Assembly (NCBI RefSeq): GCF_005377625.1
Contig: NZ_CP040098.1
Coordinates: 1,481,501 to 1,545,500 of the forward strand
Source: Desulfoglaeba alkanexedens ALDC
Lineage (GTDB): Bacteria; Desulfobacterota; Syntrophobacteria; Syntrophobacterales; DSM-9756
Length of the DNA stretch: 64,000 bases
Direction of reading: 5' to 3'
The notes below the pieces were generated by a model, which was not told the origin of the DNA, searched no databases, and worked only from the letters and a program-made list of their open reading frames with translations. Made by a program: the position numbers and the translations under genes. Within the stretch, counting starts at the first letter, position 1. Each line of letters starts with the position of its first letter. Positions 1 through 64,000 of this stretch are shown piece by piece.

Positions 1-2549
1 CCCCTTACCGTCTGGAATCCTCGATCTTTGGCAATGGAAAGGCACTGCTGCAGAAGACTCGACCCAATCCCCAGGCCATGCCACGGATCGCCGACCATAA
101 TGGCGAACTCCCCCTCCTTTCCGTCCGGGTCCCCGATGATTCTCGCCACCCCCAGCATCCGTTCCCTTTCGGAGTCCTCGTCCAGGGCCACCAGTGCGAT
201 TTCCCGGTCGTAGTCGATCTGGGTGCATCGAGCGAGCATGTGCGGGCTCATTTCTTTTATATAGCTGAAGAAGCGATAATAGACCGTCGTGGGGGAGAGG
301 ACCTTGAAAAATTCCTTAAAGAGCGTGGCATCTTCGGGTTTCACGGGACGGACGAACACCCGCACACCGTGTTCGGTGACCAGATGAGTCTCGTATTCCT
401 CCGGATACGGGCTGATCACCAAATGCATCGGGGATGGCTGATCCGACGGTGAGACCCGGATGCGGGCGTCCACCGCAACGGGTCTACCATCCTTGATCAG
501 GACGGGATTCATGTCCAGTTCTGCAATTTGGGGCCAGTCGATCAGCAACTGGGAGAGTCCGATGATCATGGATTCGAGCCGTTCGACGTCCGCCGGCGGC
601 CGGTTTCTGTACCCTTGAAGCAGCGTCCAAGCCCGGGTTCCCTCCATCATCCGCCGGGCCAAGAGCCGGTTCATGGGGGGAAGCCCCAAGGCCCGGTCCT
701 TGACAACTTCCGTAAAGATGCCCCCCATTCCGAATACGATCACCGGGCCGAAATTGGCGTCCCGTTTCGCTCCCAGTAGGATTTCATAGTCCGGAGAGGC
801 AAAAAACGGCTGCAGAATGACCCCCTCGATGCGGGCTTCGGGCTTGGCACGGCGCGCCGATTCCACGATCTGAAGGAAAGCGGCACGGACATCCCCGTCC
901 GAGCGCAGATCCAGGCGCACCCCGCCCACGTCGGTCTTGTGGGTGATGTCAGGGGACTCCAGCTTCATCACCAAGGGATAGCCCATATCGCGGGCCAGTC
1001 GTACCGCTTCGGTCTCGTTCGGTGCCCGTTCCGTCCGGATGACGGAAAGCCCGTAGGCCGAAAGGAGATCCCTGGCGTCCGATTCCGACAGAAAGCCATC
1101 CTCCGGTGCACCAGCCATGATTCGCCGGGCCTTCTCCCGGTCACAGGCGATGTTCCGGGTCAGCTTGGGCGGGATTTCCACGACGGATGCCAGGTTCTCG
1201 GCGTATTCAACCATGTAGAGAAAAGCCCTGACCGCCCGTTCCGGTGTCCTGTAAGTGGGCACTCCCGCGCTGTTCAAGATCCCGACGGCCTGTTCGATGC
1301 TCTTGCCGCCCATCCAGCAGGCGAAGACCGGGTAACGTCGCTTCGTTACCGTGGTCAGCACCTCGGCCACCGAAAGGGGATCCGTTATGGCCTGGGGTGT
1401 CAAGATAACGCAGACGGCGTCCATGTTTTTCGCTTCGAAGCAGACTTCCAGCGTGCGCCGAAAGCGCTCCGCGGAAGCGTCTCCCAGAATGTCGATGGGA
1501 TTGCTGCGACTCCAGAAAGGCGGCAGAAAAGCATCGAGCTTCGACACGGTTTCAGGATCAAGTTCCGCCGGCTCCAAACCATATCGGGCGAGGGCGTCGG
1601 TAGCCATCACGCCGGGCCCTCCGCCGTTGGTCACGACGGCCAGGCGGGACCCCCGGGGGCGCGGCTGCTTCGCCAGCAGTTCGGCGCAATCGAACAGGTC
1701 CTGGATGGTGTCCACACGCACGACCCCGGCCCGCTTGAAGGCGGCGTCATAGACCGCATCTTCCCCGGCCATGGCGCCGGTGTGGGACGCCGCGGCCCGG
1801 GCCCCGGCCTCGCTTCGTCCCGCCTTCAGGACGATGACGGGCTTGACGCGGGACACCGACCGCGCCGCGCTCATGAACTTTCGAAAATTCGTCAGGCTTT
1901 CGATGTAGAGCAGAACGCTCTGGGCCGAAGAATCGTTTCCGAGGTAATCCACCAGGTCCCCGAAATCGACGTCGACCATGGAACCTATGCTGACGAAGTG
2001 GCTGAATCCGATGCGTTCCTGCAGGGCAAAATCCAATATGGCCGTACAGATGGCTCCACTTTGCGAAACGAAAGCCAGACGGCCGGGATCGGGCATTTCA
2101 GAAGCGAAACTGGCGTTGAGATTTCCGCCGGGCCGAATGATCCCCAGGCAATTGGGGCCCACGATGCGAAGCCCGCCCGCATGAGCTGTTTCCCGGATCT
2201 GCCGTTCGATCTCCCTTCCTTTTTCCCCGGTTTCTTTCCCACCGGCCGAAATGACAATGGCCCCGGCCACCTTTCTTTCAACACATTCCTGTACGATGCC
2301 GGGAACCGTCTGAATCGGCGTGGCGATGACCGCAAGGTCCACCCCCGCTTCCAGATCGGACACGGTCTTTGCGACGGATAGGCCGTGCACTTTCTTGTAT
2401 TTGGGATTCACCGGCAGGATCGTTCCCGGGAATCCACCTTCGATGAGGTTCTTCATGAGGGCGTTTCCGATGCTTCCCGGCTGTTCACTGCCCCCCACCA
2501 CCGCGATCTTGCGTGGATTGAATATCCGATCCAAGTTGTACTGGCTCAC
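1..2549 (-). CDS. ADP-forming acyl-CoA synthetase fused to a GNAT acetyltransferase domain (3' end outside window)
   Basis: Reading the minus strand from a GTG at 2549 (preceded by AGGAG) gives a continuous frame of about 849 codons running off the left edge. Order: CoA-binding Rossmann domain (IAVVGGSEQPGSIG near the start), succinyl-CoA-synthetase-like ligase domains with the phospho-histidine motif SHTGAMAGED, an ATP-grasp domain (GYPLVMKLESPDITHKTDVGG), and a C-terminal GNAT fold ending near the edge in GDPWHGLGIGSSLLQQ. This matches NDP-forming acetate/acyl-CoA ligases with a Pat-like acetyltransferase. Such enzymes interconvert acyl-CoA and acid plus ATP; the GNAT part may acetylate protein lysines. 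Substrate cannot be told from sequence. Confidence in the family is high. Confidence 0.93.
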   Translation of the reverse strand, partial: MSQYNLDRIFNPRKIAVVGGSEQPGSIGNALMKNLIEGGFPGTILPVNPKYKKVHGLSVAKTVSDLEAGVDLAVIATPIQTVPGIVQECVERKVAGAIVISAGGKETGEKGREIERQIRETAHAGGLRIVGPNCLGIIRPGGNLNASFASEMPDPGRLAFVSQSGAICTAILDFALQERIGFSHFVSIGSMVDVDFGDLVDYLGNDSSAQSVLLYIESLTNFRKFMSAARSVSRVKPVIVLKAGRSEAGARAAASHTGAMAGEDAVYDAAFKRAGVVRVDTIQDLFDCAELLAKQPRPRGSRLAVVTNGGGPGVMATDALARYGLEPAELDPETVSKLDAFLPPFWSRSNPIDILGDASAERFRRTLEVCFEAKNMDAVCVILTPQAITDPLSVAEVLTTVTKRRYPVFACWMGGKSIEQAVGILNSAGVPTYRTPERAVRAFLYMVEYAENLASVVEIPPKLTRNIACDREKARRIMAGAPEDGFLSESDARDLLSAYGLSVIRTERAPNETEAVRLARDMGYPLVMKLESPDITHKTDVGGVRLDLRSDGDVRAAFLQIVESARRAKPEARIEGVILQPFFASPDYEILLGAKRDANFGPVIVFGMGGIFTEVVKDRALGLPPMNRLLARRMMEGTRAWTLLQGYRNRPPADVERLESMIIGLSQLLIDWPQIAELDMNPVLIKDGRPVAVDARIRVSPSDQPSPMHLVISPYPEEYETHLVTEHGVRVFVRPVKPEDATLFKEFFKVLSPTTVYYRFFSYIKEMSPHMLARCTQIDYDREIALVALDEDSERERMLGVARIIGDPDGKEGEFAIMVGDPWHGLGIGSSLLQQCLSIAKDRGFQTVR

Positions 2550-3239
2550 GATTCCGCTCCTCTTTTCCTGCTCCGGCCCGGCCGCTGTGATCCGCGGGAA
2601 ACCAAGCTACACGGCGCCCACCGGTTCATGCCGCATCCGTCAAACACACGTTCGGCCGGGACCAGGCCGGTCGAGAATACCACCACCAGGGCGGTCAAGC
2701 CCACCAGGTCGCAGCCCCAGCGACCTCAGACAAATAGAACCTGCGTAGCCGAAAAAATGCTGAGCACCAGCCTCGGATCAAAGGTCAGCTCCATGGGACA
2801 TCGTCGCGCAAGGGGTCGAAGCCGCCGCCACATCGTCCCGAACATTATTCTTCCATGATTCGACCCACCTTTCCACAGATATCCTGGCCAACTCCCGCAT
2901 TTCTGAGGCTGGTTCCATCTCCGAATGGAACGCAACCCACGCAATGCATCGATTTTATGCGACGTCGTTGTATTGAAGACATCGGCGGATGTGCTAATTT
3001 TTGGGTGGGGAGGGGAAATAGGATTTGGCATCAAATATTAGGTCTATTATTTTCTACGCTACCAATTTTTGTCAAAGGCGGATCCTCATCGAAGAGCCTT
3101 ACGGGCATCGGCGGCGCCGTCGCGGAAATGGACGACGGCCCGCCCGCCCCGGATATCCCGACGAAAGTCCTGGCCGTCCTGCCCGAAGACCTCCGGCGGA
3201 TCACCGAATCATTCCTCAATCGAAAGGACCGCTGACGCC
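2550..3239. other. Intergenic region between divergent acyl-CoA synthetase and pncB
   Basis: About 690 bp without a recognisable gene. It must hold the promoters of both flanking genes. The half next to pncB is AT-rich and contains a good sigma-70 match at 3025-3053. A 35-codon frame (ATG at 3128, stop 3233-3235, just before the pncB start) could be a leader peptide, but its ribosome-binding site is weak and nothing is recognised in it. Confidence 0.5.
3025..3053 (+). promoter_or_regulatory. Predicted sigma-70 promoter of pncB
   Basis: TTGGCA at 3025-3030, a 17-bp spacer, then TATTTT at 3048-3053, in the AT-rich stretch before pncB. The predicted start near 3060 leaves a leader of about 180 nt. 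Matched by eye only. Confidence 0.45.
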
Positions 3240-4646
3240 ATGATCTGTAACCTTACGGCAACCTACACCGACCAGTACGAACTCATCATGGGGCAGGCCT
3301 ACTTTCTGGCCGGGCACAAGGATGAACCCGCCGTTTTCGATTACTTTTTCCGCAAGAATCCCTTCGAAGGCGGATACACGATCTTCGCCGGCCTCCCGGA
3401 CCTCCTGCAGGTGCTGGAAAGCATCCGTTTCGACAAAGAGGACCTGGATTTTCTCAAGGCGCAGTCTTTACACCCGGACTACCTGGCTTACCTGAAGGAC
3501 TTCAGGTTTACGGGTTCCGTTTATGCCCCCCGGGAAGGGGATGTGGTCTTCCCGACACGGCCCGTCCTGAGGGTGGAAGGCAACCTGATCGAAACGCAGC
3601 TCGTCGAAACGGTGCTCCTCAATATCGTCAATTTTCAGTCGCTGATCGCCACCAAGGCCAGCCGCATGAGGCTCGTAGCCGGGGATCGCGTGCTCATCGA
3701 TTTTGGGTTGCGCCGCGCGCAGGGTCTGGGAGGCTACCATGCGAGCCGCGCCGCGGTCATCGGCGGGTTCAATGCCACCAGCAACACCCACTCGGCCAGA
3801 GACTACAACTTAGAGGTGTCCGGCACCATGGCCCATTCCTACGTGCAGAGCTACGAAAGCGAACTCGAAGCCTTTCGGAGTTTCGCCGCCGCCCGCCCGG
3901 ACGATTGCGTTTTGCTGGTGGATACCTACAACACGCTGGCAAGCGGCATGCCCAACGCGATCACCGTGGCGAAGGAGATGGAAAATCAAGGCCGCCGCCT
4001 GAAGGGCATCCGCCTGGACAGTGGAGACTTGAACTACCTCGCCCATAAAAGCCGTGCCATGCTCGACGAAGCGGGCCTGCATTACGTCAAGATCGCCGCA
4101 TCCAATCAGCTGGACGAATATGTCATCCGAAGCCTGATCTCCCAAGGGGCGCCAATCGACGTCTTCGGCGTGGGAACCAGCCTGGTCACCGGACGGCCCG
4201 ATGCGGCGCTGGACGGGGTCTACAAGCTGGCGCAGGCCGGTGGTCGGCCGGTGATCAAGCTCTCGGAAAACATCTCCAAGATCACCCTGCCGAGCCAAAA
4301 GCAGGTATGGCGCGCCCTCGACAACCAAGGCTTTTTTGTGGGCGCCGACGTGGTGGGACTCGCCGGCGAGGAACACATCGCCGAAATGCATCACCCTTTT
4401 GTTCCGTTTCAGTCCTTCTCCATCGCACCGTATGATACCGAACCGTCGCTTCACCTGGTGATGGAGCGCGGAAAGATCGCCCATGATCCGCCTTCCCTGG
4501 CCCAGACGGCGCGGTACGCCAGGGAGCGCCTCGAACGGCTCCCGGCGGAATACAAGCGCTTTGAAAATCCGCACATCTACAAGGTGGGAATCAGCAGCCG
4601 GCTCAAAACATTGAGGGACCGCCTGATCGCGGAACATAAAGGATGA
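3240..4646 (+). CDS. pncB: Nicotinate phosphoribosyltransferase
   Basis: 468 aa. Converts nicotinate and PRPP to nicotinate mononucleotide in NAD salvage (cytosolic). The N-terminus MICNLTATYTDQYELIMGQ and internal segments FDYFFRKNPFEGGYTIFAGL, LVDTYNTLASGMPNAI and IRLDSGDLNYLA are typical of this family. The ATG at 3240 was chosen because family homology starts there and AAAGGA lies at about 3223; the frame stays open upstream to 3069, but that extension is basic, low-complexity and unlike the family. Length is normal. It stands alone and converges with the HerA operon downstream. Function is well supported. Confidence 0.95.
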   Translation: MICNLTATYTDQYELIMGQAYFLAGHKDEPAVFDYFFRKNPFEGGYTIFAGLPDLLQVLESIRFDKEDLDFLKAQSLHPDYLAYLKDFRFTGSVYAPREGDVVFPTRPVLRVEGNLIETQLVETVLLNIVNFQSLIATKASRMRLVAGDRVLIDFGLRRAQGLGGYHASRAAVIGGFNATSNTHSARDYNLEVSGTMAHSYVQSYESELEAFRSFAAARPDDCVLLVDTYNTLASGMPNAITVAKEMENQGRRLKGIRLDSGDLNYLAHKSRAMLDEAGLHYVKIAASNQLDEYVIRSLISQGAPIDVFGVGTSLVTGRPDAALDGVYKLAQAGGRPVIKLSENISKITLPSQKQVWRALDNQGFFVGADVVGLAGEEHIAEMHHPFVPFQSFSIAPYDTEPSLHLVMERGKIAHDPPSLAQTARYARERLERLPAEYKRFENPHIYKVGISSRLKTLRDRLIAEHKG

Positions 4647-4836
4647 CGGTCCATCGCGGTTCCCGCCCGCAAGGCTCACTCATCCCGGGCACCTTCGGAT
4701 CCTTCGTGTCCCCGCCGCATTCAGGGCCCGAAGGACCTTCCGTTTGAGAACGCCGGCGCCGAGCATCACGATGCCGGGGTGCCCTGAGGTCGTCCGCGGG
4801 GGACACGGGCGGCCCCGAGTCCTTTCCGTCGTCGGG

Positions 4837-6624
4837 TCACGGGTCCATGGCATCCTTCCCGCCCAGTCCGTTGGTCTCGAGAAAGGCTTGCACCGTATTG
4901 AACGCATTGAAAAACAAGGGGGTGCCAGAAAAGGAGAGGGGACTCACAGGCCCGATGGTCATGAAGGAATATTGCCGGCTCTTGGGATCGAACGCCGAAT
5001 GAGGGTCACGGAAAAGCTGATAGAGATCGAGAGCCGGCCCCGATGAGCCCACCAATTGCCGAAGCGCCTGGAACTCCTGGCCCAGCGCCAGCCCAAAGCC
5101 GAAGAAAAAAATGCGAAGCTGTTGCAGAATCTCCGGGTGCAGGCTCGAAAGCGTTTGACTGATGAAGAGCCACCCCAAGCCGTACTTGCGGGTGGTGCGA
5201 GCGGCGTCGATGAGCACGGACCGTACGCCGCGGGCGGCATCGCTATCAACTGAAAGATCGCGGGGGGCCAGCCGGTGCGCCTCGTCGATGATGACCAGGG
5301 CGTTGAGGCTTTGACTTTTCCTGTAAAAGTACTCCGCGGTCTGCGCCAGTCCGTCCAGGAGCCGCTTGATCACCAGGGACTGTATCTTGTCGTTCCAGAA
5401 AAGGCCTTGCGCCTGCTCCTTGGAAAGATCGATGACGAGGATGGGGCGGTGGGTACGTTCGCTCCCGTCCGGGTTCGCCCGGTGCAGCAACCAGCTGAGA
5501 GCCTTGTTGATGCTTTTGGCTCCGGTTCGGTCTTCGCGGAAGAGTTCCGCTACGGGGCCCCAATATTCCTTGAAAAATTCATCGGGATCGGCTTCCTTCA
5601 GGGCGGAATCGAATCGTGCCCGCGAGGTTTCGGTGCGATAGAAGACCTTCTGCACCTTATTGTCCCCGAGGAGGCTCCAGGCCGTAGCAAACGACTGCTG
5701 AAGATGAAGATCGCTGAGTGGGATTTTCTTTTTGCGAAGCTTGTCCGACAAGATCCCACATGCCAGCTCCCGATTCTCTCCTTTCGGAATGGTCAGCCGC
5801 TCAAAGAACAACGACTCGAAAAGAATCTGCTCAAAGAGCTCCCACCGATCGAGAACCAAGTTCCGCACGGTCAAGACCACCTGGCGCTTTCCAAGCTTCC
5901 TCGCCACGTCGCCCAGGGGCAATGGAAACTCACCTCCGGTATCTCCCTTCATGTCGCGAGCAAACTCACCCTGAGGATCGATGACGAGAAGCGCCATTTG
6001 GGGATAACGCGCATAGGCGAGGAGGATCATCTTGGCCAGAACCGACTTCCCTGATCCCGTCTTTCCGAAAATCCCAAGATGGTAAGCCTCGCCCGCCCCG
6101 TCTTTTCCGCGGTCAAAATGCTTGAACCATAATGGAAGCTTCGGCTTGGAACCGTAGACATGGCCCAGGTAAAAGATTTGATCCCTGCAGGGATGAAGGA
6201 GTTCATCCAGTACCTCATCCGTCACCAGATGAACGGGTGTTCCGGTGGAAGGCACCGTGCCCAGAATGCTCGGTTCATAGCCGGTCGATCCCCCTTCGCG
6301 AAAGACGGCGCTGATCACCATCTGTCCGAGGTGCGTGTCCTGCCGCTCACTCACCGCATCCACCCTTCCCCGTTGTCGGATGAGGCTACGCATGGTGGGG
6401 TCCTCATGCCAGATGTTCCTCAGCTTCACTTCGGTGATTTGACCCAGGGCGTAATGGGGGTTCGAATCCTGCAAAAAACGAAACAGCGCCAGTTCTCCCA
6501 CCAGCTTGCGCGTCACGGCCGACCCTAGAATATCGAGGGTGAGTTCCGCCGTGGAGGACGGTGATCCCAAGACCCCAAGCCGTTCCGTGTCATCGACGAT
6601 GGTTCCCAGATCCTTGGGCGCCAT
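4837..6624 (-). CDS. herA: HerA-like hexameric DNA translocase ATPase (DUF87)
   Basis: 595 aa. N-terminal HAS-barrel-like region, then a FtsK/HerA ATPase core with Walker A GKTGSGKS at about residues 187-194, Walker B-like LLVIDPQG shortly after, and ALVIIDEAHRLAP in the C-terminal half. The ATG at 6624 was preferred over the GTG at 6645 because GGGGAG stands 9 nt upstream and it lies 4 nt after the nurA stop. HerA pumps DNA into the NurA nuclease in archaeal end resection, and bacterial HerA proteins recur in phage-defence systems. It is the last gene of a three-gene unit with nurA and a DUF4338 gene. HerA assignment is firm; the role is inferred from neighbours. Confidence 0.9.
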   Translation of the reverse strand: MAPKDLGTIVDDTERLGVLGSPSSTAELTLDILGSAVTRKLVGELALFRFLQDSNPHYALGQITEVKLRNIWHEDPTMRSLIRQRGRVDAVSERQDTHLGQMVISAVFREGGSTGYEPSILGTVPSTGTPVHLVTDEVLDELLHPCRDQIFYLGHVYGSKPKLPLWFKHFDRGKDGAGEAYHLGIFGKTGSGKSVLAKMILLAYARYPQMALLVIDPQGEFARDMKGDTGGEFPLPLGDVARKLGKRQVVLTVRNLVLDRWELFEQILFESLFFERLTIPKGENRELACGILSDKLRKKKIPLSDLHLQQSFATAWSLLGDNKVQKVFYRTETSRARFDSALKEADPDEFFKEYWGPVAELFREDRTGAKSINKALSWLLHRANPDGSERTHRPILVIDLSKEQAQGLFWNDKIQSLVIKRLLDGLAQTAEYFYRKSQSLNALVIIDEAHRLAPRDLSVDSDAARGVRSVLIDAARTTRKYGLGWLFISQTLSSLHPEILQQLRIFFFGFGLALGQEFQALRQLVGSSGPALDLYQLFRDPHSAFDPKSRQYSFMTIGPVSPLSFSGTPLFFNAFNTVQAFLETNGLGGKDAMDP

Positions 6625-6628
6625 GAAC

Positions 6629-7777
6629 CTAACTCCCCGAGTCACTCCGGTAACCGTGCAACGCCAGATAGATCTCGCCGATGTCTCCCCTGTATTTTTC
6701 GGAAATCCGCTGGGTCGTGACCTGCCGAAACGCGGGAAGCGCTTGGGCCAGCGCCTTCACCATTCTGTCGGCCAGGTAGATCGGGTAAGGTTCGAGCATC
6801 GAAGACGTGGCGCACTGATGCTTCAGCCCTTGAACGACGGTGGCGAGCCGGTGGGTATTGACGGCGACGCCTTGACCTACTTCTACGCGCAGCGCGGGCA
6901 ACCAATCGTGGGGTTTGTAATAGAAAACGTGGATGCGACGGAGTCCCTCGACAATCTCCGCCGCCACTTCCCCCGCACGCTCTTTGACCGAACCCGGCAA
7001 CCGATCGGTGTTCAGGTGCCAGTCCTGTTCCGGTGGCTGCAGCGGACGCGGAAGCGTCAGCTCGCCGGGCTTGAGCAGCAACGTCAACATGCCGCGGTCG
7101 TCGTAACTCGGGGGCCATCCCGCCTCCAGACCGATCTCACGCCGGGTGGAATACTTCGGCAGAGCGATGTATTGCCTGTCGGAACGCTCGCCGTGCAGGA
7201 TGGCCCGATAGGCAGTCAAATAGTCAAGGCAGTTTTCAATGAAATCGCGCGAACACAGCAGATCGCGGGTGTCCGGAGCCTTGTTGAGGGCCTGGTTGAA
7301 GTAGATGACCGGCAGGGTGAGCGTCCCGTCGAGCATCACGAGATCGTGGGGCGCGGCCGTTGCGAGGCACAGCTCTTCCCCGAGCATCAGCGCCCTGAGT
7401 ACGGTCGCCGTATCGTCCAGGTGGGGCTCGGCGGCCATGAAGGTGCGGTGGTGCGGCCGTTCCCAGTGGCGTTTTTCCGAAGGCGGGGTGAGGCCTTCCA
7501 CGGCGACAGCCGCGGCGGCGACCAAGTCGGTTGTGAGAAGCCTTTCGATGGCGTAGGACCCATCGGCGCCGCAGGTGGTCGGAAGAGGCGGATAACCCAG
7601 GGCTGACTCCGAAACCACAACCCCCGATTGCGCCAGCCGCTCCCTGAGGGTTTCCCGGTCTTGTCTCATTTTCGAAAAATCGGCCAGGAGTTCCTCCGCG
7701 ACGCCCTCGCATTGGCCGAGGACCGCTTCGACGAGAACGGCTGGCAGATCGCCGAACGGTGCCTGATCCTGCGCCAC
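6629..7777 (-). CDS. nurA: NurA-family 5'-3' nuclease
   Basis: 382 aa with NurA-domain features: an acidic motif DGSYAIERL in the N-terminal third, MLDGTLTLPVIYFN about 80 residues later, and C-terminal FYYKPHDWLPALRVEV and LEPYPIYLADRMVK blocks. These DGS and LDG aspartates are the expected metal ligands in the RNase H-like NurA fold. It starts with GTG at 7777; AAGGG upstream overlaps the stop of the DUF4338 gene (7785-7787). It ends 4 nt before the preferred herA start, so the two are probably translationally coupled. A NurA-HerA complex degrades or resects DNA ends; a defence role is inferred from the DUF4338 partner and island location. Confidence 0.85.
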   Translation of the reverse strand: MAQDQAPFGDLPAVLVEAVLGQCEGVAEELLADFSKMRQDRETLRERLAQSGVVVSESALGYPPLPTTCGADGSYAIERLLTTDLVAAAAVAVEGLTPPSEKRHWERPHHRTFMAAEPHLDDTATVLRALMLGEELCLATAAPHDLVMLDGTLTLPVIYFNQALNKAPDTRDLLCSRDFIENCLDYLTAYRAILHGERSDRQYIALPKYSTRREIGLEAGWPPSYDDRGMLTLLLKPGELTLPRPLQPPEQDWHLNTDRLPGSVKERAGEVAAEIVEGLRRIHVFYYKPHDWLPALRVEVGQGVAVNTHRLATVVQGLKHQCATSSMLEPYPIYLADRMVKALAQALPAFRQVTTQRISEKYRGDIGEIYLALHGYRSDSGS

Positions 7778-7784
7778 GATCCCG

Positions 7785-8924
7785 TCACCCTTTCCTTGGC
7801 CACAGCCGATATTGTTCTCTTCTAAATTCGCGATATTCCGGCATCCGGCGGGCCCTCCCGATGAGCCACCTTTCCCTGAACGCTTCCGACAGCTCCCGTG
7901 CCCGCCGGTCGTAAAAACGGGGCGCGTTGACGTCTCCTCTCAGGAACCGGACGGCGTCGGGGCTCAAGGGTGCTGCGAAAATTTCCCGGCGAATGCCGTG
8001 GTAGATGAAGTCCGCCGATAGGCCGAGTCGCGAAAGGCACTTGCGGATGACTTCGCGCCGGTTCCGAAACCCTCTTCCCCAAGCGCCATGCTTGGCGGTT
8101 GGTTGGCAGTGCTTTTCCACATAGGCCCGGATGTCTCCGTAAACACCGTTGGAAAAATGAAAATCCCCCGACCCCCTGGTGAACCCCAGGCGGGTCCAAT
8201 AGTCTTTGCCGTCGATGCGGATGCGGTTGTAGATGGAAGATCGACCGAGGGCCGAAGTGGTCGTGACCAGCGCAAGATAAGGCGGCCGGGCTTGGTTTCG
8301 GATCAAGGATCGTTTGCCGCCGTACTTCTCACGGAATGCTTCCCGGACTTCGTTACTGCAAACGAGTAGAGCCACGAGCTTTCCGCCCAGCAGAAACGAG
8401 TAGGGAGGCACGGCACCAAGCACGTAGGCATCCATGACGTGGTAGAGGCGTTGCGCTTTCTGCTCTCGGTCCCATCCGATCCATCGGTCTCGGGCTCGCA
8501 AAGAATACACCGGATCGCCCAAGCCGAACAAACCGATGAGCTTGTCGTTGCTTTCATCGAAAACGACAAAGCGGAGCCTTCGGCCGTAGCCCGCTGAAAC
8601 GGGGACGCTCCAATGCAGGCAGGCGTAGCGAAAGAGGCGTTCGTATTCGGACTTTGGCTCCACGACAACCAGCTTCGGACGCACCGCTTCGGGAACCACC
8701 TCTTTCCCGTCGGCGATATATCGGATGAGGCGCTCTTCGTGGGGCCGAATTCCGGGACCGCACACTTCGAGCTTCTTTTCCAGCGCCATTCGATGGAGAG
8801 CGCGGAAATCGTCCTTTGTGGCCCCCTCGGGCATGCGGATTTCGCCGTCCCGCACCTCATAGCCCTGCTTTCGAAGCGAGCCGATGATGGCGGCTCTCAA
8901 TTCATCGGATGACGACACCTTCAT
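7785..8924 (-). CDS. DUF4338 (DruA-family) protein
   Basis: 379 aa from the ATG at 8924 (an in-frame start at 8987 would add 21 residues; neither has a strong Shine-Dalgarno). The central block GRRLRFVVFDESNDKLIGL, RDRWIGWDREQK and LVTTTSALGRSSIYNRI matches the DUF4338 pattern of DruA, a component of Druantia type I anti-phage systems; the biochemical role is not established. DUF4338 genes also occur as passengers next to transposases. Here it heads an operon with nurA and herA (7-bp gap to nurA), a pairing I do not recognise as a named system. It is separate from the DruE-like gene 30 kb away. Confidence 0.82.
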   Translation of the reverse strand: MKVSSSDELRAAIIGSLRKQGYEVRDGEIRMPEGATKDDFRALHRMALEKKLEVCGPGIRPHEERLIRYIADGKEVVPEAVRPKLVVVEPKSEYERLFRYACLHWSVPVSAGYGRRLRFVVFDESNDKLIGLFGLGDPVYSLRARDRWIGWDREQKAQRLYHVMDAYVLGAVPPYSFLLGGKLVALLVCSNEVREAFREKYGGKRSLIRNQARPPYLALVTTTSALGRSSIYNRIRIDGKDYWTRLGFTRGSGDFHFSNGVYGDIRAYVEKHCQPTAKHGAWGRGFRNRREVIRKCLSRLGLSADFIYHGIRREIFAAPLSPDAVRFLRGDVNAPRFYDRRARELSEAFRERWLIGRARRMPEYREFRREQYRLWPRKG

Positions 8925-9004
8925 TTTACATTTCGCAGTTTCCACGCATCTATTTGGACTGATTTGCCGTGCACAGCCTCTGAACATTACGAGGACGATC
9001 CTCT

Positions 9005-9740
9005 ATGAATGCGATTGGAAGTCTGAAAACGACGGTTCAATCGCAAAGGAGACAGGTGATCGACCCCAGCGAGATCGAATTCTATGACGTTTACCACCTT
9101 CCCATTGTCAAAACCTATGCCGATCGGATGGATGCAGATCTTTTGCTTCTTGTTCCCAAGCTCCAGGTTGGGAACACAACTGTGCAGAAGCTCCAGCTTC
9201 GGTGAGGCCGTTCCCAGGCCAGAGCTTGGGAACGAGGGAAATTCTATTTCCCCTCCCCTTGTGGGAGGGGATTAAGGGGAGGGGAATGTAACTGATTGAC
9301 ATACGTTAATTTTCTCACCCTCACCCCAACCCTCTCCCATCAAGGGAGAGGGGGATTTTTTGACCTTGTTCCCAAGCTGTACCTTCCACCTTGTTCCCAA
9401 GCTCCAGCTTGGGAACAAGGTGGAAACGAAGCTGATGCGCTTGCTGCTTCAAGGCCATCTGGATCTACCTCAGAGGGTCACCCTGTATGTCGTTCTAAAA
9501 GATCCGCACCCCGATCGGATTGACCTCGTGGACACGATCAACCGTCTGCTACCAAGCAGAATGAACATCGATCCGGGAACCCTGATACTGGCCATAGTGC
9601 TCGATGCAGTTTGATGCCGATATCCGCTTTACCGCATAGACAGCTTCTACAGGAACAAGGATATCGAGCTGCTTCTGGGCCGCCCCATTGGTATTGGAAA
9701 GCTGACGAACGACAATTTCGGCCGAGCACTAATTACCCTA
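9005..9740 (+). pseudogene. IS1634-type transposase remnant (DUF4277 N-terminal part), split by a MITE-like insertion
   Basis: Frames from 9005 (VIDPSEIEFYDVYHLPIVKT) and from about 9521 (IDLVDTINRLLPSRMNIDPG, then after a TGA YPLYRIDSFYRNKDIELLLG and GKLTNDNFGRALI) are the DUF4277 N-terminal region of IS1634-family transposases. Removing 9130-9510 plus one copy of the flanking 10-bp duplication joins ADR to IDLVDT in frame, so the gene was intact here before the insertion. The in-frame TGA near 9613 and loss of the catalytic half make it dead. No terminal inverted repeats of the parent IS were identified. Confidence 0.8.
9130..9510. mobile_element. MITE-like non-coding element, copy 1, with 10-bp target duplication
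   Basis: 381 bp bounded by imperfect terminal inverted repeats (GGATGCAGATCTTTT left; right end is the complement of GGTGCGGATCTTTT). It is flanked by a perfect direct repeat CCGATCGGAT at 9120-9129 and 9511-9520. The interior holds several copies of a palindrome around TTCCCAAGCTCCAGCTTGG and a C-rich/G-rich inverted segment (CCCTCTCCC...GGGAGAGGG). No credible coding frame. The last 80 bp match, in opposite orientation, the copy at 63422-63741. Confidence 0.8.
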
Positions 9741-9831
9741 TTCATCACCGACATGACTGCAGAATGTAAGACACAGGACGAGAAAGCTGAAGATTCCGTT
9801 CGGGAAAAAGGCCAAGGCACTCTGCTGCAAG

Positions 9832-10668
9832 TCAATGTGGGAATTTGCTCTCCGGATTACGGAAGATGGACTCAAGGCCTTTTCGCATTTCCACATGAAA
9901 ATAGTTGCAGCACATCACGACATAATCTTCGCACGACCGTCCATCATAGACGAGCCAGGGGAAGATGCAGCTGGTCCAGAGAACCGCCGACGGTACGGTG
10001 CATTGGATCTGTCTTGAAGGGATCTGATGTGTCTTCTCCAGCCGTTTGTGATCGGGATGGTCCGTTATTCCTGCGTCGAAGAGAGCACGGCTTCTTTCCG
10101 TCGCCGAAATGTTGAAAGCCGGGGAGAGATAGCGAATACCGCATTCTGCAAAAATATCACGCGCCATGGTTTTTACGTCTTCCAACTGTGAACCGTCATC
10201 GAGTTGCTCAGTGTTGCTGCCGTCACAAATGGTGCGAATGCCGCTCTTGTAGCAGAACTTTATGGCGGCAAGCTCCATGGCAATTTTGCATTGCAGGCAT
10301 TCGTTGGCCATAAACAGTTTCAGCAAGTTTTCCTCGTACCTGGCTCGCCCAGACCGTGCTCCGTGGGGGTCTTCCCATAAGGGGCCGATCTCCTGCCGCA
10401 GCACCGCCTCCTGCACTTCTATCTTCTCCTCATGGGGAGCGACCATTTGGTAAATCTCCTCGAAGTTCTCCAGCGAATGCAGTATCTCCTTATCAGGAAA
10501 GGCCCGCCTCAAACGCTGAACCCCCTCCTCGACATTTTCACACTTTCTAAAACCGCGCCTGACGAACGTTACCAGGTGGATGCGGTCGTAAAGCGGTATT
10601 TGCGACCATGCGGCGTATGTTGAATCCGTGCCTCCGGAAAACATGATTGCAACGACTTTATCCGACAT
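9832..10668 (-). CDS. PP-loop (N-type ATP pyrophosphatase) family protein
   Basis: 278 aa. The N-terminus VVAIMFSGGTDSTYAAW carries the SGGxDS PP-loop of adenine-nucleotide alpha-hydrolases, the superfamily of QueC, TilS, ThiI and GuaA. An ECLQCK pair (about residue 125) and further cysteines in the C-terminal third could bind a metal or carry sulfur. Such enzymes adenylate a substrate before amidation or thiolation; the substrate here is unknown. The ATG at 10668 is preceded by AGGAGA. QueC-like proteins occur in some defence systems (for example QatC), but no Qat partners are seen. It is close behind a possibly broken small gene (10672-10872). Confidence 0.75.
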   Translation of the reverse strand: MSDKVVAIMFSGGTDSTYAAWSQIPLYDRIHLVTFVRRGFRKCENVEEGVQRLRRAFPDKEILHSLENFEEIYQMVAPHEEKIEVQEAVLRQEIGPLWEDPHGARSGRARYEENLLKLFMANECLQCKIAMELAAIKFCYKSGIRTICDGSNTEQLDDGSQLEDVKTMARDIFAECGIRYLSPAFNISATERSRALFDAGITDHPDHKRLEKTHQIPSRQIQCTVPSAVLWTSCIFPWLVYDGRSCEDYVVMCCNYFHVEMRKGLESIFRNPESKFPH

Positions 10669-10671
10669 TGT

Positions 10672-10872
10672 TCATTCTCCTACGATTTCTCCGGCATCAC
10701 AGCTTGCGAGAGGAAAGTTCGAGTAAGGCGCCTTGTACACAAAACATTCCCCCCAGGCTGCCGAGATGGATCTGGAAACTCGACTTTGGGCAAACCAAGC
10801 TGCCTCTGAGATGTTATCCAAGAGCTGGTTGATGAAGTCGAAAACAAATTCGGTGGACTGGGGTTGAGACAA
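10672..10872 (-). CDS. Small hypothetical protein, possibly the 3' part of a frameshifted gene
   Basis: 66 codons from a TTG at 10872, ending 4 nt before the PP-loop gene. The product (STEFVFDFINQLLDNISEAA...) has ordinary composition but no recognised family. The frame opens at a stop only 15 codons upstream of the TTG, while the neighbouring frame begins at an ATG at 10958 (MIIKAHNEHINLAQAIIDKT) and runs into this region. One indel near 10870-10900 would join them into a protein of about 95 residues, so this may be a decayed gene co-transcribed with the PP-loop gene. Confidence 0.35.
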   Translation of the reverse strand: MSQPQSTEFVFDFINQLLDNISEAAWFAQSRVSRSISAAWGECFVYKAPYSNFPLASCDAGEIVGE

Positions 10873-11172
10873 CGAGTCGACACAATGAGTACCTGCCGGG
10901 TTTTATCAATTATGGCCTGAGCCAGGTTGATATGTTCATTATGGGCCTTTATAATCAATTATTGCCTTTGCGCTTTTTTGACTTTGTCTTTTGATGAGGG
11001 GTGTTTCAATTTTTGAGCTCGTCTGTAAAGCTGCTTTGCTTTACGGATATGGTATTTTCCTTGACGCCAGTCGGAAACATCTAATCAGCAACAAATGCGC
11101 ATTACCAAGGTGATCATTTTTCGGATGGCATCGAAGAGCAGATTAATATCCGTTGGATAATGGACATCGGTT
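10873..11172. other. AT-rich stretch with no clear gene
   Basis: Lower GC than the surroundings. Apart from the possible 5' part of the frameshifted gene up to 10958 nothing coding is recognised. No tRNA, inverted repeat or IS end was noticed. Confidence 0.4.
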
Positions 11173-11433
11173 TTAGTAACAACTGAACCCTTCCCAGATA
11201 CGCGCCCCTGCGGGCGTTCTCCAGCAATTGGGGTTCATGGGCGGGTTGCCCCAGCCGCTCCCAATGGGAGCGTACACTAATAGCTGATGCCCGCAGTTGC
11301 GAATTGCATCCACGTAACGCCGCTTCTCTTCCGGGTTGGCTAGCCTATTGCTGCTCGCGATGTAGGCGTCACATGCCTGGACCACGGCCTCAAGGGAGTA
11401 TTGCTTGCCAGGTTCGAAATTGTGCCACGGCAT
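11173..11433 (-). CDS. Small hypothetical protein of 86 aa
   Basis: The ATG at 11433 has an excellent Shine-Dalgarno (AAGGAGA, 8 nt upstream), the main reason to accept the gene. The product begins MPWHNFEPGKQYSLEAVVQA and ends with a Trp/Gly/Pro-rich tail (GSGWGNPPMNPNCWRTPAGA). No signal peptide, membrane segment or known domain seen. It is an orphan between the PP-loop gene and the broken helicase. The first half looks helical and could be a DNA-binding or toxin-antitoxin fragment, but that is a guess. Confidence 0.55.
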   Translation of the reverse strand: MPWHNFEPGKQYSLEAVVQACDAYIASSNRLANPEEKRRYVDAIRNCGHQLLVYAPIGSGWGNPPMNPNCWRTPAGARIWEGFSCY

Positions 11434-11512
11434 ATAATCTTCTCCTTATGTGCCAGACCACCTACCGGGTGACAACACATAACATATTAGCAATTCTCGG
11501 AGTCCCTGTAAA

Positions 11513-11543
11513 CAACCCCCGACTAAAGTCGAGGGCTTGCTTG
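11513..11543. repeat. Short hairpin resembling an IS200/IS605-type end
   Basis: CCCCCGACTAAAGTCGAGGG forms a stem on CGACT/AGTCG just upstream of the helicase gene. Similar hairpins mark IS200/IS605 ends, but no transposase or partner end is visible, so it could also be a terminator relic. Confidence 0.3.
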
Positions 11544-11579
11544 GCGCATGTTCTGTGATACAAAAGCAAGGAGGAAGCG

Positions 11580-13853
11580 GTGCCGCTGAATCTCACCGAT
11601 CTCAAAAAAGAGGCCATGGTCTCTGGTCTTCGGCCCGGGGGGCCGGTGCGCATCATCGATGTGCGCTGGCACCGAAGCGACGTAGTGGAGGTGGTCTTTC
11701 GGGACGCGGCTGGAAACGTGAATCAGCAGCTCCTCTTTCGCGACGACGAGCCTCGCCTGAGCCTGGAAGCCTCGGGACAGTCCTGGGCCTTTGATACCGA
11801 TGGTGAGATGTTCCGCCTGGCCTCGGAAGCCCATCGCATTCGGCTGGCCCACCTGTTCGATCCCTACCTGGCCGTGCACACGTCTCTGGTGGAGCCCCTG
11901 CCGCATCAGATCACGGCCGTTTACGGCGAGATGCTGTCGCGCCAGCCCCTTCGGTACCTGCTGGCCGACGACCCGGAGGTCCAGATCCTGGTAGCCACCG
12001 ATGCCGCAGGCGAAGGGGTGAACCTGCAGCGCGCCCACCTCATGGTCAATTACGACCTTCCCTGGAACCCCAACCGCATCGAGCAACGCTTCGGGCGTAT
12101 TCACCGCATCGGCCAGACGGAAGTGTGTCATCTCTGGAACCTGGTGGCGGAAGAAACCCGGGAAGGCGACGTCTATCTCACGCTGCTCCGTAAACTCGAA
12201 GTGGAGCGCGAAGCTCTGGGCGGCGCCGTCTTCTACGTACTAGGAAAGGCCGTAAGCGGCATGGCCTTAAGGGAGCTTCTCATCGAAGCCATCCGCTACG
12301 TGGAGTGTTCCGAGGTGCGGGCGCGTCTGACCCAAAAGGTGGAAACGGCTCTGGACCGAAAGCATCTGCAGGATCTCCTGGAAGAACGCTCCCTCGCCCG
12401 CGACGTGATGGAAATCCGACGGGAGATGGAGCGGGCCCAGGCGCGTCGCCTGCAGCCGCACTTCATTGAAACCTTTTTTCTGGAAGCCTTTCGACGCCTG
12501 GGCGGAACCATTGTGGAGCGGGAACCGCGCCGTTACGAAATACGCCATGTGCCCGCCCTCGTCCGCCGCCGGGATCACCGAATAGGCCGAGGCGAAACGG
12601 TGCTCCCTCGCTACGAACGGATCTGCTTCGAAAAGGAAAAGGTGCACGTACCGGGAAAACCCTTGGCCGCCTTCGTCTGCCCCGGCCACCCGCTCCTGGA
12701 CGCCGTGATCGACCTCATCCTGGAACGGGATCGGCACCTGCTCAAGAAGGGCGCCTTCTTCGTGGACGAAAGCGATGCTGGACACGATCTTCGCACCCTC
12801 TTTTATCTGGAGCACGCCGTCAGGAACGGCCGGAAAGACGCCACGGGAGCCCGCCGGATCATCTCGCAGCGGCTCCAGTTTGTGGAAGCGGATGCGACCG
12901 GCCGTTTCCGGCGGACCGGCATGGCCCCGTACTTGGATTACCGGCCGCTGACCGACGAGGAGCGCAGCGTTCTGGAATGTCACGTGGAAACCCGCAATTG
13001 GCTGGAGCGCGACCTGGAATCGCAAGCGGCCTCCTATGCCGTGCGCACTCTGGTGCCCGAGCATTTCCGGGAGGTGCAGGCCCGTACCGAAGAGCGGGTT
13101 CACAAAACGGCCGCCGCCGTCAAGGAGCGACTCACCAAGGAGATCACCTACTGGGATCACCGGGCGGAGGAACTCCGGTTGCAGGAAGCCGCCGGCAAGG
13201 TGAACGCACGCATTAACGCCGCCAAGGCCCGAAACATCGCCGATGAACTCGCCCAGCGGTTGCAGCGCCGCCTGGCCGAACTGGAGGAAGAACGAAACAT
13301 CTCGGCGCTGCCTCCCGTGGTGGTGGGCGGAGCGATCATCGTGCCTCGGGGCCTGCTGGATCGGCTGCAGGGAAAGCCCCGGCCGGAACCGGACCTGGAC
13401 GGCGATCTTCGCGTCCTGGTGGAGCGCATCGCCATGGAGGCCGTCTTGGCCAGAGAACGCGCTCTGGGCTTCGAGCCCCGGGACGTGAGCGACCTTAAGG
13501 TGGGCTACGATGTTGAATCGGCTGTACCCGGAACCGGAAAACTCCGCTTCATCGAAGTGAAGGGCCGGGTGGAAGGGGCCGACACCATCACGGTCACCAA
13601 GAACGAGATCCTCACGGCCCTGAACAAACCGGAAGACTACTTCCTGGCCGTGGTCCTCGTGAGCCGGGATCGGCTGCACCAAACGGCCGCTTCCGGAAGC
13701 CTCGCCGACGTGCCGGTGGCCCAGGAAGGCCAAACACCGCTCAAACCGACTTCCGACGGCCTGCGCCTCCATTACTTGGCGAATCCCTTCCAGCGGGAAC
13801 CGGACTTCGCGGCCACCAGTGTAACGTACGATTTGAAGCAACTGATCGGGTAA
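11580..13853 (+). CDS. SNF2-type helicase-DUF3883 protein lacking most of its motor core (internal in-frame deletion)
   Basis: 757 aa from a GTG with AAGGAGGA upstream. The N-terminus is the leader of large SNF2 helicases of restriction/DISARM-like loci and reaches EMLSRQPLRYLLADDP, where relatives continue into the Walker A GAGKT. Instead it jumps at about 11975 to EVQILVATDAAGEGVNLQ and RIEQRFGRIHRIGQ, helicase motifs V and VI. Motifs I-IV are missing. The long coiled region and C-terminal DUF3883 nuclease-like domain (FIEVKGRVEGADTITVTKNE) remain. Relatives are typically well over 1000 aa (from memory). It cannot hydrolyse ATP normally. Downstream are RHH, PIN and a truncated DUF1156 methylase. 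Confidence 0.85.
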   Translation: MPLNLTDLKKEAMVSGLRPGGPVRIIDVRWHRSDVVEVVFRDAAGNVNQQLLFRDDEPRLSLEASGQSWAFDTDGEMFRLASEAHRIRLAHLFDPYLAVHTSLVEPLPHQITAVYGEMLSRQPLRYLLADDPEVQILVATDAAGEGVNLQRAHLMVNYDLPWNPNRIEQRFGRIHRIGQTEVCHLWNLVAEETREGDVYLTLLRKLEVEREALGGAVFYVLGKAVSGMALRELLIEAIRYVECSEVRARLTQKVETALDRKHLQDLLEERSLARDVMEIRREMERAQARRLQPHFIETFFLEAFRRLGGTIVEREPRRYEIRHVPALVRRRDHRIGRGETVLPRYERICFEKEKVHVPGKPLAAFVCPGHPLLDAVIDLILERDRHLLKKGAFFVDESDAGHDLRTLFYLEHAVRNGRKDATGARRIISQRLQFVEADATGRFRRTGMAPYLDYRPLTDEERSVLECHVETRNWLERDLESQAASYAVRTLVPEHFREVQARTEERVHKTAAAVKERLTKEITYWDHRAEELRLQEAAGKVNARINAAKARNIADELAQRLQRRLAELEEERNISALPPVVVGGAIIVPRGLLDRLQGKPRPEPDLDGDLRVLVERIAMEAVLARERALGFEPRDVSDLKVGYDVESAVPGTGKLRFIEVKGRVEGADTITVTKNEILTALNKPEDYFLAVVLVSRDRLHQTAASGSLADVPVAQEGQTPLKPTSDGLRLHYLANPFQREPDFAATSVTYDLKQLIG

Positions 13854-13961
13854 CGGGTAAGAAGAAAGAGTGGGAGGCAAGGAAACGTTCAAGTCGTCCT
13901 TTCTCCTTCCCTCCTTCCTCATCCAGAGGCATAATCGGTAGAGAACTCCTGGAGGGAACTT

Positions 13962-14201
13962 ATGTCCACCAAAACCCGCAAACTCAACTTCAGTATCGAC
14001 GAAGACCTCTGCCGTGCCTTGGAGGAACTCGTTCCCTCGGGGCAACGCAGCCGGGTCGTCAACGAGGCGCTTCGCCGGGAGCTGGACCGGATCCGCCGCC
14101 AACGGGCGGTGGAGGAACTCAAGGCCGCTCCCAGGCCTCCGGCGTCTTTGACCAACGACGAGATTGTTTCGTCTCTGGCCCGCGACCGCGCTTCCCACTA
14201 A
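13962..14201 (+). CDS. Ribbon-helix-helix antitoxin-like protein
   Basis: 79 aa; ATG preceded by GGAGGGA. The N-terminus TRKLNFSIDEDLCRALEEL followed by SRVVNEALRRELDRIRR is an RHH/MetJ-Arc fold typical of VapB-type antitoxins that bind their own promoter and neutralise a PIN toxin. It lies 10 bp before the PIN gene and within the helicase/methylase locus, a common position for TA pairs in defence islands. Confidence 0.8.
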   Translation: MSTKTRKLNFSIDEDLCRALEELVPSGQRSRVVNEALRRELDRIRRQRAVEELKAAPRPPASLTNDEIVSSLARDRASH

Positions 14202-14211
14202 AGGACCTGTC

Positions 14212-14646
14212 GTGCCGGTGCCGCGCATGGTAGTGGATGCTTCGGTCATCCTCAAATGGGTGCTGGGATCGGACCGCGAACCCGATCACGGGTGCGCCCT
14301 GCGCATCCTGGACGACTGGGCGGCGGGCCGCATCGAACTGACGGTTCCATCCCTGTGGGAATACGAGGTGGGAAATATTTTGGGCCGGGAGATTCCCCAC
14401 CAGGCTTTGCGGAAGATGAAGTTGCTGCGCAATCTGCGCATGATCAACGAGCCCCTGAACGAGGAGATGATCGGGCTCTGTTTTCAGTGGATGGAGCAGG
14501 CGGCGGTCACCTTCTACGATGCCTCTTACCTGGCCGTCGCTGTGGTCCTCGACGGGCGGCTTGTAACCGCCGATCGCCGCTTTGCCCAACGCATGGCACG
14601 TCCCGACCGCATTCTGCTTGTTTCCGACTATGGAAAGGAAGGCTGA
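14212..14646 (+). CDS. PIN-domain ribonuclease toxin (VapC-like)
   Basis: 144 aa from the GTG at 14212 with AAGGA just upstream; an ATG at 14227 is the alternative. It shows MVVDASVILKW with the first catalytic Asp, a Trp-Glu-Tyr-Glu stretch in the middle, and TFYDASYLAVAVVLDGRLVTADRRF with the distal Asp residues. PIN toxins of this class cleave RNA, often tRNA or rRNA. Its partner is the RHH gene upstream. Complete and probably functional. Confidence 0.82.
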   Translation: MPVPRMVVDASVILKWVLGSDREPDHGCALRILDDWAAGRIELTVPSLWEYEVGNILGREIPHQALRKMKLLRNLRMINEPLNEEMIGLCFQWMEQAAVTFYDASYLAVAVVLDGRLVTADRRFAQRMARPDRILLVSDYGKEG

Positions 14647-14652
14647 AATCCC

Positions 14653-15228
14653 ATGAACGGCAAGAAGATACTCATCGAAACGGCGCTCCCCCTGGATGCC
14701 GTCAATCGAGAGTCGGCTCGGGAAAAGTCCATCCGCCACGGGCACCCGAGCACCCTGCATCTGTGGTGGGCCCGGCGCCCTCTGGCTGCTTGCCGGGCGG
14801 TGCTCTTTGCGCAGTTGGTGGATGACCCGTCCGCCCATCCCGACAAGTTTCCCACCCAGGAGGACCAGCGCTGGGAAAGGGAACGTATCTTCGGCATCAT
14901 GGAAGACCTGGTCAAGTGGGAGAACATCAATATCGGAGTGGCACTTCTGGTCTCCCGTGATGCTCAGCTTCCCCTTTTCTACCGGGAATACGAGGGAAAC
15001 CGACATGATTCCAAACAGTTCAACATGATCCTCACCGAAATGATCGCCCGCATGAATGAGTCTTCCGGGAACGAAGAGGGCGGACTGACCCTGGTCTTTG
15101 ACAAGGGGATGAACTCGGAGGAGAACATCGCCCTCATTGACTCCACCGCCAGGGTGCATTTCATCACCACCTACTCTCCCTGTTGCGAGCGAACATGCGA
15201 GCCTCCCCTTAGGACACTCACAAATTAG
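14653..15228 (+). pseudogene. Truncated DUF1156 DNA methyltransferase fused to an IS1634-type transposase fragment
   Basis: Codons 1 to about 93 ([40 protein letters not shown]) are the DUF1156 N-terminus of large adenine-specific methyltransferases. At about 14930, within [11 protein letters not shown], the frame switches to the catalytic middle of an IS1634-type transposase ([43 protein letters not shown]). It ends in an inverted IS end. The methylase catalytic motifs are gone, so it is inactive even though the frame is open. The fusion arose by IS insertion and deletion. Confidence 0.82.
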
Positions 15229-15357
15229 CTCACTCAGGAACACATCCCAAGGGCAAAACGATCATTCTATGACACTACAGAATGAGGCATTTGCCAGGCA
15301 TGCCCTAGCACCCATGCGGATTTGCGGGATGTGACCAGGTGGTCACTGTAAAACTTG
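14931..15357. mobile_element. IS1634-family remnants: plus-strand catalytic fragment joined to an inverted 5' end
   Basis: 14931-15185 encodes part of the DDE domain on the plus strand. From about 15186 to 15357 the sequence is an inverted, diverged copy of 17826-18000, the 5' end of another IS1634-type element including its first codons (MFAR on the minus strand). The cassette block 15359-16976 is thus enclosed between oppositely oriented IS1634 ends. Confidence 0.7.
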
Positions 15358-15358
15358 A

Positions 15359-15484
15359 GGCTAACGGTTGGTTTCAGCGGCAGCGGCGGGAGGGGCAAGA
15401 CTCTTTCGCCTAAAACCAACTCGGGTGGCTCGCGGCGCGTACCTGAAGCGGCGAAGCCGCTGTCCGCTGCAAACGGTGTTGGCA
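15359..15484 (-). other. attC-like integron recombination site of the UPF0175/DUF3368 cassette
   Basis: On the minus strand it begins TGCCAAC (15484-15478), 12 bp after the DUF3368 stop, and ends GTTAGCC (15365-15359), with long self-complementary arms (GCAGCGG...CCGCTGC). The inner core TGCCAAC is the exact complement of the cassette's first bases, GTTGGCA at 16311-16305. Cores deviate from RYYYAAC/GTTRRRY at one or two positions. Confidence 0.6.
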
Positions 15485-15495
15485 CGCTTTTGACC

Positions 15496-15981
15496 TTAAG
15501 ACTCACGTGCCAACTTGAGAATACGCTCTTTCATTTCAGCAGAAATCCACATACCCACATCGCTCATTTTCAATACATACGGCTGGACTTTCTCGATAAT
15601 GCCATGAGATTTTGCTTCCAATAAAACCTTCAGTGTTCCCCAAACTTGCAAGCCTGCGACCTGTGCAGTTCGACGAGCAAGCATATCATCAAGCAAAACG
15701 ATCCTATCTGGATTTTCCAGTGCCAGAGCCATCGCCGCAATTTCGCCTACGCCCAAATCCAAAGCAAGCCATTCTGACGGGGTAGATTCTGGATTGACAA
15801 CATTCAGCCACGAATAGTCATCTGGATTGGGAACATCGTAACCTTTGCTTCTTCCTGCCTGCAATTCATTTTTGACGGCTTCGGGCATCCAAACTTCATC
15901 GAACAATTGGGGAAGCCACTCAAGACCACCAATGCGAAATAGGTAAAGGAGCGGCGAAGTATTGCTGACAGCTTTAAGCAT
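15496..15981 (-). CDS. DUF3368 PIN-like toxin
   Basis: 161 aa. VSNTSPLLYLFRIGGLEWLP at the N-terminus, LGVGEIAAMALAL and RIVLLDDMLARRTAQVAGLQ are the acidic motifs of DUF3368, a PIN-like nuclease family paired with UPF0175 antitoxins. Its start overlaps the end of the UPF0175 gene by 8 nt, so the two are coupled. The pair sits alone in a segment bounded by integron-type cores, as is common for cassette-borne toxin-antitoxin modules that stabilise arrays. Confidence 0.85.
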   Translation of the reverse strand: MLKAVSNTSPLLYLFRIGGLEWLPQLFDEVWMPEAVKNELQAGRSKGYDVPNPDDYSWLNVVNPESTPSEWLALDLGVGEIAAMALALENPDRIVLLDDMLARRTAQVAGLQVWGTLKVLLEAKSHGIIEKVQPYVLKMSDVGMWISAEMKERILKLARES

Positions 15982-16225
15982 GGGCGCTTTCTAAATCGTC
16001 AAGTTCTGCGACAAACGGAAACACCTTATAGCGATTCAAACTGAGCAAAAACTCAACTCTGGACATTCCCGCCAATTCAGCAGCTCGCCCAGAGGAAAGC
16101 CTGCCCATTTCATACAACTTGACAGCCGCCAACATGCGGATTTCACGCCCAAACGACTCGGCGTCCGTCTTTTCGGCAAGAAGCACCTTGTCTGGGATCT
16201 CAATCGTAATTTGTTGGAGAGCCAT
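15974..16225 (-). CDS. UPF0175 antitoxin
   Basis: 83 aa; ATG with GGAG upstream. ITIEIPDKVLLAEKTDAESF, LAAVKLYEMGRLSSGRAAEL and AGMSRVEFLLSLNRYKV form the UPF0175 pattern: a strand followed by a helix-turn-helix-like segment. It is the antitoxin and likely autorepressor of the downstream DUF3368 toxin. The cassette core GTTGGCA lies 80 bp upstream, so the module fills one cassette. Confidence 0.83.
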   Translation of the reverse strand: MALQQITIEIPDKVLLAEKTDAESFGREIRMLAAVKLYEMGRLSSGRAAELAGMSRVEFLLSLNRYKVFPFVAELDDLESAHA

Positions 16226-16304
16226 ATTTACTCCTTCTGTCCACCAGTAATTTTACTTCGCTTCAACTGCTTTTTTCATAAAGAATCTTATTTCGCAAGG
16301 GGCG

Positions 16305-16404
16305 TGCCAACGACCAAGCTCAGCAGCAGCGGCGGGGGCTGCTGACGCTTCGAACTCTCAAAGGCGGTCAGGCCCCCGCCGTCTGCTGCAGCGACTGGTT
16401 CGGC
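16305..16404 (-). other. attC-like integron recombination site of the 190-aa-protein cassette
   Basis: Minus strand runs from GCCGAAC (16404-16398) to GTTGGCA (16311-16305). The arms GCAGCAGACGGCGGGGGC and GCCCCCGCCGCTGCTGC can pair over most of the length. It overlaps the end of the upstream gene, giving the C-terminal tail NQSLQQTAGA, a tail often seen where genes read into attC-like repeats. The inner core differs at one base from the complement of the cassette start GTTAGGC at 16976-16970. Confidence 0.6.
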
Positions 16405-16940
16405 GGAGGATTCTTCAACCAGTGAACCACTTCACTGAGTACCTCCGCTGGACCTTGCTCGCCCCTCCGTTCCTTCTGCGCGTTTTGACCCGGCGCGGAC
16501 CAGTAGCTGCCGTAGAAGTCCGAACCCACGATTGTCAGCCGCTCACCGCGCGCGAACCTCCCCGACGTCATCGCCGCCGGCACGATCTCGTCCGCCAGCG
16601 AAAAGCACTCCCGGATCTTGGACCCGGCTGCTTCGGCATCCATGTACACGCCACCCCAGCCCAAGTGCAGGAACAGGTGCAAAGGGCCAGGTACAAGGTA
16701 ATACTGAATCGCGTAGGAGTTGATACCGTGCCCTGAATGGGCAAGCACGACGTACTCCGCAGGAGCCTGATCGTCCTGCTGGACGTAATGCTGGAAGTTG
16801 TAAGGCGACATCTTCAACTCGCGCGTGGAAAAAAGCCACTTGCCCTGTTCCTTCAACCCGGCAGCAAGCTGCTCGGGAACCTTCGGAAAGGCCAAGCCCG
16901 CTTCCTGGAAAAGACCCCGAGCTTTTTCAAGGACGCTCAT
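16368..16940 (-). CDS. Cassette-borne hypothetical protein (190 aa)
   Basis: The ATG at 16940 is preceded by AGGAGGTG, a near-perfect Shine-Dalgarno; the frame is open further upstream only by chance through the attC core. The protein (MSVLEKARGLFQEAGLAFPK, YVVLAHSGHGINSYAIQYYL, LFLHLGWGGVYMDAE) looks globular and soluble with an aromatic-rich middle; I do not recognise the family. The last 10 residues are encoded by the attC-like site. The gene is bounded by GTTAGGC upstream and the site at 16305-16404, so it is a single-gene integron cassette. Confidence 0.7.
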   Translation of the reverse strand: MSVLEKARGLFQEAGLAFPKVPEQLAAGLKEQGKWLFSTRELKMSPYNFQHYVQQDDQAPAEYVVLAHSGHGINSYAIQYYLVPGPLHLFLHLGWGGVYMDAEAAGSKIRECFSLADEIVPAAMTSGRFARGERLTIVGSDFYGSYWSAPGQNAQKERRGEQGPAEVLSEVVHWLKNPPPNQSLQQTAGA

Positions 16941-16969
16941 CGGCACACCTCCTTCTGCCATTGCCATCC

Positions 16970-16976
16970 GCCTAAC
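16970..16976 (-). other. Integron core site GTTAGGC at a cassette 5' boundary
   Basis: GCCTAAC on the plus strand, a perfect GTTRRRY core in cassette orientation, 30 bp before the start of the 190-aa gene. The rest of the upstream attC is missing because an IS begins 9 bp away at 16986. Confidence 0.6.
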
Positions 16977-16985
16977 AAGTAATTG

Positions 16986-17829
16986 TACAGTTTCCGGTGA
17001 ACTCCAGGGCCTATGATCCGGCGGTAGCAATGATTTTGACGCAGGTCTTGAAGCCGCGGGTCGCCAGTTGCCCTTTTCCAGCTTTAACTGACCATCTCGA
17101 CAGTCCGAAGTTTTACCGCCTTCAGGCGGCCAGCGACATCCAGTCTTGCTGATCGCCGCGGTTCTTTGACATAATTATTGTATAAATCGCGTCATTGCTG
17201 AAAGCGCGAAAATTCTGGAAGTATTCCTGTTGGACCACCGACTGGACGACCTCTTCGGAAGGGATGGCCGAGCTGACGGTCCGCAGCCATCCCGTGTATC
17301 GTTGCCAGATCCTTTTGTGACAGGTCAGCGCCAGAATTTGAAGAATCCCGTTGGCGATGCAGCCGAAGTTGACGAAGGCCTCGACGGCGTTGGTCGTTTC
17401 CGCAATCAACCGTTTTCTCCGGTCGTCGTCGACGGTTGAAAGATCGCTGTTGGTGGCCTTGCCAATTCGTGGCCAAGCAGTCGTCCAGAATCGGTAGAAA
17501 AAGGCGCCTATCAAGTGGTTGAGGACCTTGAAGCTTACCTCGATCTTGAACCGATAACTGTAGGCCAGGATCATGTCCCGGGCTCCGAGGGTCAAATCCG
17601 AGGCCATCAGGATGAACCGCTCGTCTCCATCGGCGACCAATACAAAACGCTGTTTTTCGCCGATCGGTTTCCAGAGCAGGTCCAGAGTCAGAACCGCCAC
17701 GTCTTTGACCTGTCCGTACAGCTCGATGCGCTCCTGTTCAAAGGACCCCCGGCGCTTTTCAAACAGTTCGATCAGGGCAAGCTTTTCACCATATTGCCTC
17801 CGCCGGCCGGCGGCATCGCGCACAGTCTT
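16986..17829 (-). mobile_element. IS4-superfamily element A, truncated copy 1
   Basis: The end TACAGTTTCCGGTGAACTCC at 16986 is shared with copy 2 (34135). Identity with copy 2 continues through the transposase C-terminal half to about 17829, where an IS1634-type end begins. The 5' half of the element is lost. Confidence 0.75.
17122..17823 (-). pseudogene. IS4-superfamily transposase, C-terminal half (copy 1)
   Basis: 233 codons. LILAYSYRFKIEVSFKVLNH-type sequence is the Y-R-E signature region of IS4-like DDE transposases carrying the catalytic Glu. Compared with copy 2 it lacks everything before MRDAAGRR, and about 120 bp between DAAGRR and RRQYGEK are deleted between short CGCCGGCCGG repeats. 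The catalytic Asp residues are missing, so it is inactive. Confidence 0.8.
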
Positions 17830-17994
17830 GACTCAACTTTTACAGTGACCACCTGGTCACATCCCGCAAATCCGCATGGATGCTGGGGCATGTCTGGAAA
17901 ATGCCTCATTCTATAGTGCCATAGAATGATGGTTTTACCCTTACAATATGTTCCTGCGTGAGCTACTTTGCGAGTGTCCTAAGGGCATGCTCGC

Positions 17995-18499
17995 ATGTTC
18001 GCTCGCATCAAGAAGTCCGGTAAGTATGACTACCTGCAAATCGTTGAAAACCAGAGGGTTAACTCCAAGGTCACCCAGCGCGTGATTGCAACCGTTGGGC
18101 GTATGGACAAACTGAGTGCCAAAGGCGAGGTCGAGACCCTCATCCGCTCCCTTTCCCGTTTCAGCGAGAAAGCTTTGCTGGTCCTTTCCGGGAAGAGCGA
18201 TATCCAGTGTGAGGCAAAGACGATCGGCCCCGCCATCATCTTTGAACGGCTCTGGTGTGAGTTGGGAATTCAACAGGTGATCAAAGACCTGCTCCATGTA
18301 ACCCGGCTTTCCTGTTCGATGTGCAACGAGCCATCTTCCTCACCGTGTTGCAAAGGACAGCGTCCATATCGATCTCGACAAGGTCAAGGAGGAGGAGAGG
18401 TTCGATGGGAAGTGGGTCCTCATCACCAACACCAACTGGTCTTCGGATCGGGTGGCCCTTAAGTACAAGGAACTCTGGCAGGTAGAGCACTCCTTTTAG
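17995..18499 (+). pseudogene. IS1634-family transposase with a large internal deletion and frameshift
   Basis: The first about 100 codons (MFARIKKSGKYDYLQIVENQ, LIRSLSRFSEKALLVLSGKS, IGPAIIFERLWCELGIQQVI) are a good IS1634 N-terminus. After DLLH the frame breaks; another frame gives FLFDVQRAIFLTVLQ, then jumps to VKEEERFDGKWVLITNTNWS and VALKYKELWQVEHSF, the far C-terminal half. The catalytic core of about 300 residues is missing. Non-functional. Confidence 0.8.
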
Positions 18500-18526
18500 C
18501 ACGCAGTAAATCTGTCAAAATTTTAT

Positions 18527-18553
18527 CCCCGCCATGGTGAAAAGCGGGGTTTT
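18527..18553 (+). terminator. Possible rho-independent terminator
   Basis: CCCCGC (18527-18532) pairs with GCGGGG (18544-18549) and is followed by TTTT. It sits at the tail of the IS1634 remnant and could also block read-through toward the efflux operon on the other strand. Confidence 0.35.
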
Positions 18554-18740
18554 CGTTCTGGCACTAGATATTTTGAACTAAGGCCTCGCCCTATGCTTCG
18601 GACTTGAAGTGTTTTGGAGGAGACTCCACGATTTTTGGATTTTTTCGAGGCATCGCCCGCTTTTGATTCCCGAAAGAACAGACCCATGACGCCCTGATCG
18701 CCAAACCAGACAATGCTAGGAATTTTTCCTAACGGACAAT

Positions 18741-20189
18741 TTACTTCGATATATTTTGGCGTACCAAAGAGCTAGGGTCATCCTGAGCTTGCCACCCGCC
18801 GCCCAGGGCTCGGTACAGGCTAATGACGGCGAGAAACTCGTTCGCTCGATCCTGGGTTAACCGCAGCTCGGATTCAAACAACTGCCGATCGGAATCCAGC
18901 ACCTCCAGGTAAGTGGTAGCTCCGCCATAAAAGCGTTGATTGGCCAGTTCGGTTTGGCGGCTCAAAGCCCGGACCTGTTTTTCTGATTCAAGGGCCACCT
19001 CTTTAAGCATCCGAACCGCTACCAAGGCATCGGAGACCTCCTGGAAGGCTTGCTGAATGGACTTTTTATAAGCAAGCAGGGCCTCCTGCTTCTGAGCTTC
19101 GGCGGCCCGGACGCCGCCTCGCAGTCGTCCCCCCTGGAAGATAGGCTGGGTGAGGCCGGGAGAAACCACATCCCAGAAACTGGCCGGCCCGGTGAACAGT
19201 CTTTTCAAGGCCGCGGATTCCCAACCCGAGACCCCGGTAATCCGGATGTTGGGGAAAAGCAAGGCCTTGGCCTCGCCGACGCGGGCATTGGCTGCCACCA
19301 GGCTCTGTTCCGCACAGCGGATATCGGGGCGCCGCTCCAATAGGGCCGAAGTTAATCCTGGGGGTATGGTGACGGTTAAGTCCTGGTCCAGCAAAGATTT
19401 GCCCCTGTTGATGGGTCCGGGGTTACGCCCTAACAAGACGCTGATCTGGTTTTCTTTCTGTTCGATGGCTCGTTTCAGATCGGGAACCACGGCCCGGGCC
19501 CCATAGAGCAGGTTTTCGGTCATGAGCACCGGGGTCAGAGGATCCCAGCCATGATCGAATCGCGCCTTTTGCAATTTGAGAGAGTTTTCCCGGACTTTTA
19601 CGGTGCGGAGGCTGATCTCGAGTTGCTCGTCCAGGGTCCGGAGTTCGATATAGGCTCGGGCCAGATCGGTCACCAGGGTCTGGATGACAAATTTGCGGTT
19701 CTCTTCAGAGGCGAAAAACTCGGCCCGAGCGGCCTCGGTAGCCCGCCGGAGGCGCCCGAAAAAATCCAGTTCCCAGGTCAGGTCACCGAAAATCAAGCCA
19801 ACGAGGCGCTCCGTGCGGGGAACCTCGGGAGTAAACCCCCGTTCCGAGGTCCGGATGCTCTCCAGATGGCTGTTGAAGTTCAACGCGGGGAACAGAAAGG
19901 ACCTCTGGATGATCACCTGTTCCCGTGCCTGGAGGACTCGTTGGGCCGCAATCTGTACGTCGTAATTTTCCTCAAGGGCTATCTTGATCAGCTCTTGAAG
20001 CTTGTCGTCCTTGAAAACCTCAAACCATTTCAAGTCTCCGAAAGAGGTCTGAGCCGGTAGCGCGGGGATATCCGATCCCTGGCCCCGGAAATTGTCGGGT
20101 ACCGGATAGGCGGGCCGCTGGTAATCCGGGCCGACGGCGCAGCTGTAAATCAGCAAGACGGTCAGCAGGATGGTCACGGAAGTCCTCAT
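18741..20189 (-). CDS. Outer-membrane efflux factor (TolC/NodT family lipoprotein)
   Basis: 482 aa. N-terminal hydrophobic signal followed by a lipobox-like LLIYSC and the AVGPDYQRPAYPVP motif typical of NodT-type outer-membrane factors. Two repeats of the OMF fold are visible (NYDVQIAAQRVLQAREQV in the first half, RPDIRCAEQSLVAANARVGE in the second) with coiled helices between. It forms the outer-membrane channel for a tripartite exporter. It is the last gene of the HlyD-ABC-ABC2-OMF operon, 28 bp after the permease gene. Confidence 0.92.
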   Translation of the reverse strand: MRTSVTILLTVLLIYSCAVGPDYQRPAYPVPDNFRGQGSDIPALPAQTSFGDLKWFEVFKDDKLQELIKIALEENYDVQIAAQRVLQAREQVIIQRSFLFPALNFNSHLESIRTSERGFTPEVPRTERLVGLIFGDLTWELDFFGRLRRATEAARAEFFASEENRKFVIQTLVTDLARAYIELRTLDEQLEISLRTVKVRENSLKLQKARFDHGWDPLTPVLMTENLLYGARAVVPDLKRAIEQKENQISVLLGRNPGPINRGKSLLDQDLTVTIPPGLTSALLERRPDIRCAEQSLVAANARVGEAKALLFPNIRITGVSGWESAALKRLFTGPASFWDVVSPGLTQPIFQGGRLRGGVRAAEAQKQEALLAYKKSIQQAFQEVSDALVAVRMLKEVALESEKQVRALSRQTELANQRFYGGATTYLEVLDSDRQLFESELRLTQDRANEFLAVISLYRALGGGWQAQDDPSSLVRQNISK

Positions 20190-20217
20190 GACAGTTCTCC
20201 TTGGCAGCTGAATCTAC

Positions 20218-21339
20218 TCACGCCATGGTTCCCAAGGTTTTACGGAAGCGGGCGAGAGACAGGCCGAACAGGATGGCGCCGATGAACGCCAGGGCCAAGA
20301 ACTGCGGCCAGACAATATCCAGGCCTGCGCCGCGATAGAGGATGCCCTGGGCGAGCATGACGAAATGCGTGTTGGGTGCGGCCAGCATCACGTGTTGCAC
20401 AAAGTCGGGCATACTCTCCCTGGGGGTCCGACCGCCTGAGAGTGTCTGCAGCGGCAGCAAGACCAGCATCATCAGCAGGCCGAACTGTGGCATCGAGCGG
20501 GTGATCGTGCCAAAAAAAATCCCCATGGAGGTGGTAGCGAACAGATGCAGTGCGGTGCCGACCAGAAAAAGTAGCAGTGAGCCGGCGATAGGTGTTGACA
20601 AGAACCCCTGGACGACGACGGTGAGCGAAAGGGCTGAGGCGACCAGCACCACCAAGCCCATGGTCCAGACTTTGCTCATCATGATCTCCAAGGGTGTGAC
20701 CGGCATCACCAGCAGATGCTCGATAGTGCCGTGCTCGCGTTCGCGGATCAGCGCAGCGCCGGTGAGGATGATGGAGAGCATGGTGACCTGGTTGATCACC
20801 GCAATGACTGCGTTAAACCAGATTTTGTTGAGGTTGGGGTTGAACTTGACCCGCAGTTCGAGATCGACCGGCAACGCGGCCAATCTGCGGTACCTCTGGA
20901 CAAAGGCGTTGATCTCGCCGCTGACAATGGATTGGATGTACCCGCTGCCGGTAAAGGCCTGGCTCATCCGGGTGGCATCGACATTGAGCTGAATCCGGGG
21001 CTGGCGGCCGGCCAGCACATCCCGCTGGAAGTTCGGAGGAATGTCGAGGGTGAACGTGTAACGGCCGTCGTCCATGCCGGCATCCATCTCAGACCAGGAG
21101 ATCATCGCCGGGGGCAGGAAATAAGGTGGATAGAAGGCCGCCACAATCCGGGTGGACAGGGGCGACTGGTCCTCATCAACAATGGCGATGGGTGCCTTGT
21201 TGAGCGTTTCCGGCATGGCCCGGGCCTGAGAATATATCGACAAGGAAAAGGAGTAAATAATCAGCATCAGCATGATCGGGTCACGGCGGAGGCTGCGCAG
21301 TTCCTTGATTCCCAGGTGCAGAATATTGGCCAAGCGCAC
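20218..21339 (-). CDS. ABC-2 type transporter permease
   Basis: 373 aa, GTG start one base after the stop of the upstream gene. N-terminal membrane anchor (LMLIIYSFSLSIYSQARAMP), a large periplasmic loop of about 150 residues, then five hydrophobic segments including VTMLSIILTGAALIREREHG and TIEHLLVMPVTPLEIMMSKV, the ABC-2 permease signature. It resembles YhhJ/YbhR-type permeases. It probably pairs with the membrane half of the RbbA-like protein to form the inner-membrane pore. Confidence 0.92.
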   Translation of the reverse strand: MRLANILHLGIKELRSLRRDPIMLMLIIYSFSLSIYSQARAMPETLNKAPIAIVDEDQSPLSTRIVAAFYPPYFLPPAMISWSEMDAGMDDGRYTFTLDIPPNFQRDVLAGRQPRIQLNVDATRMSQAFTGSGYIQSIVSGEINAFVQRYRRLAALPVDLELRVKFNPNLNKIWFNAVIAVINQVTMLSIILTGAALIREREHGTIEHLLVMPVTPLEIMMSKVWTMGLVVLVASALSLTVVVQGFLSTPIAGSLLLFLVGTALHLFATTSMGIFFGTITRSMPQFGLLMMLVLLPLQTLSGGRTPRESMPDFVQHVMLAAPNTHFVMLAQGILYRGAGLDIVWPQFLALAFIGAILFGLSLARFRKTLGTMA

Positions 21340-21340
21340 G

Positions 21341-24154
21341 TCAACGTTCCTGTTTCCTGAGTAGAACGGTGCTCAGAAAGATCAACACCGGGACCGCAAT
21401 CGCAAGCGGTATGAACGAGGCGTATAAATCGGGCAGATGGAGCGCCTTGGAAAAGGTGCCGCGGGCAATGGTCAAAAAATGGGTAGTGGGATAGATTCTG
21501 CCGAACAGGGCCCCTGCCCCTTCCAGGGACGATACCGGATCGATCACCCCGGAAAATTGCACCGCGGGTATGATGGTGAAAATGGCAGTGCCGAACAAGG
21601 CCGCGATCTGACTGCGCATAAAGGTTGAGACCAATAGGCCGATAGCGGTGGAGGCCATGACATATAGCACGGCCCCGGCCGTCAGGGTGAAAAAGCCGCC
21701 CTTCAGGGGGACGCCGAAAACGGTGACCGCGAGCAGCACCAGCAGCAAAAAATTAAGTATGGCCAGCGCCACATAAGGAACCTGCTTGCCGAGCAGGAAC
21801 TCCAGGCGGGTTACCGGCGTGACGTACAGATTGACGATGGAACCCAACTCTTTCTCGCGTACGACGGAAAGGGCGGTCAAAATAGCCGGAATCAGCATCA
21901 ACAGCAGCGGTATGACCGCCGGCACCATGGCCACCAGGCTCTTGATATCCGGGTTGTAGCGATAACGGATTTCGATCTCGGCCAGGCCTGTCACCGCATT
22001 GGAACCCAGGATTTCGGGGGCGCGATGGTTCAGCCAGTGGGCATGCATGCCCTGCACATAGCCGCGCACGGTCTCGGCCCGCTGCGGCATGGCGCCGTCG
22101 ATCCAGGCCCCCACTGCCACCTGCCGGCCCCGAACGAGGTTGCGAGCGAATCCGGGCGGGATCTCGATAGCCAGGCTGATCTCGCCGGCCCGCATCCGCC
22201 GTTCCAGGTCATCATAGTCGGTGATGGGCGGTTTTTCGACGAAATAATAACGCGATCCCGCCAAGTTGAGCGTATAGTCGCGGCTGATGGTGGTCTGGTC
22301 GCGGTCGAGCACCGCGAAAGGCAGATCCTCGACATCCAGGCTGATACCGTAGCCCAGCACAAACATCAAAAGGACGCTGCCCAGCAGGGCCAGAGTCAGC
22401 CGGATGGGATCCCGGCGCAATTCCAGCGCCTCGCGCCTGGTGTAGCTGAAAAGGCGGCGCGGATCCAGCCACCGGCGCGTGCTTGAGGCAACATCATGCT
22501 CAGGCTGGAGGGGAGGTGCTACGGAGGGAGCGAGTGGAGACGATGCGGATGGCGGGGATACTGGATCCTCGGCTGCAGCTTCTTCCAGATAGGCGATGAA
22601 GGCCTCGTCCAGCGTTTGTGCGCCGCGCTGCGCCTTCAGCCGTGCCGGCGTGTCGCTCACCAGCACCCGTCCCGCATGCATCAAGGAGATACGGTCGCAG
22701 CGCTCAGCCTCGTTCATGAAGTGGGTCGAGATGAAGATGGTGACTTGGTCACGCCGCGCCAGGTCGATCATGATCTGCCAGAAGGCATCGCGCGCCACCG
22801 GATCTACTCCTGAGGTCGGCTCATCCAGGATCAGCATCTCCGGGCCGTGGATCATGGCGACGGCCAGCGACAGGCGCTGGCGGATGCCCAGAGGCAAGGC
22901 GTCAGGCAGGGCATCCATGACCTCCGTCAGGTCGAAGCGTTCGGACATCTCGCGTATCCGGTCCGGAATCCTTTCCTCGGGAAGGCGGAAGAGCCGGGCG
23001 TGCAGCTCCAGGTTCTGCCGGACCGTGAGCTCCGTGTACAGCGAAAAGGACTGGGACATGTAGCCCACCCGGCGGCGGGTGTTGAGATCGTGCGGATCCA
23101 CAGGGCGGCCGAACAGCCAGGCCTCTCCCTCGCTGGGAGGCAACAGGCCGGTGAGCATCTTCATGGTCGTGGTCTTGCCGCAACCATTGGAGCCTAGGAA
23201 GCCGAAGATCTCGCCACGATAGATTTGGAAGCTCACATGATCCACAGCGACAAAATCGCCGAAGCGCATGGTGAGGTCGTGGGCCTTGATGGCGACCTCA
23301 GCAGTCGCGGTCTCTTCACGCGGAGTGATCTGTACCGGTCGGTAACCTTCGCGATCTTCCGGCGGCAGAAGGGCGATAAAGGCCTCTTCCAGCGTGGCAG
23401 AGCCGGTCTGGCGGAGCAGTTCCTGCGGAGTGCCGGTGGCCAGCACCCGGCCAGAGTTCATCGCCACCAGCCAATCGAAGCGCAGGGCTTCCTCCATATA
23501 GGCCGTGGCAACCAGCACGCTCATGCCGCGCCGATCAGTACGAAGCCGACCGATGAGCTCCCAGAACTGACGGCGCGATAACGGATCCACCCCGGTGGTG
23601 GGCTCATCGAGGATCAAGAGGTCAGGGTCGTGGATCAGAGCGCAGCACAGCCCGAGTTTCTGCTTCATGCCTCCCGAGAGCTTTCCGGCGAGGCGCCCTG
23701 AAAAAGGGGCCAGGCCGGTGGCTTCCAGTAGATCGGCGATGCGCCGCTCCTTTTCACCCGGCTCCTGGCCGAACAGGCGAGCGAAAAAATCGACGTTTTC
23801 AAACACTGAAAGGGTATGATAAAGGTTTTTACCCAGCCCCTGAGGCATGTAGGCCACGCGCGGGCAGATCAAGCGGCGATGCTCCGCCTCGGCCATATCG
23901 CCGCCCAGGACCTCAATCCAACCCTTCTGAATAGCCCGGGCCCCGGCAATCAGCGCAAGCAAACTGGACTTGCCCACCCCATCCGGGCCGATCAGACCGA
24001 CCATTTTCCCGGCCGGTATGTCCAGATTGACCGCTTCTAGTGCGTGCGTTTTGCCGTAACGGAGGCTGACCTCCGACAAACGCGCCACCGGCGCGGGACC
24101 TGCGTTGCCGGCCCCCGTGTCCGGCATGGTGACATCAGCTTGAAACTCGGTCAT
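21341..24154 (-). CDS. RbbA/YbhF-like fusion: two ABC ATPase domains plus ABC-2 permease
   Basis: 937 aa from the ATG at 24154, which overlaps the HlyD stop (ATGA). First ATPase: Walker [10 protein letters not shown] (residues 56-63) and signature [10 protein letters not shown]. Second ATPase: Walker [10 protein letters not shown], Walker [14 protein letters not shown], with a degenerate signature ([10 protein letters not shown]). The C-terminal about 370 residues form an ABC-2 permease with a long periplasmic loop and [20 protein letters not shown]. The same fusion occurs in E. coli RbbA/YhiH. It energises export with the HlyD adaptor and outer-membrane factor; substrates are likely drugs or lipophilic compounds, not determinable here. 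Confidence 0.92.
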
Positions 24155-25227
24155 TGTGGCAGTTTCACCTGCAGGTGGGGCGGCCATGGGGCCTGCGGAT
24201 CCAACCGCACATAGGCCATGCCGGGCAGCCCGGTTTTCACCTGCTTGATATGCTTGCGAAGCAGGTCAGAGGGAATGTGCGCCTTGATGCGAAACATCAG
24301 TTTTTGCCGCTCCTCGGCGGTTTCCACCGTCTTGGGGGTGAACTGCGCTACATCGGCCACAAAGGACACGCGGGCCGGGATCACATATTCCGGCGCCGCA
24401 TCCAGCACCAGGCGCACTTCGGAGCCCAGCGTCAGCCGCCCCGCCTGGTCGGTGGGCAGGAAAAAGGTCATATAGACATCGCTCAGATCGACCAGGTTCA
24501 GCACCCGCCCGCCGGCCCCCACCACCTCGAACGGTTGGGCCACCCGGTACTGCACCCGTCCGTCGCGGGGCGCCTTCAGATCGCTGTCAGCGATGTCGGC
24601 CTTGATGCGCTCGACGGTAGCCACTGCGGCTTCATAGGACGACTCGGCCTCTAGTACTTGGGAACGAGCCGTGGCAATGGCCGCTTCGGCCGCCGCCACC
24701 TGGGCCCGGGCCGCACTGATGGCAGCCTCGGATGCTTGCACCCGAGCCCGGTCGTCATCCGCCTCCTGGTGCGACACCGCGGCAATCGCCGCCAGTGCGG
24801 TGGAGCGGACGGCACGCTTCCGAGCGGCGTCGAGTTCCGCCTGGCGCTGCACCACCACGGCCTCAGCCGCCGCTTTTTCGCTCTGGCGCTGAGCCAGCTG
24901 GCTGCGGGCGGTGATGACCGCACTTTGCGCCTGCTGAACGTGCGCTTCGGCCTCCCGCAGTTGGGCCTGGAGCACATCGGTATCCATCCGCGCTACCACC
25001 TGACCGGCGCTCACGAAATCCCCTTCATCAACGAAGATGTCCTCTATCCGGCCCGCATTTTTGGCCGCCACATCGATCTCAGTGGCTTCGATGCGGCCGT
25101 TGGCGCTGACAATGCCATGGCTGTCGCCGGGGCCCTTGAGGTATAGCCAGACAAACAGGAGTGCGATCGCCACAATCCCCGCAACCCCCGCGGCCCGTAT
25201 CCACCATGCCCTGCTCCGGTCATTCAT
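24151..25227 (-). CDS. HlyD-family periplasmic adaptor subunit
   Basis: 358 aa from the ATG at 25227 (a TTG at 25245 is also in frame). One membrane helix near residues 9-30 ([19 protein letters not shown]), a split biotinyl-lipoyl domain ([40 protein letters not shown]), and a long Ala/Gln-rich coiled-coil hairpin. It links the inner-membrane ABC pump to the outer-membrane channel. First gene of the four-gene operon; the sequence just upstream is an IS66 relic, so the original promoter may be lost or replaced. Confidence 0.92.
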
Positions 25228-25263
25228 TTGATCATTCTCGTTCAAAATTAAGCGTTTGGCGAA

Positions 25264-25619
25264 CTACACGTAAGGATCGGCAAGCGCCAGCTCGCTCGGG
25301 GGCAAGTCTCTGGGGGAGCAGCACCGCGTATTGCTCATCGGTTTGGGCATGAGGGATCTTCGGAAACAGGAAGCGCAGGTAGGCGTACGGTTCAAGCCCG
25401 CAAGCCTTGCCCGTTTCGATAACCTCGGCCCGGTTCTCCGGCCAGTGAAAGCGGTCCTTCTCCAAACGCTTCTGCCAAAGACAAAATCCGTTGCCCCCAG
25501 TACAGAATCTTGATGATGGTGCGGGCTCGATTGCAGAAAACGAACCAATGCCCGGAAAACGGGTCCAACTCCAGATGTCCATCCACCAACACCGACAAGC
25601 CATGGACGGCCTTGCGCAT
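25264..25619 (-). pseudogene. IS66-family remnant: TnpB start joined to TnpC end
   Basis: MRKAVHGLSVLVDGHLELDP and GHWFVFCNRARTIIKILYW are the N-terminus of IS66 TnpB. After a frameshift NGFCLWQKRLEKDRFHWPEN follows, then a deletion joins to VIETGKACGLEPYAYLRFLF and QTDEQYAVLLP, the extreme C-terminus of IS66 TnpC. The bulk of TnpC is missing. It abuts the efflux operon. Confidence 0.8.
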
Positions 25620-25725
25620 GTCGGTGCTTCAAGGAGCGAGAAACACCCCCCTGTGTCAGGATAGTTGTCGCATGATCTAAATCCATCTACAATCGAATTT
25701 CTTGGGGGCGATGGAGGATCGGATC

Positions 25726-26220
25726 ATGCAATATTCCAAAGAGCGTAAAGAAGCTGTTCTGAAAAAGATGATGCCGCCGCACAACCGGTCGATCATCGAG
25801 CTGGCCAGGGAGGAAGGCATCAGCGAGGCAACTCTGTACCTCTGGCGCCGGCAGGCGCGCGAGCGGGGGCTGTTGCTCCCCGACTCGGATAGGGTCCCCG
25901 AGGGATGGACCGCGCGGGACAAGTTCAATGCGGTGGTTGAGACTACCGCCATGAACGAGGCCGAGCTGGCCGAGTACTGTCGCCGGAAAGGGCTGTATCC
26001 CGAACAGTTGGCCCGGTGGCGCAGGGCCTGCGAGACGGCCAACGACTGGGACCGCGAGGCGAACCGCCGGCTGAAAAGCGAGCAGAAGGCCGATCGCAAG
26101 CGTATCCGCCGGCTCGAACGCGAGCTGCACCGCAAGGAGAAGGCACTGGCCGAAGCGGCGGCACTGATGGTGCTTCGAAAAAAAGCCGAGGCGATCTGGG
26201 GGGAGCCCGAGGGCGAATGA
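25726..26220 (+). CDS. IS3-like transposase OrfA
   Basis: 164 aa from the ATG at 25726, preceded by GGAGGA. MQYSKERKEAVLKKMMPPHN and SIIELAREEGISEATLYLWR form the helix-turn-helix that binds the IS ends; a second helix-turn-helix (FNAVVETTAMNEAELAEYCR) and a C-terminal basic coiled coil follow. Its stop overlaps the orfB start (ATGA). Intact, but its partner is broken. Confidence 0.82.
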   Translation: MQYSKERKEAVLKKMMPPHNRSIIELAREEGISEATLYLWRRQARERGLLLPDSDRVPEGWTARDKFNAVVETTAMNEAELAEYCRRKGLYPEQLARWRRACETANDWDREANRRLKSEQKADRKRIRRLERELHRKEKALAEAAALMVLRKKAEAIWGEPEGE

Positions 26221-27283
26221 TCAGCGCCCCGGATCGCCGTCGAGCTGTCGAGCTGATCGAAGAGGCCCGTAAGATCGGTGCGCGGCTGGAGCCGGCGTGC
26301 CGGGAGCTGGGGATAACCGCGCGTACCTATCAGCGCTGGACCAGAGACGGCTAGGTGAGAACCGACCGGCGACCTGAGGTGCCACGGCCGGCTCCAGCAA
26401 ACAAGCTGTCGTCGGAGGAGCGAAAGACGGTTTTGAGCGCTTGCCATAATCCTCGATATGCCGGCCTTCCTCCGGGGCAGATCGTGCCCAAATTGGCCGA
26501 TCAGGGCGTTTACATAGCCTCGGAGTCGAGCTTCTACCTGCTTTTGCGCGAGGCTGACGAGCAACATCACCGGGGCCGCAGCCGGAAACCGCAGGCGAGC
26601 ACGCCTCCGAAAGGCTACTGTGCCACGGGGCCGAACCAGGTGTGGTCGTGGGACATTACGTATTTGCCTACACTTGTCAGCGGAATATTCTTCTACCTGT
26701 ACATGATCATAGATGTCTTCAGCCGAAAAATTGTCGGCTGGGGGAGGTCCACGCTGAGGAGTCTGGCTTCAATGCCGGCATTCTGGTCCATAAAGCGATT
26801 TTGTCTGAAGGCTGCACCGCGTCGCCGCCGGTACTTCACCAAGACAACGGCGCGCCACAGAAAAGCTTCACCCTGAGGGCGAAACTGGAAGCATTGGGGG
26901 TGATCACCTCTTACAGCCGCCCGCACGTCACTGACGACAATCCCTACTCGGAGGCCCTGTTCAGGACGGTGAAATACCGGCCGGACTATCCGTACCGCGG
27001 GTTTGAGAGCCTGGAAGATGCCCGGTGTTGGGTACTTGAATTTGTGCGTTGGTACAATCATGATCACCAGCACAGCGCCATCCGTTTTGTCACTCCTTGC
27101 CGGCGGCATGACAGAGAAGACCACGAGATTCCGGCCGCTCGCCGGCGCGTGTACGAAGAGGCTAAGGCCCGCCATCCAGAACCCTGGAGCGGCAACATCC
27201 GGAACTGGGAGCCCGTTCCTGAAGTTTGGCTCAACCCACCGGCTGATGCCAATAGACAGCGAACATCGGCCGGGGCGGCATGA
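26217..27283 (+). pseudogene. IS3-like transposase OrfB, interrupted by a stop and a frameshift
   Basis: The rve-type integrase domain is recognisable in pieces: VWSWDITYLPTLVSGIFFYL with the first Asp, VLHQDNGAPQKSFTLRAKLE with the second, and PYSEALFRTVKYRPDYPYRG with the Glu. A TAG at 26352-26354 and a frameshift near 26735 (after RKIVGW) break the frame. All DDE residues survive in the DNA, so decay is recent. Confidence 0.82.
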
Positions 27284-27712
27284 CTTCGCGTGAAAAACAC
27301 TGCATCCTTGCCTCACTCCATATGGATGAGAGCAACAATGTATCTCGCGGCATGACTTTGCGTGACAAACACTACATCCTTGAGCCCGAGGTTGGAGCGG
27401 GCCATCCTCTCGCCGTCGGCCTGATTTCTCACCGGCATGGCCGAAGAGACGGTGTCAAGGCCGCGCCGGCGCCCGAAGGGCCTGGCCTTGACACTGTCTC
27501 TGGCCATGCTACTTCATCAAGGCCGACAGCGAGGACCGGCTCCATGCTGAACTCAAAAACAACATCGGACCAGCCTGTTTTCAACATGGAAAAGTCCAAT
27601 TCCATTGAACCAAGACAAAACATCAGCCCGAGCAACATGGCTTCGTGCGACAACTACCCTGACAGACACCGTATTTGCATATACAAAGACCCCGACAACT
27701 TCCAACGGGCTC
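27284..27712. other. Non-coding tail of IS element B and remnant of a cassette 5' end
   Basis: Up to about 27666 this is the right flank of IS element B. The 46 bp from 27667 to 27712 are what remains of the next cassette in the minus-strand array, which would start at the GTTGGAC core (27719-27713). No gene is seen. Confidence 0.5.
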
Positions 27713-27775
27713 GTCCAACTACAGGATAAGATCGTGCTTCGCTTCGCTCTCACGATCTATCCTTATTCGTTAGGC
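27713..27775 (-). other. Classical integron attC site (63 bp)
   Basis: Minus strand: GCCTAAC (27775-27769), arms GGATAGATCGTG and CACGATCTTATCC that pair with one extrahelical base, and GTTGGAC (27719-27713). Both cores fit RYYYAAC/GTTRRRY exactly, and length, symmetry and bulge are those of a 59-base element. The first core contains the TAA stop of the DUF2283 gene, the usual gene-attC distance in cassettes. Confidence 0.85.
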
Positions 27776-28015
27776 GTGTTCCTCACCCGCGAGCCACATG
27801 TCTGCCTTGACTGGTAGCTCGAACAGCTCGCTTCGCAGGAGACGCGTCGAGAAGAACAGCACCTCCAAGTTTTCAACTTCACCTGTATCGGGGTTGAGCC
27901 GCGCTACGACTTCGTCCCCGAGCTCCTCCGACTCTTGCTCCGCGTAAGGTGGACACTTGTCAATGTGGAGGATGTCTGCATCCCGGTCATACATGAACCT
28001 CAATTTCGTTTCCAT
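27770..28015 (-). CDS. DUF2283 family protein (probable antitoxin)
   Basis: 81 aa. KLRFMYDRDADILHIDKCPP and ARLNPDTGEVENLEVLFFST fit DUF2283, a small beta-rich family frequently paired with RelE/PBECR-like toxins. It overlaps the upstream toxin-like gene by 16 nt. Its TAA lies in the first core of the attC, so it is the last gene of a two-gene cassette. The antitoxin role follows from the pairing. Confidence 0.78.
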   Translation of the reverse strand: METKLRFMYDRDADILHIDKCPPYAEQESEELGDEVVARLNPDTGEVENLEVLFFSTRLLRSELFELPVKADMWLAGEEHA

Positions 28016-28329
28016 TCGACTGCTCCTTCCACCAGCCTTCTGGCAATGTACGCCGTGATGATCCAGTGGCGACCTCTCTGATCCCGCTCGCTTACAACCA
28101 CGACTACCACGTGCTTGCCGCCGCGCAAATCATTGTACCACTTGGAGAACAACTTAGCACCAGTGAATCGAGCGGATCGGCGAACTTGATCAGGGTCCGA
28201 AAGCGTTTCCGCCATCCGCCCTCGGTGCTGTGGCAGTAAGTCGGGATGTCGTTCAGCGATGTGACACTCCCGCTCCTCGGTCAGCTCTACCTCCCCCTTC
28301 AAATAGGAACAGACAAACCTGGTCATCAT
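28000..28329 (-). CDS. PBECR/RelE-like nuclease (probable toxin)
   Basis: 109 aa; ATG preceded by GGAGAAG. RECHIAERHPDLLPQHRGRM, LSDPDQVRRS and HWIITAYIARRLVEG fit the small phage-Barnase-EndoU-ColicinE5-RelE-like nuclease group in which the Arg-His-Pro stretch is conserved. It is coupled to the DUF2283 gene. A cassette core-like GTTATAGGC (28372-28364) lies 35 bp upstream; apart from a 2-bp insertion it is the complement of the attC inner core GCCTAAC. Function by family resemblance only. Confidence 0.72.
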   Translation of the reverse strand: MMTRFVCSYLKGEVELTEERECHIAERHPDLLPQHRGRMAETLSDPDQVRRSARFTGAKLFSKWYNDLRGGKHVVVVVVSERDQRGRHWIITAYIARRLVEGAVEWKRN

Positions 28330-28363
28330 GCTTCTCCAATCAAATTCCAGACTCCCCGAAGGC

Positions 28364-28491
28364 GCCTATAACGTCTGAAGCCAATGGCAGCCAGGGCTTC
28401 CACTGACCTGGTTAAAAATTTTTGTTGTTCAACTCCCCCGAATTTTCAAGACCCGAATGCCCTGGCTGTCCTTTGAGCTTCATGGTTGGGC
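28364..28491 (-). other. Long attC-like site (about 128 bp) upstream of the PBECR/DUF2283 cassette
   Basis: Minus strand begins with a perfect GCCCAAC core (28491-28485) and ends with the variant core GTTATAGGC (28372-28364). The 5' arm around GACAGCCAGGGC and the 3' arm around CCCTGGCTGCC are complementary, as in long VCR-type attC sites. IS element C copy 1 starts at the last base of the first core, so the gene that belongs to this site has been separated from it. Confidence 0.6.
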
Positions 28492-30127
28492 AGCAATTTC
28501 CGGAGGCCCTGTAAAGCCTTGAAAACCGGGCCTTGAAGGATTTTTGGTTTTCGCGAACTCAGGGGGTGATTTCGGGCTGCGAAGGGGGTTTAGGAGGTGA
28601 ATTTTTTCGACTATTTTGCTGTTTCATGCTGGAGAGCCGCCCGCGTCTCTGGTAGGCTATTTTGCCATGAAGCCCAGCAAAGACGCTCCTTCCTCCAAGA
28701 TCCGACTTCGCAAGCATCTGAATGCAGATGCCCTGGTGAGGGCGGTGCGCCGTGAGTTCGAAAAGATCCCCGATCCCCGCAAAGGCAGGCCGCAGATCTC
28801 CTTTGCGGATGCGGCCATGAGCGCCTTCGCCATGTTTTCTTTGAAGGATCCCTCTCTTCCGGCCTTTGAGAAACGCTGGTCGGCTCGGGATCACAACCTG
28901 CACGCGCTCTACCACATCGAGAAGGTCTCTTCCGACAGCACCATGCGGGAGATTCTCGATGAGGTTTCGCCCTATGTGTTTCGACCCGCCTTCCGCGAGA
29001 TCTTCTCACGGCTTCAGCGCGGAAGGCGCTGGCTCAGATGACCGTGCTGGACGGCCGCTACATCCTGGCCCTGGACGGCACGGGCTCTTTTTCGTCGGAA
29101 AAGGCCTTTTCCGACGCTTGCCTTCGAAAAACCTCTCGCACCAGCAAGACCACCTATTCCCTCCAAATTATGGGAGCCGCCCTCGTCCACCCGGACCACA
29201 AGGCCGTGATCCCCTTTCCCCCCGAAGTGATCCGAAGAGAAGACGGCGACACCAAAAACGACTGCGAACGCAACGCCGCCGGCCGTTGTATCGAGGGGTT
29301 AAACTCAGAGATCACGCCTTCCTTTTCGAAAAGGCCGACGAGGCCATCGCCGAGGGCCGGGCTGTGGAGTTCTGGCACGCAGCGGAAGACAACCCCGAAA
29401 CCCTCCATTACTTCCGCTTCATCAACGATCTTCCCCTCAACAAGTCCCATCCCGACCTACGAGTGAACCTCCTCGAGTACTGGCAGGTGACTCCCAAGGG
29501 GCTTCTGCGGTTTTCCTGGGTCACCGATATCCTCATCCGCCGGGAAAACGCCGTTACCTTGATGCGGATCGGCCGGGCAGGCTGGCGCATCGAAAACGAA
29601 ATCTTCAACACCTTGAAAAACCAGGGCTACCACCTCGAACACAACTACGGTCTGGGCCGAAAACACCTTAGCGCCGTTTTCGTCACCCTCATGATGTTGG
29701 CCTTCTGCGTGGACCAGAGCCTCCAACTGTGTTGCCCGCTGTTTCAGGCCGTATGGCGAAAGCTCCAAACCAAACGGGACCTCTGGGAGAGGATCCGGGC
29801 CATGTTCTGGGACTTCCGCCTGGAGTCCATCCGGATGCTCTACGAGGCCCTTCTTTACGGATACAAAAGGCTGACCCCGATCATCGCCTATAACACCTCG
29901 TAGGGCGGAGAAAGGAATCACCCCCATGCAGAACCTGCGCCTTTCACCCGAAAAACCGACGCGGAGGTGCGCCTTCAAACCGGGAATCTGAGCCCCTCAC
30001 GCTCCAGGTGGCATCCCTCAACGGGACGTTCGGACCCTCGATCACCCCAAACGGCCCGCTGAAGACTCGAAGACTCTCCTTTCACGCCCGCTTTTCACCC
30101 AAGGACCATCCACTCCGGGAATTGCTG
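28491..30127 (+). mobile_element. DDE insertion sequence C, copy 1 (decayed)
   Basis: Ends CAGCAATTTCCGGAG (28491) and CTCCGGGAATTGCTG (30113-30127) are inverted repeats shared with copy 2. No target duplication flanks it (ATGGTTGGG left, GCGGTTCAT right), unlike copy 2, which suggests rearrangement after insertion. It abuts an attC core. Confidence 0.82.
28667..29903 (+). pseudogene. Transposase of IS C, copy 1 (frameshift and deletion)
   Basis: Nearly identical to the intact copy at 30805-32154, but one base is missing at about 29022 and 112 bp are missing at about 29295, which removes the second catalytic Asp region (the TEDALSPNAPHIETL segment of copy 2). Three frames are needed to read it. 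Dead copy. Confidence 0.88.
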
Positions 30128-30497
30128 GCGGTTCATTGTCCTCCTCTTGCACAGGCCATTGACCTGGGCGGTATAGGCGTATTCCGTGTTGAACAAAAAT
30201 TCACGACAATGCCCTACTTCTTTTCCCTCCGGAAACCAAAGCTTACACAGCATAAAGGCGCATTTCCCTTTTTGTGCTACAGGCCTTTTGCGAAGCCCTG
30301 TGGAGTATCTTTCCTCTTTTATTCCTGCGCCGCAAGGCCTTTATAATCGCGGTGCTGACCGGCGCCGTGCGCCGATCAAACAGACGTAGTCTGGTTGATC
30401 GGTGTGCGGCGTCCGGTAAAGTACCTTGTTCTGGCGCAAAGCGCCAGGGCAAGGTACTTGACGAAGTCAGCACCGCGATTCTCGGCGGCGCAGCCGC
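30128..30497. other. Non-coding cassette remnant containing a nested multi-hairpin palindrome
   Basis: No credible gene. In minus orientation it follows the AIPR cassette's attC-like site and precedes IS C copy 1, so it may be the body of the next cassette. 30349-30476 holds the palindromic structure listed separately. The 220 bp nearest IS C show nothing recognised. Confidence 0.45.
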
Positions 30498-30503
30498 CGA
30501 GAA
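30349..30503. repeat. Nested palindromes: outer stem enclosing two hairpins, plus an adjacent hairpin
   Basis: Outer arms GCGGTGCTGAC (30349-30359) and GTCAGCACCGC (30466-30476) are perfect complements. Between them lie two long hairpins (30361-30416, core GATCAA/TTGATC; 30419-30459, arms AAGTACCTTG and CAAGGTACTT). Next to it 30479-30503 is a perfect hairpin, arms TTCTCGGCGGC and GCCGCCGAGAA, reaching into the attC core. Confidence 0.75.
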
Positions 30504-30590
30504 CGAGAGGGCTCAGGCGCGGCGGCCTTCTCGGTCTCTGTGACAGCCACTCCCTTTGTGGCCGCCGTCGCCTGCAGCCTGGGGTTGGGT
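30498..30590 (-). other. attC-like site of the AIPR cassette
   Basis: Minus strand from ACCCAAC (30590-30584, perfect RYYYAAC) through arms GGCGACGGCGGCC and GGCCGCCGCGCC to a degenerate GTTCTCG core (30504-30498). It starts 12 bp after the original AIPR stop (30605-30603). The inner core differs by one base from the complement of the cassette start GTTGGGG at 34125-34119. Confidence 0.55.
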
Positions 30591-30630
30591 TGCCTGCACA
30601 TTTTATTGTCTCTTGATAATGCTAGATCGT

Positions 30631-32377
30631 CAGCAATTTCCGGAGCCCCTGTAAAGCCTTGAAAACCGGGCATTGAAGGATTTGGTTTTCGCGAACCCAG
30701 GGGGTGGTTTCGGGCTCCGAAGGGGGTTTCGGAGGTGAATTTTTTCGACTATTTTGCTGTTTCATGCTGGACAGCCGCCCGCGTCTCTGGTAGGCTATTT
30801 TGCCATGAAGCCCAGCAAAGACGCTCCTTCCTCCAAGATCCGACTTCGCAAGCATCTGAATGCAGATGCCCTGGTGAGAGCGGTGCGTCGTGAGTTCGAA
30901 AAGATCCCCGATCCCCGCAAAGGCACGCCGCAGATCTCCTTTGCGGATGCGGCCATGAGCGCCTTCGCCATGTTTTCTTTGAAGGATCCCTCTCTTCTGG
31001 CCTTTGAGAAACGCTGGTCGGCTCGGGATCACAACCTGCACGCGCTCTACCACATCGAGAAGATCCCTGCCGACAGCACCATGCGGGAAATTCTCGATGA
31101 GGTTTCGCCCTATGTGTTCCGACCCGCCTTCGGCGAGATCTTCTCACGGCTTCAGCGCGGCAAGGCGCTGGCTCAGATGACCGTGCTGGACGGCCACTAC
31201 ATCCTGGCCCTGGACGGCACGGGCTATTTTTCGTCGGAAAAGGTCTTTTCCGACGCCTGCCTTCGAAAAACCTCTGCCACCGGCAAGACCACCTATTCCC
31301 TCCAAATGATGGGAGCCGCCCTCGTCCACCCGGACCACAAGGCCGTGATCCCCTTTCCCCCCGAAGTGATCCGAAGAGAAGACGGTGACACCAAAAACGA
31401 CTGCGAACGCAACGCCGCCGGCCGTTGTATCGAGAACCTGAGAACCGACCACCCCCATATCAAGCTCATCGTGACCGAAGATGCCCTCAGTCCCAACGCT
31501 CCCCACATTGAAACCCTCAAGCGCTTCGACTGCCGCTTCGTCCTTGGGGTTAAACCCGGCGATCACGCCTTCCTTTTCGAAAAGGCCGACGAGGCCATCG
31601 CGGAGGGCCGGGCTGTGGAGTTCTGGCACGCAGCGGAAGACAACCCCGAAACCCTCCATTACTTCCGCTTCATCAACGATCTTCCCCTCAACAAGTCCCA
31701 TCCCGACCTACGAGTGAACCTCCTCGAGTACTGGCAGGTGACTCCCAAGGGGCTTCTGCGGTTTTCCTGGGTCACCGATATCCTCATCCGCCGGGAAAAC
31801 GCCGTTACCTTGATGCGGATCGGCCGGGCACGCTGGCGCATCGAAAACGAAATCTTCAACACCTTGAAAAACCAGGGCTACCACCTCGAACACAACTACG
31901 GTCTGGGCCGAAAACACCTTAGCGCCGTTTTCGTCACCCTCATGATGTTGGCCTTCTGCGTGGACCAGAGCCTCCAACTGTGTTGCCCGCTGTTTCAGGC
32001 CGTATGGCGAAAGCTCCAAACCAAACGGGACCTCTGGGAGAGGATCCGGGCCATGTTCTGGGACTTCCGCCTGGAGTCCATCCGGATGCTCTACGAGGCC
32101 CTTCTTTACGGATACAAAAGGCTGACCCCGATCATCGCCTATAACACCTCGTAGGGCGGAGAAAGGAATTACCCCATGCAGAACCTGAGCCTTTCACCCG
32201 AAAAACCGACGCGGAGGTGCGCCTTCAAACCGGGCATCTGAGCCCCTCACGCTCCGGGTGGCATCCCTCAACGGGACGTTCGGACCCTCGATCACCCCAA
32301 ACGGCCCGCTGAACACTCGAAGACTCTCCTTTCACGCCCGCTTTTCACCCAAGGACTATCCGCTCCGGGAATTGCTG
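30631..32377 (+). mobile_element. Intact DDE insertion sequence C, copy 2, with perfect 9-bp target duplication
   Basis: 1747 bp. Inverted ends CAGCAATTTCCGGAG (30631-30645) and CTCCGGGAATTGCTG (32363-32377). CTAGATCGT occurs directly outside both ends (30622-30630 and 32378-32386). Its transposase is intact, so this is a recent insertion by an element likely still active. It sits in the last codons of the AIPR gene. Confidence 0.93.
30805..32154 (+). CDS. DDE transposase of IS C (IS4-like, intact)
   Basis: 449 aa from the ATG at 30805; an in-frame start at 30754 would add 17 residues. Catalytic residues can be placed: Asp in YILALDGTGYFSSEK, Asp in LIVTEDALSPNAPHIETL, Glu in RIENEIFNTLKNQGYHLEHN, the last a Y-(2)-R-(3)-E-(6)-K-like block of IS4-related enzymes. 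The N-terminal segment (HLNADALVRAVRREFEKIPD) is the DNA-binding part. Full length and undamaged, in contrast to copy 1. Confidence 0.92.
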   Translation: MKPSKDAPSSKIRLRKHLNADALVRAVRREFEKIPDPRKGTPQISFADAAMSAFAMFSLKDPSLLAFEKRWSARDHNLHALYHIEKIPADSTMREILDEVSPYVFRPAFGEIFSRLQRGKALAQMTVLDGHYILALDGTGYFSSEKVFSDACLRKTSATGKTTYSLQMMGAALVHPDHKAVIPFPPEVIRREDGDTKNDCERNAAGRCIENLRTDHPHIKLIVTEDALSPNAPHIETLKRFDCRFVLGVKPGDHAFLFEKADEAIAEGRAVEFWHAAEDNPETLHYFRFINDLPLNKSHPDLRVNLLEYWQVTPKGLLRFSWVTDILIRRENAVTLMRIGRARWRIENEIFNTLKNQGYHLEHNYGLGRKHLSAVFVTLMMLAFCVDQSLQLCCPLFQAVWRKLQTKRDLWERIRAMFWDFRLESIRMLYEALLYGYKRLTPIIAYNTS

Positions 32378-34095
32378 CTAGATCGTGAGCCCACACTGGA
32401 CTTGGCAGCTGAAACTAAATCAGGAAGCTTTTTGTTCTTGGCATTCTTGTAACGCGACATTCGCAAGGCAAGTTTTTGATCAATCTTTTGGAGAAATTTT
32501 GGTGATCTTAACGCAGCACGGACGGTCTTGAAATCCTCAAGGTCATAGGTGTCTATAGCGAGTTCTGTGAATAGCTGTAATCCTTCGACTGCATACTTCC
32601 TCAAAGCATTCTGGAAGTCATTAGATGCCATAGCCTCCAACGAAATTCGAAGAGGGGTTCGGTTCAACTCCTCCACGAGTTTCGATGAACAGTGGACACC
32701 CCAATACGTTCCACTCACACCCAGCAACGCTCCGGTTGTCTTATCAGCGTCGCCAGCATCGACAAGGCTTTGCAGTTTCGATTGGCGTTCCTCATCAGTC
32801 TGTATGCCTAAAAGCCAGTAGAGATAGACTCTTTCAGGTGCAACATCATGTGGGAACAAGCGTTGGTAGTGACGGTCGAATAGCTCCTGTTTCTCCTTGA
32901 CCGCATCGATTAGTGTGTCAGGATAGCCCGCTGCCAAGTACTGGGCAACACGATCAAGTTCCATGATGGACTGGTAGTCCTTTCTCCGTCTGCTACCTTC
33001 CTGCTTTGGCGCGTACTGTATGTCAATATTTTTGAAAGACTCACGAAGACGCTCCTGGACAGGGTCTACTGACCTTACAGCCCAAATCTTAACCGGGTTT
33101 TGAGTGTTGTTGTACCTCACTATATCAGTCAAGAGCGTTGGCTTTGCTGCAACGACTCTGGTCAACACATTGGCATTATCCGGTGCTCCGGCGTTATGAA
33201 GAGATACAGTTGTTTGGCATCCGTTGACAATACTAAACCGAGTAAGCCTATATGTTTTATCACTTTCTTTTGTGCAGGTATTTGCTACGATGGTGATCCC
33301 GTTGTTCAAGGCCCAAAAGAGACCTGGTGATGTCCTGGCTGTTTCTATCATCCTTTCATTGATTCCGCCTTTTCTTGCCCCTATGAAGTAACGAACATTG
33401 CCTTCGAACAGACGCCGTCCGTGAGCTTTGTACAAGCGTCCAAGTTCGGCGGCAGGGACACTCCCAACGATCGCTCGTCCATATTCTCCGGAATCCTCAA
33501 ACACTCCGCCTGCAAAGGAGATTGTGTCCTCAGGAACAGACTTGTCTGCGGACCGGAATACAGCGTATTGATTCAAGATGTCATCACACGGCGCATAGAA
33601 GAATTTGATCCCCCTGAATTGTTGAGCACGATTGGCTTGTGCGCATGCCCGTTCAATCTGGTCGGATTTTTTGGCCAGACTAATCAGCCCTAATTCAATG
33701 TCATATTCGGAAATCTCAGCACCAGCCTCTTCGAGGATATCCGCTACATCAGAGCGACCGGCGTCAGACATCAACTTTGGATTCTGTATTGCCGGAATGG
33801 ATGCAACCAAGGCATCCCATTTGGACTTGGGGGTAGCTTTCTCTCTTCTTTTCGGATAGTGTACCTGCAATACGGTTATTCGACCATTGGGGTGGTCTAC
33901 GAGCAGCACGTCTATCCCTTGGTCCTCTGGACCGTCTACAGAAGCTCCTTCAAGGGCCTGATCTTCGTCGAAATCAAGCAGGGTTGTCGCATACCATGCG
34001 CCAAAGCCTCGTTCCTCAGAGATCCCGCCACGTCTCGATAGCTCCTTAACAGACGCAGCAATCTCTTGAAGCAGTTCATTCTCGTCAAAACTCAT
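32356..34095 (-). CDS. AIPR-family abortive-infection phage-resistance protein, 3' end replaced by an IS
   Basis: 579 aa; ATG at 34095 with GGGAG upstream. Features of the AIPR family: an N-terminal nuclease-like region (DGPEDQGIDVLLVDHPNGRI, VLQVHYPKRR) and the AIPR core (FEGNVRYFIGARKGGINERM, GLFWALNNGITIVANTC, IVNGCQTTVSLHNAGAPDNA). AIPR proteins abort phage infection, likely through nucleic-acid cleavage. IS C has inserted at 32378, so the last codons now read into the IS; without it the protein would end SSIIKRQ (stop 30605-30603). The changed tail is short and the protein may still work. Lower GC than neighbours; it forms a cassette bounded by GTTGGGG at 34125-34119. Confidence 0.82.
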   Translation of the reverse strand: MSFDENELLQEIAASVKELSRRGGISEERGFGAWYATTLLDFDEDQALEGASVDGPEDQGIDVLLVDHPNGRITVLQVHYPKRREKATPKSKWDALVASIPAIQNPKLMSDAGRSDVADILEEAGAEISEYDIELGLISLAKKSDQIERACAQANRAQQFRGIKFFYAPCDDILNQYAVFRSADKSVPEDTISFAGGVFEDSGEYGRAIVGSVPAAELGRLYKAHGRRLFEGNVRYFIGARKGGINERMIETARTSPGLFWALNNGITIVANTCTKESDKTYRLTRFSIVNGCQTTVSLHNAGAPDNANVLTRVVAAKPTLLTDIVRYNNTQNPVKIWAVRSVDPVQERLRESFKNIDIQYAPKQEGSRRRKDYQSIMELDRVAQYLAAGYPDTLIDAVKEKQELFDRHYQRLFPHDVAPERVYLYWLLGIQTDEERQSKLQSLVDAGDADKTTGALLGVSGTYWGVHCSSKLVEELNRTPLRISLEAMASNDFQNALRKYAVEGLQLFTELAIDTYDLEDFKTVRAALRSPKFLQKIDQKLALRMSRYKNAKNKKLPDLVSAAKSSVGSRSSSNSRSG

Positions 34096-34118
34096 TGCGT
34101 AACTCCCTTTCTTCTGCA

Positions 34119-34125
34119 CCCCAAC
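34119..34125 (-). other. Integron-like core GTTGGGG at the 5' boundary of the AIPR cassette
   Basis: CCCCAAC on the plus strand, one mismatch from the GTTRRRY core, 23 bp before the AIPR start. IS element A copy 2 begins exactly 9 bp further at 34135, the same spacing as at 16976/16986. Confidence 0.5.
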
Positions 34126-34134
34126 AAATAATCA

Positions 34135-35837
34135 TACAGTTTCCGGTGAACTCCAGGGCCTGTGATTCGGCGGTAGCAATCATTTTGACGCAGGTCTTGA
34201 AGCCGCGGGTCGCCAGTTGCCCTTTTCCAGCTTTAACTGACCATCTCGACAATCTGAAATTTTACCGCCTTCAGTCGGCCAGCGACATCCAGTCTCGCTG
34301 ATCGCCGCGGTTCTTTGACATAATTATCGTATAAATCGCGTCATTACTGAAAGCGCGAAAATTCTGGAAGTATTCCTGTTGGACCACCGACTGGACGACC
34401 TCTTCGGAAGGGATGGCCGAGCTGACGGTTCGCAGCCATCCCGTGTATCGTTGCCAGATCCTTTTGTGACAGCTCAGCGCCAGAATTTGAAGAATCCCGG
34501 TGGCGATGCAGCCGAAGTTGACGAAGGCCTCGACGGCGTTGGTCGTTTCCGCAATCAACCGTTTTCTCCGGTCGTCGTCGACGGTTGAAAGATCGCTGTT
34601 GGTGGCCTTGCCAATTCGTGGCCAAGCAGTCGTCCAGAATCGGTAGAAAAAGGCGCCTATCAAGTGGTTCAGGACCTTGAAGCTTACCTCGATCTTGAAC
34701 CGATAACTGTAGGCCAGGATCATGTCCCGGGCTCCGAGGGTCAAATCCGAGCCCATCAGGATGAACCGCTCGTCTCCATCGGCGACCAATACAAAACGCA
34801 GTTTTTCGCCGATCGGTTTCCAGAGCAGGTCCAGAGTCAGAACCGCCACGTCTTTGACCTGTCCGTACAGCTCGATGCGCTCCTGTTCAAAGGACGGCCG
34901 GCGCTTTTCAAACAGTTCGATCAGGGCAAGCTTTTCACCATATTGCCTCCGCCGGCCGGGACGTCAGGTTGTCGGCGGTGCATCGGCGTAGGCCACCACG
35001 TTGCTTTTAGCACGGGTCACCACACGCACCAGTCGCCGGCCGGCGGCATCGCGCACCATCTTGAGGATTGCAAACACCGGTCCCACGGCGAAGTAGGCAT
35101 CCAGTACCAGCAGACACCGTTTACCCAGTGCCGGCACCAACTCTGCCACCATGGCCGCCATCAAACTGGTGATGCTGACCTTCGGCTGGCCGTCGACCAG
35201 CGGATCGGGCTTTTTTGGGAAACGCCGAAGCGCTTCTACGCCTTCATGGAGCTCGGCACAAAGCGGGATGCAAAAGATTGTTTTTACTCCAACCGCCAAG
35301 AACACCGATCACTCCCCAGTAGTGCCCGTAAATGTACGGGGCTTTGCCCGAGTTGTCCGGCTCCTGATGAAGCCGCTTGACGCCGGGCATCTTTTCGGCT
35401 TCCTTCGAGACCTTGATACCGTCGCCGGCCAACACCAGGCGACCGTCAATCTTCACCGGGATGCATCGCTCCAACACGATTTGCCACCAGCGGCGCAAGA
35501 TCGCGTGGAGCTTCCAGCGCCGGGCCCGGAAGAACGAGAGCATCCCCGTGTAAATCGAGGGCCGGATCGCAAGCCAGCGGACAAAGGAACTGGCCCCGCA
35601 GTGGTCGATGCGCACGATGAAGCCCAGCACCACAGTCACAAACCAGCGATAGGCGGCCTGGCGGGTGAAACAGGGTCGGAAGGCTTCCAGGATGCGGCTG
35701 ATATGACCGATCATGACCCCTCCTTTGCCATGGCGAAGGTATTGGGGGCCGTGCGCACAACGCCTTGTCCGGCACGGACTTTTTTCAACGGGGCCGAGAC
35801 GATGGAGTCTCGGTTCAGTTCGGTGCCGTGCTCCTGC
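34135..35837 (-). mobile_element. IS4-superfamily element A, copy 2 (near full length, decayed)
   Basis: Shares its 3' end (TACAGTTTCCGGTGAACTCC) with copy 1. The transposase reading region extends to 35714; the 5' end of the element lies before the IS B fragment at 35842 and was not precisely identified, as no inverted partner of the 3' end could be seen. Confidence 0.7.
34271..35714 (-). pseudogene. IS4-superfamily transposase (copy 2), frameshift plus in-frame TGA
   Basis: Starts MIGHISRILEAFRPCFTRQA at 35714 behind AGGAGGGG. First frame carries KIDGRLVLAGDGIKVSKEAE with the first Asp. A frameshift near 35290 leads to LGKRCLLVLDAYFAVGPVFA with the second Asp. A TGA at 34966-34964 then interrupts the same frame before RRRQYGEKLALIEL and the C-terminal half (AYSYRFKIEVSFKVLNHLIG with the Glu). 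All catalytic positions persist, so decay is recent, but it cannot make a full protein. Confidence 0.85.
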
Positions 35838-35841
35838 CCCC

Positions 35842-35945
35842 TGTGTCAGGATAGTTGTCGCATGATCTAAATCCATCTACAATCGAGTTTTTTCGGGGCG
35901 ATGGAGGATCCGATCATGCAATATTACAAAGAGCGTAAAGAAGCT
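35842..35945 (+). mobile_element. IS element B, left-end fragment
   Basis: Near-identical to 25652-25755, including the end TGTGTCAGGATAGTTGTCGC and the first OrfA codons (MQYYKERKEA), then ends abruptly in unrelated sequence. With 25652 it forms a 100-bp direct repeat around the AIPR/TA cassette segment. Confidence 0.8.
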
Positions 35946-36049
35946 TGAGCCGTTGCGCGCAGGCAACCGGCCTATTCGACCCTGGTCATGGGTTATGTTT
36001 CCCTCCGAAGTCAGTTTCCGCCTGGAGATGAGTTGAGTCGGGAGGCATC

Positions 36050-39000
36050 ATGCCGGTCTTGGCATCCATCAGTTGCGAGCTAATCCAGGAATCCTGCCTC
36101 GCGTCGCGGTATGTCGATAGGGGGCAGGAGTACAGGGATCCCAACCTGTTTGCAAGGCATCTGGGTCAAGCGGTCCTTGAGCGGTTCAGCGGTATCCGAC
36201 TGATCGGAGAAATAGAGCGCAGGGAAGGCGAAGAGACGTTCAAGGCGTTGCGCGATGCTCTGCGTGATGCTCTGTCGCGGACTTCTTTGGGGCAAGTCTG
36301 CCAAGCCGGATCACCCCCTTGGAGGGCAGTTCTCAGCCTCTATTTCGTTTGGACGGGGATATTCGCTTTCGGTGAGAAGGCGGGACACGATCTCTGGCCG
36401 CCCGTCATGGAAGGCCTGGGACTTCCGGTGGATGGGAACCTCGCGAATCGTTGCGGGCTGCTATTTGCCCAGTGCTTGAAAGAAAACAGGCTCGAGGAGT
36501 TTGAGGCGCTCAAGGATGGGCATCGCTTCGTGACCCGGATCCTCCTGCACGGCTTGATACCCCATAAGCATATCCATCGTTTCATCACTGATCTTATTGA
36601 GCCGGAGCTGCGGAGTCATCTCGGAGTTTACACCACCGGGGAGCATCTCGTCAGAAAATGGAAGCAGAAAGGAATGCTTGCTTACCTTCCGAGGCCCATT
36701 CAGCGCTTCATTGAACATGGCGATCCGGTCAACGTCAACATCGCCGAACGATTCCTCGACATGGCCAATCGTTGGGACGAGGACGACCCCGCTTTGTGGC
36801 GGCAGTGGGGCCTTCCCCAATACATGGTGAACGCCTTTAGAAACCATGTGAGGAGCCGGGATGGAGGCACCATCAGAAAGTCCTGGGCGCCGGCATCTAA
36901 GGAACGGCCGTATTTCTATTTCGATCTGCAGCAAAGCGAGGTACCCCTCCTGCATATCCCTGCCCAGCAAATGAAATCACCGGTCGATTTTCAGCTGAAG
37001 TGGAGGGACCTCCAAGGAGGGGAACGCCAACAATCTCTCCAGATGAACCTGACCCCGGTGGATGGTTCGCACTACACGGAGCCCCAGGATCTGGATGTCG
37101 GCCCCTGTGATGACGGCATCAATCTGGAAGCAAGAGATCGGTCATCCGGAACGGTTTCGACGCAGTTCATCCAGGCTCCCATGGCCACAAGCAACGGAGG
37201 GGCAAGGCTGCCTCTGTACCTGTTCAGTCGGTCAACGGGAAAGCTCTTGGATTTAGGTGGTGGTAAGAGGGCCCTTCCGGAAGAGCTGCTCCTGGTCTAT
37301 CCAAACGACTCTACTCTGGAAGTAAGGGGCGGACGCCTGTCGAGTGAACCGGAGCGCATGGCGGGCAGCTGGAGCGGATGGCAGTACGCTCTATGCACGC
37401 TCGAAAACGACGGGTCCTTCGATTACCGCGGACCGGACGCGAGCTTCCGCGCAGAGACCTCTGCAACGGTTGACTTTTCCTTCAACAGTCTGGGCGAAAC
37501 CCCTTACCTGGAAGGTCGCGGACAGGCTCCACCGTGGCTTCGGTCTCTTGAAGGTTGGCCGATCTTCAAGGATCCGGATCAAATAGCGGTCGTATGCCCT
37601 GAGGGGGGCTATCCCGTGTGGCGAAACGCCTTCGGGAAGTTGATACGACGAGATCAGACCGGGTTTACGCAGGCAATTGATCTTGCCTTCCGTAAGCAGG
37701 GCGCAGAATATGAAGTTGGAATCGCCTTCCCGCCACAGTGGGAGCCCGGAGTGTATGAGATCCATTTGCGGGGGCCTCTAGGCATCGAGGATGTGATCCT
37801 GCCTTTCATCTACCTTCCCTTATCGGATTTTGAGTTGGTCAGAGAACCGGAGACTGGGCCTGTCTCCGAGTTCCGTTTTCGCTGTGGCCAAAAGGTAGTG
37901 ATGGAGCCATTGTTCCACACCACCATGGGTGATGAGTCTGGGATAATCGTCCTGTCGCTGCAACAAGATCGAGGGCAGGCCTTCTGCGGTATCAAGGTGT
38001 TTGCCCATTCCAGGATGCCTGTGACTCTGCTTCTGGCTCGCAGTGATCTTCGATGGTCGCGACGGAGTGATCGAGGGCTGTTTCACTGGGACCTTTGGCG
38101 GTGTAGGCCGGAAGAAATTCCCGTGCAGCGCCTGGATGAGATCTCGGATGCCAGAGTAGCCGTCCAATTCGATAGTTTTTCTCCCGGTGGGGCACGGGGA
38201 CGAAGCCCCAAACTTCAACTTCTCTTGAAGACCTTGGGGGAGAAGACCGAAGAGGAGCAAACCCTCTATTCCTATGACGCCCCGGCGTTTCGAAGAAACG
38301 TAAACGACACGTGGCTCGTCGATCTGAAAAAGTTTTCCGACCTCATCAAGTCACTTCGCTCGGTGGAAGCCGCTGCCGTTACAGTGCGTTCCTTCGACGG
38401 ACGAGGCGAGCTCGTCCTGTTCACGATCTTGAAACATCCGGCATTCAAGGATTTTCGGGTTGAGCTGGCCGGAGGGGGTGAAAAGACCGAAAGACTAAAG
38501 ATATCCTGGACTCCACAGAGAAATGATCCTCAAACTGGACGTTTCGTAAGGATTTATCCGGAAGGCGAGCCCAGGGGTGGCACGTTATACCGTCTCCAGG
38601 ACGGTGCGGCGCCGCCTTTCGAGATTCCTATCGGAGCCACAGACAAACCGGGATGTTGGTACCTCAGGATGGAGGCCCATCGATCGCGGTTCGGAGCCTT
38701 GAGCGCCGCATCCGATTCAGCACCGTCTTTCAAGTGGTTGCGGGCGCCGCAAGGGTGGGCGGACTGGCTGGAATGGCCAGAGATCAAAGCAAAGGAAGCC
38801 CTAGAAAGAACCAGTGGCATCCAGGCTGTTAGCAAGGAGACTCTTCAGAGATCTTTCCCCTGGTCGAATTTTCTGGTTCGCTTCCATTACGACAAGGGAG
38901 AAGACTGTTTCGAGTGCATCAGATCCATGCTCGGGGAGAAGACCCTGGAGATCTTGCTTCCCTATACCCGTGGAACGGTTTGGGAGGCTAAGGCGGCATC

Positions 39001-39865
39001 GGGATCCAAAGTCTCGGTTCAGATCATTGATTCATCCGCGGAGCCAGCGACGCTCAAGAATCTCCTCTCAGGTAAAGAGCCGTGCGGGTGGTATACGATT
39101 CCAGACGAAATCGAACTGGAGCTATCCATGCTTTATTCGCATCGCGATCTTGGAAAGGCGGGCTCTCTATGGAAATGTAGGAAGACTATGAAAGATGATG
39201 AGGTCTGTTTCCTGTCCGATGCGGGCCGAGAACTGGATCTCCCCGTTTGGCTGGAAGATGCCGTTTACCCCGATCAAACGGGGAGTCTCCTGGCCCGCTG
39301 CGACTTGGAGCAATGCTGGTATGCCGCACCTTACCTGCCTATCCTCAAACACATCGGGCGTAGCGACCTTTTCTTCGCTGAGCCCAAAAAGGATCCGGAG
39401 CAACCTGTACAAAAGCGGCGCCCCCAGGCTCACAACACGGGGCTTACTACCTTGGGCGAGCTGATAAAGGCTCAAGATTGGAAAACCTTCACACATCAAT
39501 ACTTCGAGGTCTGCAAGCCGCAGGAAAGGACTGAGGCGGACTCTCTTGTTGAACAGTGGCAAAAATGGGGAAAGCGAACGACCGTCAATCGTTTTCTTGG
39601 AAGGATGGTTATGGGTCGCCTCAGGAAGGATGGACCCAATGGGCTTTCGGGAGTGGCCGCCTTCATTGCGAGGCTGCGTGCGCGCGAACTTTGGACTGAC
39701 GCCGTTCGTGGATGGGGGGCAGACGGGGGTAAAGGGATCGATCGTCTCTATGAGAGAACGCTGGAACTCGTTCGCAAGACGACTCCGAAAGCCTTCCTGC
39801 GAGATCTCATTCTGAGCGAAATCATCATCTCCTGGTACTGGAATCAGCCACTGGCAAAAATTTGA
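36050..39865 (+). CDS. Large protein of a DruH-DruE-like (Druantia type III-like) defence pair
   Basis: 1271 aa; ATG with GGGAGG upstream. No enzymatic motif is evident. The N-terminal about 270 residues are helical with aromatic positions (WRAVLSLYFVWTGIFAFGEK, HRFVTRILLHGLIPHKHIHR, LPRPIQRFIEHGD), followed by a long beta-rich middle (repeated strand-rich blocks such as GVYEIHLRGPLGIEDVILPF) and a helical C-terminus. It lies 56 bp upstream of a 2062-aa DUF1998 helicase. That size pairing and order match Druantia type III, where DruH (YjiT/STY4851-like, about 1.1-1.3 kaa from memory) precedes DruE. I could not align it to DruH, so the name rests on context. No frame damage. Confidence 0.65.
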   Translation: MPVLASISCELIQESCLASRYVDRGQEYRDPNLFARHLGQAVLERFSGIRLIGEIERREGEETFKALRDALRDALSRTSLGQVCQAGSPPWRAVLSLYFVWTGIFAFGEKAGHDLWPPVMEGLGLPVDGNLANRCGLLFAQCLKENRLEEFEALKDGHRFVTRILLHGLIPHKHIHRFITDLIEPELRSHLGVYTTGEHLVRKWKQKGMLAYLPRPIQRFIEHGDPVNVNIAERFLDMANRWDEDDPALWRQWGLPQYMVNAFRNHVRSRDGGTIRKSWAPASKERPYFYFDLQQSEVPLLHIPAQQMKSPVDFQLKWRDLQGGERQQSLQMNLTPVDGSHYTEPQDLDVGPCDDGINLEARDRSSGTVSTQFIQAPMATSNGGARLPLYLFSRSTGKLLDLGGGKRALPEELLLVYPNDSTLEVRGGRLSSEPERMAGSWSGWQYALCTLENDGSFDYRGPDASFRAETSATVDFSFNSLGETPYLEGRGQAPPWLRSLEGWPIFKDPDQIAVVCPEGGYPVWRNAFGKLIRRDQTGFTQAIDLAFRKQGAEYEVGIAFPPQWEPGVYEIHLRGPLGIEDVILPFIYLPLSDFELVREPETGPVSEFRFRCGQKVVMEPLFHTTMGDESGIIVLSLQQDRGQAFCGIKVFAHSRMPVTLLLARSDLRWSRRSDRGLFHWDLWRCRPEEIPVQRLDEISDARVAVQFDSFSPGGARGRSPKLQLLLKTLGEKTEEEQTLYSYDAPAFRRNVNDTWLVDLKKFSDLIKSLRSVEAAAVTVRSFDGRGELVLFTILKHPAFKDFRVELAGGGEKTERLKISWTPQRNDPQTGRFVRIYPEGEPRGGTLYRLQDGAAPPFEIPIGATDKPGCWYLRMEAHRSRFGALSAASDSAPSFKWLRAPQGWADWLEWPEIKAKEALERTSGIQAVSKETLQRSFPWSNFLVRFHYDKGEDCFECIRSMLGEKTLEILLPYTRGTVWEAKAASGSKVSVQIIDSSAEPATLKNLLSGKEPCGWYTIPDEIELELSMLYSHRDLGKAGSLWKCRKTMKDDEVCFLSDAGRELDLPVWLEDAVYPDQTGSLLARCDLEQCWYAAPYLPILKHIGRSDLFFAEPKKDPEQPVQKRRPQAHNTGLTTLGELIKAQDWKTFTHQYFEVCKPQERTEADSLVEQWQKWGKRTTVNRFLGRMVMGRLRKDGPNGLSGVAAFIARLRARELWTDAVRGWGADGGKGIDRLYERTLELVRKTTPKAFLRDLILSEIIISWYWNQPLAKI

Positions 39866-39921
39866 GCCGGCGAGCATGAAGGAATGTCTCGTTCTGTCTC
39901 AGGAATGGAGGGAATGTCAGC

Positions 39922-42900
39922 GTGCTTCAACGAATAGACCCGATTGCCACGAGTGAAGACATCCGCGAAACTTATTTGCGTTACCTCACCACGACCTTCG
40001 GGCTTAAGAACCCTGAGCTGACAAAGCAATTTCGGGATCTGGCGAGAGACACCGAAGGGCTGTTCAAGGGCCCCATTCTGGAGGCCACACCAAAGTACTC
40101 TAAAGATAAATCTCTCCTGGAAATGCTGACGGAGCCCCATCCCATTCTCAGTGACCAGTTCCTAAACTATGCTCCAGGTCTAGACGAAAACGAGGTCGTT
40201 CATTGCATATCTCTGGAACGGAAACTCTACACCCACCAAGGTAGGGCGATTCGGAAGATCGTCGGGCAGAATCGAAACGTGGTCGTCGCGACGGGTACGG
40301 GTTCGGGAAAGACGGAATGCTTTCTGCTGCCGATCATCGATCATCTTTTGAAAGAAAGGGCAGCAAACCGTTTGGGGCCTGGAGTGCGAGCGCTCTTGGT
40401 CTATCCGATGAACGCACTGGCGAACGACCAGGTGATCAGGTTGCGCAAATTACTGCCCGCCGAAACAGGCATCACTTTCGGGAGGTATACCGGGCAGACG
40501 AAGCAGACTTACCGGCAGGGCTTGGACGCATTTCAACAGGAGAACGACCGGATTCCACAAGTCAATGAACTATTCTGCAGGGACCAGATTCTCGGCAAAG
40601 AGCCGATCAACGGAAAAGACTGGCCACATAAGGGATATCCGCCCTTGGTCGGTCCCCCGCATATTCTTCTCACAAATTTTGCCATGCTTGAATACTTGCT
40701 GATGCGGCCCCAAGACTCAGTGCTGTTCGATGGGGTACAGGGCGAAACCTGGCGATTCCTCGTTCTCGATGAAGCGCACATCTACACCGGCGCACAGGGG
40801 ACAGAAATCAGCTATTTGATGCGTCGTCTCAAGGATCGCGTGTGCCGGTCTCAGCAAGGGAAGCTGCTCTGTATTGCCACCAGTGCAACGATCGGTGCGG
40901 GCAATGACGAGAGCCTGACGATAATCGCCAGATCTTTTGAAAATCTCTTCGGTGAGACCTTCGAAAAAGAGGACATCATCACCGGCGAGGTGGTGCCTCT
41001 GCAGAACTTTGTCAGCGGATTTCCCGAATGGGGGAATGGAAGCGCCGACTTCTATCAGGCCATCTGGGACAAGGTCGGTCAGGATTATTCCTCGAGTAGT
41101 GAGTTGGCCGTCGTTTTTTCCGAACTCCTGTGCGGCAATTGCGAGAAAGACGGATGGCCGAACAGGGAAGTATGTGAGAGGGCGATTGAAGCAGCACGAG
41201 GTGTTTCGGGAGTTGATCCTTCCATGGAGAGACTCCTTTTCAATCTCTTGGCGGGTGACCGGCGGGCCCGGCAGTTGGTCGATCGCATTGAAGGAGGCCC
41301 TGCAGATCTGCGCAGTATCGCCGAATCGTTGTGGACGATCAGCGGTGCTGACGGTGATGTTGAAGCAGCCAAAAGGAACCTGATCGTCCTTGTTGATCTC
41401 GCTTCACGAGCGCGTCCCGAAGAGGATAGTGCCGCTCTCCTTTCCGCTCGTTACCATTTCTTTGTGCGCAGCCTTGAGGGATTATCCATTTGCTTCGCCG
41501 GCGCCGGCGATCAGGGCGAAAAAACCTTGAGTCCTCGCTTGTTGGTCGGACGGCACCACGAAGTTCCCGATGCCCCCGGAGGTCCTGCCGTTGCTTTCGA
41601 GCTGCAGGCTTGTGGTCGCTGTGGGCAGCCGTTCCTTAAAGGTCAGTTGACACCAGATGGTCGGTTCATCTCTTACCCTCGCAGGCAGAAATTGGGCGAA
41701 CAGCCGAGAAGCAACGACTACTTCTCCATTGATTTGGACAGTGTGGTCGACTCGGCGGAAGATGAGGAGCCGTTGAGGGATGAGAAGCCCCCCGTTTCAG
41801 GATTCGAAGAAGAAGAGGGGGAATCAGGCACTCGCAATCGGGTTCGTCAGACAATACTCGGAGATATTCAGTATGTCTGTGCGCGCTGCGGCCTCTTAAC
41901 AGATCTCAATGATCGAGCATGCCCGTCGTGCATGAGAACTGGAGAGCGAATCTCTTATGAATGGGTGCCGGTGCGCCGGGTGACACCCGTCAATGGAAAG
42001 ACGATCACCGTCTGCCCCGCTTGCGGCGGACAGAAGCATCACGGAGGCTCAATCATCCGTGCCTTTTCACCGGGTGATGACGCTGCTGGAGCGGTTTTGG
42101 CCCAGTGTCTGCTCACCAACATCCCGGCCAGCTCCGAAGGAACATCGATCAAAAAGAGGGACCAGGAAGAACGAAAGCCCAAGAGCCGGTTTGCGGGGCT
42201 GCTCTCCGTTAATGCTGCGGCGAGCACCCCTCAAGGCAAGCGGCGTTTGTTGGCCTTCAGCGATTCACGGCAAGATGCAGCTTATTTCGCAACATATCTG
42301 AACCGAACCGCCAACCAGATCCTCCACCGCCAGATGATCGTCAAGGCGGCTAGGAGATTTCTATCTGATACCCCGGGTGTATCCGCCTTCGATGTGAACG
42401 ATCTCCTCAACCCCATGATCAGCGTCGCTCAGGAAACCGGCCTGTTCGACGCGAAGGACACCGAAGGCACTAAGATCCTGGAAGTCAGCAAATGGCTGAA
42501 TGCTGAGCTCGCGAATATTCAGAGGCGCCAGGGACTTGAAGGCGTTGGTCTGATTTCCTGGGATCTCAAATGCAGCGATCGGCTTCATGAGTATGCGGCG
42601 GACGTCGAGGGCGAGCTCGAGCGGGACTATGGCCTAGATGCCAAGGCATTTGTTCTTCTTCTGAAGATCCTGCTCACCGAATTGCGGCGGCAAAACGTTC
42701 TTCAATCCATCAAGGGGGTGCGGTTGCAGGATGTCTACTTCTGGCCCCGCAATCGACCTTACACCATCCGGCCAAATGGCGTGAATAGCAGACTTTCCAT
42801 CGCGTCGTGGCTTCCCCAAACAACCCGAAACATGCGGTCCGATTTCATCGAGAGAGTATTTCTCAAACTGGGTCGTACTGTGGACAAGGGCATCGTAGAA

Positions 42901-45900
42901 AAGCTGCTTGATGATCTCTGGACACTGTCCATGGCTGAAGGGTTAGGTATCTGGGAGGAGACCTCGGTCAAGAGACTTTGGGGGGATAGAGGTCAGGATG
43001 AGGTCGCCTGGCGCCTCAGATGGGATGCATGGATCGGCCGCATGAATGACGGTGAAAACGCATCCTTGTACAAGTGCCAAACCTGTGGAAACATTTCCCA
43101 GTATAACCTAAAGGGTGTCTGCCCAACTTACCGTTGTCCAGGTCCTCTTGCCGAAATAAATCCCGACATTGAGTTTTCAGATAATCACTACCGTTATCTG
43201 TACACACGAATGGAGCCTGTGTCTTTACTGGCACTGGAACATACGGCCCAGATCACCACTCAAGAAGGGGCGGAGAGGCAAAACAATTTCACAAGTGATG
43301 GACACCCTCTCAATGTACTTTCATGCTCGACGACCTTTGAGCTGGGAGTCGATGTGGGGCAATTGCATTCGGTTTTCCTTAGAAATGTTCCGCCTGGAGT
43401 AGCCAACTATGTGCAACGGGCGGGACGCGCCGGTCGCCGGTGGAGTGCCGCAGCTTACGTTTTGACCTTTTGCCGGTGCAGGCCGCATGATCTGGGACAT
43501 TTTGCCGGAGCCGAAAAACTGATTTCCGGTAAGGTTCAGCCGCCGAGAATCCAAATCGAGAATCTCCGGATTGCTCGGAGACATTTGCATGCTACCACGC
43601 TCTCGCATTTTTGGAGATTTCATCATCCCGAGCTATTCGATGGCAGCTCAGGGAAAAACCGTGGCAGTGTGGAATGGATGTTCTTCAACCAACAGGAGAG
43701 CGGTGCGCAGAAGCTTCATCAGTGGCTGAGTGGACAACCTACCAAACTGCGTGAAGAGTTGACCAGAATCTTTCCCGCATCCATTGCAAAAGACCTGCAG
43801 ATTGTTGATTGGTATTGGATTCCGGAGCTGGTAAGCCCACCACGGGATGAAGCACCAACCGTTTGGGAAGGACGATTGGGACTGGCGCAATCGGAGCTCC
43901 TCTCCGAATACGGTGCCTACAAGGAGCTCCAGAAAAACAAGCCCGCATTGCACGGGTATTCCGAGAGACAGATGAAAAGGCTGCGTGAAAGGCAACTACT
44001 TGGTTTTCTCGCCTCACGAAACGTCCTTCCGAAATACGGTTTTCCAGTCGATGTGGTGTCCCTAAAAGTGGAAAGCAAGGAGGAGTGGGCGTTACGAGTT
44101 GAATTGGATCGAGACCTGAAAATCGCCCTCAGCGAGTATGCCCCCGGCTGCACCTTGGTTGCCAATGGGAAAGTGATCAAAAGTTATGCCTTGGAGAGAA
44201 TCGCAGGAAAAGCGTGGCCGGAGTATCGTTTTGCCGTTTGTGGGCAGTGCGGAAAATTCCACAGGAGCAAAACCGTCGACGAGGAAGTGCAAAGTCCGTG
44301 TGAGTGTGGCCAAGATCTAAAAGATTCCGGGAGTACGGAAATCCAAGGAAGATTCCTTGAGCCGAGCTTCGGTTTTCGAACCTTCCTGGAAGAGGATGGT
44401 CAGGAGCCGGTTGAAGTGCGGCCTCAAAGGACTTTCGCCTCCCAGGTATATTTTTCTCACTACCAAGTGGCGCCGCCTTCTGACTTCATTGAAGAAGGTG
44501 ATCCCGATCCGATGGCGGGGATTAGAATCAAAAAGAGCTATTCGCGCTATGGCGTTCTCACGGTGGTCAACCCGGGCATTCAGAAACGCGGTTTCTGGAT
44601 TTGCCCTTCCTGTGGCTATGGCGATTCCGTTGTCGCCGGACGGCCGAAAAACCACAAGACGCCGTGGGGCTCGCCTTGCAGAGGCACACCTCGCATTGTC
44701 TTCCTTGGCCATGAATTCCAAAGTGACGTGCTGGAGCTGCGTTTCAGTGGTGGCTTGGCGGACGTAAGCGATCAAGGGTTTTGGTTCTCCCTGACAGCCG
44801 CTCTACTGGCCGGGGCATCCAAGGCTCTGGAAATTGAGCGAGGCGATATAGACGGCACCGTCCTTCGTTACGGGGGAACGGGTTATCGTGCCATCGTTCT
44901 TTTTGACAGCGTGCCCGGTGGAGCTGGCCACGTTCAGCGAATTGCCGGCGAGTTGCGCAAGGTGATGGAAGCTGCTCTTGAAATCGCCGACGCCTGCACC
45001 GGTTGCTCACGGGATCAGTCCTGCAATCGATGCTTGCGAGACTATCGAAACCAGTACGCTCATGATCTGCTGAGAAGAGGGCCGGTTGCAGACTTCCTGA
45101 TGAAAGCATTGGGAGGGCTGTATCACCAAGGCGCGAACGGGTTCATTCCCCTTGGACTCACGGACCCGGGCCAATGGCTAAGCCAACAGATGAGAAGAGC
45201 GGAGAAGCTCTATCTCGTGATCGACAAGATTCCCAGGATCGGAGATGGAGCACCCGCGTCCAACGGTCTGTACAACCTTCTACATGGCGTCTGTGCAAAA
45301 GGAGCTCGGATTCACCTGTTCTTCCGCAATGTTGCGAAAACCATCTCTGCTGCCGATCCCGTATTGAAAGCGTCTCTTCACAGGCTAACGCTTCTGAGCG
45401 ATTTCCCCAATGTTGAGATCAGATTGTTCGACGGTCCTCTTCCAATTGAAGCGCCGCTTTACATAGAAGCAGAGTCGAACGCGTTGGTTGTCCGTTGGCC
45501 AAAGGGGGGGGACCCGTTCGAGAAAGCGGACCACATCGAAATTTCGACTTACTCAGAATACACTGACAAGGTGCAAGATTCTTACAAGGCGGCAATCAAG
45601 AAAGGGATCGGCGAAGTATGGAATTTCGCGAAATATGAAGATCTCCTTCAAGGGACAAGGGTAATCCACATACCCGACGGAGAGAGGAAGAGCTGGAAGG
45701 AGATTCTATCCGGCTATCTTCCATCGTCTATTGAAGCAGTGGAGATTTACGATCGGTACCTGCGAAACCGTTTTCAGTTCAAGAGCTTGGCCATGTTCCT
45801 GGATGCATTATGCGAAAAGGCTTCGGGTGATGGGATGGCGGTCGAGGTCACAACAACCAGCGACGAACCGAAACTCGTCCAGCATCAGTTCAATGTGCTT

Positions 45901-46110
45901 CAGGAGAGCCTGGCGCCTCATGGAGTCAAGCTCAGATACTCCATTCATAATCCCAACAAAGAGCTTCCTCATTACCGCAGAGTGCTGATTCGTTCGAGGG
46001 ACAGGCTGGCTTCGATCTGGTTGGACCGGGGGTTGGATATTTATCGATTCGAGGACCTCCAGAAACCTGCGTACATGACACTGGAAACCTACGTGGTCAT
46101 CGAAGGGTGA
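39922..46110 (+). CDS. DruE-like giant DEAD/DEAH helicase with DUF1998 and MIT_C-like C-terminal domain
   Basis: 2062 aa, GTG start behind GGAGGG. Helicase core: Walker A VVATGTGSGKTECFLLPI (about residue 120-130), RFLVLDEAHIYTGAQGTEIS (motif II), IATSATIG (motif III), then after zinc-finger-like Cys clusters LLAFSDSRQDAAYFATYL, LSCSTTFELGVDVG and VQRAGRAGRR (motifs IV-VI). Next is a DUF1998/MZB region (IVLFDSVPGGAGHVQRIAGE, CTGCSRDQSCNRCLRDYRNQ). The last about 150 residues (EIYDRYLRNRFQFKSLAMFL ... RGLDIYRFED) resemble the PLD-like MIT_C domain. Size and architecture fit DruE. Likely a nucleic-acid translocase in anti-phage defence with the upstream 1271-aa protein. Confidence 0.82.
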   Translation: MLQRIDPIATSEDIRETYLRYLTTTFGLKNPELTKQFRDLARDTEGLFKGPILEATPKYSKDKSLLEMLTEPHPILSDQFLNYAPGLDENEVVHCISLERKLYTHQGRAIRKIVGQNRNVVVATGTGSGKTECFLLPIIDHLLKERAANRLGPGVRALLVYPMNALANDQVIRLRKLLPAETGITFGRYTGQTKQTYRQGLDAFQQENDRIPQVNELFCRDQILGKEPINGKDWPHKGYPPLVGPPHILLTNFAMLEYLLMRPQDSVLFDGVQGETWRFLVLDEAHIYTGAQGTEISYLMRRLKDRVCRSQQGKLLCIATSATIGAGNDESLTIIARSFENLFGETFEKEDIITGEVVPLQNFVSGFPEWGNGSADFYQAIWDKVGQDYSSSSELAVVFSELLCGNCEKDGWPNREVCERAIEAARGVSGVDPSMERLLFNLLAGDRRARQLVDRIEGGPADLRSIAESLWTISGADGDVEAAKRNLIVLVDLASRARPEEDSAALLSARYHFFVRSLEGLSICFAGAGDQGEKTLSPRLLVGRHHEVPDAPGGPAVAFELQACGRCGQPFLKGQLTPDGRFISYPRRQKLGEQPRSNDYFSIDLDSVVDSAEDEEPLRDEKPPVSGFEEEEGESGTRNRVRQTILGDIQYVCARCGLLTDLNDRACPSCMRTGERISYEWVPVRRVTPVNGKTITVCPACGGQKHHGGSIIRAFSPGDDAAGAVLAQCLLTNIPASSEGTSIKKRDQEERKPKSRFAGLLSVNAAASTPQGKRRLLAFSDSRQDAAYFATYLNRTANQILHRQMIVKAARRFLSDTPGVSAFDVNDLLNPMISVAQETGLFDAKDTEGTKILEVSKWLNAELANIQRRQGLEGVGLISWDLKCSDRLHEYAADVEGELERDYGLDAKAFVLLLKILLTELRRQNVLQSIKGVRLQDVYFWPRNRPYTIRPNGVNSRLSIASWLPQTTRNMRSDFIERVFLKLGRTVDKGIVEKLLDDLWTLSMAEGLGIWEETSVKRLWGDRGQDEVAWRLRWDAWIGRMNDGENASLYKCQTCGNISQYNLKGVCPTYRCPGPLAEINPDIEFSDNHYRYLYTRMEPVSLLALEHTAQITTQEGAERQNNFTSDGHPLNVLSCSTTFELGVDVGQLHSVFLRNVPPGVANYVQRAGRAGRRWSAAAYVLTFCRCRPHDLGHFAGAEKLISGKVQPPRIQIENLRIARRHLHATTLSHFWRFHHPELFDGSSGKNRGSVEWMFFNQQESGAQKLHQWLSGQPTKLREELTRIFPASIAKDLQIVDWYWIPELVSPPRDEAPTVWEGRLGLAQSELLSEYGAYKELQKNKPALHGYSERQMKRLRERQLLGFLASRNVLPKYGFPVDVVSLKVESKEEWALRVELDRDLKIALSEYAPGCTLVANGKVIKSYALERIAGKAWPEYRFAVCGQCGKFHRSKTVDEEVQSPCECGQDLKDSGSTEIQGRFLEPSFGFRTFLEEDGQEPVEVRPQRTFASQVYFSHYQVAPPSDFIEEGDPDPMAGIRIKKSYSRYGVLTVVNPGIQKRGFWICPSCGYGDSVVAGRPKNHKTPWGSPCRGTPRIVFLGHEFQSDVLELRFSGGLADVSDQGFWFSLTAALLAGASKALEIERGDIDGTVLRYGGTGYRAIVLFDSVPGGAGHVQRIAGELRKVMEAALEIADACTGCSRDQSCNRCLRDYRNQYAHDLLRRGPVADFLMKALGGLYHQGANGFIPLGLTDPGQWLSQQMRRAEKLYLVIDKIPRIGDGAPASNGLYNLLHGVCAKGARIHLFFRNVAKTISAADPVLKASLHRLTLLSDFPNVEIRLFDGPLPIEAPLYIEAESNALVVRWPKGGDPFEKADHIEISTYSEYTDKVQDSYKAAIKKGIGEVWNFAKYEDLLQGTRVIHIPDGERKSWKEILSGYLPSSIEAVEIYDRYLRNRFQFKSLAMFLDALCEKASGDGMAVEVTTTSDEPKLVQHQFNVLQESLAPHGVKLRYSIHNPNKELPHYRRVLIRSRDRLASIWLDRGLDIYRFEDLQKPAYMTLETYVVIEG

Positions 46111-46522
46111 GGTTTGGCTGCAATTGAGCTTCGTGGATGTCTCCTGCGGAATGTGTCAATGCGAATGAGACACTTGCGGTTGGTAATTAGACTCTCACAG
46201 CATTACTCGATGGCCTGTTGATCCAAGCGACAGGGCCATCGGCCTGATTTCGGAGTTCGCCACGGGCACGGGCCGAGCGTCAACCGGCATCAAATCGATT
46301 TGTCGCGACATGACCGGAGAACCGAATCGAGCTTTTCGCAACCGACCGTGACCGGCTGGCGTTCCTCCTCGAAACGGACGCCGCCCTTGACCTGGACCTC
46401 GAGATGCTCGACGCCCATGGTCAATTTTCGGTTGTCACTACGAGCCAGGCGCGCCACGAGTCGCGGCCCAGCGTTTTCAGGGGCCGGGAATTCCGGGCCG
46501 TCCACGTCCTCCGGAACCCGTC
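46111..46522. other. Boundary between the accessory island and core genes, with a possible gene remnant
   Basis: No complete gene. On the minus strand 46418-46290 reads MGVEHLEVQVKGGVRFEEER and ends VGCEKLDSVLRSCRDKSI, with normal composition and a frame open further upstream; it may be the 3' end of a truncated gene, family unknown. The part from 46111 to 46289 shows nothing recognised. Confidence 0.35.
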
Positions 46523-47758
46523 CTATCCGAAAGGGTCGATGTGCGAGGCATGAAAGGCGATGCCGCTTGCCAGGAGTTTTCGGATGGGAAGGCGACTGGG
46601 GCAGACAGCCTCGGCCCGCTCCAGGTCCGCCCGCAGCCACTCGTGCTTTTTTGCAGCCACATGGTGGTGCCGTAGGGCGAAGCGCTGGAGCTCCGCATCG
46701 CCGTAGCAACGCCCGTACATGAGGCTCCGCATCAGGTCGGCGATGGGAACGTCGCCGCCGGCCGCCGTCTCGCAGATCCGGGCGCAACCGGCGCAGTACC
46801 CGCCGGCTGTTTCTTCGGCGTACCTCTGGAGCAGGATCCTGTCGCTATCCGAAAGCCGGGTGCGGTCCAGGGCTGCGGCTACGTTGGCGGCGAGGATGGT
46901 GAGGTTGGGCATCTGGGAACAGACGCTGGCAATGCGCGGGTCTTCCCACACGGCTTTGAGCTTCGCCTGCTTGTCGGTGAAGCCATTCTTGAGAAATCGG
47001 CCGGCGAGTTCCAGTTCCAGGTCGCTGTCTACATGGATGGGACCGCCTCCCTGGGTCTTCATGGCCGTAAGGCCGATGCCCTTTTCAGCACAGGCGTCCA
47101 CTGCGCGTTTCATTGCATCGCGGTGCATCAGCCGAAAATTATAGGAGAACATGATCCCGTCCACCCAGCCGAGTTTTGCCGCTCCCAGGAGACATTCTTC
47201 CATGTTCCGGTGTGTGCTGAAACCGAAAAGCCGGATTCGGCCCTTGTTCTTTTCATGATCCGCCCAGCGCCGGACGTCTTCATTCAGTTCGCCGATGTCG
47301 TTTACGGCATGGAGACAGTAAAGGTCGATGGTGTCCGTCTGGAGGCGCTGGATCGAACGTTCCAGGAGCCGGGTCATGCCGGAAGGATCGCGTGCGTCCG
47401 ACTTGGTCACCAGGAACACCTGTTTTCTGGTCTCGGGAGCTCGCGAAAAAAATTTGCCGATCCCTTCTTCGCTCCGGCCGCCCCCGTAGCAGTCGGCGGT
47501 GTCCCAGTAGGTTACGCCCCAGCGGAGTGCCTGGCGGAGGACCAGCTGGTTGGAGACGATATCGAACATGCCCCCCAGGGCCAGGATGGAGACGTCGAAT
47601 CCCGTCTTTCCGAAGGGCCGCGTTGGAACCCGGTCCGGGTTACCGGTTTCGGATGCCGCGGCGGCCTTCCTGAAGGGTGAAAGCAGCGATCCCAGGCCGG
47701 CCATTCCGGCCCCTTGCAGCAGGCTTCGTCGAGACAGCAGGTCTTTCTTTTCGTCCAT
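46523..47758 (-). CDS. Tat-exported aldo/keto reductase
   Basis: 411 aa from the ATG at 47758 (AAGGAG upstream). Begins with a twin-arginine signal (SRRSLLQGAGMAGLGSLLSP), then an aldo/keto reductase barrel. The catalytic tetrad is visible: Asp and Tyr in WDTADCYGGG, Lys in LVTKSD, His in LYCLHAV. A C-terminal cysteine group (GGYCAGCARICE) resembles the partial ferredoxin-like end of iron-sulfur-containing AKRs. It probably reduces a carbonyl substrate in the periplasm or is carried there with a partner. Last gene of a minus-strand redox cluster. Confidence 0.9.
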   Translation of the reverse strand: MDEKKDLLSRRSLLQGAGMAGLGSLLSPFRKAAAASETGNPDRVPTRPFGKTGFDVSILALGGMFDIVSNQLVLRQALRWGVTYWDTADCYGGGRSEEGIGKFFSRAPETRKQVFLVTKSDARDPSGMTRLLERSIQRLQTDTIDLYCLHAVNDIGELNEDVRRWADHEKNKGRIRLFGFSTHRNMEECLLGAAKLGWVDGIMFSYNFRLMHRDAMKRAVDACAEKGIGLTAMKTQGGGPIHVDSDLELELAGRFLKNGFTDKQAKLKAVWEDPRIASVCSQMPNLTILAANVAAALDRTRLSDSDRILLQRYAEETAGGYCAGCARICETAAGGDVPIADLMRSLMYGRCYGDAELQRFALRHHHVAAKKHEWLRADLERAEAVCPSRLPIRKLLASGIAFHASHIDPFG

Positions 47759-47817
47759 GGTGCGCTCCTTTCCCCCGGCGGGGTGATCGTATCCCAGGCT
47801 TTTGGAGACAAAAACAG

Positions 47818-49572
47818 TCAGCGAGGCAGCACGAGCCGTTTTTGAGGATGCCGGCTTTCGTTTTCCGCGGTGACCCGGATGGCCCGAAGCCCTGTTACGG
47901 GGCACTCATGCTCGCAGATGCCGCACCCCACGCAGCGTTCGGGGTCCACCTGGGGCCTTCGGAGCCGGATTTCCACGTTCAACCATCCGGAGTCGTAAGG
48001 AGCGAGTTCCGCACCTTCGTCCGAAGTGAACCAAATTTCCCGTTCACTGTTCCCGGTGATGCGATACCGTCGGCCTTCACGGCCATCTTCAGGGCCTTCG
48101 AACGCGCAGAAAAAGTCACCGGTTGCGAGGGTTCCCGGTACCAGGCGGGGTTCTCTCAGCCATACCACCCCCGCTTCGACGGCCGTAACCCGGTGGCGAC
48201 CGTCCCGGACTACCACGAACACGTCGCGTGTGAAGATCGCCTTGGGGCTCACCGGGCAGTTTTCCTGGCAGACAATACAGGGCCGGTCCATGGCCCACGG
48301 GAGGCAGCGGCTCCGGTCCACAAAGGCCGTTCCCAGCCGCAGCGGGCCCCGCTCCGAAAAGGGGCCCGTTCCCTGCTTTTCTTCCACAGAAAGGGGCCGG
48401 AGCGCGGCGGTGGGGCAGATGTGCGAACACGCCACGCAGTTGTACTGGCAGCCGCTGGATCCGGCTCGGAAATCCAGCACCGGCGTCCACAGTGCCTCGA
48501 TGCCGGACTCAAGACCCGCCGGTTGAATGACCCGGGTGGGACAGACCCGGACGCACTGGCCGCACTTGAGGCACCGCCGGAGAAAATCCGGTTCGGGGAG
48601 GGCTCCAGGCGGCCGGACGAGCCGCGGCGGGGCCGCAGGACCCCAAGTTCCATCCAGGCGCAGGACGGGGACCAGGAGCACCCCGGAAGCCAGGGAAGCC
48701 ACGAAGCGACGGCGCTTGAGGTCGGGAAGCGGGATTTCGCCTCCGGCCGAAACCGGCCTCTGGTACGTAACGATGCGTTCCCGGCATCCGTCCAGGCAGT
48801 TCATGCACAGGACGCATTCACCGGTTCGGATGACACCAGCGGGTTCGCAGGCGCCCTCGCAGAAGGCTTCACATCGGCCGCAGGCGCTGCAGTCCCTGCA
48901 AGTCTTTCCGATCCGCCAGAGGGCGTTCCGGCTCAAAACAGCGAAAAACGCCCCCAGGGGGCACACGAAGCGGCAGTAGAACCTTGGTAGATAGAGGTTG
49001 AGCCCCACCGCCGCGCCGAAAAGCACCCCGAGAAGCCAGCCTTCCCGAATCACCCGGCTTCCACCCCTTCCAAGCGCCAGCACCACCAGGTTTACGGAAC
49101 GATGGAAAAAGGGGATGGGATCGAGAAGGCCGGTCTGGAGTGTCCCCACCAACGGCGAATCCAGCCATCCTCCGAAGGCTGCGCCGAGAAAAACCGCCAG
49201 CACCGCGTACTTGACCTGCTGTGCCGGGCGGTAGCGGTTTTGAGCCGCCTTTTCCTTCATGCGCACCTTGCGGCGTCCCAAGTAGCCCACGGCCTGGTGC
49301 AGCGTTCCAAAGGGGCAGACCCAGCCGCAGAAGAAACGGCCCAGGATCACTGTTGCCGCCATCACCACCAGCGCCCAGGCCAGCCCTCGGTACAGCGTTC
49401 CCGTGGTGAGCAGCGTTGCGAACGCCGCCAAGGGGTCCAGCTGCAGAAACCAGTTCACCGGCCAGCCGCGGAGTTGCCACCACTTCGTGCCGACGGTACT
49501 CACCCAACAGAACCACAGGAAAAGCAGGAAAAAGAAAACCTGGCTGATCCTTCGAGCATTGACGATTCGCAT
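47818..49572 (-). CDS. Membrane polyferredoxin (NapH-like 4Fe-4S protein)
   Basis: 584 aa. Four or five N-terminal membrane helices carry the NapH-type CxxxCP motifs (FCGWVCPFGTLHQ and YCRFVCPLGAFF). Then come several cysteine clusters: CRDCSACGRCEAFC, CVLCMNCLDGC, CLKCGQCVRVCP, CVACSHICP and CVGCGICEHECP, enough for multiple [4Fe-4S] centres. It likely carries electrons between the quinone pool and exported enzymes. Between DUF362 and AKR genes (gaps 83 and 59 bp), it probably serves them. A Tat-like internal segment (KRRRFVASLASGVLLVPVLR) suggests fusion of NapH- and NapG-like parts. Confidence 0.88.
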   Translation of the reverse strand: MRIVNARRISQVFFFLLFLWFCWVSTVGTKWWQLRGWPVNWFLQLDPLAAFATLLTTGTLYRGLAWALVVMAATVILGRFFCGWVCPFGTLHQAVGYLGRRKVRMKEKAAQNRYRPAQQVKYAVLAVFLGAAFGGWLDSPLVGTLQTGLLDPIPFFHRSVNLVVLALGRGGSRVIREGWLLGVLFGAAVGLNLYLPRFYCRFVCPLGAFFAVLSRNALWRIGKTCRDCSACGRCEAFCEGACEPAGVIRTGECVLCMNCLDGCRERIVTYQRPVSAGGEIPLPDLKRRRFVASLASGVLLVPVLRLDGTWGPAAPPRLVRPPGALPEPDFLRRCLKCGQCVRVCPTRVIQPAGLESGIEALWTPVLDFRAGSSGCQYNCVACSHICPTAALRPLSVEEKQGTGPFSERGPLRLGTAFVDRSRCLPWAMDRPCIVCQENCPVSPKAIFTRDVFVVVRDGRHRVTAVEAGVVWLREPRLVPGTLATGDFFCAFEGPEDGREGRRYRITGNSEREIWFTSDEGAELAPYDSGWLNVEIRLRRPQVDPERCVGCGICEHECPVTGLRAIRVTAENESRHPQKRLVLPR

Positions 49573-49655
49573 GTGATTCGATCCCGGATTCCGCGCCGCC
49601 GCACCCAGGGCGGCCGCCGGCGGTTTCGCTTTCCAGTGAGGCCCTTTTCCGGCGC

Positions 49656-50642
49656 TCAGGCCTCGCCGATCAGAGGACGCAGGGCTTCGAAGTCCGCGGT
49701 TCCGGCTCCGGCTTCTTCCGCCTTGGCGATCCAGGGCAGGTCGGCCGGCCGCTTGCCGAGGAGGGTGGCTCCGAAAGCGTCCGCCGCCACTTGGTCGGTG
49801 GCCGCGATCAGGGTATGGGTGGCCTTGAGGTCATCGATGGAACCGCCTGTCGGGCCGTTGGCCATCATGGTCCAGGTGCCGTCCAGAATCACAAAAGTGG
49901 GCGTGACGAGAAGAGCCAATTCCTTGATAATATTGTGAATGTCCTGATGAAAGAGATTCCTCGGCCCGCCCAGGAGGCCGTACCAGTTTTTCATGATCAT
50001 GGACGCGCCGCTCCGGTGGTGGTCCTTCACCGGAGCGACGCCGATGAGCTTGTCGATGCCGCGGAACGGTTCGTAAAGGAGCGGCCAGTTCCGTATGAGC
50101 CTTCCGCCTTCCAACGTGGCAGCCTGGAAGGCTCCCGGTTCCGGAACGAACACCCGGGCTCCTTCCGATTCGGCGGCTTCTCCGATCCCCGTCAGGCGGA
50201 AGCAGCTGGCCGGATCGTTGATGGGGTTGTCGGTCACCACCACGGCGGCGGCTCCCGCCTGAAAGCAGAGTCTTACGAGGCCGCGCACCAGGTCGGGGTG
50301 CGTGGTGGCCGAAAGGATGGGAGGCGACGCGAAAGCGGCGTTGACTTTGATGAGCACCCGGTCGCCGGGGTGCACATACGCCTCGATTCCTCCGATTCCG
50401 GTGACGGCTTTTGCCAAGGCGGCCGGCCGGTCGCTTCCCCGAATGACACTCATCCGGCCCTTCGTTCCCGGGACGGAATAATCGGGAAGATTCACCTGGT
50501 CGCCCGCTCCGGGAGGCTCGGGGCCCTTTGGGTCGAAGCGCCACAGGCCGACCCCTCCGACGGCGGCAAGGGTGATGCCCGCTCGGAGGGTTCGCCTGAC
50601 GAATTCCCTTCTGGAAAGGGCCTGTTCGTTTTCTAAGGTCAT
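49656..50642 (-). CDS. DUF362 domain protein with Tat signal
   Basis: 328 aa. N-terminal SRREFVRRTLRAGITLAAVG is a twin-arginine signal. The body (VIRGSDRPAALAKAVTGIGG, DRVLIKVNAAFASPPILSAT, RSGASMIMKNWYGLLGGPRN) fits DUF362, a family of uncertain function often found with ferredoxins. No iron-sulfur cysteine cluster is present, so electrons must come from the neighbouring polyferredoxin if it is redox-active. The start overlaps the end of the upstream DUF6599-like gene (ATGA), showing co-translation. Confidence 0.88.
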   Translation of the reverse strand: MTLENEQALSRREFVRRTLRAGITLAAVGGVGLWRFDPKGPEPPGAGDQVNLPDYSVPGTKGRMSVIRGSDRPAALAKAVTGIGGIEAYVHPGDRVLIKVNAAFASPPILSATTHPDLVRGLVRLCFQAGAAAVVVTDNPINDPASCFRLTGIGEAAESEGARVFVPEPGAFQAATLEGGRLIRNWPLLYEPFRGIDKLIGVAPVKDHHRSGASMIMKNWYGLLGGPRNLFHQDIHNIIKELALLVTPTFVILDGTWTMMANGPTGGSIDDLKATHTLIAATDQVAADAFGATLLGKRPADLPWIAKAEEAGAGTADFEALRPLIGEA

Positions 50643-51664
50643 GGGGCGTTCCGCTCCAGGTTTTCGAAAAGCTTCCGGGCCGTGCGCCGCGCCAAGTCCA
50701 GGTCCTCGGCTTCGTGCACCCCCGCCACCACCGCGCCCCGGCTGAAGACGATCTCAAAGATTCCGTACCATTCCAGGGCGCGGGCCCCAGGGATGTCCCC
50801 GGGAACTTCCGCCTCCTTCGCTCCGCTTTCCACCAGGAACTCCGCGTAGCGTTGAGCCAGTGATTCGGCCGCCGCCGCCGAGGGCCGGGTCATCACGAAG
50901 GCGGTCGCTTCCCGGCCATCCTGCCGGTAGACGGCGGTGAAGACGTCCTGAAATTCCTGGAATCCGAAGGCGTCGGCGGGGATCCGTGTCAAACTGTCGG
51001 GCTCCAGTCCTTCCTTGGGAAAATAGTCGAGCTCCGGAAGATGGGACGCGCTTTGGCCAAGTTCCCGGACAATGCGGGAAGCGAACCGCTCCAGTGTCTC
51101 CAGTAGAGTGGCGTTTTCTGCGGAAGCCACCAGTTCCACGTAATATTTCCCGTGGGCGCCGAAGACGGCGTTGGCCGTCCGGTAAAAAAACGGCCCCAGG
51201 TCGGCCCGGGACTCCGCCTCGGAACGCCGCTGCAGGCTGTAGACAGAGAAAGCCCCCCTCGGGTCCCCCATGTCGTAAAGGAAGACCTCGAACCAGAGAT
51301 CAGGGTGGTCTTCGAGGACGAAGCGGCGGCAGGCAAGCTGCTGAAAGCCGGCGGGTAGGTAGAGCTCGGCCTTTCCGTCGATCTTGTCGGAAAGGTTTTC
51401 GGGCCCGAAGGTCTCCAGAGGACCCAGCACCGAAAGGCCTTGAGGGGCGAACATTTCAGGGTCCGGTACGGCGGGGTTTCCCCCCGGGCCGGGAGTTCCC
51501 CCTGCCGGCGGACCCGGGACCCCGGGAACGCTCCAATGGCCCGGGTCGTAACGGGACTGCTTCACGGCGATGCCTGCGGCGATCAGCAAGAGCACTCCGA
51601 TCACGGTCCAAGATAGCGTCGTTTCCCGCCGGCTGGGGCGTCGATTTGCAGCGACTGTTTTCAT
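50639..51664 (-). CDS. DUF6599-like exported or membrane-anchored protein
   Basis: 341 aa from the ATG at 51664; a frame extension to 51721 is unlikely. One N-terminal membrane helix (LSWTVIGVLLLIAAGIAV), a Pro/Gly-rich linker, then a soluble domain with NLSDKIDGKAELYLPAGFQQ and FLYDMGDPRGAFSVYSLQRR, typical of DUF6599-type periplasmic proteins. Function unknown. It is the first gene of the DUF6599-DUF362-polyferredoxin-AKR cluster, suggesting an accessory role for an exported redox system. Confidence 0.78.
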   Translation of the reverse strand: MKTVAANRRPSRRETTLSWTVIGVLLLIAAGIAVKQSRYDPGHWSVPGVPGPPAGGTPGPGGNPAVPDPEMFAPQGLSVLGPLETFGPENLSDKIDGKAELYLPAGFQQLACRRFVLEDHPDLWFEVFLYDMGDPRGAFSVYSLQRRSEAESRADLGPFFYRTANAVFGAHGKYYVELVASAENATLLETLERFASRIVRELGQSASHLPELDYFPKEGLEPDSLTRIPADAFGFQEFQDVFTAVYRQDGREATAFVMTRPSAAAAESLAQRYAEFLVESGAKEAEVPGDIPGARALEWYGIFEIVFSRGAVVAGVHEAEDLDLARRTARKLFENLERNAP

Positions 51665-51695
51665 GGCAAGGGCTGAACCATCCAACGTATATGGA

Positions 51696-52037
51696 TCACG
51701 GCTTGATATACGCAAATCCATCTAATTGCTTTTCAATTAATTCCTTGACTCCAATAGGAACAACATTAACAAACGGCAGCAGCTCAGATCTTTGAATATT
51801 CATACCGATGAGCGAATTATTACACGCACACATCCTTATTCCAAGTTTATTCAACTCCTCAAAATCTCTTTTATGAAGAGGGTTATCCGCCTTAAACATT
51901 TCAACAGCAACCGAGTTTGCTAATATTTCGATCTCATATTCTTGATCGTGAATCCCTTTATATAAATTTCGTACGTTGCCTATAAGCAACGTCCACTTTT
52001 CATTTTCATCGATGTGGAATATGGCTTTTATCTTCAT
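51696..52037 (-). CDS. DsrE-like small protein
   Basis: 113 aa; ATG with GGAG 8 nt upstream. KAIFHIDENEKWTLLIGNVR, EIEILANSVAVEMFKADN and LGIRMCACNNSLIGMNIQRS fit the DsrE/F-like fold, with a conserved Cys in the CACNNSL segment. Such proteins handle sulfur or persulfide. AT-rich and different in codon use from neighbours, which suggests horizontal acquisition. It lies 31 bp upstream of the DUF6599 start but probably is not part of that operon by origin. Confidence 0.8.
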   Translation of the reverse strand: MKIKAIFHIDENEKWTLLIGNVRNLYKGIHDQEYEIEILANSVAVEMFKADNPLHKRDFEELNKLGIRMCACNNSLIGMNIQRSELLPFVNVVPIGVKELIEKQLDGFAYIKP

Positions 52038-52120
52038 AGAAGCTCCAACTTGATAACGTTAATGGGCTTAAATGACAAAGAATGCCTACAAGGATTCAAG
52101 CGCACATTCTATCGAAAAAT

Positions 52121-52452
52121 GGTGCAGATCTTTCGCTTCTTGTTCCCGAGCTGGAGTTTGGGAACGAGGGGAATTCTATTTCCCCTCCCCTTGTGGGAGG
52201 GGATTAAGGGGAGGGGAATGTAACTGATTGACATACCTTAATTTTCTCACCCTCACCCCAACCCTCTCCCATCAAGGGAGAGGGGGATTTTTTGACCTTG
52301 TTCCCAAGCTAATTTTGTCACCCTCACCCCAACCCTCTCCCATCAAGGGAGAGGGGGATTTTTTGACCTTGTTCCCAAGCTAATTTTGTCACCCTCACCC
52401 CAACCCTCTCCCATCAAGGGAGAGGGGGATTTTTTGACCTTTTATCTGTGCC
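52121..52452. mobile_element. MITE-like element, copy 3 (degenerate, with internal 71-bp tandem triplication)
   Basis: Left end GGTGCAGATCTTTCGCTTCT at 52121 matches copy 1; the right end (TTTTATCTGTGCCC at about 52440) is eroded. The interior repeats the C-rich/G-rich inverted segment three times in tandem. No target duplication is visible. It fills most of the gap between metG and the DsrE-like gene. Confidence 0.65.
52239..52443. repeat. Three tandem copies of a 71-bp unit
   Basis: Units start at 52239, 52310 and 52381 (the last cut at 63 bp), nearly identical, each with CCCTCTCCC...GGGAGAGGG and a T-run. The unit is single-copy in the element at 9130-9510, so it expanded here. Confidence 0.88.
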
Positions 52453-52494
52453 CGCAGGGGCCTCTGAACATGTTGATCATGACGAGCGGCGTTT

Positions 52495-54441
52495 TCAGGA
52501 AACCTTGCTTCCCGGCGTCACGGGGGCTTCCGGACCGATCAGGCGGAGGTGCCGGCCGTCGTGGGCGGCCAGAACCATGCCCTGGGATTCGATGCCCATG
52601 AGCTTCGCCGGCTTGAGGTTGGCGACGATGACCACCTGCCGCCCCGGCAGGGTTTCCGGATCGTGGGTTTCGGCGATGCCTGCGACCACCTGCCGCTCCT
52701 CACCGACGTCCACCACGAGCTTCAGGAGTTTTTTGGACTTGGGGATGCGTTCGGCATGTTTGATCACGCCCACCCGCAGGTCGATGGTCGCGAAGGTTTC
52801 AAGGGAAATCGGCTCTGAAGCCTTTCCGGCCGCAGCGCCCGCCGCCTTTGTCTGTGGGGCGGTTGCGCTGGGCGGGCGCCGGTCTCTGCCTTCCTGCCAT
52901 GCATTGAGGTCCACCCGGGGAAACAGTGCCTCGCCTTTTTGCACCGCTGTTCCTTCTTGAAGCCCTCCCCAGCCGGTGTCTTCTTCGAGCCGCAGATCCA
53001 GGGCCCGGCGTTTGATGCCCAGCCGGGCCAACATGGTTTCCGACGTTTCGGGCATGACGGGGGAAAGGAGCACCGCCACCTGTCGGTTCACTTCGAGAAG
53101 GGTCCTCATGACGGTCTGAAGTCTGGAGGTGCGGACGGGATCTTTGGCCAGGGTCCACGGCGCCACGTCGTCGATGTACTTGTTGGCCGCATTGATGCCT
53201 TCCCACACCGCCATCAGTCCCTTGTGAAAGCCCCACTGGGACAGTTCCTTTACATAATCGTCCCGGCTTCGCTCCATCTGAGCTCGGAGCGCTCGTTCCG
53301 GTTCGTCCAGGGGTTCTCCGAAGGGCGGAATCCGTCCGCCGAAATAGCGTTCGGTCATTCCCATCGTCCGGCTGAAGAGGTTTCCCAGGTCGTTGGCGAG
53401 GTCGGCGTTCAGGCGCTGGATAAGGGCCTCTTCGCTGAAGTTGGCATCCAGTCCGAAAACCATTTCGCGCAGCAGGAAATAACGGAACGCATCGAGCCCG
53501 TAGATCGGAACCAGATCCAGCGGCCGCACCACAGACCCCCGACTCTTGCTCATCTTGCCTTCGTTGATTTTCCAGTAGCCGTGGACATTCAGATGGCAGT
53601 AGGGTTCGATGCCCGCCGCACGGATCATGGTGGGCCAGTAGATGCCGTGAGGCTTCAGGATGTCTTTGGCGATGAGATGCTGGGCGAAGGGCCAGAATCT
53701 GGCGAAGAGGGGCCCGTCGGGGTAGTCGAGGGCACTCACGTAGTTGATCAGGGCATCGAACCAAACGTAGGTCACGTACCGGTTGTCGAAGGGCAGCGGG
53801 ATGCCCCAGCTCAGCCGTTCCCTGGGGCGCGAAATGCAGAGGTCTTCGAGAGGTTCGCGAAGGAACGACAGCACTTCGTTCCGGTACCGTTCCGGGCGGA
53901 TGAAATCCGGATGCTTTTCGATGTGCTCGATGAGCCAGTCCTGGTACCTGCTCATGCGGAAGAAATAATTGGCTTCTTGCCGTTTTTCAGGCTCCCGGTC
54001 GTGATCCGGGCACTTTCCGTCCACCAGTTCCCTCTGGGTGTAGAACCGCTCGCACCCGACGCAGTACAGACCTTCGTAGGTGTCGAAATAGATGTCGCCG
54101 CTGTCATAGACTTTCTGAAGGATGTATTGCACCACGCGGCCATGGTTCGGGTCCGTGGTGCGGATGAAGTGATCGTGGGTGATGTTGAGCCTGGACCAAG
54201 TGTCGCGGAATAACGCGCTGATGCGATCGGCGTAGGCCTTGGGGTCCATGCCCGCCTCTTGGGCCGCCCGCACGATCTTGTCCCCGTGTTCGTCGGTCCC
54301 CGTAAGAAAAAAGGTTTCGTAGCCCAGTAGCTTGTGAAAACGATTCATCACGTCCGCTACGATGGTCGTGTAGGCATGGCCGATGTGAGGTTCCGCGTTC
54401 ACGTAGTAGATGGGCGTGGTGACATAGAATCGCTTCTCCAT
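52495..54441 (-). CDS. metG: Methionyl-tRNA synthetase with C-terminal tRNA-binding domain
   Basis: 648 aa from the ATG at 54441. HIGH signature at residues 19-22 (EPHIGHAYTTIVADVMNRF), zinc-knuckle cysteines CVGCERFYTQ and a CPDH, the KMSKSRGSV loop, and an anticodon-binding helical domain. The last about 110 residues (FATIDLRVGVIKHAERIPKS, VVIVANLKPAKLMGIESQGM) form an EMAP II/Trbp111-like tRNA-binding domain. Charges tRNA-Met in the cytosol. It follows ricT by 4 bp, last in the serS-to-metG operon. Confidence 0.97.
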   Translation of the reverse strand: MEKRFYVTTPIYYVNAEPHIGHAYTTIVADVMNRFHKLLGYETFFLTGTDEHGDKIVRAAQEAGMDPKAYADRISALFRDTWSRLNITHDHFIRTTDPNHGRVVQYILQKVYDSGDIYFDTYEGLYCVGCERFYTQRELVDGKCPDHDREPEKRQEANYFFRMSRYQDWLIEHIEKHPDFIRPERYRNEVLSFLREPLEDLCISRPRERLSWGIPLPFDNRYVTYVWFDALINYVSALDYPDGPLFARFWPFAQHLIAKDILKPHGIYWPTMIRAAGIEPYCHLNVHGYWKINEGKMSKSRGSVVRPLDLVPIYGLDAFRYFLLREMVFGLDANFSEEALIQRLNADLANDLGNLFSRTMGMTERYFGGRIPPFGEPLDEPERALRAQMERSRDDYVKELSQWGFHKGLMAVWEGINAANKYIDDVAPWTLAKDPVRTSRLQTVMRTLLEVNRQVAVLLSPVMPETSETMLARLGIKRRALDLRLEEDTGWGGLQEGTAVQKGEALFPRVDLNAWQEGRDRRPPSATAPQTKAAGAAAGKASEPISLETFATIDLRVGVIKHAERIPKSKKLLKLVVDVGEERQVVAGIAETHDPETLPGRQVVIVANLKPAKLMGIESQGMVLAAHDGRHLRLIGPEAPVTPGSKVS

Positions 54442-54445
54442 TAGG

Positions 54446-55258
54446 TCACTTGTCCTTCTTCTTCCGGGGTTCCGATGCATCGATTTCCAGTTCGATTTCC
54501 TGACCGCTTTCGAGAAGCACGGTCACTCGGCGGTCGATGAGATTCTGCCGAATGACCTTGCCGCGCCCTTCGGGGGTTTCAATCTTCTTGCCCATCTTGG
54601 GCATGCCCTTCTTGAGGGCGCAATAGGTATCGTATTCGTATTGAAGGCAGCACATGAGGCGGCCGCAGGCGCCGGAAATCTTGCTCGGATTGAGGCTCAG
54701 GTTCTGCTCCTTGGCCATCTTGATGGAGACGGGGTGAAAGTTCTTGAGGAACGTGGCGCAGCACAGGGGGCGGCCGCAGATCCCCAGTCCGCCCACCATC
54801 TTGGCCTGGTTGCGGACCCCGATCTGGCGCAGTTCCACCCGGGTCCGGAACCGGCGCACCAAGTCCTTGACCAGTTCGCGGAAATCCACGCGACCGTCGG
54901 CGGTGAAGTAAAAGATGATCTTCGAGCGATCGAAAAGGTATTCCACATCCACCAGGTTCATCGGCAGTTGGTGAACCTGGATCCGTTCCAGGCAATACTT
55001 TCCCGCTTCCTCTTCGGACCGAAGGTTTTCGGAATAGGTATGGATTTCATCCGCGGTGGCGAGCCGCTGAATTTTTTTGAGCTCCTTTGGGTGGACCTTT
55101 TCATTCCCAGGGAAGGGGCCTTCGACCACCTCACCCAGGCCCACTCCCTGTTCCGTATGGACGATCACGAAATCGCCTTTCTTGACCTCCATGTCCGCCG
55201 GATCAAAATGATAAACTTTGCCCCCATTTCGAAAGCGTATACCGACAACTTTTCCCAT
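54446..55258 (-). CDS. ricT: PSP1-domain protein (RicT/YaaT family)
   Basis: 270 aa. VVGIRFRNGGKVYHFDPADM at the start and the cysteine-rich PSP1 block GVRNQAKMVGGLGICGRPLC, ISGACGRLMCCLQYEYDTYC. In Bacillus RicT works with RicA/RicF in RNA maturation and binds an iron-sulfur cluster; the role in proteobacteria is less clear. It lies between holB and metG, a conserved position in many genomes. Its start overlaps the end of holB by 56 nt. Confidence 0.92.
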   Translation of the reverse strand: MGKVVGIRFRNGGKVYHFDPADMEVKKGDFVIVHTEQGVGLGEVVEGPFPGNEKVHPKELKKIQRLATADEIHTYSENLRSEEEAGKYCLERIQVHQLPMNLVDVEYLFDRSKIIFYFTADGRVDFRELVKDLVRRFRTRVELRQIGVRNQAKMVGGLGICGRPLCCATFLKNFHPVSIKMAKEQNLSLNPSKISGACGRLMCCLQYEYDTYCALKKGMPKMGKKIETPEGRGKVIRQNLIDRRVTVLLESGQEIELEIDASEPRKKKDK

Positions 55259-56231
55259 TCAGTAGATCCCTGATCTTCAAACCGGCGCCTTCCAGTGCAA
55301 GTTGCCTGTTCGCATGCTGGCGGAGGCGTCTCGCGGTTTCTTCGATCGCTTGGTATAGTTCAAGAAGGGCCTCGATGGAAAGACGGCCCGTTGCTTCGGC
55401 CGATGCGGCGGCGAAGATTTCGGGGTCTCCGCTACCCTCCAGGCCGACCATGATCTTTTCCCGCAGCCAGAACTTAATACATTCCATGTCCTGTTCCAAG
55501 TCTTCACTTTCCTTGGACCAGGCGGCCGCCATGGAAAAAACGTCCAGAACGGAAGCGGCTTTCAGGCGGGCGATGCGTTCCAGGACTTGGCGGAGGCGAT
55601 CCATACGGTCCGCTTCCACCCACCAGGCCGCCCGATCCAGGCTCCCGAAGGACAGTCGGGCGATTTTCCGGGCCTGGTCATCGCCGATTCGATAGGTTGC
55701 AGCCAGATGCCGGGCGATCCAGTCTTCATCCAGAGGCTGACACCGGACATGGCAGCAGCGTGAAACGATGGTCGGAAGCAGCATCTGGGGTTCCAGAGCC
55801 ATCAAGATGAAGACGTTTTGCGCCGGAGGTTCTTCGAGTATCTTGAGAAGGGCGTTGGAGGCTTCTTCCTTGAGGTCCTGGGCGTCTTCCAGCACCACCA
55901 CCCGGAAGCGGCCTTCAGAGGGCATGAAGCGGAGCCGTTCCCGCAGATCTCGAACCTGGTCCAGCTTGATAAAGGCTCCGTCCCGGACGACCCGGAGGAT
56001 ATCGGGATGCAGGCCTTTTTCGATCTTGGTGCACGAGGCGCACCGGTCGCAGGCGCCTGCGGGTGAGGGGGCGAGGCAGTTCAACAGCTTGGCGAACGCC
56101 TCGGCCAAGGCCCGCTTTCCGATCCCTTTCATGCCGGTGAGCAGCAGGGCGTGAGGGATGGTTCCGTTCATGACGAGCCGCTGGAGGAACCGCTTGGCGC
56201 GGGGTTGACCGGGGACGGATTCAAAAGACAT
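55203..56231 (-). CDS. holB: DNA polymerase III delta-prime subunit
   Basis: 342 aa from the ATG at 56231 (GGGAG upstream). P-loop-like GMKGIGKRA at residues 33-41, zinc module CDRCASC with an upstream Cys, and the SRC-type motif IVSRCCHVRCQPL. Part of the clamp loader. The C-terminal helical region extends 56 nt into ricT. Downstream of tmk (41 bp), as usual for tmk-holB pairs. Confidence 0.93.
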   Translation of the reverse strand: MSFESVPGQPRAKRFLQRLVMNGTIPHALLLTGMKGIGKRALAEAFAKLLNCLAPSPAGACDRCASCTKIEKGLHPDILRVVRDGAFIKLDQVRDLRERLRFMPSEGRFRVVVLEDAQDLKEEASNALLKILEEPPAQNVFILMALEPQMLLPTIVSRCCHVRCQPLDEDWIARHLAATYRIGDDQARKIARLSFGSLDRAAWWVEADRMDRLRQVLERIARLKAASVLDVFSMAAAWSKESEDLEQDMECIKFWLREKIMVGLEGSGDPEIFAAASAEATGRLSIEALLELYQAIEETARRLRQHANRQLALEGAGLKIRDLLNGKSCRYTLSKWGQSLSF

Positions 56232-56272
56232 GGAACACTCCCGCCTTTTTCGTTCATGCGCCTCCCGCATTT

Positions 56273-56929
56273 TCAAAGTGCCGGGCACCCGGGCAGCCGC
56301 AGCTTGAGTTCTCTTTCGAATGCAGCCAGCACATCGGCGAGATCGCGGTTTCCGTCGAGCACTAGAAAGCGCTTGGGGTGCATCGCGGCCAGTTGGAGGT
56401 AGCCTTCCCGCACGCGACGGTGAAACGTTTTCACTTCCCGTTCCAGGCGGTCCCTGGGGCCGGAGCGCTTCCGGAGCCGTACGGCGGCGATTTCCGGGTC
56501 ACAGTCGATGAGGACCGTTACGTCCGGTTCCAGGTCCAGCGCCATCCGCCGGTGCAGCAGCTCGATAATGTCCCGTTCCAGCCCGCGGCCGTATCCCTGG
56601 TAAGCCGTGGTGGCGTCCGCGAACCGGTCGCTCAGGACCCATCGGCCCGCATCGAGGGCCGGGCGGATGACCTCATGAACCTCCTGAACCCGACTCGCCG
56701 TGTATAGGAGCACTTCCACCCAGCCGTGGGCTCGCGGGCGATGCGGGTCCAGGAGCAGTTCCCGGATCGCCTCACCCAGGATCGTGCCCCCGGGTTGGCG
56801 GGTGACCACGGGGATCGTTCCGCTCCGCTCCAGCCGTTCCCGAAGGTGATGGAGGAGCGTGGTCTTCCCGCAACCGTCGATCCCTTCGAAGCTGACGAAA
56901 ACGCCGCGGCGCCCCCCCCGTTCAGCCAT
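56273..56929 (-). CDS. tmk: Thymidylate kinase
   Basis: 218 aa from the ATG at 56929. P-loop EGIDGCGKTT (residues 15-24), the TRQPGGTILGEAIRELLL segment, DRFADATTAYQGYGRGLE and a LID RKRSGPRDRLE. Phosphorylates dTMP to dTDP. Overlaps the end of the upstream HD-domain gene by 8 nt. Confidence 0.95.
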   Translation of the reverse strand: MAERGGRRGVFVSFEGIDGCGKTTLLHHLRERLERSGTIPVVTRQPGGTILGEAIRELLLDPHRPRAHGWVEVLLYTASRVQEVHEVIRPALDAGRWVLSDRFADATTAYQGYGRGLERDIIELLHRRMALDLEPDVTVLIDCDPEIAAVRLRKRSGPRDRLEREVKTFHRRVREGYLQLAAMHPKRFLVLDGNRDLADVLAAFERELKLRLPGCPAL

Positions 56930-57974
56930 CCCTTCTCTTTTCCCTTGCGGCGTCCCAAAGGCGGAGCTGCTTGATTTCCGGAGGACCTTCTTCAAGGTTT
57001 TCCGTTGAAGTCACCTCATCCCGGGCCGCCCGGCCTTTGAAGAAAAAGCGGTTGTGCAGGGGCTGGTAAGCCGTCCACAGGCCGTCGGTACCCTCGGATT
57101 CCTCCAAGATCCGTGTCAGGTTACTCATCTTGGCGTCCAGGTCGTCCGCGAAGTGGAGCGCCACGGCCTCGCGGGTCATGGGCGGCTGAACCGCGCCGAA
57201 CTCGGTCTGTCCATGATGGCTCAAGATCAGATGCTTGAGAAGCATGGCATCTTCTTCCGGAAACCCTCTCATGCCCTGAAGCTTGCCTTCCAGGATCTCC
57301 GCCCCCAGCACCATGTGGCCCACCAGTCGTCCCACGGGGGAGTAGTCGATCACAAGATCGTAGGTGAATTCGCGGATCTTTCCGATGTCGTGGAGCAACG
57401 CTCCGGCCAGCAGAAGATCCCGGTCCAGTTCGCCGTACAGTCCGCAAATGCGGTCCGCCAGGCGCGCCACCGCCACCGTGTGTTCCAGCAGGCCACCAAG
57501 GTAAGCGTGATGCACGGACTTGGCGGCTGGGGCCTTCTTGAAGCGGTCCGCTATCTCGGGATCCGAAAAAATACGCCGCAGCAGTTCTCTGAGCGGCCGG
57601 CGTTCCACCTGAAGCATAAGGTCGGTCAGATCCTTCCAAAGACTTTCGGGTGCGACCGGGGACACGGGGAGATAATCCGCGGGCCGGATCGCTTCAGCCG
57701 GCACCGGCGCCATGCTGACAATGCTCAGCTGCAGTTCGTCGCGGTAGGTTTCGCTCCGCCCGCGGATCCGTACCACGGTGCCCGCCGAAACGGTGCGCCC
57801 GAGTTCTTCGGCCCGTTCCCAAACGCGGCCGGTGAGCCGCCCCGTTCTGTCGCGAAGCTTCAACGTCAGGAAGGCGTTTCCGTTGCGCGCCGTTCTCAGT
57901 TCCTTCTGTTCGACGACGAAGGTGCTTTCCACTTCCTGGCCGGGCTGAATGTCACTTATGAACACCTTGGCCAC
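56922..57974 (-). CDS. YhaM-like 3'-5' exoribonuclease (OB-fold plus HD domain)
   Basis: 350 aa. N-terminal OB-fold (ESTFVVEQKELRTARNGNAF, LKLRDRTGRLTGRVWERAEE), then an HD domain with GLLEHTVAVARLADRI, LLHDIGKIREF and HHGQTEFGAVQPP metal-binding motifs. YhaM enzymes degrade RNA and some DNA from the 3' end. It lies 29 bp after the HU-family gene in the serS operon. Confidence 0.9.
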   Translation of the reverse strand: MAKVFISDIQPGQEVESTFVVEQKELRTARNGNAFLTLKLRDRTGRLTGRVWERAEELGRTVSAGTVVRIRGRSETYRDELQLSIVSMAPVPAEAIRPADYLPVSPVAPESLWKDLTDLMLQVERRPLRELLRRIFSDPEIADRFKKAPAAKSVHHAYLGGLLEHTVAVARLADRICGLYGELDRDLLLAGALLHDIGKIREFTYDLVIDYSPVGRLVGHMVLGAEILEGKLQGMRGFPEEDAMLLKHLILSHHGQTEFGAVQPPMTREAVALHFADDLDAKMSNLTRILEESEGTDGLWTAYQPLHNRFFFKGRAARDEVTSTENLEEGPPEIKQLRLWDAAREKRRDG

Positions 57975-58003
57975 GCAACGTCCTCCGGTGAAAAGAGGGG
58001 GTT

Positions 58004-58285
58004 TCAGGAACTGCTGTCAACCCTTTCCTTCAATTCTTTTCCCACTTTGAAAAAAGGAAGCTTTTTCGGATTGACCTCGATCAGTTCCCCGGTCTTGGGA
58101 TTCCTTCCCTTGTACCCGTCGTACTGCTTGACCTTGAAGCTGCCGAAGCCTCGAATCTCCACCCGGTCACCTTGGATCAAAGCCTTTTCCATGCTTTCGA
58201 AGGTGACGTTGACCGCCGTTTCGGCAGCCTTGAGCGTGATCCCTTCGGCTTTGGCCAACGCTTCGATCAGCTGACTCTTGGTCAT
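58004..58285 (-). CDS. HU/IHF-family DNA-binding protein
   Basis: 93 aa. MTKSQLIEALAKAEGITLKA at the start, VEIRGFGSFKVKQYDGYKGR with the GRNPKTGE beta-arm sequence that enters the DNA minor groove. Bends DNA in the nucleoid; whether it acts as an HU homodimer or an IHF-like subunit is not decidable from sequence. It lies 39 bp after serS. Confidence 0.93.
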   Translation of the reverse strand: MTKSQLIEALAKAEGITLKAAETAVNVTFESMEKALIQGDRVEIRGFGSFKVKQYDGYKGRNPKTGELIEVNPKKLPFFKVGKELKERVDSSS

Positions 58286-58324
58286 GGCCTTTGCTCCTTC
58301 TGAGCGGATCCCGATTCCTTCCGG

Positions 58325-59712
<1,388 letters not shown>

Positions 59713-59781
59713 TTCCTTTAGTGTCATCAAGGGGTTGTGACCGCCAGGAGGCCCCGCACCGTGCGAACGGGCTTCGAAGGA

Positions 59782-60570
59782 TCATCCGCCCGAATCAAAT
59801 TGAGCGCTCACCACTTCGACGCTGTAATCGGTGAGGAGGCTCAGGTCGGGGAGGTTGTGAAAGACCACCATGAACGGAACCCGCCCCTGAGGTGGCACAT
59901 GCACGTTGGCCAGGTCCGCTCCTTCCCGGTTCATCATCACGTTTTGAATCTCGGTCATGTCCATGCGGGTGAGATCCTGGCGGGAAAGAACATTGCCGCA
60001 ATAGGCCCGCTGCGTCACGACCGGTTCTTTTTCTGTGTAGATCTTCCCTTCGAGCAGAATGAAGCTCACCGGTCGCGGCGATTCATTGACCACGTGGCCC
60101 TGCACCACGAAGATCTGGCCGACCGTTTCGTTCTGCAGGAAGAAGGCTTCCGTGTCGTTGATCAGCGAGACGGCGGGCTTTTCAAGATCCGCGGAAGTGG
60201 TATCCCGGGATTCCGAATCGCCTCCCCCAAGGATGCCCATGCGAGCGACGGCGTAAAGACCGCCGATCATTACCACCGCCAGCAAAAGAAGTACTCCGAT
60301 CAGTCCTTTCCGGGATTTTTTCTCGCGGGGCGGCGGAATCCGCGGGCCCGCTATGGGCGGAACCCTTGCCAGAGTCTCTTCCCGGCTTGCCGATGCAGCC
60401 TCGGCCTCAGCCTCGGCCTCAGCAAAGGTGGAGGAAGGGCCTGACTCGGCAGGTTTTTCCACCACAAACACGTGCCCGCAGCGCGAACAGCGCACCTTGA
60501 CCCGCGACTTCCCTATCCGCTCGAGGTCCAGCCGGAACTTGGTTTGACAGATTTCACAGGTGACGATCAT
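59782..60570 (-). CDS. Zinc-ribbon, DUF3426-type membrane protein
   Basis: 262 aa from the ATG at 60570 (GGGGAAG upstream). N-terminal MJ0042-type zinc ribbon (CEICQTKFRL ... CSRCGHVFVV), an acidic Ala/Glu linker, one membrane helix (GLIGVLLLLAVVMIGGLYAV) and a C-terminal FxLyD/DUF3426-like domain (VGQIFVVQGHVVNESPRPVS). Typical of deltaproteobacteria; function unknown. It follows hpt by 29 bp and is probably co-transcribed. Confidence 0.85.
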   Translation of the reverse strand: MIVTCEICQTKFRLDLERIGKSRVKVRCSRCGHVFVVEKPAESGPSSTFAEAEAEAEAASASREETLARVPPIAGPRIPPPREKKSRKGLIGVLLLLAVVMIGGLYAVARMGILGGGDSESRDTTSADLEKPAVSLINDTEAFFLQNETVGQIFVVQGHVVNESPRPVSFILLEGKIYTEKEPVVTQRAYCGNVLSRQDLTRMDMTEIQNVMMNREGADLANVHVPPQGRVPFMVVFHNLPDLSLLTDYSVEVVSAQFDSGG

Positions 60571-60599
60571 GGTCTTCCCCATCTCCAGCGCCGGCGTCG

Positions 60600-61154
60600 T
60601 TAGGGAGCCGCCCCGCCGCTTCCGTCATTGAGGAACTCCACCTCGTAAATCCCCTTAAGTCCCCGATGCTTCTCGGCGAAATCGAGTCCGTAACCCACCA
60701 CGAACCCCCCGGAGATACGGATACCCGCATAGTCCACCGGAACCGCGCAACGGCGGCACTCGAACTTGTCGATGAGGGTGCACACCTTGATGGAACGCGG
60801 GCCGTGCTGTTTCAGATGCTTGAGCATCCAATCCACCGTTACCCCGGTGTCCACGATGTCCTCCACGATCAGGACATCGCGGCCCTCCAGGCGGGCTTCC
60901 ACGTCCTTGGTCAATCGAATGCAGCCGCTGGATTCGGCGGCGGCGCCGTAACTCGCCAATCGCACGAAATCCACTTCCACCGGTACCCGGAGGTTCCGGA
61001 TGAGGTCGGCCAGAAACACGAAGGCGCCTTTTAAGACCCCGATCAGAACGACGTCTTTCCCTTCGTAATCCCGGTCGATCTCTTCGGCCAGATCCCTCAC
61101 CCGCGCCGCCACCTCTGCTTCTGAAACCCGCTCCACCAGGCGATAAGCCTGCAT
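60600..61154 (-). CDS. hpt: Hypoxanthine phosphoribosyltransferase
   Basis: 184 aa; ATG with AAGGAGA upstream. The PRPP-binding loop VLIVEDIVDTGVTVDW, the pyrophosphate loop LIGVLKGAFVFLADL, and VVGYGLDFAEKHRGLKGIYE near the C-terminus define HPRT. Purine salvage: hypoxanthine or guanine plus PRPP to IMP or GMP. Confidence 0.95.
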   Translation of the reverse strand: MQAYRLVERVSEAEVAARVRDLAEEIDRDYEGKDVVLIGVLKGAFVFLADLIRNLRVPVEVDFVRLASYGAAAESSGCIRLTKDVEARLEGRDVLIVEDIVDTGVTVDWMLKHLKQHGPRSIKVCTLIDKFECRRCAVPVDYAGIRISGGFVVGYGLDFAEKHRGLKGIYEVEFLNDGSGGAAP

Positions 61155-61526
61155 GTTGTCGTCTCCTTCCAGCCGATGGTCGGAAAAGGTTTGGCGAAAA
61201 GCGATGCAAAGGTAGCGGAAAAAAATGGAAAGGTCAATCCAGAGCTTCGCTTAAGCCTTCAGAACTATTCGCAAACCAATGATCGCCCAAGGGGGGCCGC
61301 CAGGGAGGACCCCATGCCCGCAGGCCTCCGGAGTGCCCGCGGTTCGGCACGCCGCTTCACCCGTTGTTAGCAGGAGAAGAACAATCCTGGATGAGGCCAT
61401 GCTAAAAGAATAATCTGTGTGCCTTGCCTTGGAAGGGCCGGAGGCCGGCGATCCTCCCGTTTTCATTGCTTTTCAAAATAAAAATCATTATAGAATGACC
61501 GAAAACGACTTCAAAGGAGACCATAA
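61155..61526. other. Divergent promoter region between hpt and the NifU-like gene
   Basis: 372 bp without a gene. Contains a strong promoter match toward the NifU-like gene and a weaker one toward hpt (TTGACC at 61237-61232, 17-bp spacer, TACCTT at 61214-61209, minus strand). The middle part shows nothing recognised. Confidence 0.5.
61466..61494 (+). promoter_or_regulatory. Predicted sigma-70 promoter of the NifU-like gene
   Basis: TTGCTT (61466-61471), 17-bp AT-rich spacer, TATAGA (61489-61494), about 32 nt before the start codon. A clear AT-rich island in GC-rich DNA. Confidence 0.6.
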
Positions 61527-61745
61527 ATGCGTGAAAAAATCGAAAAGGCTTTGAACAAGGTCCGTCCCATGCTGCAGCGGGACGGTGGCAATGTGGAACT
61601 GGTCGATGTGGAAGGGACGGTGGTCAAGGTACGGCTGCAGGGAGCCTGCCACGGCTGCCCCATGAGTCAGATGACCCTCAAGGCGGGGATCGAGCGGATC
61701 ATCAGACAGGAAGTACCTGAAATCACAGAAGTTAAGGCGGTCTGA
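61527..61745 (+). CDS. NifU C-terminal-domain iron-sulfur scaffold protein
   Basis: 72 aa; AAAGGAG upstream. EKIEKALNKVRPMLQRDGGN and VVKVRLQGACHGCPMSQMTL with the two scaffold cysteines at residues 41 and 44. Nfu-type scaffolds hold a transient cluster for delivery to apo-proteins. Stand-alone domain of normal length, convergent with rlmH. Confidence 0.93.
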   Translation: MREKIEKALNKVRPMLQRDGGNVELVDVEGTVVKVRLQGACHGCPMSQMTLKAGIERIIRQEVPEITEVKAV

Positions 61746-61798
61746 GCGCTTCCGGTTCCAGGGGTCCCCGAAAACGTTCCCACCGAAATGCACGCTGT

Positions 61799-62269
61799 TC
61801 ATTTGTGGTAGGGTTCGCCCTTGAGGATCGTGAAGGCGCGGTAGATCTGTTCGGTCACCAGAAGCCGTGCCAGATCATGAGGGAATGTCATCCGGGAAAG
61901 GGAGAGTAGGTCGTTTGCCCGTTCCCGGACCGTGGAGGCGAACCCCAGGGGGCCTCCAACCGCCATGCAAGTTTCGGGGACCGCCCTTTTTTCCAGGTCG
62001 CCGAGGAATGCCGCGAATTCTTCGGAAGTCATGAGCCGCCCGCGTTCGTCCCAGACCACGAGGTGGCTTCGCGCTTCCACCGCCGACAGCAGCCGTTCGC
62101 TCTCTTTGAGCCGCACCAGATCTTCGTTGGCTTTTTTCCCGATTTTTTCCGCTCGAACCGTTCGGACCGTAATCGGCGCGTACCGCCTGATCCGCTCCAC
62201 ATACCGCGCAACTCCTGATTCCACCTCAGGAAGGTTTGTTTTTCCCACAAAAAGCAGTCGGATCTTCAT
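61799..62269 (-). CDS. rlmH: 23S rRNA pseudouridine-1915 N3-methyltransferase
   Basis: 156 aa from the ATG at 62269 (MKIRLLFVGKTNLPEVESGV); the frame extends upstream into tlyA, but the family length fits this start. SPOUT features: LVVWDERGRLMTSEEFAAFL, MAVGGPLGFASTVRERAN and MTFPHDLARLLVTEQIYRAF with the C-terminal YHK. Start overlaps the end of tlyA by 44 nt. Confidence 0.94.
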   Translation of the reverse strand: MKIRLLFVGKTNLPEVESGVARYVERIRRYAPITVRTVRAEKIGKKANEDLVRLKESERLLSAVEARSHLVVWDERGRLMTSEEFAAFLGDLEKRAVPETCMAVGGPLGFASTVRERANDLLSLSRMTFPHDLARLLVTEQIYRAFTILKGEPYHK

Positions 62270-63011
62270 CGCGTTCCTTGAACGCCGCCATGAGGAATTC
62301 GCGGTTACCTTTGGGTCCGAGAATGGGCGACGGGGTGATGCCGAGCACCCGCAAGCCGCATTGGCCTGCAAACGCCGTCACGTCCCGGCAGACGGCGTCG
62401 TGCACCGCGGGATCCCGCACCACGCCGCCTTTTCCCACCCGGCTTCGGCCGGCTTCGAACTGGGGTTTGATAAGACAGACCAGGCGGCCCTGCGGTCTGA
62501 GGAAGGCAGTGACACGGGGGATGACCAGCCTGAGGGAAATGAAGGACGTGTCGACGGTGGCGATGTCCACGGGTTCGGGCACGCGTTCGGGTTCCAGGTA
62601 CCGGATGTTCGCCCGTTCGATCACCACCACCCGGTCATCCCGTCGAAGCTTCCAGTCGAGCTGGCCGTAACCCACATCCACCGCGTAAACCCGGCGGGCT
62701 CCCCGCTGGAGCAGGCAATCGGTGAACCCGCCGGTGGACGCTCCCACATCCAGGGCGACAAGTCCCGAAACGTCGACGGCGAAATGATCCAGGGCGTGTT
62801 CGAGTTTGACTCCGCCGCGGCTCACATAGCGAAGACCTTCGCCTGCGATCTCGATGACGCTTTCCCGGGAAACCATGCGGCCGGCTTTGGTGACCGGCTG
62901 CCCGTCCACCCGTACTCTTGCCGCCAGGATGAGAGCCTGTGCCCTTTCGCGGCTGAGCGCAAACCCCCGTTCCACCAGCAGCTTATCCAAACGCTCGGAC
63001 GACCCGGCCAT
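62226..63011 (-). CDS. tlyA: TlyA-family rRNA 2'-O-methyltransferase
   Basis: 261 aa. N-terminal S4 RNA-binding domain (ERLDKLLVERGFALSRERAQ), then a FtsJ-like methyltransferase with SAM motif ALDVGASTGGFTDCLLQRGA and VDTSFISLRLVIPRVTAFLR. TlyA methylates 16S/23S rRNA in mycobacteria; target here unknown. It lies downstream of dxs with a repeat-filled gap, a common gene order. Confidence 0.93.
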   Translation of the reverse strand: MAGSSERLDKLLVERGFALSRERAQALILAARVRVDGQPVTKAGRMVSRESVIEIAGEGLRYVSRGGVKLEHALDHFAVDVSGLVALDVGASTGGFTDCLLQRGARRVYAVDVGYGQLDWKLRRDDRVVVIERANIRYLEPERVPEPVDIATVDTSFISLRLVIPRVTAFLRPQGRLVCLIKPQFEAGRSRVGKGGVVRDPAVHDAVCRDVTAFAGQCGLRVLGITPSPILGPKGNREFLMAAFKERDEDPTAFCGKNKPS

Positions 63012-63062
63012 GTTCGCCCATAAACGCTATGTTGTTTTTGCTTGGTATCGACTGGAAAAAAT

Positions 63063-63237
<175 letters not shown>

Positions 63238-63421
63238 GAATGATGAATGGGAAAAAGGGAACTTAGGGAGACCCCGAGATGGTTAAAACTTATTCAGCGT
63301 GTACCACGTTTTTTTTCATTCGATGTTCGACGTTCATCTTTAAAAACAGCCTAATACCATAAATGCAACCCAGTTTTTCATTCGATGTTGAACGTTCGAT
63401 GTTCGATGTTCGATGTTCGAT

Positions 63422-63741
63422 GGGTGCGGATCTTTTAGAACGACATCCAGGGTTACCCTCTAAGGTAGATCCAGATGGCCTTGAAGCAGCAAGCGCATCA
63501 GCTCCGTTTCCCCTCGTTCCCAAGCTCCAGCTTGGGAACGCCCTGCCCTGGAAGCTCCAGCTTCCCTCCTGCTACAGATGAAACGCGCTGTCTTTATAGG
63601 GAGATCGCCAGGATCTCGAAGTGGTCCTTCCCCCTCGTTCCCAAGCTCTGGCTTGGGAACGGCCTAACCGAAGCTGGAGCTTCTGCACAGTTGTGTTCCC
63701 AAGCTGGAGCTTGGGAACAAGAAGTAAAAGATCTGCACCCA
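63422..63741. mobile_element. MITE-like element, copy 2
   Basis: Ends GGGTGCGGATCTTTTAG (63422) and the complement of GGGTGCAGATCTTTTAC (to 63741) are inverted repeats. The first 110 bp match the right end of copy 1 in reverse. It lies inside an inverted heptamer run (ATGTTCGAT left, ATGTTCGAC right), a likely 8-9 bp target duplication. The interior has several TTCCCAAGCTCCAGCTTGGG-type palindromes. Confidence 0.75.
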
Positions 63742-63764
63742 TGTTCGACGTTCGACGTTCATCT

Positions 63765-64000
63765 TTAAAAACAACCCAATGCCATAGATGTAGCCTGTGA
63801 ATCTTTACAAAATGACTTAGCGCTTATGCCATGTTCGCCCCGGCACAGTCTCAGCGCTGCGGACCGAACCGCCTCCGCATCGATTTCCAGTTCTCGGCGC
63901 AAAACAGCCTGGGCGCCGTGGGGCACGAAGCGATCGGGAATCCCGAGCCGCACCATCGACCGCGGAAACCAGCCCGCGTCGGCGAACATTTCTAGCACGG
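63765..64000 (-). CDS. dxs: 1-deoxy-D-xylulose-5-phosphate synthase, C-terminal end (5' part outside window)
   Basis: About 78 codons. MLEMFADAGWFPRSMVRLGI, PDRFVPHGAQAVLRRELEID and AEAVRSAALRLCRG are the C-terminal end of DXS, the first enzyme of the methylerythritol phosphate isoprenoid pathway. The last about 20 residues after GEHG are not conserved and lie next to the repeats, so the natural stop may have been shifted by them. Upstream of tlyA, as in many bacteria. Confidence 0.85.
   Translation of the reverse strand, partial: VLEMFADAGWFPRSMVRLGIPDRFVPHGAQAVLRRELEIDAEAVRSAALRLCRGEHGISAKSFCKDSQATSMALGCF

Follow-up and report, generated by a model that had tools for sequence, protein, structure and literature searches.

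A conserved druA-nurA-herA operon, a candidate defence system whose DruA is predicted to belong to the Mom superfamily

The window analysed here is a stretch of 64,000 nucleotides from Desulfoglaeba alkanexedens ALDC (contig NZ_CP040098.1, positions 1,481,501 to 1,545,500), whose genome consists of a single contig of 3.37 Mb. Three genes lie head-to-tail on its minus strand in the order druA-nurA-herA, separated by spacers of 7 nt and 4 nt. The first gene of the operon, druA (7785..8924), starts with ATG and encodes a protein of 379 aa of the form called type 1 below, which matches the DUF4338 profile PF14236 from position 3 to 297 of 297 with 436 bits (cut-off 27) and is thus a full-length member of the family. 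Its best match in PADLOC is DruA1 (393 bits). The nuclease gene nurA (6629..7777, 382 aa) has a GTG start and is followed by herA (4837..6624, 595 aa), which encodes a hexameric ATPase/translocase of the HerA family; the start of herA was set at the ATG at 6624, as in its relatives, with a GTG at 6645 also being open. HerA matches the DUF87 core (PF01935) with 44 bits, and NurA matches PF09376 with 23.1 bits at a cut-off of 21, its identity being confirmed through structure. No second NurA was found in the source genome. An earlier note on this DNA had described the three genes as nearly contiguous, their motifs as intact and DruA as a member of a family of Druantia components, all of which is borne out by the coordinates, the profile scores and the residues described next.

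The identity of NurA was settled by structure comparison, a search of its sequence profile against the PDB having given no match. Its AlphaFold2 (AF2) model, with a pLDDT of 90.0, is closest to the solved NurAs, namely SsoNurA (2ygk, Z 22.2 over 299 residues in VIA-align) and the NurA of T. kodakarensis (9x1m, Z 21.8), with TdpB (8wfd) behind them at Z 14.1. D72, E94, E214, D227, E299 and E329 are invariant in all 65 sequences compared and D150 is found in 64 of them, so that fold and conserved acidic residues together identify the window protein as NurA. HerA has an intact Walker A (GKTGSGKS) and Walker B (IDEAH), with GKxGSGK invariant and DEAHR conserved among its relatives. In the PDB, the profile of HerA finds TdpA (E 1.9e-8), Sulfolobus HerA and further HerA chains, which we take to be those of the solved anti-phage HerA complexes; all of these matches are modest.

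The conservation of the operon was assessed by a HerA-alignment scan of 84,980 species genomes, which returned 119 relatives, and by searching the neighbourhoods of the best 80 of the 119, all from other species, with the three window proteins. nurA adjoins herA in 71 of the 80 loci with a median gap of 2 nt. At 61 loci there is enough sequence upstream of nurA to judge the druA position, and druA abuts nurA in 51 of them, with a median overlap of 4 nt. The other ten comprise three with one gene between druA and nurA (L052, L059 and L065), two with a divergent, type-2 DUF4338 protein at the druA position (L084 and L085), one with druA downstream after herA (L090), one in which druA is adjacent to a split nurA and therefore falls outside the 51 counted by the adjacency filter (L091), and three where no upstream druA is seen (L043, L076 and L081), the druA of L076 possibly lying past the contig end. 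Chance adjacency of the three genes is ruled out by this contact in 51 of 61 informative loci, and the search for the same neighbourhood elsewhere, which the earlier note had proposed as a check, thus came out in its favour.

The hosts of the trio include Deltaproteobacteria, Gammaproteobacteria, Clostridia, Chloroflexi, Acidobacteria, Deinococcota, Cyanobacteria, Poribacteria and two archaeal MAGs. Among the carriers are the cultured strains Tepidiphilus olei J18 (L022), Methylococcus capsulatus Texas (L040), Pyrinomonas methylaliphatogenes K22 (L086) and Thermovorax subterraneus DSM 21563 (L054), the last with a nurA that reads as split. HerA is 76-85% identical between distant phyla while nurA of the window type occurs in only 2 of the 98 related genomes searched, the source genome included, which implies horizontal spread. 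Protein distances are correlated for nurA-herA (Spearman 0.72), druA-herA (0.55) and druA-nurA (0.70), with permutation maxima of about 0.2, so the three genes travel together. A Pfam scan of the flanks of the trio loci found no recurring fourth gene of the operon, and nothing related to the PP-loop ATPase gene of the window (9832-10668) lies close to the trio at other loci. No HerA relatives were found in phages; among viral contigs, one short NurA segment was matched. The trio is a conserved, horizontally spread operon. PADLOC-DB 2.0.0 holds no model for this trio and gave no match to NurA, and no description of a DruA-NurA-HerA trio was found in the literature searched; one may already exist in a preprint, in a paper behind a subscription or in a more recent defence database. 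Within these sources, the earlier statement that no named system unites the three genes holds.

A role in defence is supported by genes taken up inside the operon. TmtA of Tiamat, with its sacsin and NOV_C domains, is inserted at L052 and L059 (E 3e-98), GmrSD lies between nurA and herA at L057 (E 6e-34) and a BrxD-like ATPase occupies the same position at L072; the insert at L065 is an ATPase-like gene with pentapeptide repeats. In the flanks of the trio loci, a PADLOC scan found no clear excess of defence genes over random genome stretches of the relatives, the strong matches being mostly generic helicases in both. The case for defence is therefore built on the in-operon genes, the horizontal spread and the protein families and not on island enrichment. 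From this genomic support the trio likely acts in defence, and its earlier description as a candidate undescribed defence module stands, as a candidate. The argument drawn from its place at the edge of a defence island fares less well: the island is real, but the flanks make it a weak argument.

Several features make up this island in the window. A DruE homologue (39922-46110, plus strand, 2062 aa, PADLOC DruE1 602 bits) is preceded by a protein of 1271 aa with no Pfam or PADLOC match (36050-39865, plus strand), which may be a DruH that has escaped recognition, the two then forming a pair like that of Druantia type III. An AbiU homologue (32356-34119, minus strand, PADLOC 125 bits) has transposase fragments nearby. 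The Hma remnants at 11580-15228 consist of an HmaA helicase without its N-terminal part (927 bits) and an HmaB cut to about its first 110 residues, and between them sits a PIN-domain-like ORF. The window also holds a UPF0175 antitoxin-like gene (PF03683), which adjoins a PIN-like toxin gene at 15496-16225 on the minus strand.

A motor-nuclease formed by HerA and NurA is established in archaea (PMC12977600), and in archaea and Deinococcus the pair serves DNA end resection (PMC12977600, PMC9960219). The trio could by this token be a housekeeping repair pair with DruA as an accessory and no dedication to defence, and the window NurA does share its gene pairing and its fold with these enzymes, to which its fold is closest. 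We consider such a role improbable, given the patchy, horizontal distribution of an operon with HerA so similar across phyla, the defence genes inserted into it and the presence of DruA, whose family is otherwise known from Druantia. The operon also differs from the resection complex in having no Mre11-Rad50 genes.

For DruA, the sequence search against the PDB gave chance coiled-coil matches only. Its AF2 model (pLDDT 92.7) retrieves nearly exclusively acetyltransferases among the top 50 Foldseek matches, each of them weak (best E 0.017). In VIA-align, where the matches are likewise GNATs, the top row is phage Mu Mom (8bv8), with the longest alignment among the matches listed (184 residues) and a Z of 9.4 that is tied with ordinary GNATs. 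Mom is a DNA methylcarbamoylase, the base that it modifies being adenine. The link between Mom and DUF4338 becomes clearer when the two forms of this family are separated, type 1 being that of the trio operon and type 2 being usually shorter and solitary. Type-2 members include a protein of the source genome (L097) and the proteins at the druA position of L084 and L085. In a PHROGs search type 2 resembles a "Mom-like DNA modification protein" (E 2e-5 and 1e-3), and hhalign of a type-2 profile against a Mom profile, each of 13 sequences, gave a probability of 96.5 and an E of 9e-10. Column-shuffled Mom reached probabilities of 0.2-0.4 and generic GNATs 0.3, the latter from a shallow control alignment of five sequences, one of which (L167) is probably in the wrong reading frame. 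All 13 type-2 sequences keep Mom H58, Y59, R111, S124, G156, Y159, A161, N163 and G168, and 10 of the 13 keep D149; S124 is the residue changed in the "inactive mutant" of 8bv8 and corresponds to S212 in the type-2 protein L097.

The connection of type 1 to Mom runs through type 2 as a bridge and through the fold. Type 2 and the type-1 DruA of the window are clearly related in hhalign (probability 97.9, E 5e-13), whereas the direct profile comparison of type 1 with Mom is not significant (probability 1.2). Type 1 is also without the strict Mom signature, as Mom H58, Y59, S124 and D149 align with W105, S106, G181 and N233. It has an invariant set of its own instead, namely W105, R115, D123, R145, G181, K182, S224, S229, S230, Y232 and R234. 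By modelled fold and by profile homology through type 2, the window DruA is a GNAT-fold protein of the Mom/GNAT superfamily. The host-encoded DruA differs from Mom in its longer N-terminal part and in the other invariant residues at the Mom active-site positions. The GNAT fold agrees with the label given to DUF4338 in a published account, where it is called a GNAT domain and occurs fused to the defence ATPase DndF (PMC10853773). These DndF-fused domains share with the trio a DUF4338 GNAT; they differ in being without NurA-HerA, and the passage that describes them does not mention Mom. "Mom-like" and Druantia were not found mentioned together in the literature searched.

The type-2 protein of the source genome (L097:8117-9013, at about G000:C1:1188203) is solitary, carries the full Mom signature and lies among ordinary flanking genes, which makes it a candidate cellular DNA-modifying enzyme by its residues. 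In one relative genome (G027) there are 13 DUF4338 matches, three at a score of 110.6 and four at 84.9, and such equal scores suggest recent duplication or mobility of type-2 genes. Together with the transposase genes that flank some DruA loci, these repeated copies would fit a trio that belongs to the machinery of mobile elements, with a transposon-borne DruA and a function in processing element DNA or excluding competitors. This must be seen as very improbable, since no transposase or integrase is a consistent member of the operon across the trio loci and the type-1 DruA of the trio is a single copy in the source genome, where two other DUF4338 genes exist.

DruA diverges faster than HerA, with a mean identity of 0.44 compared with 0.63. 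Between L063 and L051/L055, HerA is 80% and NurA 76% identical while DruA is only 31% identical, which indicates an exchange of druA, as would be expected of a subunit that confers specificity or marks DNA. NurA is altered at all three loci where no druA is seen: at L043 (Pyrinomonas) an IS has removed the 5' end of nurA, D337 is missing from L076 and L081 and from no other of the 65 sequences, and L081 has also lost D150. This is consistent with a dependence on DruA, and suggestive only, as the pattern comes from three loci and the NurAs of L076 and L081 are also the most divergent of the set. Upstream of the truncated nurA of L043 lie an IscB-like ORF and IS256-type transposase fragments (L043:2953-4404 and L043:5863-6952).

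Among known systems, SIR2-HerA and DUF4297-HerA likewise couple a HerA ATPase to an effector encoded alongside; the trio differs in having NurA as its nuclease and a third gene of the DruA type. Druantia type I (DruABCDE) shares the DruA family with it, and the window DruA is 37-42% identical to a Meiothermus DruA and to those encoded at two plasmid loci resembling Druantia. The trio operon is, however, without druB-E and has NurA-HerA as effectors in place of the DruE helicase (DUF1998). In the window, druA neighbours nurA-herA and the DruE homologue lies 31 kb away with a partner gene of its own, which sets the locus apart from Druantia type I. A close parallel is Tdp (TdpA-TdpB-TdpC; PDB 8wet/8wfd), in which a phosphorothioate modifier works with the HerA-like TdpA and the NurA-like TdpB. 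Both systems combine a HerA-like hexameric ATPase, related to TdpA, and a NurA-like nuclease, related to TdpB, with a third partner, which is the modifier in Tdp and would by analogy be so in the trio. The differences are that the third protein of the trio is a DruA of the Mom/GNAT superfamily and not a phosphorothioation enzyme, and that its NurA is nearer to archaeal NurA than to TdpB.

A Mom-superfamily protein in the position of the third Tdp partner suggests the same logic of self and non-self. The reading we favour, at somewhat less than an even chance, is a Tdp-like three-protein system in which DruA modifies host DNA and HerA-NurA destroys DNA that is unmodified. From family and fold, and following archaeal HerA-NurA, the HerA hexamer would pump double-stranded DNA into the NurA dimer, which would cut the DNA fed to it. 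DruA would set which DNA is spared: it, or the relative with the Mom signature at L084/L085, may modify host DNA, with the modification presumably serving as a self mark, and HerA-NurA would degrade DNA that does not bear it. Against such marking stand the missing signature residues of the window DruA, the insignificant direct comparison of type 1 with Mom and a structural score no better than that of ordinary GNATs.

The missing Mom residues also bring a second possibility close to marking in likelihood. DruA could be a reader that has lost Mom catalysis and binds DNA that is foreign or modified, or else a structure induced by phage, and then loads or activates HerA-NurA in the manner of a type IV restriction or sensor system, which comes near to the idea of the earlier note. 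This is a rather unlikely but serious alternative, to which the distinct invariant residues of type 1, the faster divergence of DruA relative to HerA and its exchange between loci all lend weight. The many invariant polar residues, on the other hand, suggest an active site and not a fast-evolving sensor, and where a type-2 protein stands in for DruA the Mom signature is retained. The earlier proposal that DUF4338 supplies target recognition needs revising, as a GNAT-fold, Mom-related protein could with no lower probability mark self DNA or read a mark.

If marking by DruA is extended to its relatives, DUF4338/DruA would be a large and so far unrecognised family of cellular Mom-type DNA modifiers, with DruA writing a protective base modification other than methylation and HerA-NurA processively degrading unmarked DNA. 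Restriction-modification would then rest on acylation by a GNAT fold, or on chemistry akin to it, where other systems use methylation or phosphorothioation. This wider proposal is speculative, and we would regard it as doubtful for now. If the defence reading is true, a widespread three-gene system would join the known HerA-nuclease defences, and a testable biochemical role would be at hand for DruA, which is often named as a component of Druantia. Should DNA be modified by DruA or by its solitary relatives, a base modification so far overlooked may be present in many genomes, and Druantia itself could be understood as linked to modification. Through its relation to Mom, the function of DUF4338 becomes a question for mass spectrometry in cultured strains. 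Another combination of DruA with a partner is seen on a Roseivivax plasmid (L132:2-3747), where a long DruA is preceded by a GHKL-type ATPase.
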